This document shows, piece after piece, positions 1 to 64,000 of a stretch of 64,000 nt of DNA. Each line of letters starts with the position of its first letter. Position 1 is the first letter of the stretch. The stretch comes from Henckelia pumila (taxonomy: Eukaryota; Streptophyta; Magnoliopsida; Lamiales; Gesneriaceae): contig NC_133122.1 of the NCBI RefSeq assembly GCF_033568475.1, forward strand, positions 16,496,763-16,560,762. Direction: 5' to 3'. A model generated the notes under the pieces. It was not told the DNA's origin. It searched no databases and saw nothing but the letters and a program-made list of their open reading frames with translations. Position numbers and translations under genes: made by a program.

Positions 1-507
1 ATATTTATCATTTAAAGATTACAATAAAATTGAAAATGTATTTATTTAATATAAAATAATAATAAAAATGAATGAGTGGACAGTGAGACCTATAAATAAT
101 GAGTGTTAATGTTAAAATGAATCTAGATGAAAGAGATATGTTAACATAATGAGCATGTGACATAAGTACCCCATGTTTTTGATGATGTGGCATGTGTTAT
201 AACATGAAAGGATGCAAATGCCCTAAGCAAGATATAGATTCAAATTCAAGATGTGATCTTTTGTTCCATTCTAAATAATAAAACCATAATCGAAATCCAT
301 AAATTTTGAATCCATATCACTACGCGCACCTTTATTATATCGAATAAATCGCTAACTAATAATTCGTGAAATAATGCGGGTTTTGATAACAGGAGAAGAC
401 AAGATTAAAACTTATATACATTTAAATTCAAGAAGTAAATAGGTGACAAAACAACTAATGCAAATGTTATAACTTCATGAACTTGGATTTTTCCCTGAAC
501 ATGGTCC
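1..507. other. AT-rich flank with no recognised gene
   Basis: The stretch downstream of the ILR1-like gene is AT-rich with short, composition-driven open frames only. I see no conserved protein, RNA gene or repeat boundary. The 3' UTR and polyadenylation site of the minus-strand hydrolase gene probably lie in the right part of it, but no signal could be assigned with confidence. Confidence 0.5.
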
Positions 508-569
508 TTGCCACCACGTGGAAATCCTAACTTCATCTTTGATGTGAGACCATGCTCTTCCGACCTCCG

Positions 570-2808
570 TCATCTGTCATTTCTTCCATCCAAATACGCA
601 AGCGCGACTGCAGCATGCACGGCAGCTCCAACTGGAAGTGCATCTTCATCCAGAACAAAGTGTGGCGAGTGCAAGCCTTTGATAGGTTTCATGGTCTCGT
701 TTCCGACTCCGATCATGAAGAATGCCGCTGCCATCTTTTGTGAATAGAAACTGAAGTCTTCAGCTCCCATAGTCATGACGTGGAGTTTCACATTCTGTTC
801 CCCGAGTAAATTCTCTCCAACACTTTTTGCGTGTTCATACATGGCTGCATCGTTGATGGTTGTGGGATATGGTATTAGTTTCTCCTCCATGAAGTCGACG
901 AAGGCGGTACATTTGTGCACCGCTGCTTCAGTTTCTATCACCTGTATGCATTCGACATGAAAACGGTTTATTGTGTCTGATCATGAGGAATATATAAGGC
1001 AATGAGCCCAAGAATGCTAAGTCAACAACTTAAACATGAGTAATGTGATGCATACATATATACCTCTTTAATCCTTTGTCTAAGGTAAGAGTAACTTTCT
1101 GAATTCATGAATCTGACAGTGCCACCAAATTCGACAGTCTCCGGTACTACATTCAATGCTCCACCCCCTTGTACAAATCCGACAGATATAACCTATGGAA
1201 TGTTGCAAATGGAAATAATCATTCTTAACTTCTAAATCAAGATCTAGGAACCCACAATTGAACCATAGAGTAGAAATAGATATAATGCAAAATGATTCAG
1301 AAAATACACACACCCTGGCCTCTAGAGGATCAGTCTCTCTTGAAACAATTTGTTGAAGTGCAAGAATCACCATAGAAAGAGCAAGAATTGAATCTTTAGT
1401 GTTATGAGGGCTTGCTGCGTGTCCACCTTTTCCTTGTATGGTTGCCGAAAACCGGCCTGATCCAGCAAGCATTGGACCAGGTTTTGAAGAGATCATACCA
1501 GTGCGCATGTATGGATCGACATGTAAACCAAAAATGGCTTCAACTCCATCTAGAGCTCCATCCTTCATCATATAATAGGCGCCAGCACGACCTTCTTCCG
1601 CAGGTTGGAAGACTAATTTTACAGTGCCCTTAGAAACAGAATCATCAAACTCTCAGAAATTCAGATCACCCGTGCAAGTGTAAAACATCAGAACACGAAC
1701 TGCTTACGTCCAAACCGTCAATTACATCATTTATGTAACTGCTTAGTATAGCAGAAAAGCCCATAATTCCACCCCAGGGAATTTTACAAATGGGGCAAAA
1801 ATCACATTTTCTCTGTATGTTTATATACAAAGATAAACTTAACCACATGAAATTTCAGGAGGAAGGGGTGCCCCGGCTAGCCACCCCCTCCCCTCACCCC
1901 GGGTGTTTACCTTCAAAGAATTACGCCTGTTTTGTAGCAATTTAGCTGCACCAAGCAGCATCGTCACATGAGCATCATGACCACAAGCATGCATTTTGCC
2001 GTCGATCTTACTCTTGTGCTCCCATTCTACCGATTCCTTCAAATTTAATATCTTGGTAAATGTTAGAAGCTGCACCAGTACTACATACTTTTTAAGGTGC
2101 ATCTGTAGACTGGTAGATTAATGGAGGTAAATGTTTACAATAAGATCAGGATAACATGCATTTGTAGGAAAAAAACAGTGTGTCAATGACATGAAAAAAA
2201 CCGAACATAGAATATTCAACACTCCCTAAGATCTTAGATCAACTTAACAGTTAAAAGGAGATTCAAATTAGAACTCATTAGAAGCAGCAGCTATGCGGCT
2301 CTTGATAACTCGTATTTCATAGTCTTCGAATTTTTTGTTAAATTCCAGAGGAAAAATAAACCATGAACAGTTTAAATTCTACTACAGCAGATGCTTTTGA
2401 ATCACCAATACACAGAAAACTAACAAAAGAAAAGGGGAAACTTTGAAACAACCAATCAAAAATCTAACAAGAGAACTATCTCATTCACACGCATGAAACA
2501 GTAACAAAACCTGAATGGGCAGGGCATCCATGTCTGCTCTGAGACCAAACCCCCGTTTCCGCCACAGGCCACTCATACTCAACGCCCATCGAATCCAGCT
2601 CGGTTCTGATCAATCGACTCGTTAAATGCTCTTCAAAAGCTAATTCGGGATGGGCGTGGATCCTACGCCGAACCCATTTCAACCAGCCCGAGAACTCGGC
2701 ATCCCTCGCGGATTCGGTTTCCCAAGCCCCAACGGCGTGGTTCGTCGACGCCCATGTTGACAAAAGTGCCAAGAGAGTGAATGAAAAGTAAGTGCAGAAC
2801 CTCTCCAT
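570..2808 (-). pseudogene. IAA-amino-acid hydrolase (ILR1/ILL family, M20 peptidase), five exons, probably disrupted in exon 1
   Basis: Members of this family release free auxin from IAA-amino-acid conjugates, usually in the ER lumen. Five exons are visible: 2511-2808, 1911-2036, 1314-1628, 1064-1192 and 570-941. All four introns have GT-AG ends, and exons 2-5 keep phase 0 throughout. The start at 2808 was chosen because a hydrophobic signal-peptide-like segment (FTLLALLSTW) follows; an upstream in-frame ATG at 2841 adds 11 residues. M20 metal-site motifs are present: MHACGHD in exon 2, FQPAEEG and the GLHV His in exon 3, and HSPHF in exon 5. Exon 1 is 298 nt, one more than a multiple of three. 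Its frame is lost near 2547, where about a dozen residues before GLRADMDALPIQ appear deleted. The frame ends at a TGA (570-572) after GRNDR, with no obvious KDEL-type tail. It may be a pseudogene or an assembly error; family identity is secure. Confidence 0.88.
2511..2808 (-). other. Exon 1 of the ILR1-like gene, with frame-breaking deletion
   Basis: It encodes the signal peptide and the start of the catalytic domain (WVRRRIHAHPELAFEEH). After about residue 87 (PVAETGV, near 2548) the frame shifts. The family motif GLRADMDALPIQ is then read in another frame, up to a good donor (CAG/GTTTT at 2511/2510). The residues usually lying between these two motifs are absent. The downstream exons are intact, which argues for one recent lesion. 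Confidence 0.8.
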
Positions 2809-2841
2809 GTGATGTATATGGATTCTCGCTCGAGAAAACAA

Positions 2842-3389
2842 TGATTCGCTCCTCCGATCATGCTATTTTTTTCTTGGAGTTGTAAACTCGCTAGAAAACT
2901 ACTTCAAAAAAAAAATTCGCTAGAGAACAAAATTTGTGCAGCCGGATCCGTATAAAAAAAATATGAAATAATTTGAGAATAGAATATTGTTTCGTCCAGA
3001 CGATGACCTTTTTGCCTTCGTTTTTTGAGGAAAGGAAGTGTCTGTTTTGGCTCCATGATCATTATTTTTATAACCATTTTTTATTAATTATTATAACATG
3101 CTTTTCATTACCATACTCTTGATGATTGTTTTCAATTCGTTGATTAATAAAATTATTTGTTTTGGTTTGAAAAAAAAAAACTAGGACTTCAGGGAAGGTT
3201 ATTTTATACAATTAAGGATTAAAATTAATAAGTATCTACATATGAAATACTAATTTAAATGCATGGTACGTCATATAATTAGATAATAAAAAATATTCTA
3301 TAAATTTTTTTGAAAAAAATTATTGAATATGTCGTTTGTCAATTGAATTTTAATAGTTGCTGTCACTATCGTTATCAATAATTTTTCGG
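2842..3389. other. Upstream region of the ILR1-like gene; AT-rich, no gene seen
   Basis: The presumed promoter side of the minus-strand hydrolase gene. It is AT-rich with homopolymer A/T runs. No clear TATA box at a defined distance and no coding sequence were recognised. Confidence 0.4.
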
Positions 3390-4028
3390 TATATCATGGA
3401 AATTTTTACTTAACATATCATGAAATTTCAAATTTCGAACATAAATTGATATATTATCGTATATAAAAATTATGAAAATTCACATACACATACATACAAA
3501 AAAAATTAACTGAAATCAAAATAGTTGTGATAACTTCCGAACAAAGTTCAAATTTTAAACCGAAATTGGTACTTTATCACGTATAGAATCTATGAAAATT
3601 TTTGCGACAAAAAAAAAAATTAAATGTAATAAATATTAGTGACAACGTCCAATCAAATTTCAAATTTTAAACAAAAAATAGTAAATTATCAAACATCATT
3701 TATGATAATGTTCATATATATATATATATATATATATAATGGACACAAAAAAATTAACCGGAATTAAATAACAATGATAACATCCTATCAAATTTTAAAT
3801 TGAAAATCGGTACATTATTGTGTATAGTATTTATGAAAATTTTCACATAATTTTCTGATTAAATATGAAAATCGGAATTAAATAACAATGATAACATCCT
3901 ATCAAAAAATTAATTGAAATTAAAGAATAGTAATAACATCCAATAAGATTCAAATATTGAACAAAAAAACTCATACATTATCATATATAGAAATTAGAAT
4001 TTATAAATTTTCACATAATTTTCTGATT
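3390..4028. repeat. Degenerate tandem array, period roughly 115-125 bp, about five copies
   Basis: The same ordered word set recurs: TTCAAATTTTAAAC, then TTGGTA-(C/A)-(A/T)TTATC, then TATAGAAT-TATGAAAATTTT(C/T), then ACAAAAAAATTAA, then GTGATAACATCC(A/T)ATCAAA. Copies begin near 3420, 3541, 3655, 3785 and 3905. One copy is interrupted by a (TA)n tract at 3714-3738. The array ends where LINE coding sequence begins. It may be a minisatellite or a repeated untranslated segment of a transposon. Confidence 0.6.
3714..3738. repeat. (TA)n microsatellite
   Basis: An uninterrupted TA dinucleotide run inside one unit of the surrounding tandem array. Confidence 0.9.
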
Positions 4029-4616
4029 CGCCGTATCAAAGCACTATGGAGACCAAAGGCTATGATAGAAATTGAGAATGAATACTTCCTGGTTAAGTTT
4101 GCGTCTGTCGATGATTACGAGTTTGCAAAATTTGAAGGCCCGTGGATTATCATGGACCATTACCTGCTTACAAAAAAATGGTCACCAAATTTCATTCCAT
4201 TTGAAGATAATACAGAGAGCTACTGGCTTGGGTTAGATTCCCATGTCTCCCAATAGAATATTTTGACCATAGTGGGGAGCAAAATTAGAAGACCAATCAA
4301 AATCTATCAGGCAACAAGCATAGTCTCCAGAGGCAAATTTGCCAGAATTTGCATTGAAGTGGACATAACAAAACCACTATTGGCTAAGTTTCAACTGAGG
4401 CGTACAGTCATCAAAATAGAATACGAAGTACTTTATTTAATCTGCTTCCAATGTGGTATACATGGCCACCATAGGGATGAATGCCCGATCACAAAAATGG
4501 ATGAAGAACAAGGAGATTCCATAGAGAAAGAAGTGAAAGGAGACACAAAATACCAAGGGAAAAAAGAAAATTATCAGGTGGAATTTAAGGAGAGGTTCAT
4601 TGGATCATCAACATAA
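4029..4616 (+). pseudogene. LINE ORF1 remnant: DUF4283 plus CCHC zinc knuckle
   Basis: An N-terminally truncated DUF4283-type segment (ALWRPK..., YFLVKFAS, FEGPWIIMDHYLLTKKW) covers 4029-4256. A frame change near 4256 leads into a segment with knuckle CFQCGIHGHHRDEC at about 4443-4487. Plant LINE ORF1 proteins pair these two domains and bind the element RNA. A low-complexity charged tail of broken frames follows to about 5316. Confidence 0.8.
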
Positions 4617-5366
4617 AAATATATGGGTTCCACTTGATCTAATGATATTGAAATAGGGGGAGCATAGACTAACCCAGGCCATGGATGATGGTCACGCGTA
4701 ATCCATGCAGAAACTGGAAAAATAAGGAAAGAAGCATAATGAATTATGGAAAAAAAAGTAGACTCAAAAACAGAGGGTGAAGTTCAAATATCTCATCTCA
4801 AATTGAACCAATCCATATTTGAAGTTTTGAACGTTGAAAAAAATACAGAAGCGGATTTTATCAATGATGAACCAGAAAGCAGTACTGAAGGACGAAACCA
4901 CAATAAAATACTAGAGAACAGAGGTAAAAGGCCCAATGTACAAACGAATTATAAAGAGATGAACAAGTAGCTGACATGGAGACCATGGAAACACAACGTC
5001 TATTTTCAAGGAAAAAGGAAGGTAAAAAAAAAAAAAGGAAAAACTGAAAAGTAGACAAGCAGCGGCTGCTGAGGACCACGTGATAGTTTTAGGATCACAA
5101 GGGGGTCAACAAATTGAGCGTAGAGTGATCCAAAATAAGACGGAGAATGGGATAATTAAACATAACTTTCTATTTGAGGGTACTGATGTAAGTGAACATC
5201 ACCAAGATCCACCTCATTTAGATAATGGACAAGATGTAGTAATGCAGGAAGATATGGATACTGCAGAAGATGAAAGTGTCAAGGAAACACCATGGAGTCA
5301 AATCCATGGACAATGAATGCTCTCCTTTCAATGGTTAGAATCCAAGGTTAACAACTGTTTTTCCTA
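4617..5366 (+). pseudogene. LINE ORF1 C-terminal linker remnants, low complexity
   Basis: Short frames at 4746-4970 and 5080-5316 are rich in Lys, Glu, Asn and Gln. They have no recognisable domain and are separated by stops. They lie between ORF1's zinc knuckle and the start of the endonuclease, where the disordered ORF1 tail of plant LINEs usually sits. A purine-rich A/G tract lies at about 5020-5045. Confidence 0.5.
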
Positions 5367-5367
5367 T

Positions 5368-6115
5368 GAATATTTTGATTTGGAATTGTCGAGGTGCAGC
5401 AGCTAAAGCTACTCTTAGAGTTATTAAAAACATGATCAAAATTCATAATCCGATGATTTTAGGCCTGCTCGAACCTCGTGTTTCAGGATCCCATGCTGAT
5501 GATATCTGTAAGAAGATGGGGTATGCCAACTAGATTAGAGTGAAAGCGGTCGGGTTCAATGGTGATATTTGGATCTTTTGGAGAGAGACTATTAAGTTGA
5601 AACACTCATCCTCAATTTGTACTGTTTCATGTGAATGAAGGCCAACCGGAGCATTGGTATATTATATCCATTGTCTATGCAGTAATCTTTGTTTAGATGG
5701 CCCTTGGTGTTCCATAGGAGATTATAATTCGGTAATCTCTGATGAAGAGGTAAGTCAGATAAGAAAAATGAATCACAGAAGAAATGTTGGCTTCTCTGAA
5801 TGGATTTTCAATCAAGATCTTATAGACATGGGGTATGTTGGTTCAAAATTCACGTGGATCAGAGGTCTCAGTAGTAACACTTATAAAGGGGCAAGGTTAG
5901 ATAGAGGTGTCTGTAATGTAGATTGGAAGAAACTTTTTCCTGAAGCCAAAGTCATTCACCTTCCTATTCTACAATCAGATCATGAGCCACTGCTCGTCAA
6001 ACTTAAAGATAAAAGGAGTTTTCAAACTAAAGGAGTTTTCAGATTTCAGGCAGCTTGGATTACACATGGTGAATTTAATAACATAATGGGAAGAAGAGCA
6101 AACTCTGGTCTCTGA
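5368..6115 (+). pseudogene. LINE endonuclease (exonuclease-endonuclease-phosphatase fold) remnant
   Basis: The domain opens with the typical WNCRGA motif near 5374 and continues with LGLLEPR and GDIWIFW, broken by stops near 5533 and 5638. The second half (5654-6115) keeps GDYNSV, DLIDMGYVGSKFTWIRG, RLDRG and LPILQSDHEPLLV, the characteristic C-terminal SDHxP motif. This enzyme nicks target DNA for target-primed reverse transcription. At least two stops make it inactive. Confidence 0.85.
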
Positions 6116-7830
6116 GCAGTAATATTGATAGGGTGACAAAGGTTTTAAAAAAGTGGAATATTGATATCTTTGGAAACATCAATACAAGAAAAACAGGTTG
6201 TTGGCAAGGATTGAGGGAGTTCAAAGAAGACTAAGCCAATATCAAAATCAAGGATTGTTTAAGCTACAAACTAAATTTCAAAGAGAGGTTGATCTCGTTT
6301 TGGAACAAGAAGAGCTGTTATGATTTCAAAAATTCAGGGAAGAGTGGATTAAGTCAGGAGATAGAAACACTAAATTCTATCATGCATCTACCATTGTTCG
6401 AAGAGGAAGAAATAGGATTGAAGATCTTAAAAATGATAGAGGTGAATGGACAAACGAGAAATATAAGATAAAGAATGACACAAAATTATTTTCTTTCTCT
6501 TTTCCAGAAAGATAGTCAATGTGATTTATCTACTATGCAAAGAGGTTTATTCCCCAGATTATCCAAATTGAAAACTCAGTATATGAACAGCCCCTTCTCA
6601 ATGGAAGAAATCAAAAAATCACTTTTTGATATGGCTCCTCTCAAAGCACCGGGCCCGGATGGTTTTCATGCAGCCTTTTATCAGCATTCGTGGGCATTAG
6701 TTAATAAATCCTTATGTGCACTTGTCTTTAAGTACTTAGACACGGGCATTATACCAGAAGGTGTCAATGATACATTACTGACCCTGATTCCAAAAGTGAC
6801 GAGCCCAGAGTTCATCTATCAATTCGGTCCAATAAGCCTTTTCAATGTGAGCTACAAGATCATAACAAAAGTAATGACCATCCGCCTCAAAAACATTATG
6901 ACCGATATTATTGGGCCTTTTCAGAGCAGCTTTGTTCCAAATAGGCAGATAACAGATAACATTTTGATCTATCAAGAAGTTTTAAACTCGATCAAGAGAA
7001 AGAAAGGTGCAAAATGATCTATGGTTATCAAAATTGATTTGGAAAAAGCTTATGATCGAATTTCATGAGAATTTATTCGAGATACACTAAAAGATGTTGG
7101 TCTTAATGAGGTTTGGGTGCGCAACATTATGGGATGCATTGAGACTAGCAGGCTTGCAATATTATGGAATGGGGAAAAGATGGACTGGTTTAAACTAGGG
7201 AGAGGGATCAGCCAAGGAGATTCTATATCACCCTACATCTTTGTCATGTGTATGGAGAGACTCGGTCATATTATTTGTCAAGCGGTGAATAATGGATCTT
7301 GGAAACCAATCACATTATCAAGAAATGGACCAAAGCTATCTAACTTGTTTTTTTGTAGATGATATGGTGCTCTTTGTAGAGGCGTTTGTACAACAATTAC
7401 AGATCATCACAGAATGTTTGGAAATTTTTTTTATAGCATCGGGTCAGAAAGTTAATCTTCAGAAATCATTCCTATTTGTGTCGAACAATGTTGATCAAAA
7501 AGTGGCTGAACACCTGTGTTATCTCTGGAATCCCACTTACAAAAGATCTTGGAAGATACCTAGGAGTCCCATCTATTCATGGAAGAGTGAAAGAAAATTT
7601 ATATTCTCATTGAGATAATGAAATGCAGACTTGAAGGATGGAAGACAAAGTATCTCAACCTTGCTGGTAGGCAAGTACTCATTAAATCAGTGTTAAATGC
7701 TATCCCAATCTATATTATGCAAACTACTCTATTACCGAAATGCATATGCTTGGAAATGGAAAAATTAACAAGAAAGTTTTTGTGGGGAGGCAAAGACGAA
7801 GAAAGAAAATGTCATATGATTAGATAAGAT
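6116..7830 (+). pseudogene. LINE reverse transcriptase remnant
   Basis: Recognisable blocks are PLKAPGPDGFHAAFYQ near 6634, LIPKV, PISLFNVSYKIITKV, SSFVPNRQITDNIL, then VIKIDLEKAYDRI after a stop at 7015. Next come GRGISQGDSISPYIFV and the catalytic FFVDDMVLF, with DD at 7358-7363. The last is reached only through a frameshift near 7350. The thumb region continues at 7618-7827 (MKCRLEGWKTKYLNLAGRQVLIKSV). Several stops and shifts rule out activity. Confidence 0.87.
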
Positions 7831-8362
7831 ATTGTAACTAAGCCCAAGGAGAAAGGGGACTGGGGATCAGAAATTTGTCCCAAATGAACCTAGAATTCAT
7901 GGTCAAACTAGGATGGAGGCTAATGGAAGAAGATAATATAATAGTTTATGTGCAAATGTGTTGAGAAGTAAATATATGAGTCATGAGACTAATCTCATAA
8001 ATATAAAAGCTGCTAAGGGATGCTCAAACACTTGGAAAGGAATCTCTAAGGCTACCCAAAGCTTAGAAAAAGGCAAGAGAGTAGTAGCCAAAAATGGAAG
8101 AAAAACTCTCTTCTGCTTGATGAACCTTTATGTATGAACATTTTGATTGATATCTCAAGCGAGGAAAGAATCAAATAGGTTAATGATTACTAGATTATGG
8201 GAAAAGGTTGGAATTGGCGAATGCTAGAAGGTATTCTGCTCAAATATGTGGAGAATAAGTTAGCAGCTTATGTATTGTTGGAAGATGAGAATACAACAGA
8301 CTGTATCTGTTGAAGCAGAACAAGTAAAGGGACATTTTCAATAAGATATATCAACATACGAG

Positions 8363-8640
8363 TTGATTAACAAATCTGATGAACAAGTACAAGAGGTATA
8401 TTGGGATGATATTTGGAAATTGCAAGTGCCAAACCGTATGAGGACTTTCTTATGGATGATTTATCACATGAAAATTATGTGTAATGCAGAAAGAGCAAAA
8501 AGAGGATTCACTCGAGATGATATTTGTACTCAATGCTACAGGGCTACCGAAGATGTCGACCATATATTTTGCAAGTGTGAGGAAGCTAATCACGTGTGAG
8601 GAAGCCAATCACATATGGAGTGTATTGTTAACCAATAGAA
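8363..8640 (+). pseudogene. LINE zf-RVT domain remnant
   Basis: WDDIWKLQVPNRMRTFLWMI, then NAERAKRG and CTQCYRATEDVDHIFCKCEEANHVW, match the zinc-binding module found after reverse transcriptase in plant LINEs. A short duplication around 8579-8610 (the EEANH segment appears twice in different frames) breaks the frame. Confidence 0.8.
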
Positions 8641-8894
8641 AAGCACAAGAAAATCAGATAATTAAATTTGAGGATTGGCTGAAAACTAATATATCAATCA
8701 AAAGCAAGAATTTTCGATACACCAGTTGGAATATTATGTTTGCTCTTACAATTTGGTGGCTATGGAAATGGAGAAATGACTATGTGTTTAGAGGAAAGAA
8801 GATAGATGTGAGTATCAAATTGAGATTGCTGAAAAATCAATACTTCGAAGTTAAAAAACATTCATGCACAAGAAAATCGTGTCTGGGGTAACAT

Positions 8895-9413
8895 ATGGAT
8901 ATGAGAACAGAATTATCAGGTGGATACAACCTCCAAGGCAATGGATCACCCTCAACGTGGATGGAAGTTGTTTATCTCAAGGAAAAAAAATTAGGTAGTG
9001 GAGGAATTTTGAGGAATGAATTTGGAGATTGGATATTGGGGTTCACACACAACATTGGATCATGCTCAATTGATGAAGATGAATTATGGGCGGCATACAA
9101 AGGTTTGGAATTAACTTGGAAGAAGGGCTACAAGAAGATCATACTCCAGATGGACTCAGAGTTGGCAACTAAGTATTTAAATAATAACAAGTTACCGATC
9201 TCTCCTCTACTAAATTTGGTAAGCTCATGTAGATCATTGATGGATAGAAATTGGGATATACAAGTGATACACATTTATAGAGAAAAAAATCGAGCAGTTG
9301 ATATATTGGCAAAAGAAGCACTCAATCATGATAGAGGTTTCAGAATTGTACAGGTACTCCCAACAGAGATGGAAAGAATACTTGAAAAAGATAAAATGGG
9401 TATGTTTATGTGA
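8895..9413 (+). pseudogene. LINE RNase H domain remnant, cut at its 3' end by element B
   Basis: GGILRNEFGDWILGF, EDELWAAYKGLELTWKKG and LQMDSELATKYL, then VIHIYREKNRAVDILAKEAL, match a plant LINE-type RNase H domain. The initial catalytic segment (around 8930-8960, TLNVDGS-like) is in a different frame. The open frame reads five bases into element B's LTR before stopping. The true continuation starts at 43885. Confidence 0.82.
9404..9408. repeat. Left target-site duplication of element B (GTTTA)
   Basis: GTTTA directly precedes the LTR terminus TGTGAGAC at 9409 and is repeated exactly at 43880-43884, immediately after the other LTR terminus. A 5-bp duplication is typical of Ty3/Gypsy integrase. 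Confidence 0.88.
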
Positions 9414-9420
9414 GACTTCG
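9409..9420 (-). repeat. First 12 bp of element B's left LTR, cut off by element A
   Basis: TGTGAGACTTCG matches the terminus of B's other LTR at 41935-41946 (TGTGAGACCTCG) with one difference. The rest of this LTR resumes at 18797, after element A. The last five bases (CTTCG) double as A's left target duplication. Confidence 0.82.
9416..9420. repeat. Left target-site duplication of element A (CTTCG)
   Basis: CTTCG precedes A's 5' LTR. The partner at 18792-18796 is CCTCG, one transition away, and the undisturbed B LTR also has CCTCG here. Confidence 0.78.
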
Positions 9421-11156
9421 TGTGAGAACCCAGCCACCAAGCAAGCAATGATGAGCCATAACAGAAGGAGTGAAGGCATGAACCATAACCGAAGGAGTGA
9501 AGGCAGAGAACTTTTCAAATCTGAAACTGAAGAATTTTAACAGCTAGTGTGGGAGGCTTTTCAGTAGCTACTTGAAGCCTATAAATTATGGATTGAGCTG
9601 ATGGGAAACACACCAATTTCGATCCCTCCAACACTCCATACTCGAACAGCAACAACATTTTTTTCAAGCTTTGAGTTCCGTTCATTTCTGTTCATTTCGA
9701 GCTCCAGTTCCAGCCATTTTAAGCATCAAATTGCAGTCGAGTTAGCAAGGATTCAAGAAGCAGATTTCTGGCCCATTTTACGGATCAATAGCAGCGATTG
9801 AATCGAGCAATTCAAAGGATTAAGTTGCTGCCCAGAATCCTCAAAGAAGTCGGCATCGTATCGGAAGGATTATTTTGGCTATCTTTGAAAACCAGTAAGC
9901 AAAAATCTGAGATCATGTTTCTGTCCAAATTTTGAGCCTATCTCCTTCCTAAATTCGAAACTCAATAGCAGGAGTTTGAAGCTCAGAAATCTCTGCTCGG
10001 TGTTGATCTTCAAAGTTTCCAGAAAACTCGGAAAAAGTCGGCATCGTTTCGAAGTAAACTTTCTATCCATTTTTGAAGAAATTTCTGTCCATTTCGAGAG
10101 CAAGTTTTTGCTCATTTCTGAAGCTTTGTGGTCTGCCCAGGTTCGAGAAGTAACCTACAATAATCTAAGGAAGAAAGTGGTTGGGTTCAATTCAAGAGGC
10201 ATCACCTAAGTCGAGCTAGGAGTTGCACTTTCTGTCCAAAGTTGAGAAGCTTATTTCCTTAAGATCGAGCAGATTGTTGCCGTGAATCTATTTGAATTTT
10301 TACTCCTCTCCAATAATCTTTACTCCTACACGATTTTTTTAGAAATCGAATATGGTAAGTGGGCTTCTACCTTTCTTTTGTGTGATATAAGTTTTTACAC
10401 TTAAATTTATTTTGTGTGTGAGTTAAGCTTCATAAAATAAATAACGTATACTTTTTAAAATACGATCGGCATGATAATATTCGTTTCACTTTGATATATA
10501 TTATTTGTTGGCCATTCGTGATATTATTTGAAGCATGTTAGAATTATTTGAAAATATTTGAGATGCACTGGTAAGAGTCGATTTAGAAATGGTTAAGGAA
10601 TTTCCGATAATTTGATTTGATTTGATATGGCCCTGATGCGGTGGGTTATAATAACCGTTCCTTTGGCCTCGCCCCTTAGAGGAGTAACATATAGGGGACT
10701 GATCAGTAGAACCACGGAAAATGAGATAATTAACAGGGCAATATTTGCTTCGTATTTGATCAAATTCAGCATGCTTATTTTGCTTCGAGATTATGAAATA
10801 TACATGTGTACATGTAAATATATTTTTGGTGTCTATCGTGCTCGATCGGCCCCCACTTGCTGAGTGTTTCCCAAAACACTCACCCCCTTACTTTCCTCCC
10901 CAGATAGCGAAGAAAATTTAGAAGAGGATGAACAATATGCATTCTGGGGTTGGTGATCAAGTTGAAGTTTTATTAGTAGTTATTTTCTATTATTTTGTCG
11001 CTTCCGCTATTGTCGTATTTCCTATTTTGTAAAGACATATTTGGTTATGTAAAAGACTGGTTGAAGGCTGTTATCTATACTACGTGGCTTGTTATTTTTC
11101 AATTCGAAATGTTAAACAACGCCGATGTCAACTAGGCCCGATTTCGGGGCGTGACA
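9421..11156 (+). repeat. Element A 5' LTR
   Basis: It starts TGTGAGAACC and ends GGCGTGACA, followed five bases later by the primer-binding site. It is nearly identical to 16992-18791. It lacks about 56 bp present there at about 17120-17175 and 9 bp near 17936-17944. The short open frames inside it recur in the 3' LTR and are not genes. Confidence 0.92.
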
Positions 11157-11162
11157 TTTTTG

Positions 11163-11174
11163 TGGTATCAGAGC
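11163..11174 (+). promoter_or_regulatory. Element A primer-binding site
   Basis: TGGTATCAGAGC is complementary to the 3' end of plant initiator tRNA-Met, six bases past the LTR end. This is the usual primer for plant Ty3/Gypsy elements. Confidence 0.88.
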
Positions 11175-11624
11175 CGCCAGGTTCATAATCCGGGTGGGAA
11201 TTCCTTAGGAAAATTTTTGGACATTTTCTCATAGTAGGCCAAAGGGCCAATGTAGTCCCCTCCGAAACGATCTCACAGATCAAAGACACCACAAAATTAC
11301 ATTTTGTCGTGAAGTAACTCATATTTTGGCCGAATTCCTTCGTTTAGGCCTCCGAAATCGCGTTTTTGTCGTGTTAAGAAAGATTTAGAATGCTTATAAC
11401 TTTTTATAAAAAAACTCGAATTCCAATTCCGTCGATTGTGTCACGATCCTCACAATTGATACTATCATCTCAATTAAAAATCTCAAAATTTTCTTTTTTT
11501 GGAAAATTTTTCCGAACAGTCCCGTTTCGTTTGTAATTAGTGCAAACTGTTCATGTGTTGTGTATTTGCTGATTTCTGATATTTTGTTCTAAGTCTTGCC
11601 TTTCCATTTGTTTTCTTTCAGGAA

Positions 11625-12299
11625 ATGGCGCCCAGTTTTCCTCGTACCCGTGCCCATTCCATCTTTCGCATGAAGCAACTGGTTATTGATAACCAGAAGC
11701 ATAAGATTACTCGACTTTGCGCTAAGGTTGTCCTTGCTAGGCGTGAGCAACGAGAATGGGAGAAGAGGGCCAACAAGTACTTCTATGAGTTAGAGCAAGT
11801 AAGGGGGGATAACATATATCTCCGTGATGACATGGACCTTAATCACTTTCGTGAAGAAGCTTTGCGCAACCAAGTGATTAAGACTGAGGAAGAGCATAAC
11901 AAAACGAAAGGAAAAATGGAGGCAGCTGAGATAGAGCATAAGCAGACCAAGGACAGATTGGGGACAGCACAGGACACCATAGCAGAGTTGTCTAGTGTTG
12001 TTAGCCACTTGACTAAACAAGTGGAGTATGAGAAGCAGTTGGGGCAGTAGTCTTGTGCAGAACATGGGCAGCGTCGTCAACAGATGCGAGATCGCATCCA
12101 GCAGCTGGAAGCTTAAGTCCAGCAATTGCAGGGTACAGTGGCAAACTTGAATAATCATAATGCCATTCTACTCCAGGCCGTGAATCAACTGCAAGAAGAG
12201 GATTCCGAGGAGGAACCTGAGGAGGATCCGGAAGAGATTGAGGTTGAGGAGGTGGCCGCCGATGTTCTGGGGGATGGAGAAGTTATAGACTTAGATTAG
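11625..12299 (+). pseudogene. Extra ORF between 5' LTR and gag: coiled-coil protein with acidic tail, two in-frame stops
   Basis: The 225-codon frame starts MAPSFPRTRAHSIFRMKQL and is interrupted by TAG at 12048 and TAA at 12114. Both sit where CAG and CAA codons would fit, so a C-to-T change explains each. Residues 15 to about 185 are heptad-like and rich in Glu, Lys, Gln and Leu, predicting a long coiled coil. The last 35 residues are strongly acidic (SEEEPEEDPEEIEVEE). I recognise no enzyme motif. Some plant retrotransposons carry such additional ORFs of unclear role; a structural or assembly role is only a guess. Confidence 0.7.
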
Positions 12300-12517
12300 T
12301 ATGGATGCATTAGTTTTTATTCAGCTATGTTTTCTTGTCACTTATTTCCAATTCAGTTGTTGCTTTCAATTCCAAAACTATCAGTTGTTAGTTCAATTCG
12401 GTTGTTATTCTGAAATTCAATGAATGGTCTTTTGTTTACCTATGTGTTCAACTTGTTAAGATATTTTTCTAATCCATAAATCTATCAGAATCTTAGAAAC
12501 TTTTACGTATGTAGGAC

Positions 12518-15500
12518 ATGGACGAGAGACCAGTACGAAACAATCGTAACCCATGCTATAGAAACCGCAACAACAACAATGAAGGGAACCCTCCGCCGCC
12601 GCAAGGGTTAGGCCTAAATCATGCTGACTTGGCGGCTATAGTAGCCATTGTGGCTAACACCCTTCAAGGGTTGGGAAACCCGCCTATAAATGGCAATCCA
12701 CCACCACAGGCAGTACCACTGGTGCATGGGGTGAAGTACCATTATGAGTCATTGAGAAAGAATCGAGCCCAAACCTTTAAAGGAGATCCAGATCCTGAGG
12801 TTGGCCAATATTGGCTCAAGAATATCGAGACTCAACTCCGCCTACTCGAAATCCCTGATGAGTTTAAGGTGGATGTAGTAACACCCTTCTTGGAAGAAAA
12901 AGCAGCCAAGTGGTGGGAGGCAGTTTCACCACCTATGATAGCAGCTGGTCCAATCACATGGCAACAATTTAAGGATACGTTCTTGAAACAGTACTATCCA
13001 GCCGAAGTTAAACTGCAGAAATTGAGTGAATTTGAAAATTTCACCCAAGCTCCGGATATGTCAGTGGTTGAATACACATCAAAATTCAACTCACTTGGGA
13101 CATATGCTCCTACGATTATGGCGGATGATATTTTCAAGATGCACCGTTACAAACGAGGGTTAAGCAGCCGTATTCAGACAGCGTTAGCAGTATACCAAGC
13201 CACAAGCTTTGCTGATCTAATGGGAGCAGCAATTCGAGCTGAGACCGACATCAATCGAAGAGAAGATGAAAACAAGAATAAGAGGCCTCTCTCAGGCCAA
13301 TATTCTCAAGGAAAGCAGCCATACAAGAAACCCAATCAGGCTAGTGGAGTAACCAAGAACACTTTTACCGGCTCCAACTATCAAGAAGCCAAAATGTGCC
13401 CTACCTGCAATACCCGTCATCCTGGAGAATGTCGGAAGAAGTCTGGAGCATGCTTTAATTGTGGGAAGCTTGGACACAGAATTGCTGATTGTCCTGAACC
13501 ATTGAACAGAGGGACAAGATCAAATGTAGATGCTACATCTAACAAACCAAAGGATCACAAGTAGAATAAGCCTAACGCACGTGTGTTTGCCCTAACTCAA
13601 GAGGAGGCAGAAAAATCTAACGATGTTGTGGCAGGTACCATTTTAATCAATCAATCTCCTGCTTATGTGTTGTTTGATTGTGGTGCTATGCATTCGTTTA
13701 TATCTAAGAGATTTGCTAAGAAGTTAGGACTTATTCCTAAAATACTTGTGGAACCTTTTAGGGTAGCAACTCCCACTAGTAAAGCAATTGAAACTCATAG
13801 GGTACACCGAGATTGCATAATTGGTATTAGTGAACACGTATTTCAAGCTGAACTGATTCAACTAAACATGGTAGAATTTGAGGCCATTCTGGGGATGGAT
13901 TGGCTAGCAAATAATCATGCATTAGTTGATTGTCGCATGAAGAATGTCAAACTGCGAACTTCAAACCTCGACGAAGTCATTTATCATGGTAAAACCAAGG
14001 AGCAGAAGTCTCTTTTATCTGCTTCTCAAGCTTGAAAAGCTATGAAAAGTGGAGAAGAAGTATATCTAGCCGTAGTAGGTGAGGTAAAGGAAGAAGTTAC
14101 TCTTGCATTAGAAAAGATTTCGGTTGTACAAGAATTTTCGGATGTGTTCCCTGAAGAACTCCCTGGAGTAATTCCTGATCGCGAGGTGGAATTTGAGATT
14201 AATCTAGTACCCGGTGCTGCACCTATCTCAAAAGCACCATATCGAATGGCTCCAGCAGAATTGAAAGAATTAAAAGAGCAACTGCAAGAATTGTTGGATA
14301 AAAAGCAAATACGACCAAGCGCATCTCCTTGGGGAGCCCCGGTTCTATTTGTGAAGAAGAAAGATGGGAGTATGAGGTTGTGTATCGATTATCTAGAACT
14401 CAATAAGATCACAATCAAGAACAAGTACCCCCTTCCAAGAATTGATGATTTGTTTGACCAACTCAAAGGAGCTACAGTCTTTTCCAAGCTCGATCTAAGG
14501 TCAGGCTATCACCAATTGAAAGTCAAAGTAGAAGACGTTCCGAAAACAGCCTTTCGGACAAGGTATGGTCATTACGAGTTCATGGTATTGCCTTTTGGGC
14601 TAACCAATGCACCAGCAGCATTCATGTATCTCATGAATAGAGTGTTCAAGCCGTTCCTTGACAAGTTTGTGGTGGTGTTTATTGACGACATTCTCGTATA
14701 TTCACCAAGTGAAGAAGATCACAAAGAACATCTCCGGCTTACTCTCCAGACTCTAAGAGAGAAAGAACTCTATGCCAAATTCAAAAAGTGTGAATTTTGG
14801 CTATAGAGCGTTGCATTCTTGGGCCATATAATATCCAAAGACGGAGTATCGGTGGATCCCAAGAAAGTGGAGGCAGTTATGGATTGGCCTAGACCAAAAA
14901 CGGTAACTGAAATTCGAAGCTTTCTAGGTTTGGCTGGTTACTATCGAAAATTTGTGGAAGGTTTTTCCTCGATAGCTATACCTCTCACCAAACTCACACG
15001 AAAGAACTCTAAGTTCAATTGGGATGAAACGTGTGAAAAGAGTTTTGAAATTTTGAAGAAAAAGTTGGCATCTACACCAGTATTGACACTACCGGCTGAA
15101 GGCAAGGATTTCACCATCTATAGCGATGCGTCAAAGGGAGGATTGGGATGTGTACTCATGCAAGATGGAAGGGTAATTGCTTATGCTTCAAGACAACTAA
15201 AGCCGTATGAGCAAAACTACCCCACACATGACCTCGAACTAGCCGCTGTGGTCTTTGCACTAAAGATTTGGAGACATTATCTTTACGGTGCAAAGTGTGA
15301 AATATTTACTGATCATCAAAGTCTCAAGTACTTGTTTACTCAAAAAGAGTTGAATATGAGACAGAGACGGTGGATTGAACTATTGAAGGATTATGACTTG
15401 ACAATAAGCTACCACCCTGGAAAAGAAAACAAGGTAGCCGATGCTCTAAGTCGGAAGAACATGGGTAAGGTGATCTTAGCCTCACTCTCAGCACAACCAT

Positions 15501-16996
15501 GTCTTCGAGAAACAGTCAAGTTGAAACAAAACCAAGATCCTTCTTTAGCAAAACTCAGGGATCAAGCAGGAGAAGGAAAGACACCAAATCTTGAAATAGA
15601 TCAAAATGGAGTTATGTGGATGAAAGGACGATTGTGTGTACCTGACATTGATAATCTTCGTCAGGAAGTAATGTCTGAAGCACACAAATCAAAATTTTCA
15701 GTTCATCCCGGCAGTACCAAAATGTATAAGGATTTGAAAGGAAATTTTTGGTGGAATGGAATGAAAAAGGATGTTGCAGAGTTTGTTTCCAGATGCGAGG
15801 TCTGTTAGCAAGTAAAAGTCGAACATCAACGACCTGGAGGATTACTGCAGCCCCTGGAAATTCCAGAATGGAAATGGGAGCACATTTCTATGGATTTTGT
15901 TGTCGGTTTACCCAATTCAAGACAGAGCCATGACGGGATATGGGTAATTGTGGATAGACTAACAAAGACAGCGCACTTCCTACCGGTTCGCATGAATTAT
16001 AACCTGGATAAGCTAGCTACCCTATATTTGGACAATATCGTGAGATTACATGGGGTACCTGCTAGTATTTTGTCAGATAGGGATCCGAGATTTGTGTCCC
16101 GATTCTGGAAAAGTTTTCAAGAAGCAATGGGGACCAAGGTTACTCTCAGTACAGCCTACCATCCGCAAACTGATGGCCAAACAGAGAGAACAATTCAAAC
16201 CTTGGAATATATGTTGAGGTCTTGTGCCCTAGACTTTAGTGGTAATTGGAGTGAACACTTGCCTTTAATCGAGTTCGCTTACAATAATAGTTACCACAGC
16301 AGTATTGGAATGGCACCGTATGAAGCTTTGTATGGGAGAAAGTGTCGTTCACCATTGTATTGGGATGAAGTTGGAGAGAAAGCCATCACTGGGCCTGAAC
16401 TTGTCCAAACAACAGTAGAAAAAGTGTCTATCATCAAGGAAAGACTCAAAGTTGGTCATGATCGACAAAAGAGCTGGGCTGATATGAAGAGACGACCGTT
16501 GGAATTTGAAATAGGTGAAAAGGCTTATGTTAAAGTCTCACCTATGAAAGGGGTGATCCGGTTCGGGAAAAACGGGAAGTTAAACCCGAGATATGTCGGA
16601 CCATTTGAGATTTTGGACAAGGTGGGAACATTGGCATATAGATTGGCATTACCACCGGATATGTCAAGAATTCACAATGTATTCCACGTGTCTCAGCTAA
16701 GAAAGTATATCCCAGACCCAAGTCATGTCCTTGAAAGTGCACCCCTTATAATCGAAGGGAATCTAAATGAGGAACTAAAGTATGAAGAGGTTCCTATTCG
16801 AATTGTGGATACAAAGGACCAAGTGCTAAGGAGACGGATTATACCATACGTTAAAGTGCAGTGGTCTAATCATTCTGAAAGAGAAGCCACATGGGAACTC
16901 GAAGAAAAGATGCGGAAACGATATCCATATCTTTTTGAAGAGCAGAACGACTCAAGTTTCGAGGACGAAACTCTCAATAAGAAGGGTGGGATGTGA
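12518..16996 (+). pseudogene. Element A gag-pol polyprotein, single frame with four in-frame stops
   Basis: Gag occupies 12518 to about 13500, with the capsid-type domain (PITWQQFKDTFLKQYYP) and CCHC knuckle CFNCGKLGHRIADC (13451-13492). A protease follows with DCGAMHSFIS, unusual for the D-S/T-G triad (13676-13684). Then come reverse transcriptase ([22 protein letters not shown] with DD at 14684-14689), RNase H ([13 protein letters not shown]) and integrase with HHCC finger and [16 protein letters not shown]-type segment and a chromodomain-like end ([19 protein letters not shown]) complete it. Stops at 13562 (TAG), 14033 (TGA), 14804 (TAG) and 15806 (TAG) all fit single C-to-T changes from CAG or CGA, and the frame never shifts. 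The final TGA lies inside the 3' LTR's first five bases. The stop at 13562 sits at the gag-protease border, where natural readthrough could occur, but decay is simpler. Confidence 0.9.
16979..16991 (+). promoter_or_regulatory. Element A polypurine tract
   Basis: A purine run AAGAAGGGTGGGA directly abuts the 3' LTR start and primes plus-strand synthesis. It contains one T and is also translated, as the last codons of pol. Confidence 0.75.
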
Positions 16997-18791
16997 GAAC
17001 CCAGCCACCAAGCAAGCAATGATGAGCCATAACAGAAGGAGTGAAGGCATGAACCATAACCTAAAGAGTGAAGGCAGAGAACTTTTCAAATCTGAAACTG
17101 AAGAATTTTAACAGCTAGTGTAACAGTCATGTAATGGTGATTAAATGATTATTATGGAGGTTAAATAACTGATCATGGGAGGCTTTTCAGTAGCTACTTG
17201 AAGCCTATAAATTATGGATTGAGCTGATGGGAAACACACCAATTTCGATCCCTCCAACACTCCATACTCGAACAACAACAACATTTTTTTCAAGCTTTGA
17301 GTTCCGTTCATTTCTGTTCATTTCGAGCTCCAGTTCCAGCCATTTTAAGCATCGAATTGCAGTCGAGTTAGCAAGGATTCAAGAAGCGGATTTCTGGACC
17401 ATTTTACGGATCAATAGCAGCGATTGAATCGAGCAATTCAAAGGATTAAGTTGCTGCTCAGAATCCTCAAAGAAGTCGGCATCGTATCGGAAGGATTATT
17501 TTGGCTATCTTCGAAAACCAGTAAGCAAAAATCTGAGATCATGTTTCTGTCCAAATTTTGAGCCTATCTCCTTCCTAAATTCGAAACTCAATAGCAGGAG
17601 TTTGAAGCTCAGAAATCTCTGCTCGGTGTTGATCTTCAAAGTTTCCAGAAAACTCGGAAAAAGTCGACATCGTTTCGAAGTAAACTTTCTATCCATTTTT
17701 GAAGGAATTTCTGTCCATTTTGAGAGCAAATTTTTGCTCATTTCTGAAGCTTTGTGGTCTGCCCAGGTTCGAGAAGTAACCTACAACAATCTAAGGAAGA
17801 AAGTGGTTGGGTTCAATTCAAGAGGCATCACCTAAGTCGAGCTAGGAGTTGCACTTTCTGTCCAAAGTTGAGAAGCTTATTTCCTTAAGATCGAGCAGAT
17901 TGTTGCCGTGAATCTATTTGAATTTTTACTCCAGTCGAGGCTCTCCAATAATCTTTACTCCTACACAATTTTTTTAGAAATCGAATACGGTAAGTGGACT
18001 TCTACCTTTCTTTTGTGTGATATAAGTTTTTACACTTATATTTATTTTTTGTGTGAGTTAAGCTTCATAAAATAAATAACGTATACTTTTGAAAATTCGA
18101 TCGGCATGATAATATTCGTTTCACTTTGATATATATTATTTGTTGGCTATTCGTGATATTATTTGAAGCATGTTAGAATTATTTGGAAATATTTGAGATG
18201 CACTGTTAAGAGTCGATTTAGAAATGGTTAAGGAATTTACGATAATTTGATTTGATTTGATATGGCCCTGATGCGGTGGGTTATAATAACCGTTCCTTTG
18301 GCCTCTCCCCTTAGAGGAGTAACATATAGGGGACTGATCAGTAGAACCACGGAAAATGAGATAATTAACAGTGCAATATTTGCTTCGTATTTGATCAAAT
18401 TCAGCATGCTTATTTTGCTTCGAGATTATGAAATATACATGTGTACATGTAAATATATTTTTGGTGTCTATCGTGCTCGATCGGCCCCCACTTGCTGAGT
18501 GTTTCCCAAAACACTCACCCCCTTACTTTCCTCCCCAGATACCGAAGAAAATTTAGAAGAGGATGAACAATATGCATTCTGGGGTTGGTGATCAAGTTGA
18601 AGTTTTATTAGTAGTTATTTTCTATTATTTTGTCGCTTCCGCTATTGTCGTATTTTCTATTTTGTAAAGATATATTTGGTTATATAAAAGACTAGTTGAA
18701 GGCTGTTATCTATACTACGTGGCTTGTTGTTTTCCAATTCGAAATGTTAAACAACGCCGATGTCAACTAGGCCCGGTTTCGGGGCGTGACA
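16992..18791 (+). repeat. Element A 3' LTR
   Basis: An 1800-bp repeat of 9421-11156 with the same termini and scattered single-base differences. It holds two short blocks missing from the 5' copy. It is followed by CCTCG, the right target duplication, and then by the rest of element B's left LTR. Confidence 0.92.
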
Positions 18792-18796
18792 CCTCG

Positions 18797-20711
18797 TTTC
18801 TAAACAACTAATGACATAAATTTTTTTTTTGTTTTTTGTAAAAAGACGTTCGCGCACCCGCGCCGGCACCTCGCCAAAACCAGCGCGCCCGCGCCCTAAC
18901 CTCGCCAAGAGTTAGCGCGCCCGCACCAACATCCGCGCGCCCGCGCCTTCCTCTCGCCCATAAATCCAAGGGGCCGAAAAGAAATCCAACCAAACCTAAA
19001 CATTTGCATTTAAAGTATCTGACAAGCCAATAACAATACAAGAAAAGTTTAGGGAAGAAAAACATTCGATTCGGTAGTACCTACATCGATTCTTGCTTAC
19101 AATACAAAACGAGAAGTTTGAATGACAAAACATGTTCGCAAAACATAAACTAGATTGACATGCTGATTCGACTTCTAAACGAGTCTCACTTCTATCTCTT
19201 TCTCTTGACGTTAACCAGGTCTATTCTGACTCGGTCCTGCCCCACCTGTTGCCAAGTACACATACAAACAAAGACAACAGCCGGATAATCCGGTGAGAAT
19301 ACAATCCCCAGTAAAAGAGACAAACATGCATATCAATTAATATATCAACACATGATATATATACAAGACAATCAATTCCAAATTCATATCTAAACTCAAT
19401 TCAAATGCATACAGTGCAATGCATGTCTTTAAAATCTGGGATTATCAAGTCGGATAATCAAAAGAGTTGCTGCTTTTGCTTTTGGGGATCCCGAGGATGA
19501 GATCACGTAAACAACTCACCGACTCTCCCGATCGAGGTGGTGCTACGTATCTCCATCCTCTAAATTTTGGTGCGACTATAAGGAGTATGCTAGCACTAGG
19601 TGAAACGGCTACACCCAGGCCACTCACAATATAATCCCCAAAACGTCTACCATAAAAGGGTCGTCCTGCCCGCTGCTCAAATCAAGAATTCTTAGCTCAA
19701 TATGAATGAAATGCAAAACGTAACTCAAATAACTTAAATAATCAAATAACATGCAAGTATGTGATTTTTTCGGAACAATCGAATCAAGTCGGATTCGAGT
19801 CACATATTCCATTCCAGTCTAAGTCAACTTATACCTCTTTCAAACGTCGATGCTCCAATCTGGAAACAACAACAATTCCTCAATCAAGATCAATCAAACT
19901 TCCTCAGTCGATAATAAGAAATCGATACTATACCGGCTACAATCTTCAAAACGATACAACTCTTGCAATCTCGCAACTCAACGACCTTCAAACGAATCTG
20001 TCAAAAGAAGTAATAAAGGCTCGAGATCAAAATACAACTCAATCGAAGACTTGGCTCAAACACTACAAACCGATTGACAATCCAAAACTCAAACCGGCGG
20101 CATAATGGCTGTATTCTGATCAAACCGAAAACGCAGACAACATAATATCAATCCAAACAACTCTTATCAATCAATATTCAACCATAACAATCCAATTCCA
20201 ACAAATCATAAAAACTCAACTTTCGAAAATCCCTTCAAAATTCATAACAAATCCGAACGACGCTCTATTTCGAAACCGACAGAGAATAAACGATCAGAAC
20301 TCTGCCAAGAATAACATACTAGCAACTCAATCGATTCTAACGACATCCCAAAAATAGAACGAATCTGATCGGAGAAATACTTACGATAGAACGAAGCTCT
20401 CACAGCCGTGATCGCTAATCTGCCTTCAAAAATAAATTCCAATGGACGGATCGAGCTCGGGGAGAAATCTGGAAGCTCAAGAACACGTTGGGGAGTCTTC
20501 AATGGGGGAGGAGGCGTGTAGGGAAGAAGGTGAAGTGAAGAGGAAGGCCAACACTTGCTTAAATATCTATTTAAGTCCAAAATTGCATTTTAGTCCCTGA
20601 AAAATTCGAAATTTGCAAAAAGGACCCTGATCAAAATCAAGTCGGCTCTTGAACTCTGGAATCTCCGATTATCTCAAATAAAGTCAATTAAGATAAAATC
20701 GGGGCGTTACA
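18797..20711 (-). repeat. Main part of element B's left (3') LTR
   Basis: It matches 41947-43879 almost base for base. It ends GGGGCGTTACA at 20711, immediately beside the polypurine tract of the minus-strand element. The CG-rich block near its left end (18842-18960) is one repeat unit shorter than in the partner LTR. The small open frames shared by both LTRs (for example near 19445, 19761 and 20242) are not genes. Confidence 0.9.
18842..18960 (-). repeat. GCGCGCCCGCG repeat block in B's left LTR
   Basis: A locally very CG-rich stretch in otherwise AT-rich DNA, with repeated GCGCGCCCGC and CCTCGCCAA words. The first unit is fused or shortened relative to the copy in the right LTR (42000-42125). 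On the element's strand it lies in U5, so it would be part of the RNA leader. Confidence 0.75.
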
Positions 20712-20745
20712 ATTCTCCCCCTCTTAGAAAAGATTTCGTCCTCGA
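20712..20745 (-). promoter_or_regulatory. Element B polypurine tract region
   Basis: Read on the minus strand, a GAGGACGAAATC motif precedes TAAGAGGGGGAGAAT, which abuts the LTR start TGTAACGCCCC. The GAGGACGAAAT word before the polypurine tract is also seen near the ends of elements A and D and is common in plant Ty3/Gypsy elements. Confidence 0.85.
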
Positions 20746-21497
20746 AATCAAACACGGTTCCAACGCGAACTGTGTCTCTCAAATACTCCTTCAAGTCCGC
20801 CAATCAAAAGTCGACTCATTCTCGTCGGCAAAATGCTCATCTGCTCAGTCATAATACGAAACATCTCTGGTTCCAACTCAAGGCATAAAATCTAAAGTTC
20901 GACTCGTCTGATCTGGCTGTCCGTCGTTCTGAGGATATCGAACTGAATAAGTTGAAATCAGACAACAAAATCTCATCGAAGTCCTTGCCGAAAGAACGAG
21001 TGCCTCAAAGATCTCTATCTAAACTGACAGACTTCGGCAAAAACATGACATCTGACTACCTCTGACAAGATATCAATCCTCTAGTCTTGACTGAAAGTCA
21101 TTCTGTACAGAAAACGGTAGCCGATTCCAACAATCGGTCAATCGAAGTTAGATAGTAGATAAAATAAGAACAGCTCAAAACATCAGCTGCTGCATACAAT
21201 TCCTCAGATAAAGATTCGCAGTCAGAAATCTGAAACAATCTAATCCTCTTTTCTGCCTCCAAATCAGCTCCAACTGTGAAAACAATTACTCCAACTCCCT
21301 AATCATAGAAAAGATCACGGAAATCTCTTCATAAGAAAATAGATAACAGATCCCCAAATCAATAAGATCGCTGCGAGCTCGAAGTCCAGATTCAGACATT
21401 GAGTCTCGAGCGTCTTCAGCTGTCTCGATGTCCAGACTATAGCGCGATTCCTCTGAATAAGAATACATCCCAAAATCTCGATAAGAAGAGAGCGTTG
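20746..21497 (-). pseudogene. Element B integrase scrap and degenerate pol 3' region
   Basis: At about 20890-21020 the minus strand reads a broken integrase core. A DRD-like motif is followed by YPQNDGQPDQTSRTLDFM, clearly derived from the conserved [11 protein letters not shown] block, with a stop at the usual Arg. The integrase C-terminus that should follow for several hundred bases is missing before the polypurine tract. No readable domain was found in 21020-21497, which ends at element C. Confidence 0.65.
21493..21497. repeat. Candidate left target duplication of element C (CGTTG)
   Basis: CGTTG precedes C's left LTR and TGCTG (32731-32735) follows its right LTR. Three of five bases agree and both differences are transitions, so this is an eroded duplication at best. 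Confidence 0.45.
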
Positions 21498-23374
21498 TGT
21501 TGGAAAATTGTGTTCAGATCAATTAGAATTGATACCCGGTGCAGCGAAAGTTTAAAAAATTTATTTTATTAATATGGAACGATTCCATATCTGGGTATCA
21601 AAACTTTACGATTAAATTTGTGTAAGTAAAACAAATAATCACTATTAAATATTTTAGCTTGAAATCTCGAAGCGAGATTATGGACACCAACAGAATTTAA
21701 TCTGCTCTTGTTATATATCCCAGGAACTGATGAATGAACGTTTCTTCAATCAGGTCCACGAATAGAAAACAAAACCCTCTGATTGACTGCACTAGAAATC
21801 AATCAGAAATTTGCGTAGAGAATAAACAGATATGATCTGTTAATTCAGATTGTAATTTTTCACAAAAATCACAACCCGAATTTTCTCCAAAAGGGACAGA
21901 GGATTTCGAAAATCCCCTTGAATAATATAGGCTGAAATTCGAAAATTGCAAGACTGAAAATCTTATGGAATTTTCGAACACTGCATTATATTTATAGATA
22001 ATTTCTAGTTATAATTGTATCAGGACTCTAACTTCTTAAAGCCCACAATCCATAACTTAAGCCCAACAAGCCAAGCCTGTTGCTATAGAAATTAATATAA
22101 AATTCATCGTGACTCCGATTGATAAACTGATTTTATCAATGTGCACAGAAACCATTTTTGCATCTCTTAGAGTCAAGATAATTTTTCTGAATCCAAATTC
22201 AGTGATTTCCAAAAATTCCCATCCCTATGTCATTTTAGGAAATCTCACTCCCTTTAGTTAAGAAGTCCAACTTCTCTTTCATTAAATTTAACTCTTTAAA
22301 TTTAACTATCTCTACGGGGTTTTAGTAATCCATTACTTGTGTAACCCTCAATGGTTCAGGAATACAGCTAGCCGTGGGCTCACAACTCCTTGTGACTCGG
22401 AACAACAATTTCCGACTTACCCATCGAATCATGGTAAGAGCGCCTAGCAACATCGCCTCATGATTCCCTAGGTATTACTGATAGTGCCTGCAAGAACCAG
22501 TAGATTTTGGTTAGCATACAGTACGGTCCCTTCATCCATATATCCCGATCGAATCAACAACCATTGGTATATCGAGAGTTGTTCGAGATTCGATAACTAT
22601 GCATAACATCTTGGAGATCTATTAGTGACATCACATGTGTTACTAGGAACACCAAGTAACCTAAAACACATCATGTACTTTGGCCAGAGATTCGTCACAC
22701 TAATATCTCCTCAGATCGCATAGGATATCCACACTCGCAAGTATGTGGTGAATCCTTGACAACAAAGCATCGACTCCTATATGTGTCGTAACTGTACCCA
22801 ATCCCGACACCTGATGATCCCAATAGAGTCGGTAAACGAGTCAAAGTACAGTACTAACATATAGAGTCTCAATGATGTTTCAAGTAATAAGGACTAATGG
22901 TGTACAACCAAAACCGCGGACTTTATCCACTCGATAAGTGATAACCACTTGGAAAGTCCGAATAGGGTAGTTCGATCATTCATCATATGAATATCCATTT
23001 GCATGCTTTGAACATTTCTATGTTTCATACCAATGAAACGTGGTACTCGGCATCACAAATGCTAGTCTCAATCTCGAGCGATCCTTATCCTTATTTGCGG
23101 ACGGCTCAATTGACTAGAAACAGTTTAGAATATACAGTGACTATAAGATATGTTTCATGATAGCCATCCCCATGTGCTACCACATCTTACATACACTATA
23201 GTATATTCAAGGTCTTTATCAAAACAACAATAGTATATCATAATATAACAATATGAAGAAAGATAAAGTCAATGCCATTATAAAAGTGTAAATTATATTA
23301 AACAAAAGATTGTTTTACATAGAGTCATAAAAGCCCTTAGCCACAAGTTGGCTAACCGGGCACCCACTCTTTCA
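21498..23374 (-). repeat. Element C left (3') LTR
   Basis: An 1877-bp LTR with TG...CA termini, matched by the interrupted copy at 28972-32730. The short open frames inside both copies (for example near 21799 and 29276) are LTR shadows. Confidence 0.9.
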
Positions 23375-23391
23375 ATCTCCCACTTGCCCTA
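23375..23391 (-). promoter_or_regulatory. Element C polypurine tract
   Basis: The minus strand reads TAGGGCAAGTGGGAGAT directly before the 3' LTR, a typical Copia polypurine tract. Confidence 0.82.
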
Positions 23392-26300
23392 AAGCCAACT
23401 AGTCATACTATGTAATCCCATTGCTTCGCGATGTTTGTCAAACAATGGTCCTGGCAAGGGCTTAGTAAGCGGATCAGCGATATTGTCTGTAGAGGCCACT
23501 CTCTCGACACTGATGTCTCCTCTTTCCACGATCTCCTGGATGATGTGGTATTTCCTCAGTATGTGTTTGGACTTCTGATGAGACCTTGGTTCCTTTGCCT
23601 GAGCAACGGCACCCATGTTTTCACAGTACACCGGGACTGGACCAACATCTTCAGGAATTACACCCAACTCTTGGATGAATTTCCTTATCCAAACCGCCTC
23701 TTTAGCAGCAGCTGATGCTGCAATGTATTATGCCTCAGTGGTGGAATCCGCTGTGGTGTCCTGCTTGGAACTCTTCCAAGAGACAGCACCGCCATTGAGC
23801 ACGAATACAAATCCAGAGGTTGATTTCGAGTCATCCACGTCACATTGGAAGTTAGAGTCGGTATAGCCTTCCAACTTCAATTCTCTCCCTCCATAAACCA
23901 TGAACAAATTCTTAGTCCTTCGCAAGTACTTAAGAATATACTTCACGGCTTTCCAATGCATTTGACCGGGATTGGCTTGGTATCTGCTCGTGACGCTCAG
24001 AGCATAGGCCACATCCGGTCTGGTAGATATCATCCCATACATGATACTACCTATGGCTGATGCATATGGCACGTGTGTCATCTTCTCTATCTCTTCGTCA
24101 GTCTTGGGACACATAGACTTGGATAGAGAAACTCCATGACACATAGGTAGATGTCCTCTCTTGGACTCATCCATAGAAAACCTTTTCAATATGGTGTTGA
24201 TGTAGGTTGATTGAGTGAGTCCTATCATTCTTTTAGATCTATCTCTATAGATCTGAATTCCTAGAATATAGGATGCCTCACCTAAATCCTTCATCGAGAA
24301 TCTACCTGATAACCATATCTTTGTTGACTGCAACATCCCTACATCATTTCCCATGAGTAGGATGTCATCAACATAAAGTACTAAGAATGTTACCGCATTC
24401 TTAACTACTTTTTTGTACACGCATGGTTCCTCCGGGTTCTTGATAAAACCAAAATCCTTTATCGTTTCATCAAATTTCTGGTTCCAACTTCTTGATGCTT
24501 GTTTGAGACCATAGATTGATCTCTGAAGCTTGCATACCTTATGCTCGCTTCCCATGGATGTATATCCCTCAGGCTGCATCATATAGATCTCTTCCTTAAT
24601 GTTTCCATTAAGAAATGCAGTCTTTACATCCATTTGCCATATCTCATAGTCATACCATGCTGCTATGGCAATAAGGATTCTTATGGACTTGAACATTGCG
24701 ACTGGTGAAAAAGTTTCATCATAGTCAACTCCTTATCTTTGAGTATAAACTTTTGCCACCAATCGTGCCTTGTAGGTCAATACCTTTCCATCAGGTCCAA
24801 GCTTTCTCTTGTAGATCCATTTGCACCCAATTGGAACAATTCCAACGGGAGGATCTACTAAAGACCAAACTTGGTTAGAATGCATCGAGTCTATTTCTGA
24901 TTGCATAGCTTCAAGCCATAAATTCGAATCCGCATCAGAAATTGCTTCCTTGAAGTTTTTTGGATCACATCCAATGTCGGGTTCACTTTGATCCCCTTCA
25001 AGAAGAAGACCATATCTAATAGGAGGCCTAGAAGTCCTCTCGGATCTCCTAGTAATAGGCGTGTCTTGTGATGATTCTTGAGGTGTAGGATCACTATTTT
25101 GTATCTCGGGTTCTTCTCGAATTTCTTCGAGTTCCATCATCTTGACTTTCTTATCCAATAAGAACTCCTTCTCTAAGAAGGTGGCATTCCTTGAAACAAA
25201 CACTTTTGTTTCAGCAGGATGATAGAAATAATATCCGATTGAATTCTTCGGATACCCTACAAAATAACATAAAGTGGATCGACTATCCAACTTATCTCCC
25301 ACTGTCTGCTTCACGTAAGCAGGACATCCATAAATCCTCAAGTACGAATACTTAGAGCTTTGCCATTCCATAACTCGTATGGTGTTTTATTTACTGCTTT
25401 AGTGTGGACGTTGTTTAACAACAATACCGCCGTTTCAAATGCGTAGCCCCAAAACGAAGGTGGGAGCTCAGTGAAGCTCATCATGGATCGAACCATGTCC
25501 AACAAAGTTCGATTGCGACGCTCTGAAACACCATTAAGCTGAGGTGTCATAGGAGGAGTCCACTGAGAGAGAATCTCATTCTCTTTTAGATAGTCCAAAA
25601 ACTCGGTACTTAAGTATTCTCCACCTCGATCCGATCGAAGTGCCTTAATACTTTTATCTAGTTTGTTTTCTACTTCAGCCTTGAATTCTTTGAACCTTTC
25701 AAATACTTCAGACTTATATTTCATTAAATATAAATACCCATACCTAGAATGATCATCAGTAAAGGTAATGAAGTAGGTGTTGCCACATTTAGTACCAATC
25801 CTAAATGGACCGCAAACATCTGAATGGATCAAATCCAACAGATTTTGACTACGCTCAGGTTTCCCTTTGAAAGGATATTTAGTCATTTTTCCCTTTAGGC
25901 AGGACTCACAAGTAGGTAGAGAGTTAATATCAGACATATCAAACATGCCCTCTCCCACTAGCTTGTTCATCCTCCTTGAGGAAATATGACCTAGCCTAGC
26001 ATGCCAAAGGTTTGCCGGGTTTTGACTATCGTCCTTCCTTTTAATTGTTGTTACCGGTTTTATCAACATAATTAATTGGAACGTATTTTAATTTTAAGCT
26101 ATATAGATCGTTTTCAAGGTGTCCATTTCCAATCAAACATTCATTCTTGTAAATATTGCAAATCCCATTCACAAAATTGCAAGAAAAACCATCTCTATCA
26201 AGCATAGAAATAGATATAATGTTTTTGACCAAATCCGGAACATATAAAACATCTCTCAAAAATAACTTAAAATTGTTCTGCAAAACTAAATAAATGTCTC

Positions 26301-26685
26301 CTATATCTTTGGCTTCGACTCTAGAACCATTCCCGAGCCTTAGCTGGGTCTCACCCATCCTTAGCTTACAACTTCTTGTCATCATCTGCAAATCATTGCA
26401 AATGTGAGATCCACATCCGGTATCCAATACCCAAGAAGAAGTATTAAGCGAAACATTTATTTCAATGTAAAACATACCCTTTGCAGTTCGCAACTGTTCG
26501 AGGTATTCCTTGCAGTTACGTTTCCAATGACCGGGTTTCTTGCAGTAATGGCAAACATTTTCATCTTTTATCCCAATTGAAGCCTTGGCCTTTTCCTTTC
26601 TTATTTGGTACAATCTTCTTGGGCGGGGCAGAACGTTTCTTACCCTTTTCACTTGGTCCTTTCTTAGAGTTAGAAGATGAGCCAA
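23389..26685 (-). pseudogene. Element C pol: zinc knuckle, protease, integrase, RT and RNase H, broken
   Basis: From right to left the minus strand encodes knuckle CHYCKKPGHWKRNC, protease WVLDTGCGSHIC and the GAG-pre-integrase HARLGHIS...CESCLKGK. Integrase follows (HSDVCGPF, FTDDHSRYGYLY, LRSDRGGEY, NGVSERRNRT), then RT (WIYKRK, QMDVKTAFLNGN, YVDDILLMG) and RNase H (LEGYTDSNF, SWKSSKQ, NIADPLTKPL). Breaks: a frameshift near 26060 between protease and integrase, a TAA near 24732 where a Glu codon is expected (QR-stop-GVDYDETFSP), and a TAA near 23727 in the TEA-stop-YIAAS motif. It is not functional, although each domain is easy to read. Confidence 0.9.
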
Positions 26686-27304
26686 CCAAGAGTACCGGTT
26701 TATCCTTCTTTAGTGTGGCTTCATATGTGACAAGCATATTGACCATCTCTTCAAGGGTGGCCTCTATCTTGTTCATATTGAAGTTCATCACAAAACCGTC
26801 AAACGATGAAGGAAGTGATAGAAGCAACAAGTCCGCGCTAAGTTCATGCTCCAAAGTCAAGTCGAGTGTTACCAACTTTTCAATGAGCCCAATCATGTGC
26901 ACCCCATGCTCACGGACCGAAGTCCCATCTCGCATGCGGCTCGTCATGAGCTCTCTGACGGTGGCATACCTCTCCGATCTTGACTGAGCTCCAAAGAGTT
27001 CCTTGAGGTTCTTGTGAATGTCAGCAGCATTCACGGTATCCTCGAATCTCCTTTGAAGCTCATCAGACATCGAAGCCTGCATGTAGCATTTGGCCTTGAT
27101 ATCATGGTCCCACCATAAATCAAGTTTGGCCAACTCTTCCGGACTTGTATTAGCCGGGGCTTCCTTCGGAGGCGGCTTCTCTAACACGTAAAAAGCTTTT
27201 TCCGAAGTAAGAATAATTTTCAACTTACGGAACCATTTCGTATAGTTTGCGCCAGTCAATTTGTTTTGTTCGAGAATTGAAAAAAGTGGATTGCGAGAAG
27301 TCAT
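26561..27304 (-). pseudogene. Element C gag (UBN2-type capsid protein)
   Basis: The frame starts MTSRNPLFSILEQNKLTG and contains the Copia gag signature NYTKWFRKLKIIL. It also has LWWDHDIKAKCYMQASMS, then LKELFGAQSRSERYATVREL and LLLSLPSSFDGFVMNF. A Lys-rich tail shifts frame near 26600 before the zinc knuckle, so gag and pol are not in one frame although they should be in this group. Confidence 0.88.
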
Positions 27305-28971
27305 TGTAATAGTATACTGAAAAGGAAACAGACAATAATCAATGATTGTTTAATTAATTTACTAAGACATAAAATATGGTGAATTTTAATTTTATGAATT
27401 ACACTCCCACTATTTTAACGATTTCACTACCCTCTAGTGAAAACGGGAAACTGTTTTCCTTAGTGAGAACATGGAGTCCAATTGACAAATCATGATCCCG
27501 AATAATATCAGCCAACCATAATTTTCAAAAGGTAGAGCCCAATTACTTCCAAAGTAACCCCCATGTTTTTACCTCATGTCCAATAAGGGCCCAATAATAT
27601 GACGCCGTTTATTGTGACATGTCAAGATAACCCATCAATATTAAGTTGTGATGGACGGTCGCCATGTGGATCCCCAGTAATATGGCCAATCCCATGGGAG
27701 TTCTACCCAACTTACAACATGTGTCGATCCAATGTACAGCTTTTCGACGAACGGGCCCCCCCAATAATATGAGCCGGACCGTATCCGCGGGTAGCATCTC
27801 ATACATTGATCGTTGATGGAAGGTAGGAATATTTAAACAATATTTAAATTCTCTTTTTATTAATCTTGATATCAATTTTAAATCATATTTAAAATGAGGG
27901 ATTTTTAATTTTTGAAAATTTGTCTCATCATGCAATTTATGTATGCTTGCGGGATTCATACAATTTTGTCTAAACATGCATACATCAATAATATCATATA
28001 TTATTTAAGGATGATCGATCACATTAACTAATCGACCCGTGGTTGCCAATCACGAGTCTAAGTCCAATCCTAGGTGATATGCAAGTATGCAATGCAATCC
28101 TATTACATTGTGCTTCCAATTTACATTTCTTCGGTCTTCATTGTCTGCTGGGCCCACCATTTCTTCAAATCTTTGTCTCCCACTAAGTCTAATAAATTTA
28201 CGCTAAATTTCAATGACAAATATGGGATACATTTTTAGGGGTGGGAACGGGCCATAAACCAGACCCACTTTTATTACATGTGACAATCATATTGGGCTAT
28301 AAACCAAGCCCATTAATAAACACCAACAACAATAAGACAAATTTAAATCACCTAACATACACCTAAAACATTGGTCATGGCAATCGATCATCCTTTATCT
28401 ATTAATTAATTCAATAATTAAATAATTGGATAAACATGCAAAGGCATCATAATTTAAAAGATAAAATCATATTTTATCTTATCCATCCATAAGATCATAT
28501 CTTATCATCAATTGTACCAAAATAATTAATTTTATAAAATTTAATTTAACGGATAAAATTTATAAATTTTCCAAAAATTCAAATTTATCCAAAAATCAAT
28601 TTTAAAATTTTCGGACTCTAACAATTCGATCCGATGCCTCGTGAACCAATCAAAAACAATTTTCGATCGAATCAAAAACTAGAATTTCAAAAATTAAAAT
28701 TTTAATTAAAAATTAAAAAATAATTTTTCCGGGTTGCCCGGGACAATCCTGGGCAGCCCGCTCCCCAAAAAAGGGCCCGGGCTGGGCAGCCCGTCGCTGC
28801 CCCTTGGGCAGCGATCCAATCGGTGCCCTTGGGCAGCGACACTCGCTGCCCGATTTGCCCATTAAAATTTCAATTTTAAATTTTCGTTTTGTTTCAAAAA
28901 CCGAGGCTTAAAAATTTTGTACAATCGATTAATTTAATCATTTGATCTGAGCAACCTGGCTCTGATAACAC
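27305..28971 (-). other. Element C untranslated leader: ~88-bp repeats and a CG-rich structured segment
   Basis: This is the 5' leader between primer-binding site and gag. The word CCCAATAATATGA-like recurs at about 27497, 27589, 27672 and 27759, spaced 84-92 bp, each amid purine/pyrimidine-biased text. At about 28730-28860 a CG-rich block has several GGGCAGC(G/C) words and their complements, able to fold into stems. No convincing coding sequence was found; the 122-codon frame at 27609-27977 is probably chance. Confidence 0.65.
28955..28970 (-). promoter_or_regulatory. Element C primer-binding site
   Basis: The minus strand reads TGTTATCAGAGCCAGG one base past the LTR end. It matches the initiator tRNA-Met complement TGGTATCAGAGCCA with one difference in the first 14 bases. 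Confidence 0.78.
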
Positions 28972-30365
28972 TGTTGGAAAACTGTGTTCAGATCAATTAG
29001 AATTGATACCCGGTGCAGCGAAAGTTTAAAAAATTTATTTTATTAATATGGAACGATTTCATATCTGGGTGGTATCAAAACTTTACGATTAAATTTGTGT
29101 AAGTAAAACAAATAATCACTATTAAATATTTTACCTTGAAATCTCGAAGCGAGATTATGGACACCAACAGAATTTAATCTGCTCTTGTTGTATATCCCAG
29201 GAACTGATGAATGAACGTTTCTTCAATCAGGTCCACGAATAGAAAACAAAACCCTCTGATTGACTGCACTAGAAATCAATCAGAAGTTTGCGTAGAGAAT
29301 AAACAGATATGATCTGTTAATTCAGATTGTAATTTTTCACAAAAATCACAACCCGAATTTTCTCCAAAAGGGACAGAGGATTTCGAAAATCCCTTTGAAT
29401 AATATAGGCTAAAATTCGAAAATTGCAAGACTGAAAATCTTATGTAATTTTCGAACACTTCATTATATTTATAGATAATTTCTAGTTATAATTGTATCAG
29501 TACTCTAACTCCTTAAAGCCCACAATCCATAACTTAAGCCCAACAAGCCAAGCCTGTTGTTATAGAAATTAATATAAAATTCATCGTGACTCCGATTGAT
29601 AAACTGATTTCACCAATGTGCACATAAACCATTTTTGCATCTCTTAGAGTCAAGATAATTTTCCTGAATCCAAATTCAGTGATTTCCAAAAATGTCCATC
29701 CCTATGTCATTTTAGAAAATCTCACTCCCTTTAGTTAAGAAGTCCAACTTCTCTTTCATTAAATTTAACTCTTTAAATTTAACTATCTCTACGGGGTTTT
29801 AGTAATCCATTACTTGTGTAACCCTCAATGGTTCAGGAATACAGCTAGCCGTGGGCTCACAACTCCTTGTGACTCGGAACAACAATTTCCGACTTACCCA
29901 TCGAATCATGGTAAGAGCGCCTAGCAACATCACCCCATGATTCCCTAGGTATTACTGATAGTGCCTGCAAGAACCAGTAGATTTTGGTTAGCATACAGTA
30001 CGGTCCCTTCATCCATATATCCCGATCGAATCAACAACCATTGGTATATCGAGAGTTGTTCGAGATTCGATAACTATGCATAACATCTTGGAGATCTATT
30101 AGTGACATCGCATGTGTTACTAGGAACACCAAGTAACCTAAAACACATCATGTACTCTGGCCAGAGATTCGTCACACTAATATCTCCTCAGATCGCATAG
30201 GATATCCACACTCGCAAGTATGTGGTGAATCCTTGACAACAAAGCATCGACTCCTATATGTGTCGTAACTGTACCCAATCCCGACACCTGATGACTCCAA
30301 TAGAGTCGGTAAATGAGTCAAAGTACAGTACTAACATATAGAGTCTCAATGATGTTTCAAGTAAC
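28972..30365 (-). repeat. Element C right (5') LTR, first part
   Basis: It parallels 21498 to about 22885 nearly base for base (a GG insertion near 29070 is one difference). It stops at GTAAC, where solo LTR E is inserted. Confidence 0.9.
30361..30365. repeat. Left target duplication of solo LTR E (GTAAC)
   Basis: GTAAC precedes E and GTAAT (32240-32244) follows it. The uninterrupted C LTR has GTAAT at the equivalent site near 22887, so the left copy has one transition. Confidence 0.82.
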
Positions 30366-32239
30366 TGTTGGATAACGCGGCTCTCAGATCAATCACGATT
30401 GATACCCGGTGCAGCGGAAGTTTAAAAATTTTATTATGGAACAATTCCATAGTGTAGGTATCAACCGTTTAACGATTAAATTATTTGTGTGTGTAAAATT
30501 AAATAACTATTATTAAATTTTACCTTCAATCTCGAAGCGAGATTATTGGACACCACACAGATTTCTCTGCGCTTCTTGTATCTCCCTGGAACTGATGAAC
30601 AAGCTTTCTGTCCTTCAATCAGGTCCACGAATGGAGGTTTAATCCCTCTGATAGATTGCACTAGAAAATCTATCAGAAGTTTTCTACGAAGAGAATAAAC
30701 GAATTTGATTCGCTATTCCAGACTGCAATTCAAAATCACAGACCGGAATTTCTCACGCAGAGAAGGGAGGGGGGCGGCCGAATTTCTTTTGAGAGAGAGC
30801 TAGGGTTTTCGATTTTCTGTCTCTCAAATTATGACCAGTTGTGTGTAATTTCTGTACTGTAATAACTTATTTATAATGCAGGCCACTAACACCTTAGGGC
30901 CCATTAGTCATAAGTTGAGGCCCGACAAGCAAAGCCCGCATGTTCAGAAATTAATATAAAATTCATCGTGACTCCGATTGATAAACCGATTTTACCAATG
31001 TGCACAGAAACCATTTCTGCACATTTTAAAGTCAAGATAAATTTTCCTGAATCCGAATTCAGTGGTTTCCAAAAATGTACATCCCTATGTCATTTTAGGA
31101 AATCCTACTCCCTTACTCTTATTTAAGAAGTCCAACTTCTTTATTCATTAAATTTAACTCTTTAAATTTAACTATCTCAACGGGGATTAAAACTCCATTA
31201 CACTGTGTGACCCTCAATGGTTCAGGGATACAGCTAGCCGTGGGCTCACAACTCCTTGTGACTCGGAACAACGATTTCCGACTTGCCCAACGAATCATGG
31301 TAAAGCGCCTAGCAACATCGCCCCATGATTCCCTAGGTATCACTGATAGTGCCTACAAGAACCAGTAGATTTTGGTTCGCGTACAGTACGGTCCCTTCAT
31401 CCATATATCCCGATCGAATCAACAACCATTGGTATATCGAGAGTCGCTCAAGATTCGATAACTATGCAATACATCTTGAAGATCAAATTAGTGACATCGC
31501 ATGTGCTACTAAGAAACCATTTCTTAAATCACATCAAGTACTCTGGCCAGAGATTCGTCACACTAATATCTCCTCAGATCGCATAGGATATCCACACTCG
31601 CAAGTATGTGGTGAATCCTTGACAACAATGCATCGGCTCCTATATGTGTTGTAACTGTACCCAATCCCGACACCTGATGACCCCCATAGAGTCGGTAAAC
31701 GAGTCAAAGCACAGTACTAGCATATAGAGTCTCCATGATGTTTCAAGTAGTAAGGACTAATGGTGTACAACCAAAACCGCGGACTTTATCCACTCGATAA
31801 GTGATAACCACTTGGAAAGTCCGGATAGGGTAGTTCGATTATTCATCCTATGAATATCCATTTGCATGCTTCGAACATCTCCATGTTCCCTACCAATGAA
31901 ACGTGGTACTCCGCATCGCAAATGCTAGTCTCAAACTCGAGCGATCCTTATCCTTATTCTCGGACGGCTCAATCGACTAGGAACAGTTTAGAATATACAG
32001 TGACTATAAGATGTATTTCATGATAGACATCCCCATGTTCTACCACATCTTACATACACTATAGTATATTCAAGGTCTTTATCAAAACAACAATAGTATA
32101 TCACAATATAACAATATGAAGAAAGATAAAGTCATTGCCATTAATAAAAGTGTAAATTACATTAAACAAAAGATCGTTTGTACAAAGAGTCATCAAAGCC
32201 CATAGCCACAAGTTGGCTCACTGGGCACCCACTCTTTCA
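30366..32239 (-). mobile_element. Solo LTR E of a related Copia family, inside element C's 5' LTR
   Basis: It starts TGTTGGATAACGC and ends CACCCACTCTTTCA, with the same overall plan as C's LTR but many substitutions and small indels. It is therefore a sister family or an older subfamily. There is no internal region and 5-bp duplications flank it, so it arose by LTR-LTR recombination of a full element. Minus orientation is inferred from its resemblance to C's LTR. Confidence 0.88.
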
Positions 32240-32244
32240 GTAAT

Positions 32245-32730
32245 AAGGACTAATGATGTACAACCAAAACCGCGGACTTTATCCACTCGATAAGTGATAA
32301 CCACTTGGAAAGTCCGAATAGGGTAGTTCGATCATTCATCATATGAATATCCATTTGCATGCTTTGAACATCTCTATGTTCCATACCAATGAAACGTGGT
32401 ACTCGGCATCACAAATGCTAGTCTCAATCTCGAGCGATCCTTATCCTTATTTGCGGATGGCTCAATTGACTAGGAACAGTTTAGAATATACAGTGACTAT
32501 AAGATGTGTTTCATGATAGCCATCCCCATGTGCTACCACATCTTACATACACTATATTATATTCAAGGTATTTATCAAAACAACAATAGTATATCATAAT
32601 ATAACAATATGAAGAAAGATAAAGTCAATGCCATTATAAAAGTGTAAATTATATTAAACAAAAGATTGTTTTACATAGAGTCATAAAAGCCCTTAGCCAC
32701 AAGTTGGCTAACCGGGCACCCACTCTTTCA
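32245..32730 (-). repeat. Element C right (5') LTR, remainder
   Basis: It continues the C LTR exactly where E interrupted it, matching about 22890-23374 and ending CACCCACTCTTTCA. Element B sequence resumes at 32731. Confidence 0.9.
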
Positions 32731-33227
32731 TGCTGATCGGCACAAATTCCATCATTAACTCAAACAATCGAAGAAGACCATTCAATCCAAAAGAATTCCG
32801 ACATTGAAGAATAACAAACAACTGCTTGGTATCAATATCTGCTATACGATTCTCAAAAACTCTGAAAGATCAGCACAATTCTCATTCCAAAAGATAAGAA
32901 ATCAACGATAAGAATTCTTAGTCTCAACTAATTCTTCTGAAAGATCCGATTAATAGAAAGATTAACAACACTACTGGAGTATTCGTCAATTCGAACGATT
33001 CAACAAAAGTTTAGAGGCACGATAAACATTAAATAGATTCTTCAATAAGAAGGAAATTAACTCGCCAGTATCTAACAGTCCAGTAAGAATAGAAAACCAA
33101 AATAAACGTTACCTGATCTGTCATTATCGGGTGCAGCCTGAGTCTGCGGGTCCTCAGACAGATCAAAGACTCGTGCCTGCTGTCTGGGAGGCTGGCTTGC
33201 ATACTGATTACCTTCCTGTCTATTCTG
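32731..33227 (-). pseudogene. Element B protease remnant and unreadable pol fragment
   Basis: At about 33055-33084 the minus strand reads LLDTGELISFL, a decayed form of the Ty3/Gypsy protease motif [12 protein letters not shown]. It follows a gag tail with QARVFDL-type sequence. The remaining bases to 32731 hold no readable domain and end at element C's right LTR. Confidence 0.6.
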
Positions 33228-34031
33228 CTACTGAGGTTGAAAAGAGTGGACAGTAGGAGCTTGTTGCTGAGGCTGAGCTGTCTGTCTCGAAAAACTTCCA
33301 CTCTGAACTTGCTCAGGGACACGCTGAGGGCACGCTCTGGCAAAGTGCCCCGCCTGGTTACAGATATAGCAGCTTCCAAAAAATACCTCTACACTGATCA
33401 CTGGAGTGACGACCTCCGCAGTTGGCACAAGACATGCCTGACTGACCCGAACTCTGTCCCGATCCAAACTGTCTCGAGCCACTAGAGCTCGAAGAACTGG
33501 TTCCATGCTTCTTAAACTGCTTCCCCTTCGGGAGATAGTAATCCTTCCTATTACTTCCACTGCTACCACCCTCAGAACTCGGTGGTTGGTTCTGAAACTG
33601 AAATGATTGATTATGGTAATGGAATGGTTGGTCCTGATATTGAGAAGATTGTGCCTGAAACTGTCCTTGCTGCTGCTGAGGCACAAACTGATTTTCTCTC
33701 TGTCTCCACAAACCTGCTTCAGCTCCTTTTGCATGATTCATGGCATCCGCAAAATTATCTGGCCTAGCAGTGTTTACCAACGTGAAGATATCAGGGTTCA
33801 GACCATTAATGAACTGATCAGATTTTGCTTCTTCGTTGTCGGCAATGTGCGGTGCAAATCTCAGCAAACTATCAAACTTGGCCACATACTCCTCAATATT
33901 CAAATTTCCTTGTTTTAGATTTGCAAATTCGGCTCCCTTGTCCTTTCGGTACGAAACTGGGAAAAACCGTTTATAAAACTCAGACTTAAACAGATTCCAG
34001 TTAATAGTTGTACCTCGGTTCTCCATGGACC
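33228..34031 (-). pseudogene. Element B gag, C-terminal part (after element D)
   Basis: The minus-strand frame carries the second half of a Ty3 retrotransposon gag domain (NWNLFKSEFYKRFFP, FANLKQGNLNIEEYVAKF, QFINGLNPDI). It continues with a Gln/Ser-rich linker and CANCGGRHSSDQC. A frameshift near 33380 separates this from the knuckle CYICNQAGHFARAC, followed by a stop at 33228. Its N-terminal part lies at 41326-41630, beyond element D. Confidence 0.87.
34028..34031. repeat. Left target duplication of element D (GACC)
   Basis: GACC precedes D's 5' LTR and recurs at 41326-41329 after its 3' LTR. Removing D with one copy keeps B's gag in frame, so the boundary is precise. Four bases rather than five is slightly unusual. 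Confidence 0.8.
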
Positions 34032-34180
34032 TGTAGTAGCCCGTGCCCTAATTGAGTAATTAAAGGATTAATGCTAATTAATTCAATTAGGCATCGGACG
34101 GATCGGAAGCTCCGAAGGGACGATCGGAAGCTCCGATCGGGATCGGAAGCTCCGATGAGGATCGGAGGCACCGATGATAT

Positions 34181-34197
34181 TACGTCATCCATGACGT
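34181..34197 (+). promoter_or_regulatory. Inverted TGACG (as-1-like) pair in D's U3
   Basis: TACGTCA and TGACGT face each other across four bases. TGACG motifs bind TGA-type bZIP factors that respond to salicylate and oxidative stress. Function here is inferred from the motif only. Confidence 0.5.
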
Positions 34198-34270
34198 GTG
34201 GTTGGATCGGAAGCTCCGATCAGGACCGGAGGCTCCGATCACCCCTATCTGGAGTCAACAAGTGATATTT

Positions 34271-34281
34271 TGACACGTGGC
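34271..34281 (+). promoter_or_regulatory. G-box / ABRE-like site in D's U3
   Basis: TGACACGTGGC contains the CACGTG core (34274-34279) in an ABRE-type context, in the largest gap of the palindrome array. bZIP or bHLH factors could bind it; this is motif evidence only. Confidence 0.5.
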
Positions 34282-34375
34282 AGATCAGGATCTTCGGAAG
34301 CTCCGATGGCAGGATCGGACGTTCCGATCCAGGTTCGGACGTTCCGATCGAGGATCAGAGGCTCCGATCGTTGTC

Positions 34376-34383
34376 TATAAATA
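34376..34383 (+). promoter_or_regulatory. TATA box of element D's LTR promoter
   Basis: TATAAATA follows the palindrome array and precedes the presumed transcription start about 30 bases downstream, near 34405-34415. The same box is at 40331-40338 in the 3' LTR. Confidence 0.75.
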
Positions 34384-35374
34384 GAAGGCCGAGACTTCAT
34401 TTCTCCTTGCCAATCCCGGATTTCCTCCCTATTTCTAGTCATATTCGAGCTGTTCTAGTCTTTCTTAAGCTTGGTCCGGAGGTCGGAGAGGCGTTCGGTA
34501 GTCGTAGCAGAGTTGTGCCCAAGTTCTGGAGGCATCGACATCAAAGGGCTAACGACGGACGAAGGTATAGCTTTTGCTTCCTATAAATATTTAGGAGTAT
34601 GCAATAGCTTAGTTAAGGCTTTTAGAGCACTTTAATGATAGTAGTATCATTTGGCAGTGTAGAGCAGACTATAGGCGTGGACCTAGAGTTGGTAGAGCTT
34701 GCACTGTTTTGAGGTACGAAAGTACTGTTCGAGATATCCTGACTGAGTATGCATGTATTATATGACTGCATGAGTTATATGCCATGATATTATGCTGCAT
34801 TCATTTGCATCTTGCTGTATCTCTTTCGAGATGTCTGTAGTAGGGTTGTACCCTATCCTGTTAGTGGATGGACTTCCATCGATTTGGGTCCGGCGTATCC
34901 ACAGTTATCTCGGTATGGGAGCCACCTCCTGAAGCGACGGCACAGCGTGCTACATACCAGGGCCCGGTCTGTCTCTGTTATCTGATCCTTGACCTCGAGT
35001 CTATAGGGAGTTCACTTTGCATGCATGTATACTCATACTCTCGCACTGAGCGTTTTATGCTCACGTCTCGTACTCTGTATTTTCTGGACACCCTATTCCA
35101 TGGGGCAGGTTTGCGATTGGACGAGGAGGGTGGATCCAGGAGGGGCTAGTCAGTGGTTGGCCAGCTGGAGCTTCGTCTAGGCTTTATTACTGTTGTTTGG
35201 GTTTATACAGCTATTCGATTTGGTTGTATATTATTGGATAATTACAGATTCCTTTTCTTGGGATTGTATAATGTTATTGGTTTCCGCAGTTTTATTCTGA
35301 TATCTGTTTTATTAAGTTAATTGCATGCATAAGTTCTGTTTAGTAGGTGATCCGGGTATGGGTCACTACATTTA

Positions 35375-35386
35375 TGGTATCAGAGC
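35375..35386 (+). promoter_or_regulatory. Element D primer-binding site
   Basis: TGGTATCAGAGC, four bases past the LTR end, is complementary to initiator tRNA-Met. Confidence 0.9.
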
Positions 35387-35435
35387 ATGCAAAAGATTTC
35401 TTGGGATTTAGTCTCATCTTGAGGTATTTTTGTAG

Positions 35436-38400
35436 ATGTCAAATCGTGACGACCAGAGTTCTCATGGCAGTGTTGGTGGGCGTTGGGGTGATGCCGACCG
35501 GGAGCCTCGTCGAGAACGGCGTCATCGACACCATGACGACGAGCGTTTTACTGTGCGTCGATTCTTAGCTATGGGTCCTAAGCCCTTAGTTGGAGGTGGG
35601 TCTCCGGAGGATGCGGAGAACTGGTTAGACCGCATGGAGACGACTTTTCAGACTTTCCAATGCACCGATGAGCAGAAGGTGGAGACCCTTGGCTATCTTC
35701 TGGATGGGCGTGCGCGCAGGTGGTGGAGGTTTACTTCTGCACCTTTTGTTGCGGCAAGAGGAGTGGCCACCTGGGCCGAGTTTCGCACAGCTTTCCAAAA
35801 GCGGTATTTTCCTCCTGCACTCCGACAGTCGAAGGCAGGCGAGCTACTGAGTCTGCGACAGGGAACCATGTCTATCGATGAGTATCAGCAGAGGTTCTTT
35901 GATCTGCTATCCTACTGCCCCGAGATTGCTGATAGCTCAGAGATGAAGTATAATCTGTTCCTTCAGGGCCTTAACCCTGAGATCCATGACCGTGTGGCGG
36001 TTGGTGACGACATGTCCTACGAGGGTTTGGTGAGCCGTTGTCACCAGGCGGAGGACAGCATTCGGCGGAACAGGTCTTTCTCTCAGTCGAGACCTGCTAG
36101 TTCTTTGGCCCCCCGTGCCCAGTCATTCAAGAAGTCCGGGTCTACTTCTTCCTCTGGTTCTGGAGGTATTGTCCGTTTCGGTAAGAAGGACAAGTGTGAT
36201 CACTGTGGGAAGAACCATCCATCCGAAAAGTGCCGTAGAGCTTCTGGAGCTTGTTTCCGTTGTGGAGAGACTGGTCATATCCGGAGGGATTGTCCACTGT
36301 CTGGGGGAGGTGGTTCTGGTTCTGGTTCAGGATCGGGTTCTCAGGCTACCGTTCAGCAGAGGTCGCAGGGACAGTCTGCTGGGAGTTCTCATTTGAGGCC
36401 ACGAGCTTCTGGCCAGGTGTTTGCCCTGAGACATGATCAGGCTGTGGAGGAGAATGAGAAAGTCATCGCAGGTACATTTATGCTTTATGGTATACCTGCT
36501 CTTGTACTTATTGACACTGGTGCATCTCATTCCTTCATTTCTGCACGTTTTGTTAAGAGGCATAAGTTACCATGCATTGCACTAGACGTATTGATGTCTG
36601 TTTCTACTCCGACGGGCCAATCTGCTTTGGCTAAGCGTCTAGTGATGGGTTGCCCTTTAGAGTTCGAAGGGAACGTTCTGTTAGCGAATCTCATGGTCCT
36701 GGCGATGGACGACTTTGATTGCATTCTGGGAATAGATGTGCTGACTACCTATCGAGCTTCAGTGGACTGCTATCAGAGATTAGTACGCTTTCATCCGGAA
36801 GGGAGTGAGAGTTGGTTTTTCTATGGTGAGGGAGCGCGACCCCCGATGCCTTTGGTATCAGCTTTGAGAGCCTGTCGAGCTCTAGAGTCTGGCGGGGAAG
36901 GCTACCTTATCTATGCAGTTGATTTGTCCGCTGAGAGTATTGGGATAGAGAGCATTCCTGTTGTGGATGAATTTCCAGATGTGTTTCCTGATGAGATTCC
37001 GGGTTTTCCTCCTGCTAGGGAAGTCGAGTTTGGCATAGAGTTGATGCCAGGTACTTCGCCTATTTCTAGAGCACCGTATCGTCTGGCTCCGTCAGAGATG
37101 CGTGAGTTGAAGAATCAGCTACAAGATCTTTTGGACAAGGGGTACATTCGTCCTAGTGTATCTCCTTGGGGAGCTCCTGTTCTCTTCGTAAAGAAGAAGG
37201 ATGGGTCGATGCGGCTGTGCATTGACTATCGGCAGCTGAATCGAGTGACTGTGAAGAACAAGTATCCGTTGCCTCGCATTGATGACTTGTTTGACCAGCT
37301 GCAGGGCACATCAATTTACTCCAAGATTGACTTGAGATCTAGGTATCATCAGTTGAGAGTCCGTGATCAGGACGTAGCCAAGACTGCATTCCGTACTCGC
37401 TATGGGCATTATGAGTTCCTAGTGATGCCATTTGGTTTGACCAATGCGCCGGCTATATTCATGGATCTGATGAACCGTGTCTTCAGGGAGTATTTGGACA
37501 AGTTTGTCGTGGTCTTCATTGACGACATCTTGGTGTATTCGCGTAATACGGAAGAGCATGTTTCTCACTTGCGATTGGTACTACAGACTCTTCGAGATGA
37601 GCAATTGTACGCCAAGCTGAGCAAGTGTGAGTTCTGGATGGATAGAGTGGTTTTTCTTGGCCATATCATATCCAGAGAGGGGATTTCTGTTGATCCAAGC
37701 AAGATTGAAGCGGTACTTAATTGGTCGCGTCCGACGACAGTTGCTGAGATCCGTAGTTTTCTGGGTCTAGCAGGGTATTATCGTCGCTTCATTCTGAACT
37801 TCTCTCAGTTAGCTCGACCGTTGACGCAGCTTACCCGCAAGGGTGTGGATTTTGAGTGGTCCTCCGAGTGTGAGGAGAATTTCCGTGAGCTTCGACGGCG
37901 GTTGACTTCTGCGCCGGTGTTAGCATTACCGTCAGGATCTGGAGGGTATGTAGTTTACACGGATGCTTCTCTTCAGGGGTTAGGTTGTGTCCTGACTCAG
38001 AATGGGCATGTGATCGCATACGCTTCTAGACAGCTGAAGCTTCACGAGGACAACTACCCAGTCCATGATTTGGAGTTAGCAGCCATTGTGTTCGCTTTGA
38101 AGATCTGGCGTCATTATCTGTATGGCGAGAAATTTGAGATCTTCACCGACCATAAGAGTCTCAAGTATTTGTTCACTCAGGCAGAATTGAACATGAGACA
38201 GAGACGTTGGATGGACTTGCTTAAGGACTATGATTGCGAGATTAAGTACCATCCGGGAGCTGCTAATCGCACCGCTGATGCCTTGAGTCGCAAGGTGCGA
38301 CTATCCGCACTTCAGACTTGTTCGATGTCTAGTGCGATTAGTGACTGTTGTACTTCAGGTTATACCTTCAAGCATAAGAAAGGTATGCAGAGTATCCAGA

Positions 38401-39851
38401 TGTTTGCGATATTATCTGAGCCAGCCTTGTACTCGCGGATCCGAGATGCTCAGATGTCTGATTCAAAGACCCAGCGTTTAGCTCGTCTAGCTAACGAGGG
38501 TAGCTCATCTGGATTTCATTATCAGTCAGACGGCTTTCTGTGTTTGTCTGGTAGGCTTGTGATTCCACAGGATGAAGAGTTGCGAGAGGAGATTTTATCT
38601 CAGGCACATCGCACTAAGTTGAGTATTCATCCTGGGAGCAACAAGATGTACAAGGATCTACGTACTCGTTTCTGGTGGAAGGGAATGAAACGCAGTGTTT
38701 ATCAGTTTGTTTCGAGATGTTTGGTGTGTCAACAGGTCAAGGCAGAGCACCGACGACCTGGAGGATTGCTTCACAGTCTGCCTATTCCTGAATGGAAATG
38801 GGAGTTTATCACTATGGACTTTGTGACCCATTTGCCGGTATCCCCGAGGAACTGTGATGCTATCTGGGTTGTGGTGGACCGACTCACCAAGTCAGCGCAT
38901 TTCATTGCCTATAGCCGAGAGTACTCTGTGGATCGCATGGCACGGATGTACATTCAGGAGATCGTTCGACTTCATGGAGTGCCTGTGAGCATTGTCAGCG
39001 ATCGGGACCCCAGGTTTACTTCTAGATTCTGGGGGAGTGTTCAGCGTGCGATGGGTACTACTCTCAGTTTGAGTACAGCCTATCATCCAGAGACTGATGG
39101 TCAGTCAGAGCGCACTATCCGTACGTTAGAAGATATGCTAAGAGCATGCGTCATGGATTTTGGTTCAGCCTGGCAGGATCATTTGCCGTTGATCGAGTTC
39201 GCTTACAACAACAGCTATCACACTAGTATTGGGATGGCACCTTTTGAGGCGTTGTATGGGCGACGTTGTCGTACTCCACTCTTCTGGGAAGAAGTGGGGG
39301 AGAGACAGGCTGAGGGACCGGAGTTTATCCAGCAGGCGATAGATATTGTTGATCAGATCAAGAAACGGATTAAGACTGCACAGGATCGTCAGGCCAGCTA
39401 TGCTAATATCAAGCGTAGACCTTTGCAGTTCGAGGTCGGGGAGAAAGTGTTTCTGAGAGTGTCACCTTTCCGCAAGATTCTCAGATTTGGCCTTAAGGGC
39501 AAGTTGTCTCCCAGATTTATCGGTCCGTTTGAGATCTTAGAGAGCATTGGCGATTTGGCTTATCGACTAGCTTTGCCACCGCATCTATCCAGCATTCACG
39601 ACGTGTTCCACGTATCTCTGTTGCGACGGTATGTGGCGGATGAATCTCATATTCTGCAGCGGTCTGAGGTTCAGGTAGACAAGGATTTGACTTATGTTGA
39701 GAAACCTCTTCGCATCCTTGATTATAAGGATAAGGTTTTACGGAACAAAGTCATTCCTTTGGTTTTAGTTCAGTGGCAGCGCCGAGGCACTGAGGAAGCT
39801 ACTTGGGAGCTTGAGGACAGGATGCGTAAAGACCATCCTGAGTTGTTTTGA
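35436..39851 (+). CDS. Element D gag-pol polyprotein, 1471 codons, uninterrupted
   Basis: Gag comes first (retrotrans_gag region about residues 70-170), with knuckle [14 protein letters not shown] from C273. Protease [12 protein letters not shown] has catalytic D360. Reverse transcriptase carries [13 protein letters not shown] and FIDDILVYS, with D696-D697. RNase [14 protein letters not shown] has D843. Integrase has an HHCC finger starting near H1058 and a D,D35E core: D1128, then the first Asp of SDRDPRF, then Glu of SERTI, 35 residues apart. RFIGPFEIL and a chromodomain-like end ([19 protein letters not shown]) finish it. Gag and pol share one frame, so the polyprotein is presumably cut by its own protease. 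One oddity: residue 636 in the RT motif DLRSGYHQL is Arg (AGG) instead of the usual Gly, which could impair activity. The start is the first ATG after a 65-base leader. Confidence 0.95.
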
Positions 39852-39973
39852 TTTCATTCTTTAAGTTGTATTCAGTTGCAAACTCTGTAAACGTTTGATA
39901 TGAATAAAGAATGTTTCTGATTTCTGTATTTGCATTCGGTACTTAAGATCTGATTTCGAGGACGAAATATCTT

Positions 39974-39986
39974 AAGTGGGGGAGAA
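39974..39986 (+). promoter_or_regulatory. Element D polypurine tract
   Basis: AAGTGGGGGAGAA abuts the 3' LTR and follows a GAGGACGAAAT motif, as in elements A and B. Confidence 0.88.
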
Positions 39987-41325
39987 TGTAGTAGCCCGTG
40001 CCCTAATTGAGTAATTAAAGGATTAATGCTAATTAATTCAATTAGGCATCGGACGGATCGGAAGCTCCGAAGGGACGATCGGAAGCTCCGATCGGGATCG
40101 GAAGCTCCGATGAGGATCGAAGGCACCGATGATATTACGTCATCCATGACGTGTGGTTGGATCGGAAGCTCCGATCAGGACCGGAGGCTCCGATCACCCC
40201 TATCTGGAGTCAACAAGTGATATTTTGACACGTGGCAGATCAGGATCTTCGGAAGCTCCGATGGCAGGATCGGACGTTCCGATCCAGGTTCGGACGTTCC
40301 GATCGAGGATCAGAGGCTCCGATCGTTGTCTATAAATAGAAGGCCGAGACTTCATTTCTCCTTGCCAATTCCGGATTTCCTCCCTATTTCTAGTCATATT
40401 CGAGCTGTTCTAGTCTTTCTTAAGCTTGGTCCGGAGGTCGGAGAGGCGTTCGGTAGTCGTAGCGGAGTTGTGCCCAAGTTCTGGAGGCATCGACATCAAA
40501 GGGCTAACGACGGACGAAGGTATAGCTTTTGCTTCCTATAAATATTTAGGAGTATGCAATAGCTTAGTTAAGGCTTTTAGAGCACTTTAATGATAGTAGT
40601 ATCATTTGGCAGTGTAGAGCAGACTATAGGCGTGGACCTAGAGTTGGTAGAGCTTGCACTGTTTTGAGGTACGAAAGTACTGTTCGAGATATCCTGACTG
40701 AGTATGCATGTATTATATGACTGCATGAGTTATATGCCATGATATTATGCTGCATTCATTTGCATCTTGCTGTATCTCCTTCGAGATGTCTGTAGTAGGG
40801 TTGTACCCTATCCTGTTAGTGGATGGACTTCCATCGATTTGGGTCCGGCGTATCCACAGTTATCTCGGTATGGGAGCCACCTCCTGAAGCGACGGCACAG
40901 CGTGCTACATACCAGGGCCCGGTCTGTCTCTGTTATCTGATCCTTGACCTCGAGTCTATAGGGAGTTCACTTTGCATGCATGTATACTCATACTCTCGCA
41001 CTGAGCGTTTTATGCTCACGTCTCGTACTCTGTATTTTCTGGACACCCTATTCCATGGGGCAGGTTTGCGATTGGACGAGGAGGGTGGATCCAGGAGGGG
41101 CTAGTCAGTGGTTGGCCAGCTGGAGCTTCGTCTAGGCTTTATTACTGTTGTTTGGGTTTATACAGCTATTCGATTTGGTTGTATATTATTGGATAATTAC
41201 AGATTCCTTTTCTTGGGATTGTATAATGTTATTGGTTTCCGCAGTTTTATTCTGATATCTGTTTTATTAAGTTAATTGCATGCATAAGTTCTGTTTAGTA
41301 GGTGATCCGGGTAAGGGTCACTACA
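39987..41325 (+). repeat. Element D 3' LTR
   Basis: It has the same 1339-bp length as the 5' LTR. The differences seen are at about 40110 (G/A), 40370 (C/T), 40462 (A/G), 40779 (T/C) and 41315 (T/A), the first base of each pair being the 5' LTR base. One falls in the fourth unit of the palindrome array. Confidence 0.94.
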
Positions 41326-41630
41326 GACCTCTTCGTCGTGATCCACCAGTTCTTAGCCATACCTCGAAGCTGATGAATGACTAACCTAGTTCGGCGGTCG
41401 TCGGAGTAATCAAGTGAATCGAACAACTGATCAATGTCGTCCAACCAGCTCTCACTGTCAACTCGATTCTCTGTACCCAACAACAACGGTGGATTAAACG
41501 ACTGGAACCTCTTCAGCAAGGTTTCCATCGACGTCGTTGTAGCATCCATCTGAACAGTTTCGGTACTAGCTTGCTCATTCGGTGGAGTAATTGGCGGTGG
41601 GTTCCTGTTAATAACTCGTCGAGGGCCCAT
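41326..41630 (-). pseudogene. Element B gag, N-terminal part
   Basis: The minus-strand frame starts MGPRRVINRNPPP at 41630. It carries the first half of a Ty3 gag domain (SESWLDDIDQLFDSLDY, LVIHQLRGMAKNWW) and is cut at 41326 by element D. The frame is continuous with 34031 once D and one copy of its 4-bp duplication are removed. Confidence 0.88.
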
Positions 41631-41917
41631 CTGATAATCAAAGGTTAGGACACAAGATATCTCAATCGCTGCAATTCGATGTCCTTACAATCTCTCAAAA
41701 TTCCGAATACAGGTGAATTACAGTTCATATCTCAAATAATTCATGCTTTATAAATTAAATCACATAGTCATGTAATTCAAATAATTCTCAATTAATAAAT
41801 CATGCTCGCATGGTATTTAAACAAATCAATTTAAATAACTCAATCACATGCGAGAATTCAATTCATGCGGACTCGATCTACCCCGCTCACTTCTAACTTC
41901 AGTCCAAGAATCTTATC
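41631..41917 (-). other. Element B untranslated leader
   Basis: AT-rich sequence between the primer-binding site and gag start on the minus strand. No coding frame or distinct repeat was recognised. Confidence 0.6.
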
Positions 41918-41929
41918 TCTCTAATACCA
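41918..41929 (-). promoter_or_regulatory. Element B primer-binding site
   Basis: The minus strand reads TGGTATTAGAGA five bases past the LTR end. It matches the initiator tRNA-Met complement TGGTATCAGAGC with two differences, at the C-to-T position and the last base. Confidence 0.8.
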
Positions 41930-41934
41930 CTTAA

Positions 41935-43879
41935 TGTGAGACCTCGTTTCTAAACAACTAATGACATAATTTTATTTTTATTTTTGTAAAAAGACGTTCG
42001 CGCGCCCGCGGTGAAGTCAGCGCGCCCGCGCCGACACCTCGCCAAAACCAGCGCGCCCGCGCCCTAACCTCGCCAAGAGTTAGCGCGCCCGCACCAACAT
42101 CCGCGCGCTCGCGCCTTTCTCTCGCCCATAAATCCAAGGGACCGAAAAGAAATCCAACCAAACCTAAACATTTGCATTTAAAGTATCTGACAAGCCAATA
42201 ACAATACAAGAAAAGTTTAGGAAAGAAAAACATTTGATTCGGTAGTACCTACATCGATTCTTGCTTACAATACAAAACGAGAAGTTCGAATGACAAAACA
42301 TGTTCGCAAAACATAAACTAGATTGACATGCTGATTCGACTTCTAAACGAGTCTCACTTCTATCTCTTGCTCTTGACGTTAACCAGGTCTATTCTGACTC
42401 GGTCCTGCCCCACATGTTGCCAAGTACACATACAAACAAAGACAACAGCCGGATAATCCGGTGAGAATACAATCCCCAGTAAAAGAGACAAACATGCATA
42501 TCAATTAATATATCAACACATGATATATATACAAGACAATCAATTCCAAATTCATATCTAAACTCAATTCAAATGCATACAGTGCAATGCATGTCTTTAA
42601 AATCTGGGATTATCAAGTCGGATAATCAAAAGAGTTGCTGCTTTTGCTTTTGGGGATCCCGAGGATGAGATCACGTAAAAAACTCACCGACTCTCCCGAT
42701 CGAGGTGGTGCTACGTATCTCCATCCTCTAGACTTTGGTGCGACTATAAGGAGTATGCTAGCACTAGGTGAAACGGCTACACCCAGGCCACTCACAATAT
42801 AATCCCCAAAACGTCTATCATAAAAGGGTCGTCCTGCCCGCTGCTCAAATCAAGGATTCTTAGCTCAATATGAATGAAATGCAAAACGTAACTCAAATAA
42901 CTTAAATAATCAAATAACATGCAAGTATGTGATTTTTTTGGAACACTCAAATCAAGTCGGATTCGAGTCACACGTTCCATTCCAGTCTAAGTCATTTTAT
43001 ACCTCTTTCAAACGTCGATGCTCCAACCTGGAAACAACAACAATTCCTCAATCAAGATCAATCAAACTTCCTCAGTCGATAATAAGAAATCAATACTATA
43101 CCGGCTACAATCTTCAAAGCGATACAACTCTTGCAATCTCGCAACTCAACGGCCTTCAAACGAATCTGTCAAAAGAAGTAATAAAGGCTCGAGATCAAAA
43201 TACAACTCAATCAAAGACTTGGCTCAAACACTACAAACCGATTGACAATCCAAAACTCAAACCGGCGGCATAACGGCTGTATTCTGATCAAACCGAAAAT
43301 GCAGACAACATAATATCAATCCAAACAACTCTTATCAATCAATATTCAACCATAAAAATCCAATTCCAACAAATCATAAAAACTCAACTTTCGAAAATCC
43401 CTTCAAAATTCATAACAAATCCGAACGACGCTCTATTTCGAAACCGACAGAGAATAAACGATCAGAACTCTGCCAAGAACAACATACTAGCAACTCAATC
43501 TATTCTAACGACATCCCAAAAATAGAACGAATCTGATTGGAGAAATACTTACGATAGAACGAATCTCTCACAGCCGTGATCGCTAATCTGCCTTCAGAAA
43601 TAAATTCCAACGGACGTATCGAGCTCGGGGAGAAATCTGGAAGCTCAAGAACACGTTGGGGAGTCTTCAATGGGGGAGGAGGCATGTAGGGAAGAAGGTG
43701 AAGTGAAGAGGAAGGCCAACACTTGCTTAAATATCTATTTAAGTCCAAAATTGCATTTTAGTCTCTAAAAAATTTGAAATTTGCAAAAAGGACCCTGATC
43801 AAAATCAAGTCGGATCTTGAACTCTGGAATCTCAGATTATCTCAAATAAAATCAATTAAGATAAAATCGGGGCGTTACA
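41935..43879 (-). repeat. Element B right (5') LTR
   Basis: The intact 1945-bp LTR begins TGTGAGACCTCG and ends GGGGCGTTACA on the plus strand. It is followed at 43880 by GTTTA, an exact copy of the duplication at 9404. Confidence 0.92.
42000..42125 (-). repeat. GCGCGCCCGCG repeat block in B's right LTR (five units)
   Basis: GCGCGCCCGCG-like words start at 42000, 42020, 42051, 42083 and 42113, spaced 20-32 bp and separated by CCTCGCCAA-type linkers. The left LTR has one unit fewer. It lies in U5 on the element strand, hence in the RNA leader. Confidence 0.78.
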
Positions 43880-43990
43880 GTTTACCAGCAGAAAAATCCT
43901 ACAGATTAAGAAGAGTTATAAGTCTGGGTGTCCCCCTCCAAAAGAACCAAAACATAAATAAATTTTCACACATTGAGAACAATTTTTTTT
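43880..43990 (+). mobile_element. Right target duplication of B (43880-43884) and 3' tail of the LINE
   Basis: GTTTA matches the left duplication. The LINE RNase H reading frame interrupted at 9408 continues here briefly (SRKILQIKK) before a stop near 43960. The exact LINE end was not determined; a T-rich tract lies near 43982-43993. Confidence 0.65.
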
Positions 43991-44054
43991 TTCCTTGTGT
44001 AAGATTTGAGCCATAGTCCTCTTTACAAAATTACATAAATGATATTGGTATTTA

Positions 44055-44265
44055 CAATATTACATAAACGATATTGGTATGAAAAAAATTCATATCGATA
44101 TCGATACTGAAATTCTGAAATTTTGATACGGAAAAAATTCATATTGATACCGTATAGATACTGAAAAAAAAATTTGTATTTCGAAAAAATGTTTGTATAT
44201 CGAAAAACTTTCGGTACGGTATGCCAAAAACTCGGTATTTTGATCCGGTATGCCAGCCCTAAACT
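44055..44265. repeat. CGGTATACCGAAAT-type inverted-repeat element, copy 1
   Basis: Repeated GATA(C/T)CG, AAATTTTGATACGG and GGTATGCCAGCCC words make a palindrome-rich element. The right part, read on the opposite strand, matches the left part of the copy at 52265-52495 (GCTGG-ATACCG followed by CAAAATACCGA). It is probably a non-autonomous DNA transposon. Confidence 0.55.
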
Positions 44266-44612
44266 AGATGCAAAGGGAGCAGTGCTAGTATGTTGAAGGT
44301 ACAAGAAAATTTAAAAGCATGAAACAATCTATTAAGACTCGAACAACATGCGAAAGCTATGATATCATCAAATTCCAAGATCAAAATCTGTTTACACGCA
44401 TTCACTACGCGGAAAATCTCTTGCTTAAGAAAATGCTGTTATGGCCTATGCTCGTTTTTGGAATCAATAGGCATATTGACATGAGTAAAAGAATTGTATC
44501 CAACGTGCTATATATCTACATTATAAGGGTGACAAAACTCACAGTAGCATAGTGGGATATCTAACCTTTGATCTTCGATGGTAAATCACGATAAAGGTAA
44601 ATAAGTCAATTC

Positions 44613-44663
44613 TCATATCTTGACTGTTCCATCATCACTCGCAGAGGCCATACGCCGTTTATC
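44613..44663 (-). pseudogene. WD40 protein terminal-exon fragment (CIAO1-like)
   Basis: A minus-strand acceptor (TCTACAG) precedes 16 codons reading DKRRMASASDDGTVKI, then TGA. This is the end of a WD40 repeat and resembles the last repeat of the cytosolic iron-sulfur assembly protein CIAO1/CIA1, where Trp-Glu-Leu should follow. Here the Trp codon is TGA and Glu-Leu is still readable after it. No further exon was found upstream, so it is an isolated fragment. The family call rests on one short motif. Confidence 0.5.
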
Positions 44664-46914
44664 CTGTAGACAAATGGACAAATGTGAAGTTAAAATGGCA
44701 AAAGTCTTGGGCATATCTCTTCAAATCTAGGATGACAATTTTTCCAGTTCCCACCTCTCGGAATTGCTTTCTCATGGCGAAATTCTACTACGGAATCCGA
44801 TTTCAACCGTTTTTGGTTTTTGGAGGTACTTTGTAGCTTAAGATTTTTCTAGATATTTTGTTCTTTGTGAATCGGATTTTCCGAATCTTGTTGATTTTCA
44901 AAAAAATGCAACGAATCCTTCTATCGATGATTCTGGGCGTACGTTGCAATTGCTCTTGATTTTTGGAGGTACATTGCAATTGCTCTTAATTTCCTTTTTT
45001 TCTTCTTCTAATAACGCTAATTTTTGTTGAAAAAAAATTGATTTCGCTAAGTTCGATTGAAAAATAGAAGTCTATTTTTCTAGTTTCCAGAAAATTCGGA
45101 AAGGGAGACAGATTGGAGGAGAGACTAACTTAACAAATTTGAGCTTAAGCTTCATGGTAAACATATATGTTTTTTTTAATCTGATAGGATTAATTGGCTT
45201 CAAATTGATAAATTTGATCTAAACTTGGCTCTTTTGTGTTTTGTTTTTTGATGTTATTCGTTGGAGATTTCAAGGTTATTCCAATTAATTGGCTTCAAAC
45301 TTGATAAACCGAAACTCAGGGAAGTTTGGCTTTTGATACAAAAGTCAGACTCGTGAGTTGGAAGGAGGTGGCTTTTTTCTGTTTTACATGAAGTGTGATT
45401 AATTTGTTTAAACTTGTTATTCAAGGTTCAAGAAATTATGTCCATTGGTTATTTAGTAGTGTCACTTTCCAGATTACGTGTGTATGAGTTTTGGTTTAAG
45501 TTTTATTATTGAATATAATGTTAGTTTGAGATCTTCAAGATTCTTAAACAACACTAGCCTAAATTTTTTAATAAATTTCCTGTCTTTTGTCACTGCATGC
45601 TTGGAAGTAATCTATGAATAATTAATTAGTAAATTTAATTATCTAATGGAATAACTTTGTTATAGATATTGCCTCATAAATGCGTTCATTCTGCCAATTA
45701 TTGCCTGATAAATGCGTTTCAGTATGAGTTCTATCAAGTAATGATTGCTTTTTGGATGAACGTCTTTCTAGTATTGTGAGTTTTTTTTTGGGTTGTGTTT
45801 GAGTTCTATGAAGGTGTCGATGGAGAGAAGCAAGAGTTTTGTGACTGCATTACAGGTGATTCTCTTGCAACTGTCATAATAACTGTTTATACTCTTATTA
45901 TATTTGAGTTTTTGGCTAGAAACATTGGATCAGATATGGGAATAGATTAGTATATGATTGTGAAGATTTGTCTTGACTCTATTTTGACTTCATTTTTGTC
46001 TTTTTTGCTTCTTAGTGGACAGAAGGACAGAAAATTCGAGTAATAGTTCTAGAACTGGATTTGACGTTGAGATATATAAATTACCTTGGTTGAGTTCCAT
46101 TAGGTTCGATTTTTAGGTCCCTGTATAGAACGTGAGTGATTATTTTTGTACAAAATTGCATGTCAGTGATGGAAAATCTGGAGTTATGCAATTTGGGAAG
46201 TTTGTACAGTTCTATATCGTGTTAGTTTATTTAGGTGATGATTTTGTTCAATTCTTTTTGGACAATACGATTTTATTTGATTTCGGTGATAACAGTAGTG
46301 TTTTTTTATGATACTGGCTTTCTGTGTTTTTTATGCTCATGCATGGTTTCTATTCATCGCAATTTTCACAACTCTATATTTTCAGCCTCCATAAACAGAT
46401 GCAAAAACAACGGTGGCAAAATTTAACATGTGTTATGCAAAGTATGATGAGTGGAGCTGTCGAAAGATCACGTGGACTCATTCTTTACCTGCAAAGGTAA
46501 AATGAAGAATTTAAATTTAACAAATGAGTTATTAAAAATTACTTGTAAAAGTACATAATGATTTAAAATCCAATTTATTTTTCTAGATGGATGCGAAGAT
46601 GACAGATATTATACAACAATACATGTCAAATGCTTTGGAAAGTATTCGTGGACATCTATCACCATCGAATCAAAAGAGTATTATTAGAGAGAGCTTTAAA
46701 GGAATTTATGAATACTTTTGTTTATTGGTAACATTACAAACGATTAATGTGTTATTTCGTATTTGGTTTTTAAGGATTATATTTTGATTTATGGAATGAA
46801 AATATGGATGTTTTAGCTGTTTTATTTATTTGTTGTTGAATCGATGCAGTTTGTGAACGAAAACTTAAAATTTGACTATCAAACATAGGACATTAGAACT
46901 CATTAAAATAAGGA
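44664..46914. other. AT-rich region with possible exon-like fragments, not identified
   Basis: A plus-strand stretch at 46436-46496 (YAKYDEWSCRKITWTHSLPAK in one frame) is followed by GTAAAA. A frame starting near 46587 (MDAKMTDIIQQYMSNALES...) follows TTTTCTAG, which looks like a spliced junction. I recognise neither. They lie left of a CACTA transposon end and may be transposon-borne or captured exons. The rest is low-complexity AT-rich DNA. Confidence 0.35.
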
Positions 46915-47311
46915 TTTAAGAGCGGTTGCAAATCGCTTCTACATAAACTCATTTAGTGCGGTTATTACAACCGCTCCCAGACATTGCTTTTAAAGCGGTT
47001 GATAAACCGATTTAATTACGCATTTACAAGAGCGGTTGTAAACCGCTCTTACAGAGCTCTTCAAAAGCGGTCTTTAAACCGCTCTAATATTATATTTTAT
47101 TCAAGCGTTTAACAACCGCTCTTAAAACCAATATTTTAGGGCGGTTTTTATATATTTACCAACGCCTGTTATACCCGATCGAATTGATCCTACCATTGTC
47201 AACACAAAGAGCGTTTGTCAAACCGGTGTAAATAATTCTAAAGCGGTCTAAAACCGCTCTTAAAGGATTATATAACCGCTGTTATATCATTTTTTTTTTT
47301 TTTTTGTAGTG
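46915..47311 (+). mobile_element. CACTA (En/Spm) transposon terminus with AGCGGTT subterminal repeats
   Basis: The words AGAGCGGTTG, ACCGCTC and AAGCGGT recur at least a dozen times in both orientations. The region ends in a T-run and TTTGTAGTG at 47311, the complement of the CACTACAAAAA terminus. TAA (47312-47314) may be the 3-bp duplication. Dense subterminal repeats of this kind bind the TNPA-type protein in En/Spm elements. The opposite end was not found in the window. Confidence 0.75.
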
Positions 47312-47342
47312 TAAGAGACCAATCTACAAATAGTAAAAAGTA

Positions 47343-47535
47343 GACGACACCAGTAGAGATTTATCCAAAATTTGTCAAAACAATTATAAGACAGTCGAGA
47401 CCAGTGGAGATTCGAGAAGCAGTAAAAAGCGGTCGACACCAGTCGAGATTTCTTTAAAATCAGTTAAACTCAACATACTCGTTCGAGATCAGTCGATATA
47501 AATTGAAAATCGGTCGAAACCAGTCGAAAATCAAT
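47343..47535 (+). repeat. Degenerate GTCGANACCAGTCGAGAT repeats
   Basis: Five variants of GTCGA(C/G/A)ACCAGT(C/G/A)GAGATT occur near 47345, 47393, 47427, 47480 and 47508, immediately right of the CACTA end. Spacing is irregular at 28-53 bp. The source is unknown. Confidence 0.55.
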
Positions 47536-47574
47536 GATGATCCGTCTCTTCACCATTTCCCTTACAAATATGAG

Positions 47575-47862
47575 AAAAATTTTTTTGGTTCATTAACTTG
47601 TCCATTTTTTGTTTTTGGTCCATTAACTTTTTAAATTTTGGTTTTGATGATACATTAACTTATAATTTTCAAGTATTTTGGTCCAATTGCTAACGTGGCA
47701 CCGTAAAATACTAACGTGGCATCGAAAAATGATGACGTGTTTAGCTGTCACGTCAGCAATTAGACCAAAATTACTGAAAATTAAAAGTTATTGTACCAAA
47801 ACCAAACTTTAAAAAATTAATTGACCAAAACCAAAAAGTTGACAAGTTATTGGATAAAAAAA
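47575..47862. repeat. Foldback MITE with long inverted repeats
   Basis: The left arm (GGTTCATTAACTTGTCC..., TTTTGGTCCATTAACTTTTT) is mirrored on the right (GACCAAAACCAAAAAGTTG, ACAAGTTATTGGA) over roughly 85-90 bp each side, around a core with ACGTGGCA and TGACGTG words. The target duplication was not resolved. The long arms suggest a Mutator-like MITE. Confidence 0.65.
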
Positions 47863-47948
47863 ACATTTCTACTAAAAATATTCAACAAAAAACTGAAAAA
47901 TGCACAGAACAAGGGTAAGGAAAAATGCAGAAATATGAGGAATAAGCC

Positions 47949-48210
47949 ATGGGGGAGCCAGGATTTCAGCTCCACCCGGGCAAAAAAAATTTCGCGAGAA
48001 ATCCAAGAATCATGGAAGCTGAAAATACCGATTTTTTTGGACTAGTTTGTTTTGACAAAGGTGGACAACTTCATTTTTTAATTGGGCTACCCAGGCTAGT
48101 ATAACATTAGCCCAAAAATAACACTTAAAATTTCTTTTAAAATTTTTTAGGCCAAATAAAAAATTTTAAAAACATTTGGGCCACCCATTACCTGCCTCTG
48201 CTAAGAAGAA
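47949..48210. repeat. Probable hAT-like MITE fragment
   Basis: GGGGGAGCCAGGATTTCAGCTCCACCCGGGC at its left and GGGCCACCCATTACCTGCCTCTGC at its right resemble eroded inverted termini of common plant hAT MITEs. The element between is AT-rich. No target duplication was confirmed. Confidence 0.35.
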
Positions 48211-48319
48211 AGAGAAAAGAAAAAACACAGAGATGTGAAAGAAGAGGAGAGAGGAGATAGAAAAACACATAACTATTGAATTAAAATCAAGACCAGTTTT
48301 AAATGAGGGACAACATAGT

Positions 48320-48420
48320 GAAGGATCGAGCTACTCGAGCTCGACTCGAGTTTGGTCAAACCGAGCTCAAGTCGGGCTTTTGACCGAACTATTTACGAGC
48401 TACTCGCGAGTAGCTTGATT
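48320..48420. repeat. GAGCTCGA-rich degenerate repeat
   Basis: Short overlapping palindromes GAGCTACTCGAGCTCGACTCGAG and GAGCTACTCGCGAGTAGC fill about 100 bp. A larger region of the same style lies at 58510-58900. Confidence 0.6.
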
Positions 48421-48461
48421 TTCTTACACCCCTAGTGTGAATAGTGACATAATAAACGATT

Positions 48462-48486
48462 TTATATATATATATATATATATATA
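48462..48486. repeat. (TA)n microsatellite
   Basis: An uninterrupted TA run. Confidence 0.9.
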
Positions 48487-49893
48487 AAGACGAACTTTGA
48501 ATAACTCACGAACCGTTCGGTTCATTTACATCCATATGTGAATGAAATAAAAATTTGAATTGTTTCAAATTACCATGATTTCTAGCTTGTATGTTATCGA
48601 TCAGTTACTAAAATGCGATTTTATATAATGAATCTGTGGTTATCTTAGAACTCGTTGTCACGAGATCCAATATCGTCAATATATATTTCAGAATACTGCA
48701 AATTAACTAATATATAATGAATATTACACACGATTGGTGTGTTTGGAATATTTTGTGATTCGAAAATAATATATAACCGTCTTTATATAATATCATGTGC
48801 TAATTGCAATGATATATGACTGATAATCTATTCCACAACTTCCAATTAATTATTAAATCATCCATTTATTAATTTATGTACTTGGATATGTTGGGCTGTT
48901 TTTTTGAGTATGTTAGTCTCTAACAGGCTAAATATGTGAAATATTTTTTGGGCTACAAAAAAATAATATCTTAGGTTTATTTCTGAAATTCAGACTTATT
49001 CTACATTAATATTATGAATTAAATATAATTTGCTCCAATAAATGAATGTGTTAAATCAATTATTTAACTAAATTGATCGTATATAATTTAAATTTTTATT
49101 TTTGAAAATTTCATTTGAGATTCTGATTTATGCTACATGTGTATACAGTAATACTTTAGCTACACTCCAACGTACCTCCTTGAATATTTCTTTTTGACAA
49201 CCATGAAAACTGTGATTTTCTAACCAAACATTTTACATTCTTTACACATAGTTGGAGTCAGGGGTGGTCTTGAGAAAAACGAGGTCCTGGTCGAAACTTA
49301 AAATATGGCCCCTTTCGCATTAATTTGAAAAATCGAATATATATGAAAAAAATTGAATAGCATGAACGAAATAAAACAAAATATGTAAATTAAAAAACTA
49401 CACATCAAAAAGAACGTTTTACATAATTCATCAAAATAATTTATTTAACAATCAATATTATTTAAAACGCGCTCTTCTTGCTTTTTTTGAAGCAAAATCA
49501 TCAATTATGCCGTCGTATGGTATATCCCCCAATATGTCTTTTCGATGCAGAGAGTCTCTAAACCATTCAGTCTCTCTTGACTCATTGTGGTTCTCTCCGA
49601 CGTGAGTTTGGACGTCGTGTGATTATGTGTTGAGTATTTTGTGTCATGTGATTATGTGTGTATTGAAATTGATAATTGACAATTCAATTCATACGCCACA
49701 ATAAGTTTTATGTTTTTGCTTTCATTATTAATATTTATATTTATATTTATAATATAAAATAATTATTTGAGTCCCATTATATATAATAATTATGATTTAA
49801 ATATATATAAAAAGTTTTAAAATAATTATTTTTAGTATTAATTTTGTATATTTTATTTTTTGATAATTTAATAACTTTTTGCATGGGAGCGGC
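48487..49893. other. AT-rich intergenic DNA with transposon debris
   Basis: No gene was seen. The stretch at about 49255-49330 (GGTGGTCTTGAGAAAAACGAGG, then TCCTGGTCGAAACTTAAAAT) resembles the end of a common plant non-autonomous DNA transposon, but its partner end was not identified. Confidence 0.35.
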
Positions 49894-50764
49894 CAGTGGC
49901 TTACCCAAGATTTTCAATCAGGAGGGGCGAATTCAATAAATTTAAAAAATTATTACAACATAAAGTGTATAATAAAAATTCATACATTCTTTCAAAAAAA
50001 AGTCATATATTAACTTTATATGTTTTTACAATAACACACCCCGAAATTTCATAGTTTGAAAATGTTGAATAATAATTTCAATATCAACTGTATCAAACAC
50101 ATCACGCTTAATATTTGGTATCAAATCATCACCTAACACATCATCTTCCAACCATTACGAAGTGATATTTTGATTTTTTTTATTGTTGAAAACACTCTTT
50201 CTACGGTAGCAGCTACAACAAGTAATAACATTATTAACTTTAAAAGTAAATATACCAAATGATATAATCGATCTTTATTCGATTGGAACATCATTTTAGC
50301 AAGCTCGCTAATCCCGCAGTCTTAGAGAACTGATTGTTACTTCGCATGTCAAAAATAAAGTTATGAAGTTGGTAGTCAAGATGCATTAAATCTATTAAGA
50401 AGAAATCAAGTAGATAAAATTGAGTAAACTGAATCAAATTTCAATGTCACATTCAAGCATTAAAGCATTTCGTTTTTCAAAAACAAATATGAGCCAATAC
50501 AAAAAATACTCTCAAATCTATTATAGTTTAGAATAAATTTATTCTATCTTATTCATGAATGATCATCCTAATAAATATAAAATTAAATCAACATTCTAAA
50601 ATATATTATATATAGTACTAAGTTTTTTTAAAAAAAAATTTCAAAGGGACGGTCGCACAATTAAATTTATATTTAAAAGATATATTATGTATATAGTACT
50701 AAATTTTTTTATAATTTCAGGGGGGGCGGTCGCACCCTTTCGAGACCATGTAGCTCCGCGGCTG
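49894..50764. mobile_element. hAT-like non-autonomous transposon
   Basis: The ends CAGTGGC and GCGGCTG (complement CAGCCGC) are short imperfect inverted termini. The flanks GGAGCGGC (49886-49893) and GGAGGGGC (50765-50772) match in 7 of 8 bases, and 8-bp duplications are typical of hAT elements. The interior is AT-rich without a readable transposase. Confidence 0.6.
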
Positions 50765-50772
50765 GGAGGGGC

Positions 50773-52126
50773 TAATATGAACATTGCACACATTAAGTTA
50801 GTCATTAACGTTACATTATTGTCACATCATGTATTGGAAAAATCATTGAACTTTTTTTTAAAATAAAAAAACTTAAATTAAAATATTTAGACTAAAATGT
50901 TGATTTAAATACCAAACATGGGAAAGAATTAAATATAAAAAACGAAAAATTACAATCTTCTCATCATGAAAGTTAACAATGTTATATTTAATTAAAAGTG
51001 TAAACTAGTGATTATTTGGGTGATACAAAAACAGTTTTTGATAGTTTAAACGACAAAAAAGAACATTGCTAGATATGGTAGTACGTATCTTGAAGTGCTT
51101 GAATATATATATATGAACGAATTAACTTCTTATAAATAAATAAATTTATTTAAAAAATATTTAGTTAAAATAATAAAATTTCAGATTTTTGGTTAACTGT
51201 TGTATATAGATAACATTTTTTAATGAAACAAGTAAACCTAAAGTTAGCTTAAATAGTAAGCACAGAAATATCATAAGAAAAGACAATTTGGTAAATATAA
51301 TAAAAATACATTAAGAGCGATGGTAACCTCACACTATATTTGGGATTTATATATTTTTCATGTGGACCTCACATATTCAAATAACATTTTGACGTTGAAT
51401 TTTTAATATTTTTTAGTTAAATTAACGTAGAGTGTTTGACGAAACTTATTAAAAAAAATTATAATTAAACTCTTGAGTTTATAAGTTTTTTAAAAAGTTT
51501 ATAAGTTGGCATATCTTATTTTAAAAATAAGTTGTTAAAGTGTTTGAATAAACAAAAAATTTTAAAGATATTTTTATTGTCAAAATTACCAAAAGAATAG
51601 TAATATAAATAATTATATATATACGTACAAAAATAGTTTTATGAATTTATTATAAATGTAACATATATTAAAAAAATAAAAATATTGATATTTTAATTAT
51701 AATAAAACTGATAAAGTATGTAAAAAAAATGGGCGAAGGGCATGATGAGTATTTTAAAAAATATTTATACAGTTTATAAGCTATTTAAAAATAAATTTTC
51801 TAAACAAATTTAAAGAATTTATGAGTTAAAAACAACTTATAAATTGTTTTCAAGAGTTTAAATTATAAGTTATGCTGAACAACTTTTAACATACAAATTA
51901 TTTATTCATGCTCATCGTCATAGTATGTTTGCTTCAAAATAGTTTTAATTCGTAACTTTTAATTTCGTGGGTTATTACTCATAAAATATTAGATGTATTA
52001 ATTTTCACTAATTGGACTAAACTAATTATTAGTTAAGCAGTGCATTGTATTTTAGTCTTTAGTTGTGTGTGAGTGTTTAATAACTATTGATAGATGTGCC
52101 TACTATGGTTTATTAGTATGCATCAT
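50773..52126. other. AT-rich intergenic DNA with a TTATAAGTT-type inverted-repeat MITE
   Basis: No gene was seen. About 51430-51890 contains repeated TTATAAG, CTTATAA and AAGTTGTT words in both orientations, like 61890-62335, suggesting two copies of one AT-rich MITE family. Confidence 0.4.
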
Positions 52127-52136
52127 ATTTATATAC

Positions 52137-52183
<47 letters not shown>
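52127..52183. repeat. (TA)n microsatellite, slightly interrupted
   Basis: TA/CATATA runs spanning about 57 bp. Confidence 0.88.
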
Positions 52184-52184
<1 letters not shown>

Positions 52185-52264
52185 CAAAAAACGATTTATA
52201 ACGAAAAACCACTCTTTAAATCTTAAAAAAAAATTATAACACTACGCGAAGTTTATCGTATAAG

Positions 52265-52495
52265 ACATGCAGACAGACGGCTGGGATACCGAACCAAAAT
52301 ACCGATTTTTCGGGATACCGTACCGAAATTTTATCGATATATAGACATTTTTTTTGGTATATCGAATTTTTTTTGGGTACCAGTAAAATATCAGTATGAA
52401 TTTTTTCTATACCAAAATTTCGAAATTTTGATATCAATACCGGTATGAATTTTTTTCATATCGATATTTTTGATACGGTATACCGAAAATCCACC
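52265..52495. repeat. CGGTATACCGAAAT-type inverted-repeat element, copy 2
   Basis: GGGATACCG, ACCAAAATACCGA, TACCGAAATTTT and GATACGGTATACCG words recur in both orientations. The element is in opposite orientation to the copy at 44055-44265. Confidence 0.58.
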
Positions 52496-52609
52496 CCACA
52501 TGCTTATGAAATAAATTTTAGAAAACTTTGTATATAACATTTTTGCATGTTAAAAATTATAAGAGCAGCCAATATAAATGTTATGTTAGATTAATTCATT
52601 TATAAAAAT

Positions 52610-52860
52610 TACGACTTTATTTGGACAAATACTTATAAAATATTTTTAAAAAAAAAAATTATAAATGGTTTTAAAATTTGTTTTAAGAACAAATATGTTT
52701 TTGGACAATATATTATTCTATGTTTTGATTTCCATTACTGTCTTCATTTTTATAATATAAAAAAAATACATATATCAATTATTCTTTAAAAATTATACTT
52801 GGAGAATACTTTTTAAAAAAAAGTTTAAACAAAAATATAATCTTATCCAAACACATAATT
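52610..52860. repeat. TTTGGACA-AAGT MITE family, copy 1
   Basis: It starts TTTATTTGGACAAATACTTATAAAATATTTTT and ends CTTATCCAAACACAT, inverted-repeat-like ends shared with 53656-53955 and 62336-63513. Confidence 0.5.
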
Positions 52861-53655
52861 TACGGGTTTTTTTAATTTATAAAGTATTACAAAATTTAAA
52901 TATTTGTCTGGATCCATGGTTTTTAAAAGTGGACAATTTCCCTGTACCGTGTATCATGTGTTTTTAAAAGTGTATCATGTGTTTGGGTTGTTTATCAAAA
53001 AAAAAAAAAAAAGTTGGACAATTTCAGGTTTTGGCATGAGTATGGTGGAATTCCTTTATGCCTTGATCATTATTATTAAAATATGAATAATTGTGCTCAT
53101 TACCAGAATCTATGAGATTGACAAATACGGTTAAACCCAAATTTATTATTAACGATAGATTTGAAAAACGAACTAAAAAAACTTCATTTAGGGTCCCATA
53201 TTTAATCATATTTCTTTTTAATGTTAATGCAAAAGATGGATTCTGTATGCCATTAATGGAAATGTTCTATTCAGACAAAGGGTCGCCTTTTCTTCTTTTT
53301 CCAATTCAATCTTTCACCGTCGATGGACTCAAATTTAGAGTGAGATTATAAGTTCGAAACTCGATTGTAACAAATTAAATATCTACTAGCTGATGAATAA
53401 AAAACAATTTTAATGCAAAAGATATATTCTCTTTATCACTAATATAATAGAAATGTTCATGCAGAAAAAACTCCTAAGGGTGCGCCATTTCAAGTCTTGA
53501 TTTCTTCTTCTATGTGAGACTGCTAATAAACAATCCCTCAATGTTGAAATGGATGTTTCCGAGTGTTTATCGTGACCATTGTTAACCTAAAAAAACACTT
53601 CCCGCACTTGGAATTCAACGTGGAAACTGGAAACAATAACTTAAAAAAGCAGAGT

Positions 53656-53955
53656 TTGGCTCTGTTTGGACAAGTGTTAATTATAAAATATTTTAAAAGT
53701 TATTTTAAAAATTAATATGTATTTGGGCAACTATTTTATAAAAATGTGTTTATAGTAACCAGTAATATGTTTTGATTTTCTTCATTGTCTTCGATTCTTA
53801 AAACATGAAAAAAATACCATATTTGTTCTTTAAAAACTATTCATGGAAAACATTTTTTTAAAAATGTTTTAAAAAATTCTTTTCAAAACAAATGTTTTAA
53901 GTTTTTCCACTTATAAAATATTAAAAATATTTTTAAATTATTCGTCCAAATCGAT
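53656..53955. repeat. TTTGGACA-AAGT MITE family, copy 2
   Basis: GGCTCTGTTTGGACAAGTG at the left and TTCGTCCAAATCGATGC at the right. The interior holds TTATAAAATATTTTAAAAG and its complement, as in the other copies. Confidence 0.52.
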
Positions 53956-53987
53956 GCATTAGTTGTTTTCAGAATGTTATAAGAGTA

Positions 53988-54215
53988 ATGCTACATGTAC
54001 AACCAAATTTGTACAACACATCTTACACCATAAAAAAAAATCAATACAAAAATTTTAGTTATCAAATCTCATGATAATACATTGAATACAAAATCTCATG
54101 ATATAACATCAAAATATCATGATATATATAATAACAAAAACTCACGATATAACTATGATAAATATCATTATATGAGATTGATTGTTATTCACGTTACAAA
54201 TACTTGTGGATCTCA
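53988..54215. repeat. AATCTCATGATA-type MITE, copy 1, with poly-A/AG tract
   Basis: GTAATGCTACATGTACAACC starts a segment with repeated ATCTCATGATA and ACGATATAA words, shared with 57440-57640. It ends in an A-rich tract (54216-54250). Confidence 0.5.
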
Positions 54216-54355
54216 AAAAAAAAAAAAGAAAAAAAAAAAAAGAAAAAGAAAGCATGCATGCTAGTGCTTAATTTGTTCTCTTTCTACTATTGGGGGGCTA
54301 AAAGGAAACAAAACCAAAGAAAGAAAAGTAAAAGAAAGAAGAGAAAGAGAAATGG
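54216..54355 (+). repeat. Purine-rich (A/G) tract upstream of the CETS gene
   Basis: A-runs broken by G (54216-54250) are followed by GAAAGAAAAGTAAAAGAAAG-type sequence to about 54352. It lies 820-960 bp before the CETS start codon. GA-rich tracts can bind BPC proteins, but this one may be simple sequence. Confidence 0.55.
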
Positions 54356-54540
54356 ATGGGACAGCGGGGTGGTGTGGGGGTCAGTTTTTACTTCTCCACT
54401 TTCAGTACTTTGGCATTTTCCAAATTTGTCTCTTCAGGTACTCTTACCTATAATAATTCAACCACTCATTATTCTTTTATGTCAATCTTTTAGTGCCATA
54501 TTCTTTTGCGACTTCAAATCAAATCAAACTATCTATTAAT

Positions 54541-55175
54541 TAATGTCGTATCAACTATTTTATTGAGAACATGATAAAAATCATATTAATTTCTCATATA
54601 CTAACATCTCATTGTGGCATATAACTTTTTAAACACTTTTTTTTTTGCGCTTGTAACTTCGTGCATCCATGTCTTTTAGAAAATCATCGTTCGTCTAATT
54701 AACCGAATGACGGTAGATATGTCAAAACAGATATCAAAACAGATTAATGTGATTGTGATATCTGTTTTTTTTTTTTAAAGGTTAGGAAACACCAACCTAA
54801 TCCACTTATTTTATAAGTGATGAAACAAACATAGCCAATTAATTAATGCGTAATTTGGCGAGTTGGAATTTGTCGACCCACAACCTATCATTATTAAGTA
54901 AGGGATATCAGGGGTTGGGAAATTATCGACCCAACCTATTTATTTTTATGACGAGATGGCTTAAATCCGACAGATGAACCCATTTTTATACATGTAAATT
55001 AATGATGGTCATGTAAGGAAGCATCTATGCAAGACCTTTTTTTAAAAAAGAAAAGGGTCTATATATATATTTACAAACACGCTCTATATATATATGGAGG
55101 TGTTCGGTTTCACAGTCCCATATTGAGAAGTGTAGCAATCAGTTACTTGTTGCCCATTGATTTAGAAATTATAGT
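54541..55175 (+). promoter_or_regulatory. Upstream region of the CETS gene; candidate TATA at 55084-55095
   Basis: AT-rich, with no other gene. CTATATATATAT at 55084-55095 precedes the ATG at 55176 by about 80-90 bases, a plausible TATA box. A similar TATATATATA lies at 55060-55070. No specific regulator site was recognised with confidence. Confidence 0.45.
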
Positions 55176-55764
55176 ATGTCAAGAAATTTAGAGCCTCTTA
55201 TGGTTGGGAGAGTGATAGGTGATGTCCTTGAATCCTTCATTCCAAGTGTAAACATGAGAGTCACTTATGCCAACAAACAAGTCTACAATGGCCATGAATT
55301 CTTTCCTTCTGCACTTACCCACACTCCAAGTGTTGAGATTCAAGGTGGCGATCTCAGAACTTTTTACACTTTGGTACGTAAATAAATTAAATTAATCATT
55401 CATATATCTTATCGTACTAGGCTATTTATGGCAACTATACATTTTATGTATACTCGATATGTGTACGTTGTAGGTTATGACTGACCCTGATGTGCCCGGC
55501 CCAAGCGATCCTTACCTCAAGGAACATCTCCAATGGTACGTACTTATTTTCAGGGGTAGGCTCGCACGACGGGCTATTAGTTCAGAGATAGAGCATGCTC
55601 CTCATAAGCTCATTTTCGAAGATTTATAACATTTATCATACATGTGATGATACAGGTTAGTGACGGACATTCCAGGCACAACAAATGTCACATTTGGTAA
55701 GATTCTTGGATCAAACCCTCTGAGAGATGTATCTTGAATTAATATTTCTTCTTGCTTATTTAAT

Positions 55765-55795
<31 letters not shown>

Positions 55796-56020
55796 ACAGG
55801 AAAAGAAGTGGTGAGCTATGAAATCCCGAAGCCAAACATAGGAATCCACAGGTTTGTGTTCGTTCTGTTCAAGCAGAAAGGCAGGCTAACAGTAAAGAAG
55901 ATGCCCACTTCAAGAAACTACTTCAGCACTCGCAGTTTCGCCGCAGAAAATGATCTGGGCCTCCCCGTCGCCGCCGTGTTCTTCAACGCGCAGCGGGAAA
56001 CCGCCGCCAGGACTCGCTGA
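55176..56020 (+). CDS. TFL1/CEN/BFT-type CETS (PEBP) protein, four exons, 173 residues
   Basis: CETS proteins bind FD-type bZIP factors through 14-3-3 proteins. The TFL1 branch represses flowering and keeps shoots indeterminate. Exons are 55176-55373 (198 nt), 55474-55535 (62), 55656-55696 (41) and 55800-56020 (221). The 62- and 41-nt middle exons are the family hallmark, and all introns are GT-AG. Conserved blocks are [52 protein letters not shown] and the C-terminal [23 protein letters not shown] carries the His that distinguishes TFL1 from FT (Tyr there). The following motif reads LQW (CAA codon) where nearly all PEBPs have LHW. The TFL1 external-loop Asp appears as Asn (SRNYF). The N-terminus resembles BFT, the remainder TFL1/CEN. 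The gene looks intact. Confidence 0.92.
55770..55795. repeat. (TA)n microsatellite in CETS intron 3
   Basis: A TA run ending four bases before the acceptor AACAG of exon 4. Length changes here could affect splicing because the tract replaces a normal polypyrimidine tract. Confidence 0.9.
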
Positions 56021-56400
56021 CCGTCGCCAAACATTCCGCCGCCATATAATTTACGTATAATATATATCTATTGATATAATAAAGGGGCCCTCGTGCGTGG
56101 TCTCATCAAACACGTATCCATTGTTGCGAGGCAGGCATGTACTGCACCAGAACTAAAAAATCTGTAAAATTAATGTTCGTGCAAAAGAAAAAAAATTTAT
56201 GAATAATCATTGTTATTCTTTATTTATGAAAGTTATAATTAGATAAGTTTGTAGAGAATGATTTATTTACTGCAGGTTAAATCTTGATCGTCCGCGCGAT
56301 TAAGAAAAAAAATATTTAATAGTCATAACATATTATTATTTTTAAAATCTATCGATTTCAAATAGTTCTGATAAAGATCAAATTGATTTCAAATCTACTT
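56021..56400 (+). other. Presumed 3' flank of the CETS gene, no other gene seen
   Basis: AT-rich DNA after the stop codon. ATATAATAAAGG near 56074 is a possible polyadenylation signal (AATAAA at about 56078). Confidence 0.45.
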
Positions 56401-56533
56401 CATATACTGGGCTTGCTTAGTGTGGTTTAATTTACCTGACTAACATAGTTTGCAGGCTATTGCGTAAGTCCGGGGTTTATCCAGTGCGCACCGTAGATAG
56501 CGGCTGCGGGTTCTCACGTCAAAAAAAAAAAAT
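56401..56533 (+). mobile_element. SINE-like 3' fragment
   Basis: TTTGCAGGCTATTGCG, GGGGTTTATCCAGTGCGCACC and TAGCGGCTGCGGGTTCTCACG, then an A-run (56521-56532), match the tail style of tRNA-derived plant SINEs. The tRNA-like head with A and B boxes was not found, so it appears truncated. Confidence 0.55.
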
Positions 56534-57204
56534 TATTGAGTAATTGTGATAGATTTCAAATACACCAAATATATCATGTGTAATTTGAAATACATCTCTA
56601 AAATATTTATTTAAATCAAATTAATCTATCCAACATACCTTTAACAAGATTTATCACATTGAATAATTTGTTTATGTTGATGCTTCCGAATAATATAATT
56701 TATTCTCAAATATTATTTTTATAGTACATTCATTGGTACTCCTAAGGCATTATAGGAGTAAATTTGCTTTAAATCTCCAAAACAAAATATAACTTTGCGT
56801 TCAGTCTTTGTCAAAAAAAATATGTTTGAGCTCCCTAATCCATAGCAAAATGTTTCAGTATTCTTTGGGCCCACATGTTTTTTCTCGGATTAAAGTCGGT
56901 ACAAAACATTGAAAATATAGTACTAATATACATGATATTTGAGCATAAATTATTTCAAATTTGGAACTAATATATAATGTTTGAGTACTCAAATATGTAC
57001 AAAAATATTGATCAGAGAGTTCAAACATATTTTATATATATATATGGTAGATGAGATCCTAGCATATGAGTAATACCCAAACTATGCATCCAACAGTTCG
57101 TATTTTTACACATATGCGTAATTAATTATATATTGTTGACGTGACAAATCATGAGACATTAGATCTATCATTGGGATAATACACATATGCTAGGTTGAAA
57201 TGAA

Positions 57205-57205
<1 letters not shown>
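56534..57205. other. AT-rich intergenic DNA
   Basis: No coding sequence or defined repeat was recognised. A short TA run lies near 57034-57044. Confidence 0.4.

Positions 57206-57206
<1 letters not shown>

Positions 57207-57259
<53 letters not shown>
57207..57259. repeat. (TA)n microsatellite
   Basis: An uninterrupted AT run of about 53 bp. Confidence 0.92.
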
Positions 57260-57262
<3 letters not shown>

Positions 57263-57439
57263 TGAATGCAAAATATGTTTGAGTTCTGGGATTTAAAACA
57301 AACTTGCCCTATAAATAGTTTTATATTTTTAGATAAGTACTACAATTTTGTCACACATATGTTAATTCTTCGGAAAAAATAAAATCTAACATTTTTCCAA
57401 TATCCTGAAAAAAATATTCCATATTCCAAAATTATAGTC

Positions 57440-57640
57440 GATTCATACTACAACAAATATAACGATATTTGTATAACGATTTTTACAACACAAAAATTTA
57501 ATATAAAAATTTCATTTATCAAAATCTCATGATCATAAATTCAATACATGCAAAATATCATAATATAATAGCAAATTCTCACGATATAATTGACGTAAAT
57601 ATCGATTTACAAGATATCTGTTGCTATTAAGTATTATTAT
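57440..57640. repeat. AATCTCATGATA-type MITE, copy 2
   Basis: It shares ATTTCATTTATCAAAATCTCATGAT, CAATACA and TCACGATATAA words in the same order with 53988-54215. Confidence 0.5.
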
Positions 57641-58509
57641 ATTTTTCCAAAAATGGGCTGAGCATCCCTAGCAATGGTATTTCCACGTTTTATAACTAAA
57701 AATTGTGTCACCCTCCCTGATTTACAAAATCTCATTCTAGTACTTAACATATTCATAAATGCTTTTATATTTATATTATTTTCATTTTATTTTAAATTAA
57801 ATTAGGTATATACCGTTAAAAAAGAATAATAAAATATTATCTTATGTGTAAAATTTTTATGCTCCACCACCCGTGTCTGCGTTGGCGTACATCATCGTCT
57901 AAAAAAAAACGTTCAAGCATAAACTGTGGTGTGTACAATTACACTGTAATGAATAGGGAATAATGAAGCCACAAAAGGGTCGATTGGGATTTAGTGAACT
58001 GAAAATCACTTCCACAATAATTTGAGTAAAAAAGGGAGTTTGCACTTTTTAGAAAAGTAAAAAATAAGCAGCAAATTTCCAATTATATGTACATACATAA
58101 GCGTCTAAATCTTAGGCATATTTTAGGCAATAGTACTTAAACAACTAGACACCTAATAATGACTTGCCAGAATCAATAACTGTATATATTGACCTTCCAA
58201 TATGCACAAGGGTATAAGAAATTTATTAATTTTTTTTAAAAGTTTGGACATATGAATGTTGTAATTAATTGGGTATCAAACTCGAGATTTTGTTGTCTGA
58301 TAAGCTTCCCGCAATTGGTTATTTATTTTTATCCTCCCAGTATTTTTTTGCATTTATTTTTATCCTCACAGTATTTTTTTGCATTCCCGTTCATCAAACA
58401 TAATTAATGTTATTATGTTACTACACTATTACTAAGGGTTACTTCTAAAAATACAATTTTATCTCATTTAATTTTCATCTTTACGATGAGGTTTGAGTAT
58501 ACTTTTCAT

Positions 58510-58905
58510 TGAGATGTAAATGAGCCGAGCCGAGCCGAGCCGAACCGAATAGTATCAGGCTTGGGCTTGGCTCGTTTGACAGAAATAAGGGATCGAGTTC
58601 GATCCGAGTTTTTATCACAAGGCTCGGGCTCGGCTCGTTTAGTATATATAAAAGCTCAGGTTCGGCTCGAGCTCGGCTCAGGCTCGGCTCGTTTATCATA
58701 TTAAACGAGTCTGGATCGAGTTCGACTCGTTAAGAGGGCTCGTTAGAGAGCTCGTTTTCAGGCTCATTAATGAGCTTGTTTTTTGACTCGTTAAGCAAGG
58801 CTCGTTTGCAGGATCGTTAAGGAAGCTCAGACTCGTTAAGTGAGCTCGTTAAGCAGGCTTGTTAGCGAGCTCGCTTTCAGGCTCGTTTTTTGGCTCATCA
58901 GACAT
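58510..58905. repeat. GCTCG-rich degenerate repeat region
   Basis: GGCTCGTT, GAGCCGAGCC, CTCGGCTC and TTAACGAG-like words are packed over about 400 bp, starting with GAGCCGAGCCGAGCCGAGCC. The reading is similar on both strands. The same style occurs at 48320-48420. It is probably a segment of a non-autonomous transposon. Confidence 0.65.
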
Positions 58906-59664
58906 ATAACAGAGTTCGAGTTTGATTTTTTTTTTATCAAATTGAGTATAACTTGATTTATAAGTTTACCATGATCTAAAACTTCAACCTCCAACACAGC
59001 CCAATTCGTAAAATCCATCAATTTTATTTATCAAAGTTTTTTATCTTTATTAATATACAACATCATTACTAACTGCTCAAGTCATGATATATCTTGAAAT
59101 CTCCGAATTTATTATAGATCAAATTATAAATGCAAATTTCAACCACAATCCTTCAACTTCTTTCAATCTGTACAAGTTTTGTGCACTATCCTATGCTATA
59201 TAGAACACAATTATATTCATCATTCCAAAAAAATTCACCACACAAACAAATAATTAATAAACACAAAATTCAAGCTTCGTTATTTTTTATATCTTTCAAA
59301 TAAAAATCTGAATCTCCCAACTAAATATCCTAAACCCAAGTTTCGAGCACTTACCCTTGAAAAAAATAACACTATCAATGTTTATTTCACAAGTATATAA
59401 AAATTTATTTTGTGTCTTAATTATTATACTATATATATTTTTAGATTTCAAAAATATGTATATTTATTTTAAAATATTTTTAAAAAACCACCACACTATT
59501 ATTTTTTATAATGAGATATAAGCATTACTTATGATACAATATGCCCGTACATGAAATATTTTATTTAATGATATTATATAACTTTATTAAAATGTTGTGC
59601 ATATATACATATATTGAGTTAACAAGTTTTAACTCAACAAATTTAATTTAGATAATTTCACAAT

Positions 59665-59838
59665 ATGGAACAAAAGATCGATGAGCAGCAACATACTATA
59701 GGTGAGCAACAAAAGACTATAGGTGAGTAACATAAGATTATTAGTGAGCAACAACAAAAGTTTGATGCATTATTGCAACAGCTTCAACAAGCAATTCCTG
59801 GTTTCTCTTTCCAGCCTCCACCAACATCTTCGACTTGA
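59665..59838 (+). pseudogene. C-terminal remnant of a CACTA-associated plant transposase protein
   Basis: A Gln-rich coiled-coil tail reads MEQKIDEQQHTIGEQQKTIGE, a TAA, then HKIISEQQQKFDALLQQLQQ and a Pro-rich end PPPTSST with a final TGA. Such tails end the second protein of many plant CACTA elements. It lies 630 bp from a CACTA-like terminus in the expected orientation. Confidence 0.5.
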
Positions 59839-60104
59839 TCTCCAGCATTTTCCTTGCCTCTTGGAACTACTATGTAGTTGTTTTTAAAATTTATGTAGTT
59901 AATTTTTGGCCAAGTATGTTATTGTTTTGACAACATTTGACTAATTGGGTATTTTTGTCAAAAATATTTGACTAATTATAATATAAGTAAATTGCACTTC
60001 TATTGTATTTGATTATATTTAATTATTTTATTTGATATTCATATTTAATAAAATAAAAAAATCAAATGTAGAAAATTAAAAATATATATATATATATAAA
60101 ACTT

Positions 60105-60467
60105 TCTGCGATGCTTTTAAAATGTGTCGTGAAATGAATAAAACCTTTGGAAACACAACAAGTACGTCGCCAAATAATAGAAAATGAGTGCGACTGGAAC
60201 CTTTAAAAAATATATTTCGCGACGCTTTATGAACATCGCCAAATGTAAAATGCTATGGCGACGTATTAACTAACGCGTTGCCAAATATCCAAGCCTTTAG
60301 CGACACTGTTCTGAATGCGTCACCAATAGTCATATTGACATTTGCCAACAAACCTACTGCGACGTTGCTTGGCGACACGTTATTACATCGCCAATCATTC
60401 GGCGACGCATTTGGTTTACATTCTGCAACGTGTAAACGCGTCGCCAAAAATCAATTTTCTTGTAGTT
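60105..60467 (+). mobile_element. Second CACTA transposon terminus with GCGACG subterminal repeats
   Basis: GGCGACGC(A/G), ACGTCGCCAAA and GCGTCGCCA words recur about ten times in both orientations. The end CAATTTTCTTGTAGTT matches the complement of CACTACAAGAAAATTG except for the terminal base. It belongs to another CACTA family than the one ending at 47311, whose repeat is AGCGGTT. Confidence 0.7.
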
Positions 60468-60559
60468 ATCAGAGGATAAACTGAGATGCAGAATTTTGGG
60501 ACACACCATTTTTAATAAAAAGAGCCAAAGAAATGAGGTCAGATGAAAAGATATGCTAA

Positions 60560-61265
60560 GGGTCCGTTTGGAGTGGTAGATAAGATAAATAATATAGAGA
60601 TAAGTAATTTATTGTAATAAAAAATAAAAAATAATAGTTAATATAAGATTTGATTTGATTGGTAAATTATGGTTTGTTTGATTTAATTGGTTATATTTTA
60701 TATAAAAATAGTAAATTATCATTTTATCCTTTTAATAATTAATAAAATATAAATAATATTATGTATAAAGGATAATATAGTAATTTAAATTTAATGATTT
60801 GATTGATGTAGTATAAATAATTAATGATTTGATTGATGTGATATAAATAATTGAAAGATGGATAAATAATATAGCAAAAAAACGTAAGACTAGATAATAT
60901 TAGGGGAAAATTGCTTTTTTGGTCCGGTATATTTGTCACTTTGCGATTTCAGTTCTTTATATTTTCAAATTTCAGTTTTAGTCCGCTGTCTTTATTTTTT
61001 TGGCAATTTTAGTTCTTTTTTCGACGTGACGCTGACGTGGCACCAATTCAATGCTGACGTGAAGTTGACTTGTACAGTGCCACATAAGCATTTTCGAGTA
61101 AAATGACCGAAATTGCAAAAAATCGAAACATGCAGGACTAAAACTGAAATATGAAAACATAGATGACCAAAATTGCAAAGTGACAAACATACAGGACCAA
61201 ATTTACAGTTTTTCCGATAATATTATTAATACATAGATTAATAATCATTAACTTCAAACGAACCC
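60560..61265. mobile_element. Tourist-like (PIF/Harbinger) MITE, interrupted by a Mutator-like MITE
   Basis: Termini GGGTCCGTTTGGA and TCAAACGAACCC are inverted repeats with about two mismatches, flanked by TAA on both sides (60557-60559 and 61266-61268). Both termini and duplication fit the Tourist type. It is AT-rich, with no coding capacity. Confidence 0.75.
60903..61215. mobile_element. Mutator-like MITE with 10-bp target duplication
   Basis: The 313-bp foldback has arms GGGGAAAATTG...TTTGGTCC...GTATATTTGTCACTTTGC and their mirror on the right (GCAAAGTGACAAACATACAGGACC...TTTTTCC). GATAATATTA flanks it exactly at 60893-60902 and 61216-61225. Long arms and a 9-11-bp duplication are typical of Mutator-like MITEs. 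Confidence 0.8.
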
Positions 61266-61268
61266 TAA

Positions 61269-61889
61269 AGAATATATAATGAATCTATTAGGGTGCATGT
61301 GGGAAGATGGATTTAAAACACATGATTCTTGATTATATTTTATTTTTTTACAATAAAATGATAGATCAAATCTCAAATTTATATCCTTCTTATTTACACA
61401 TTAATAATATAAAATAAAATAAGTTTTAAATGACATTATTATTGAGTGGAGTTGGAGTTTATTGTCTTACTTTCCTATACAACAAAAATACATTAAAAAT
61501 CCATCAATATTTCCAGACACAATATGAATACATTACAAAATGTTTTACTTTGTTGTCTTCCCATTTCTTCTTTTTTAACAGATTTGTTTCTTGGTCTTTT
61601 TGGGATTCTGAGGAGTTTGATACTTTGATTAGGAAGGGGCCGAAGGGCTAACAGATGGAGGAAATCATTTTTCGAGGCGCATCAAATACGTATTGAGTTT
61701 CAAGTATATTTTAACAATTTTCTATGAAATTGAAGCGTTGTGGTTCTTAGATACCATATAAATTAAAGTAGTGTTTACAACTTCTAAATATAAGTGATTA
61801 TAAATTTTTTTTTTGTGAACCAATTTGTTAAGAAAAAATATATAATCATTTATTTTTAAAGATTACAAACACTACATAAGAATATGAAG
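61269..61889. other. AT-rich intergenic DNA
   Basis: No gene or clear repeat was recognised. The 73-codon frame at 61430-61651 has no recognisable motif. Confidence 0.4.
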
Positions 61890-62335
61890 ATATTTGACAG
61901 AACTTATAAGCTCTTAAAATTTGTTTGGCAACAATTTGATCAAATTAACTACTTATAAAATATCTGATAACTTATAAGCTATTTTTTTAAAATAAATTTG
62001 GGATCACCTTGCTTTAAAAAAAAATAATATCTTATTTTAACATTTTATTACAACACCAATTCTCTTGTTGCGTACCTAATAAAATAATTTTATTTTATGG
62101 TATAGGTTTAAAATTTATGATAAAATGTAAAAAAAAATCACACATATACATATAAATACTTGCAATATCATAATATTATACCATTTTAGATAATTTTGAC
62201 AATAAAAATCTTATAATAACAAACACATCAGTCTTTTTAAATTGTTTACAATAAGTTAATTCAAACACTTTAACAACTTTTTTTTAAAATAAGATCTGAC
62301 AGCTTATAAATTTCTAAAATAACCAATAAACTATA
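61890..62335. repeat. TTATAAGTT-type AT-rich MITE, copy 2
   Basis: CTTATAAGCTCTTAAAA, TTTTAAAATAA and GACAGCTTATAAATTTC words in mirrored order, resembling 51430-51890. Confidence 0.45.
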
Positions 62336-62721
62336 GGTTCTGTTTGGACGTGTACTTTAAAAATATTTTTAGTGTTTCATAAGTGAAAAAATCTTAAAAG
62401 TTATGTTTAGACATGTACTTATAAAACATTTTTGTAAAAGTTTTTTTAAAAACTTTTTATAAAAAAATTTTTAAAGTTGTTTTAATAATAAATATGTGTT
62501 TGGACAATTATGCTATAAAAATATTTTAACATTTCAAAAGTCATGTTGTTCATCTTTGCCTTTCATGGTTCCATGCTAAAAACACATTTCAAGTGTTCTT
62601 TAAAAACTATACTTGGAGAACACTTGAGATGTGCTTTTAGAATGAAACTATGGAAGACAAAGATCATGGGCGGATCTAGGAATTTTATCAAGGAGGGCAG
62701 CCAGACACAATAAAAGATCAC

Positions 62722-62726
<5 letters not shown>

Positions 62727-62786
<60 letters not shown>
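62727..62786. repeat. Compound (TA)n(CA)n microsatellite
   Basis: A TA run to about 62768 followed by CA repeats to 62786, inside the hAT-like element. The open frame read through it on the minus strand is an artefact. Confidence 0.92.
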
Positions 62787-62915
62787 TAATCATCACATAA
62801 AAAAAGTTAAATATAGTAAATTTAATAATATTTTTATATTTTAAATTTCACTTACAATTTACTCTTACGACTTGATATTTACTGAAAATAATTAATAATA
62901 CATCATTCGATAAAC

Positions 62916-62925
<10 letters not shown>

Positions 62926-62947
<22 letters not shown>
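62926..62947. repeat. (TA)n microsatellite
   Basis: A TA run inside the hAT-like element. Confidence 0.88.
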
Positions 62948-63804
62948 GTTCAGTATAATTAATTAATATTCGTAAAAATCTTCTCAGCAAAAAAATTTAT
63001 CTGCATTGCAGTTGTTGCAACTGGTAAAATAAAAGACAAAATTACAAGCTTATAAGGTAACAATTCTTGATTCCACAAATTTTTTTTTTAGATTTAAAAA
63101 ACTTAAAACACATTTGTGTTTAGGTTTAGAAACTTAGTGATTGTGCTACAATTTTTTAAAGACTATGAGCCACAAATTTTCGGGTATTTTGCACACAATA
63201 AACAATGAAGTTTAACTTAAATTTTTTGACCATCTTTTGTATTTTCGTGTTTGGTTCCTAATTTATGATCATAAATTATCATTTTTAAAATATAAGAATA
63301 TTTTGGTAATTTTAAAAAAAATCAAGTCGGGGCTGCCTCTTAGTAGAACCGTCAGTGACAAAGATGAACAACATTATTTTTGAAATGTTAAAATATTTTT
63401 ATTGAATAGTTGTCCAAACACATATTTATTCTTAAAACAACTCTTAAAACATTTTATAAAAAATTTTAAAACTTTTATAAAAACGTTTTATAAATACATG
63501 TCCAAATGGAACCATAACGACCTATATTTTGTTTTTAATAAATTAGTGAAATACCCTTTCAATCGTGATTGAGGATGTTCTGGGCCTCAATGTTTAGCTA
63601 ATGTCCATTATAGACCCAAGAAGGTGGTATCATTCTACTTATGTTACTTGTAATCGGAAAAGAAAAATAAGAACATAATTTTAGACTTTTTAGTACTCAT
63701 TAATTTGCCATTTTCATTGGTTCTCTTTGCCACATATATATATATATACATCACAAATCTCTCATGAAATAAGTAAAACACAAATAAATAAAACACAAAT
63801 ACTC

Positions 63805-63961
63805 GTATGAGACGTTATCATGAGTTAATTTTGAGATACAAATCTCTTATTCGACCTGACACATGAAAAAATATTACTTTTACGTCGAAAATATTACTTT
63901 TTTATTGTAGATATAAGTTGGATCAACTCGTTTCACAAATATAGATCTATGAGACTGCCTA
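63805..63961. repeat. GAGAC-bounded MITE-like repeat
   Basis: CGTATGAGACGTTATCATGAG at the left and ATCTATGAGACTGCCT at the right enclose ACACATGAAAAAATATTAC and the recurring word AAATATTACTTTT. I recall this pattern as an abundant short repeat of Lamiales genomes (GAGACGGTCTCAC-type ends), which is a memory-based inference. Confidence 0.45.
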
Positions 63962-64000
63962 ACAACATATATAGTAAAATATTGGAAAGTCTCTCACTTT

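Follow-up and report, generated by a model that had tools for sequence, protein, structure and literature searches.

The 64,000-nucleotide stretch of Henckelia pumila DNA analysed here, referred to throughout as the window, contains a retrotransposon (element D) whose long terminal repeats (LTRs) carry, shortly upstream of the TATA box, an array of ten 15-bp near-palindromes. This raises the question of what such an array might do for the element that bears it. We consider the most likely mechanism, with a probability of roughly 0.6, to be that of a dimer-bound enhancer in U3, in which the array serves the LTR promoter as its upstream activating region. The switch that turns on plant retrotransposons in native tissue is known for few elements only, and the array offers, for a group of elements that is very abundant, a sharp, testable site with a defined half-site, spacer and distance to the TATA box.

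The ten units of the 5' LTR follow the pattern ATCGGA-NNN-TCCGAT and lie at 34102-34368. An earlier note, made from the letters of this DNA, had described ten units of this consensus, and the count was confirmed: four match ATCGGANNNTCCGAT exactly, six carry a single mismatch, and the same ten units recur in the 3' LTR, one of them with an extra mismatch. Successive units start 21, 19, 19, 45, 19, 68, 21, 20 and 20 bp apart, i.e. a head-to-tail repeat with a period of 19-21 bp within clusters and steps of 45 and 68 bp between them (Table 1). The two-turn repeat described earlier is thus real within clusters, although the range then given, 19-22 bp, is slightly wider than that measured; similarly, the last unit is indeed close to TATAAATA, but the exact gap between its end (34368) and the start of that box (34376) is 7 bp rather than about 8. 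The proposal that the units present on one DNA face applies inside a cluster and not across clusters, since neither 45 nor 68 bp amounts to a whole number of helical turns, which puts the full array out of phase. A chance origin is ruled out by 2000 dinucleotide shuffles of U3, in which units with no more than one mismatch averaged 0.0125 and never exceeded 2, compared with the 10 observed, and by the genome count against a reversed control presented below. The array, 267 bp in length with a GC content of 0.56, has a CpG observed/expected ratio of 1.30, that of the remaining LTR being 0.73. Between its clusters lie further sites with ACGT cores, of which we take TTACGTCA and ATGACGTG to be bZIP-like (as-1-like) and CACGTGGC to be G-box-like.

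Table 1. Coordinates of element D and of the promoter features in its LTRs.
Feature	Position in window	Strand	Basis and remarks
5' LTR of element D (TGTAGTAG...CACTACA), 1339 bp	34032..35370	+	LTR pair alignment; U3 taken as ending at about 34387
Palindrome cluster 1	34102..34175	+	units at 34102, 34123, 34142, 34161
TTACGTCA and ATGACGTG, each with an ACGT core, lying between cluster 1 and cluster 2	34180..34198	+	sequence; ACGT cores also in related arrays
Palindrome cluster 2	34206..34239	+	units at 34206, 34225
CACGTGGC, between clusters 2 and 3	34274..34281	+	sequence; listing of ACGT cores
Palindrome cluster 3	34293..34368	+	units at 34293, 34314, 34334, 34354
TATA box TATAAATA	34376..34383	+	22 bp from start of last unit; offset equal in 40/40 LTR copies
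Primer-binding site region (TTTATGGTATCAGAGC)	35371..35386	+	sequence
Uninterrupted 1471-aa frame	35436..39851	+	gag, protease, RT, RNaseH and integrase (Pfam), with chromodomain match
Polypurine tract adjoining 3' LTR	39974..39986	+	sequence
3' LTR with second array copy (40057-40323)	39987..41325	+	LTR pair alignment

Element D had been called young, and this description holds, since its LTRs differ at just five of 1339 positions; with an assumed rate of 1.3e-8 per site per year, their age is about 0.14 million years. The element is flanked by GACC on both sides, and its primer-binding site, TTTATGGTATCAGAGC, is presumably of the initiator-Met type. Within the long frame RT and RNaseH precede integrase, and a C-terminal match to Chromo (E 5.4e-5) scores 23.5 bits, slightly below the curated Pfam cut-off of 25.1. 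Because of this domain order and this match, and because the relevant part of a survey of plant LTR-retrotransposons reports chromodomains from chromoviruses and from no other group (PMC6317226), element D is taken as a Ty3/gypsy chromovirus. Its placement in the Del/Tekay clade is likely, although the clade name is a guess, D matching these elements in the integrase-linked chromodomain of a Ty3/gypsy polyprotein, with the Pfam domains and the marginal Chromo score as given above. The list of open reading frames holds no second frame of at least 200 aa in D, and no unit with up to two mismatches, nor any further internal copy, was found between its LTRs. By its insertion, D disrupts the gag frame of an element on the minus strand, and a gag-like frame at 33358-34026 stops at this point. 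The host of the insertion is probably an older minus-strand element with LTRs at 18786-20714 and 41936-43882, which are 96.4% identical.

The palindrome is a mass feature of this genome. In the 884.7-Mb assembly the exact motif has 66,940 matches, while the reversed pattern, employed as a control, has 7. Exact units followed by TATAAATA within 30 bp were found at 6,488 places on one strand and 5,779 on the other (control 0 and 0), and exact unit pairs no more than 30 bp apart at 17,768 places (control 0). A genome scan for the motif at 19-22-bp spacing and for its enrichment in LTRs had been suggested earlier, and the counts against these controls make its outcome strongly positive. Among the first 100 motif-TATA places listed, 68 have a gap of 7 bp between unit and box, 14 have one of 19 bp, 17 have one of 26-29 bp and a single place has 9 bp; to judge from the listed letters, the 26-29 bp class mostly represents the last-but-one unit, followed by a final unit that is exact or mutated. 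Start-to-start spacings in the 76 distinct pairs among those listed are 19 (11 pairs), 20 (20), 21 (13), 38 (1), 40 (27) and 45 bp (4), in a search which by design cannot show spacings above 45 bp. Of the first 100 exact matches listed, 39 were read in context, and all 39 lie inside arrays; 30 of these are the loci L037-L066, comprising nine clusters each viewed through one or two loci, and nine fall inside L105-L111. All but two of the other 61 have another exact match within 300 bp, the remaining two lying about 6.2 kb from an array that was read.

Variation within LTR copies was assessed quantitatively in 40 LTRs, 38 of them picked by a query from the downstream part of the LTR, not by the array, and two being those of the window. 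The downstream search scored 40 of 1,533 candidates, two of which were the window's own, and a search with the array 40 of 1,857. A low array diversity seen in the first 22 LTRs was discounted, since 20 of these had been picked among the 40 matches that the array search gave. In the 40 LTRs the mean minor-allele frequency is 0.0104 in half-sites (120 columns), 0.0505 in spacers (30 columns) and 0.0409 in linkers (117 columns), so that half-site columns are some 4-5 times less variable than spacer or linker columns. The difference between half-sites and linkers has a rank-test p of 0.0005, a rough figure, as are all such values here, because LTRs of one element and its close relatives are not independent. 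For comparison, the LTR downstream of the TATA box yields 0.0202 (983 columns) in the same copies, a difference from half-sites that is not significant (p 0.18). None of 266 circular shifts of the half-site mask gave a value as low as that observed, although the lowest, 0.0108, came near it; when the unit mask was placed at random, 4 of 10,000 trials did as well. Within the spacer, the constraint on the central base is as strong as that on the arms, at 0.0078 compared with 0.079 and 0.065 for its two neighbours.

The arrangement of the units in these copies is regular, apart from the gain and loss of whole units. Counting units with up to three mismatches, there are ten in 34 LTRs, nine in four, eight in one and eleven in one, the eleventh being an overlap with three mismatches. 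All units lie upstream of the TATA box in all 40 copies, and the last unit starts 22 bp before TATAAATA in every one, including the five with only eight or nine units, in which units have been lost whole while the TATA offset stays. The distance from TCGGA to TCCGA in the 38 loci chosen by downstream sequence is 3 bp in 285 cases, with not one case of 0-2 or of 4-11 bp; there are nine cases of 12 bp and three of 17 bp, and distances of 22-24 bp are those between array neighbours. In the window the corresponding counts are 15 for 3 bp and three for 9 bp, and in 37 partly overlapping loci of contig C1 they are 205 for 3 bp and four for 8 bp.

Arrays of several divergent families were compared in 14 loci, one being that of the window and the other 13 coming from the initial 1.07 Mb of contig C1, each read in one orientation (that with the TATA word after the array, where present) for units with no more than two core mismatches and no more than 130 bp from another unit. 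This gave 136 units, 82 of them distinct, in which the half-sites and the 3-bp spacer are kept. For some of these loci, the LTR can be aligned to that of element D in patches only, with an identity of 69-87%. Identity of polyprotein frames to that of D is 93% for L042, 80% for L057 (the partner LTR of L053), 77% for L047 and L109, 58% for L108 (gag) and 49% for L106; frames in the fetched stretches of L037, L105, L110 and L111 showed no match to the D polyprotein. At any of these loci the frame may belong to another element than the array. The consensus of the 136 units is WTCGGA-NGN-TCCGAW (WTCGGANGNTCCGAW). As 121 of them have G at the centre when read on the promoter strand, the unit is not a pure dyad and the near-palindrome has a direction. 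The fixed spacer of the earlier note, written there as NNN, is nearly always 3 bp long in the fetched loci but is not fully free, its centre being mostly G.

In 11 of the 14 loci a TATA-like word follows the start of the last unit at 22 bp and in two (L053 and L109) at 34 bp, and in one locus no TATA word was found. L053 and L109, counted as one family, resemble each other in the layout of the array and in the letters of the promoter, and the gap of 19 bp in the 14 listed motif-TATA places fits their offset of 34. ACGT cores occur in 12 of the 14 loci, some of them inside or straddling units, and none was found in the array region of L053 or L109. Of the 122 spacings in these loci, 87 measure 18-22 bp. 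With a turn of 10.5 bp, the mean phase of the 33 spacings longer than 25 bp comes to about half a turn (R 0.39), and presentation of the whole array in phase on one DNA face was consequently rejected, the idea failing between clusters.

The array appears to be a selectively kept part of the promoter. Conserved letters in the halves, a 3-bp spacer and a preferred distance to the TATA box together point to a dimeric DNA-binding protein acting at the core promoter. Each WTCGGA-NGN-TCCGAW unit would be a candidate site for a host-encoded dimeric protein, with each monomer reading one TCGGA half-site and the 3-bp spacer setting the geometry of the dimer. Repetition about every two helical turns could then place several dimers side by side, the last of them staying 22 bp away from the core promoter, as measured from unit start to TATA box, where, together with the nearby ACGT-core, bZIP-like sites, it would raise transcription of the retrotransposon. 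Dimer binding and activation, as opposed to repression, are what we infer from these features, and the factor is presumed to be encoded by the host because element D has no second frame of at least 200 aa. The suggestion of a dimer-binding array in an LTR promoter thus gains support from half-site constraint, spacer, one-sided changes (see below) and a largely fixed TATA distance.

As to the identity of the factor, our leading candidate, at the level of a guess, is a protein of the LOB/LBD family. LOB/LBD proteins have CGG-type targets. The guess leans on these targets and on a passage of one paper, according to which a LOB-domain dimer discriminates palindromic DNA (PMC10118128). A literature search for an LBD motif returned nothing useful, and searches with the motif strings matched only in a paper which, by its title, concerns human OTUD6B. 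The earlier note knew of no plant factor with this exact site, and the literature searched likewise named none for it, although the motif itself has a precedent in the CGG-CCG palindromes of Sireviruses, as far as the consulted part of their description goes (PMC2829016).

The best-surviving alternative, which we nevertheless hold to be unlikely, is that the same sites recruit, in place of an activator, a repressor, an insulator protein, a chromatin factor or a factor which counters silencing by keeping a CpG-rich promoter unmethylated. The CpG enrichment of the array fits such a role, the sequence evidence would suit a repressor equally well, and CpG islands in Del LTRs elsewhere are discussed, in the portion of the study drawn upon, in terms of escape from silencing (PMC4029996). 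Against this, a silencer kept in thousands of successful copies should bring the element no direct gain, and the preferred TATA distance would suit action at the core promoter; neither argument is decisive.

A clearly less probable reading takes the palindromes as nucleic-acid hairpins, the stem-loops of 3' U3 RNA either serving the element or feeding small-RNA silencing by the host. Array RNA does fold better than its shuffles (z -4.63, with 0 of 200 as good), as palindromes are expected to do, and a hairpin role has been proposed for maize Sireviruses, over whose palindrome clusters an excess of small RNAs is described in the part of the report used here (PMC10760457). However, positions 2-6 of the 82 distinct units contain 69 one-sided changes, 15 of which leave a G-U pair, and no compensated pair; the sole double change there, at position 6, is unpaired. 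Compensation is confined to the outermost pair, where A-T becomes T-A in 23 units. The unit filter would have admitted one compensated pair. Pairing as the main constraint was rejected on this ground, and the constraint on letters and on TATA distance is likewise unlike what pairing alone would predict. It appears that the letters of each half are kept rather than their pairing, and small RNAs could be a by-product of the array. Least probable is a neutral tandem repeat spread by slippage and family amplification, for although the units follow one another head-to-tail at a period of 19-21 bp, differ in number among the 40 LTRs (8-11) and mostly share the central G, half-sites are depleted of variation relative to spacer and linker inside the very same repeat, and arrays persist in loci whose LTRs match D only in patches.

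The array may be set against known systems, the closest being the repeated motifs of Sireviruses, which are Ty1/copia elements. In the part of Bousios et al. (2010; PMC2829016) on which this comparison draws, Sirevirus LTRs are described as carrying 3-14 palindromic motifs in the 3' LTR, with at least eight per element, a CGG-CCG core in 12 of 13 tabulated elements, and a position upstream of the TATA box where they often define CpG islands. A role in regulation was put forward there untested, and the motif was regarded as specific to Sireviruses in comparison with 'classic' elements, that set also being Ty1/copia (PMC2829016). Our array is similar in its palindromic unit with a CGG-CCG core (WTCGGANGNTCCGAW, from 136 units of 14 loci), in having several LTR copies upstream of the TATA box (ten in D, 8-11 in 40 of 40 LTRs) and in a cluster that is CpG-island-like, as judged by its length of 267 bp, GC of 0.56 and ratio of 1.30 and not by CpGplot; the Sirevirus Usier motif GTCGGACGTCCGAC is near to the array unit in its letters (PMC2829016). 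It differs from what is given there in having five bases between CGG and CCG and a Ty3/gypsy carrier, and, while env-bearing Sireviruses have further copies upstream of the env-like gene, element D has neither internal units nor a second frame of at least 200 aa (PMC2829016). A palindrome shared by maize Copia elements, CACCGGACNNNGTCCGGTG, and linked to small RNAs (Bousios et al. 2016, as reported in the accessible part of PMC10760457) likewise has CGGA...TCCG arms around a short centre and is clustered in the LTR cis-region, but has longer arms with an extra inner base pair, a copia carrier and the character of a small-RNA or structure feature. The carrier of the present array fails the defining feature of Sireviruses because it is Ty3/gypsy. 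The array closely resembles a type already known from Ty1/copia Sireviruses, the Ty3/gypsy carrier setting it apart.

Enhancer repeats of the Tnt1 type, which are mentioned in PMC3601003, are not known to be CGG-CCG palindromes. They resemble the present case in that tobacco retrotransposons of this type have U3 tandem repeats tied to transcriptional control. LORE1 of Lotus is, like D, a chromovirus, and its LTR cis-elements drive tissue-specific transcription in LTR::GUS fusions; the term palindrom- is absent from the main text of that paper, in so far as this was accessible (PMC2832683). Del/Tekay elements also share a chromovirus LTR with D, and some of their groups have a CpG-rich, length-variable 5' stretch; CpG islands are given for the Del LTRs of many grass groups and for none of the eudicots studied, and neither palindrom-, 'tandem repeat' nor CCG occurs in the main text as available (PMC4029996). 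No report of a CGG-CCG palindrome array in Ty3/gypsy LTRs was found in the literature searched, of which few subscription papers were within reach.

The likeness to the motifs of Sireviruses suggests convergence of unrelated superfamilies on a single host factor. A broader and more tentative idea, which we would rate as possible though improbable, is that CGG-CCG arrays at a set TATA distance constitute a shared promoter code, adopted independently by Ty1/copia Sireviruses and Ty3/gypsy chromoviruses since one conserved family of dimeric plant transcription factors reads both; the tens of thousands of sites in this genome, so far seen only as LTR-type arrays, would then be a large sink for the factor unless methylated. 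If convergence on one host factor is true, these LTRs would be ready-made, co-regulated promoters scattered over the genome.

Other elements in the window provide further context. A chromovirus-like element with LTRs at 9421-11156 and 16992-18791 has no CGG-CCG palindrome with arms of at least 5 bp and a CGG-to-CCG gap of 0-8; its pol is 54-69% identical to that of D, in pieces, its LTRs are 94.4% identical to each other and its coding region is split into several frames. A minus-strand element at 21498-32730, copia-like by eye (frames at 23728-27304), includes several partly duplicated stretches that are 82-98% identical. Finally, the stretch at 46910-47320 resembles, on inspection by eye, a transposon end, presumably of the CACTA type, with the reverse of CACTACAAAAA near 47310 and subterminal AGCGGT...ACCGCT palindromic repeats.
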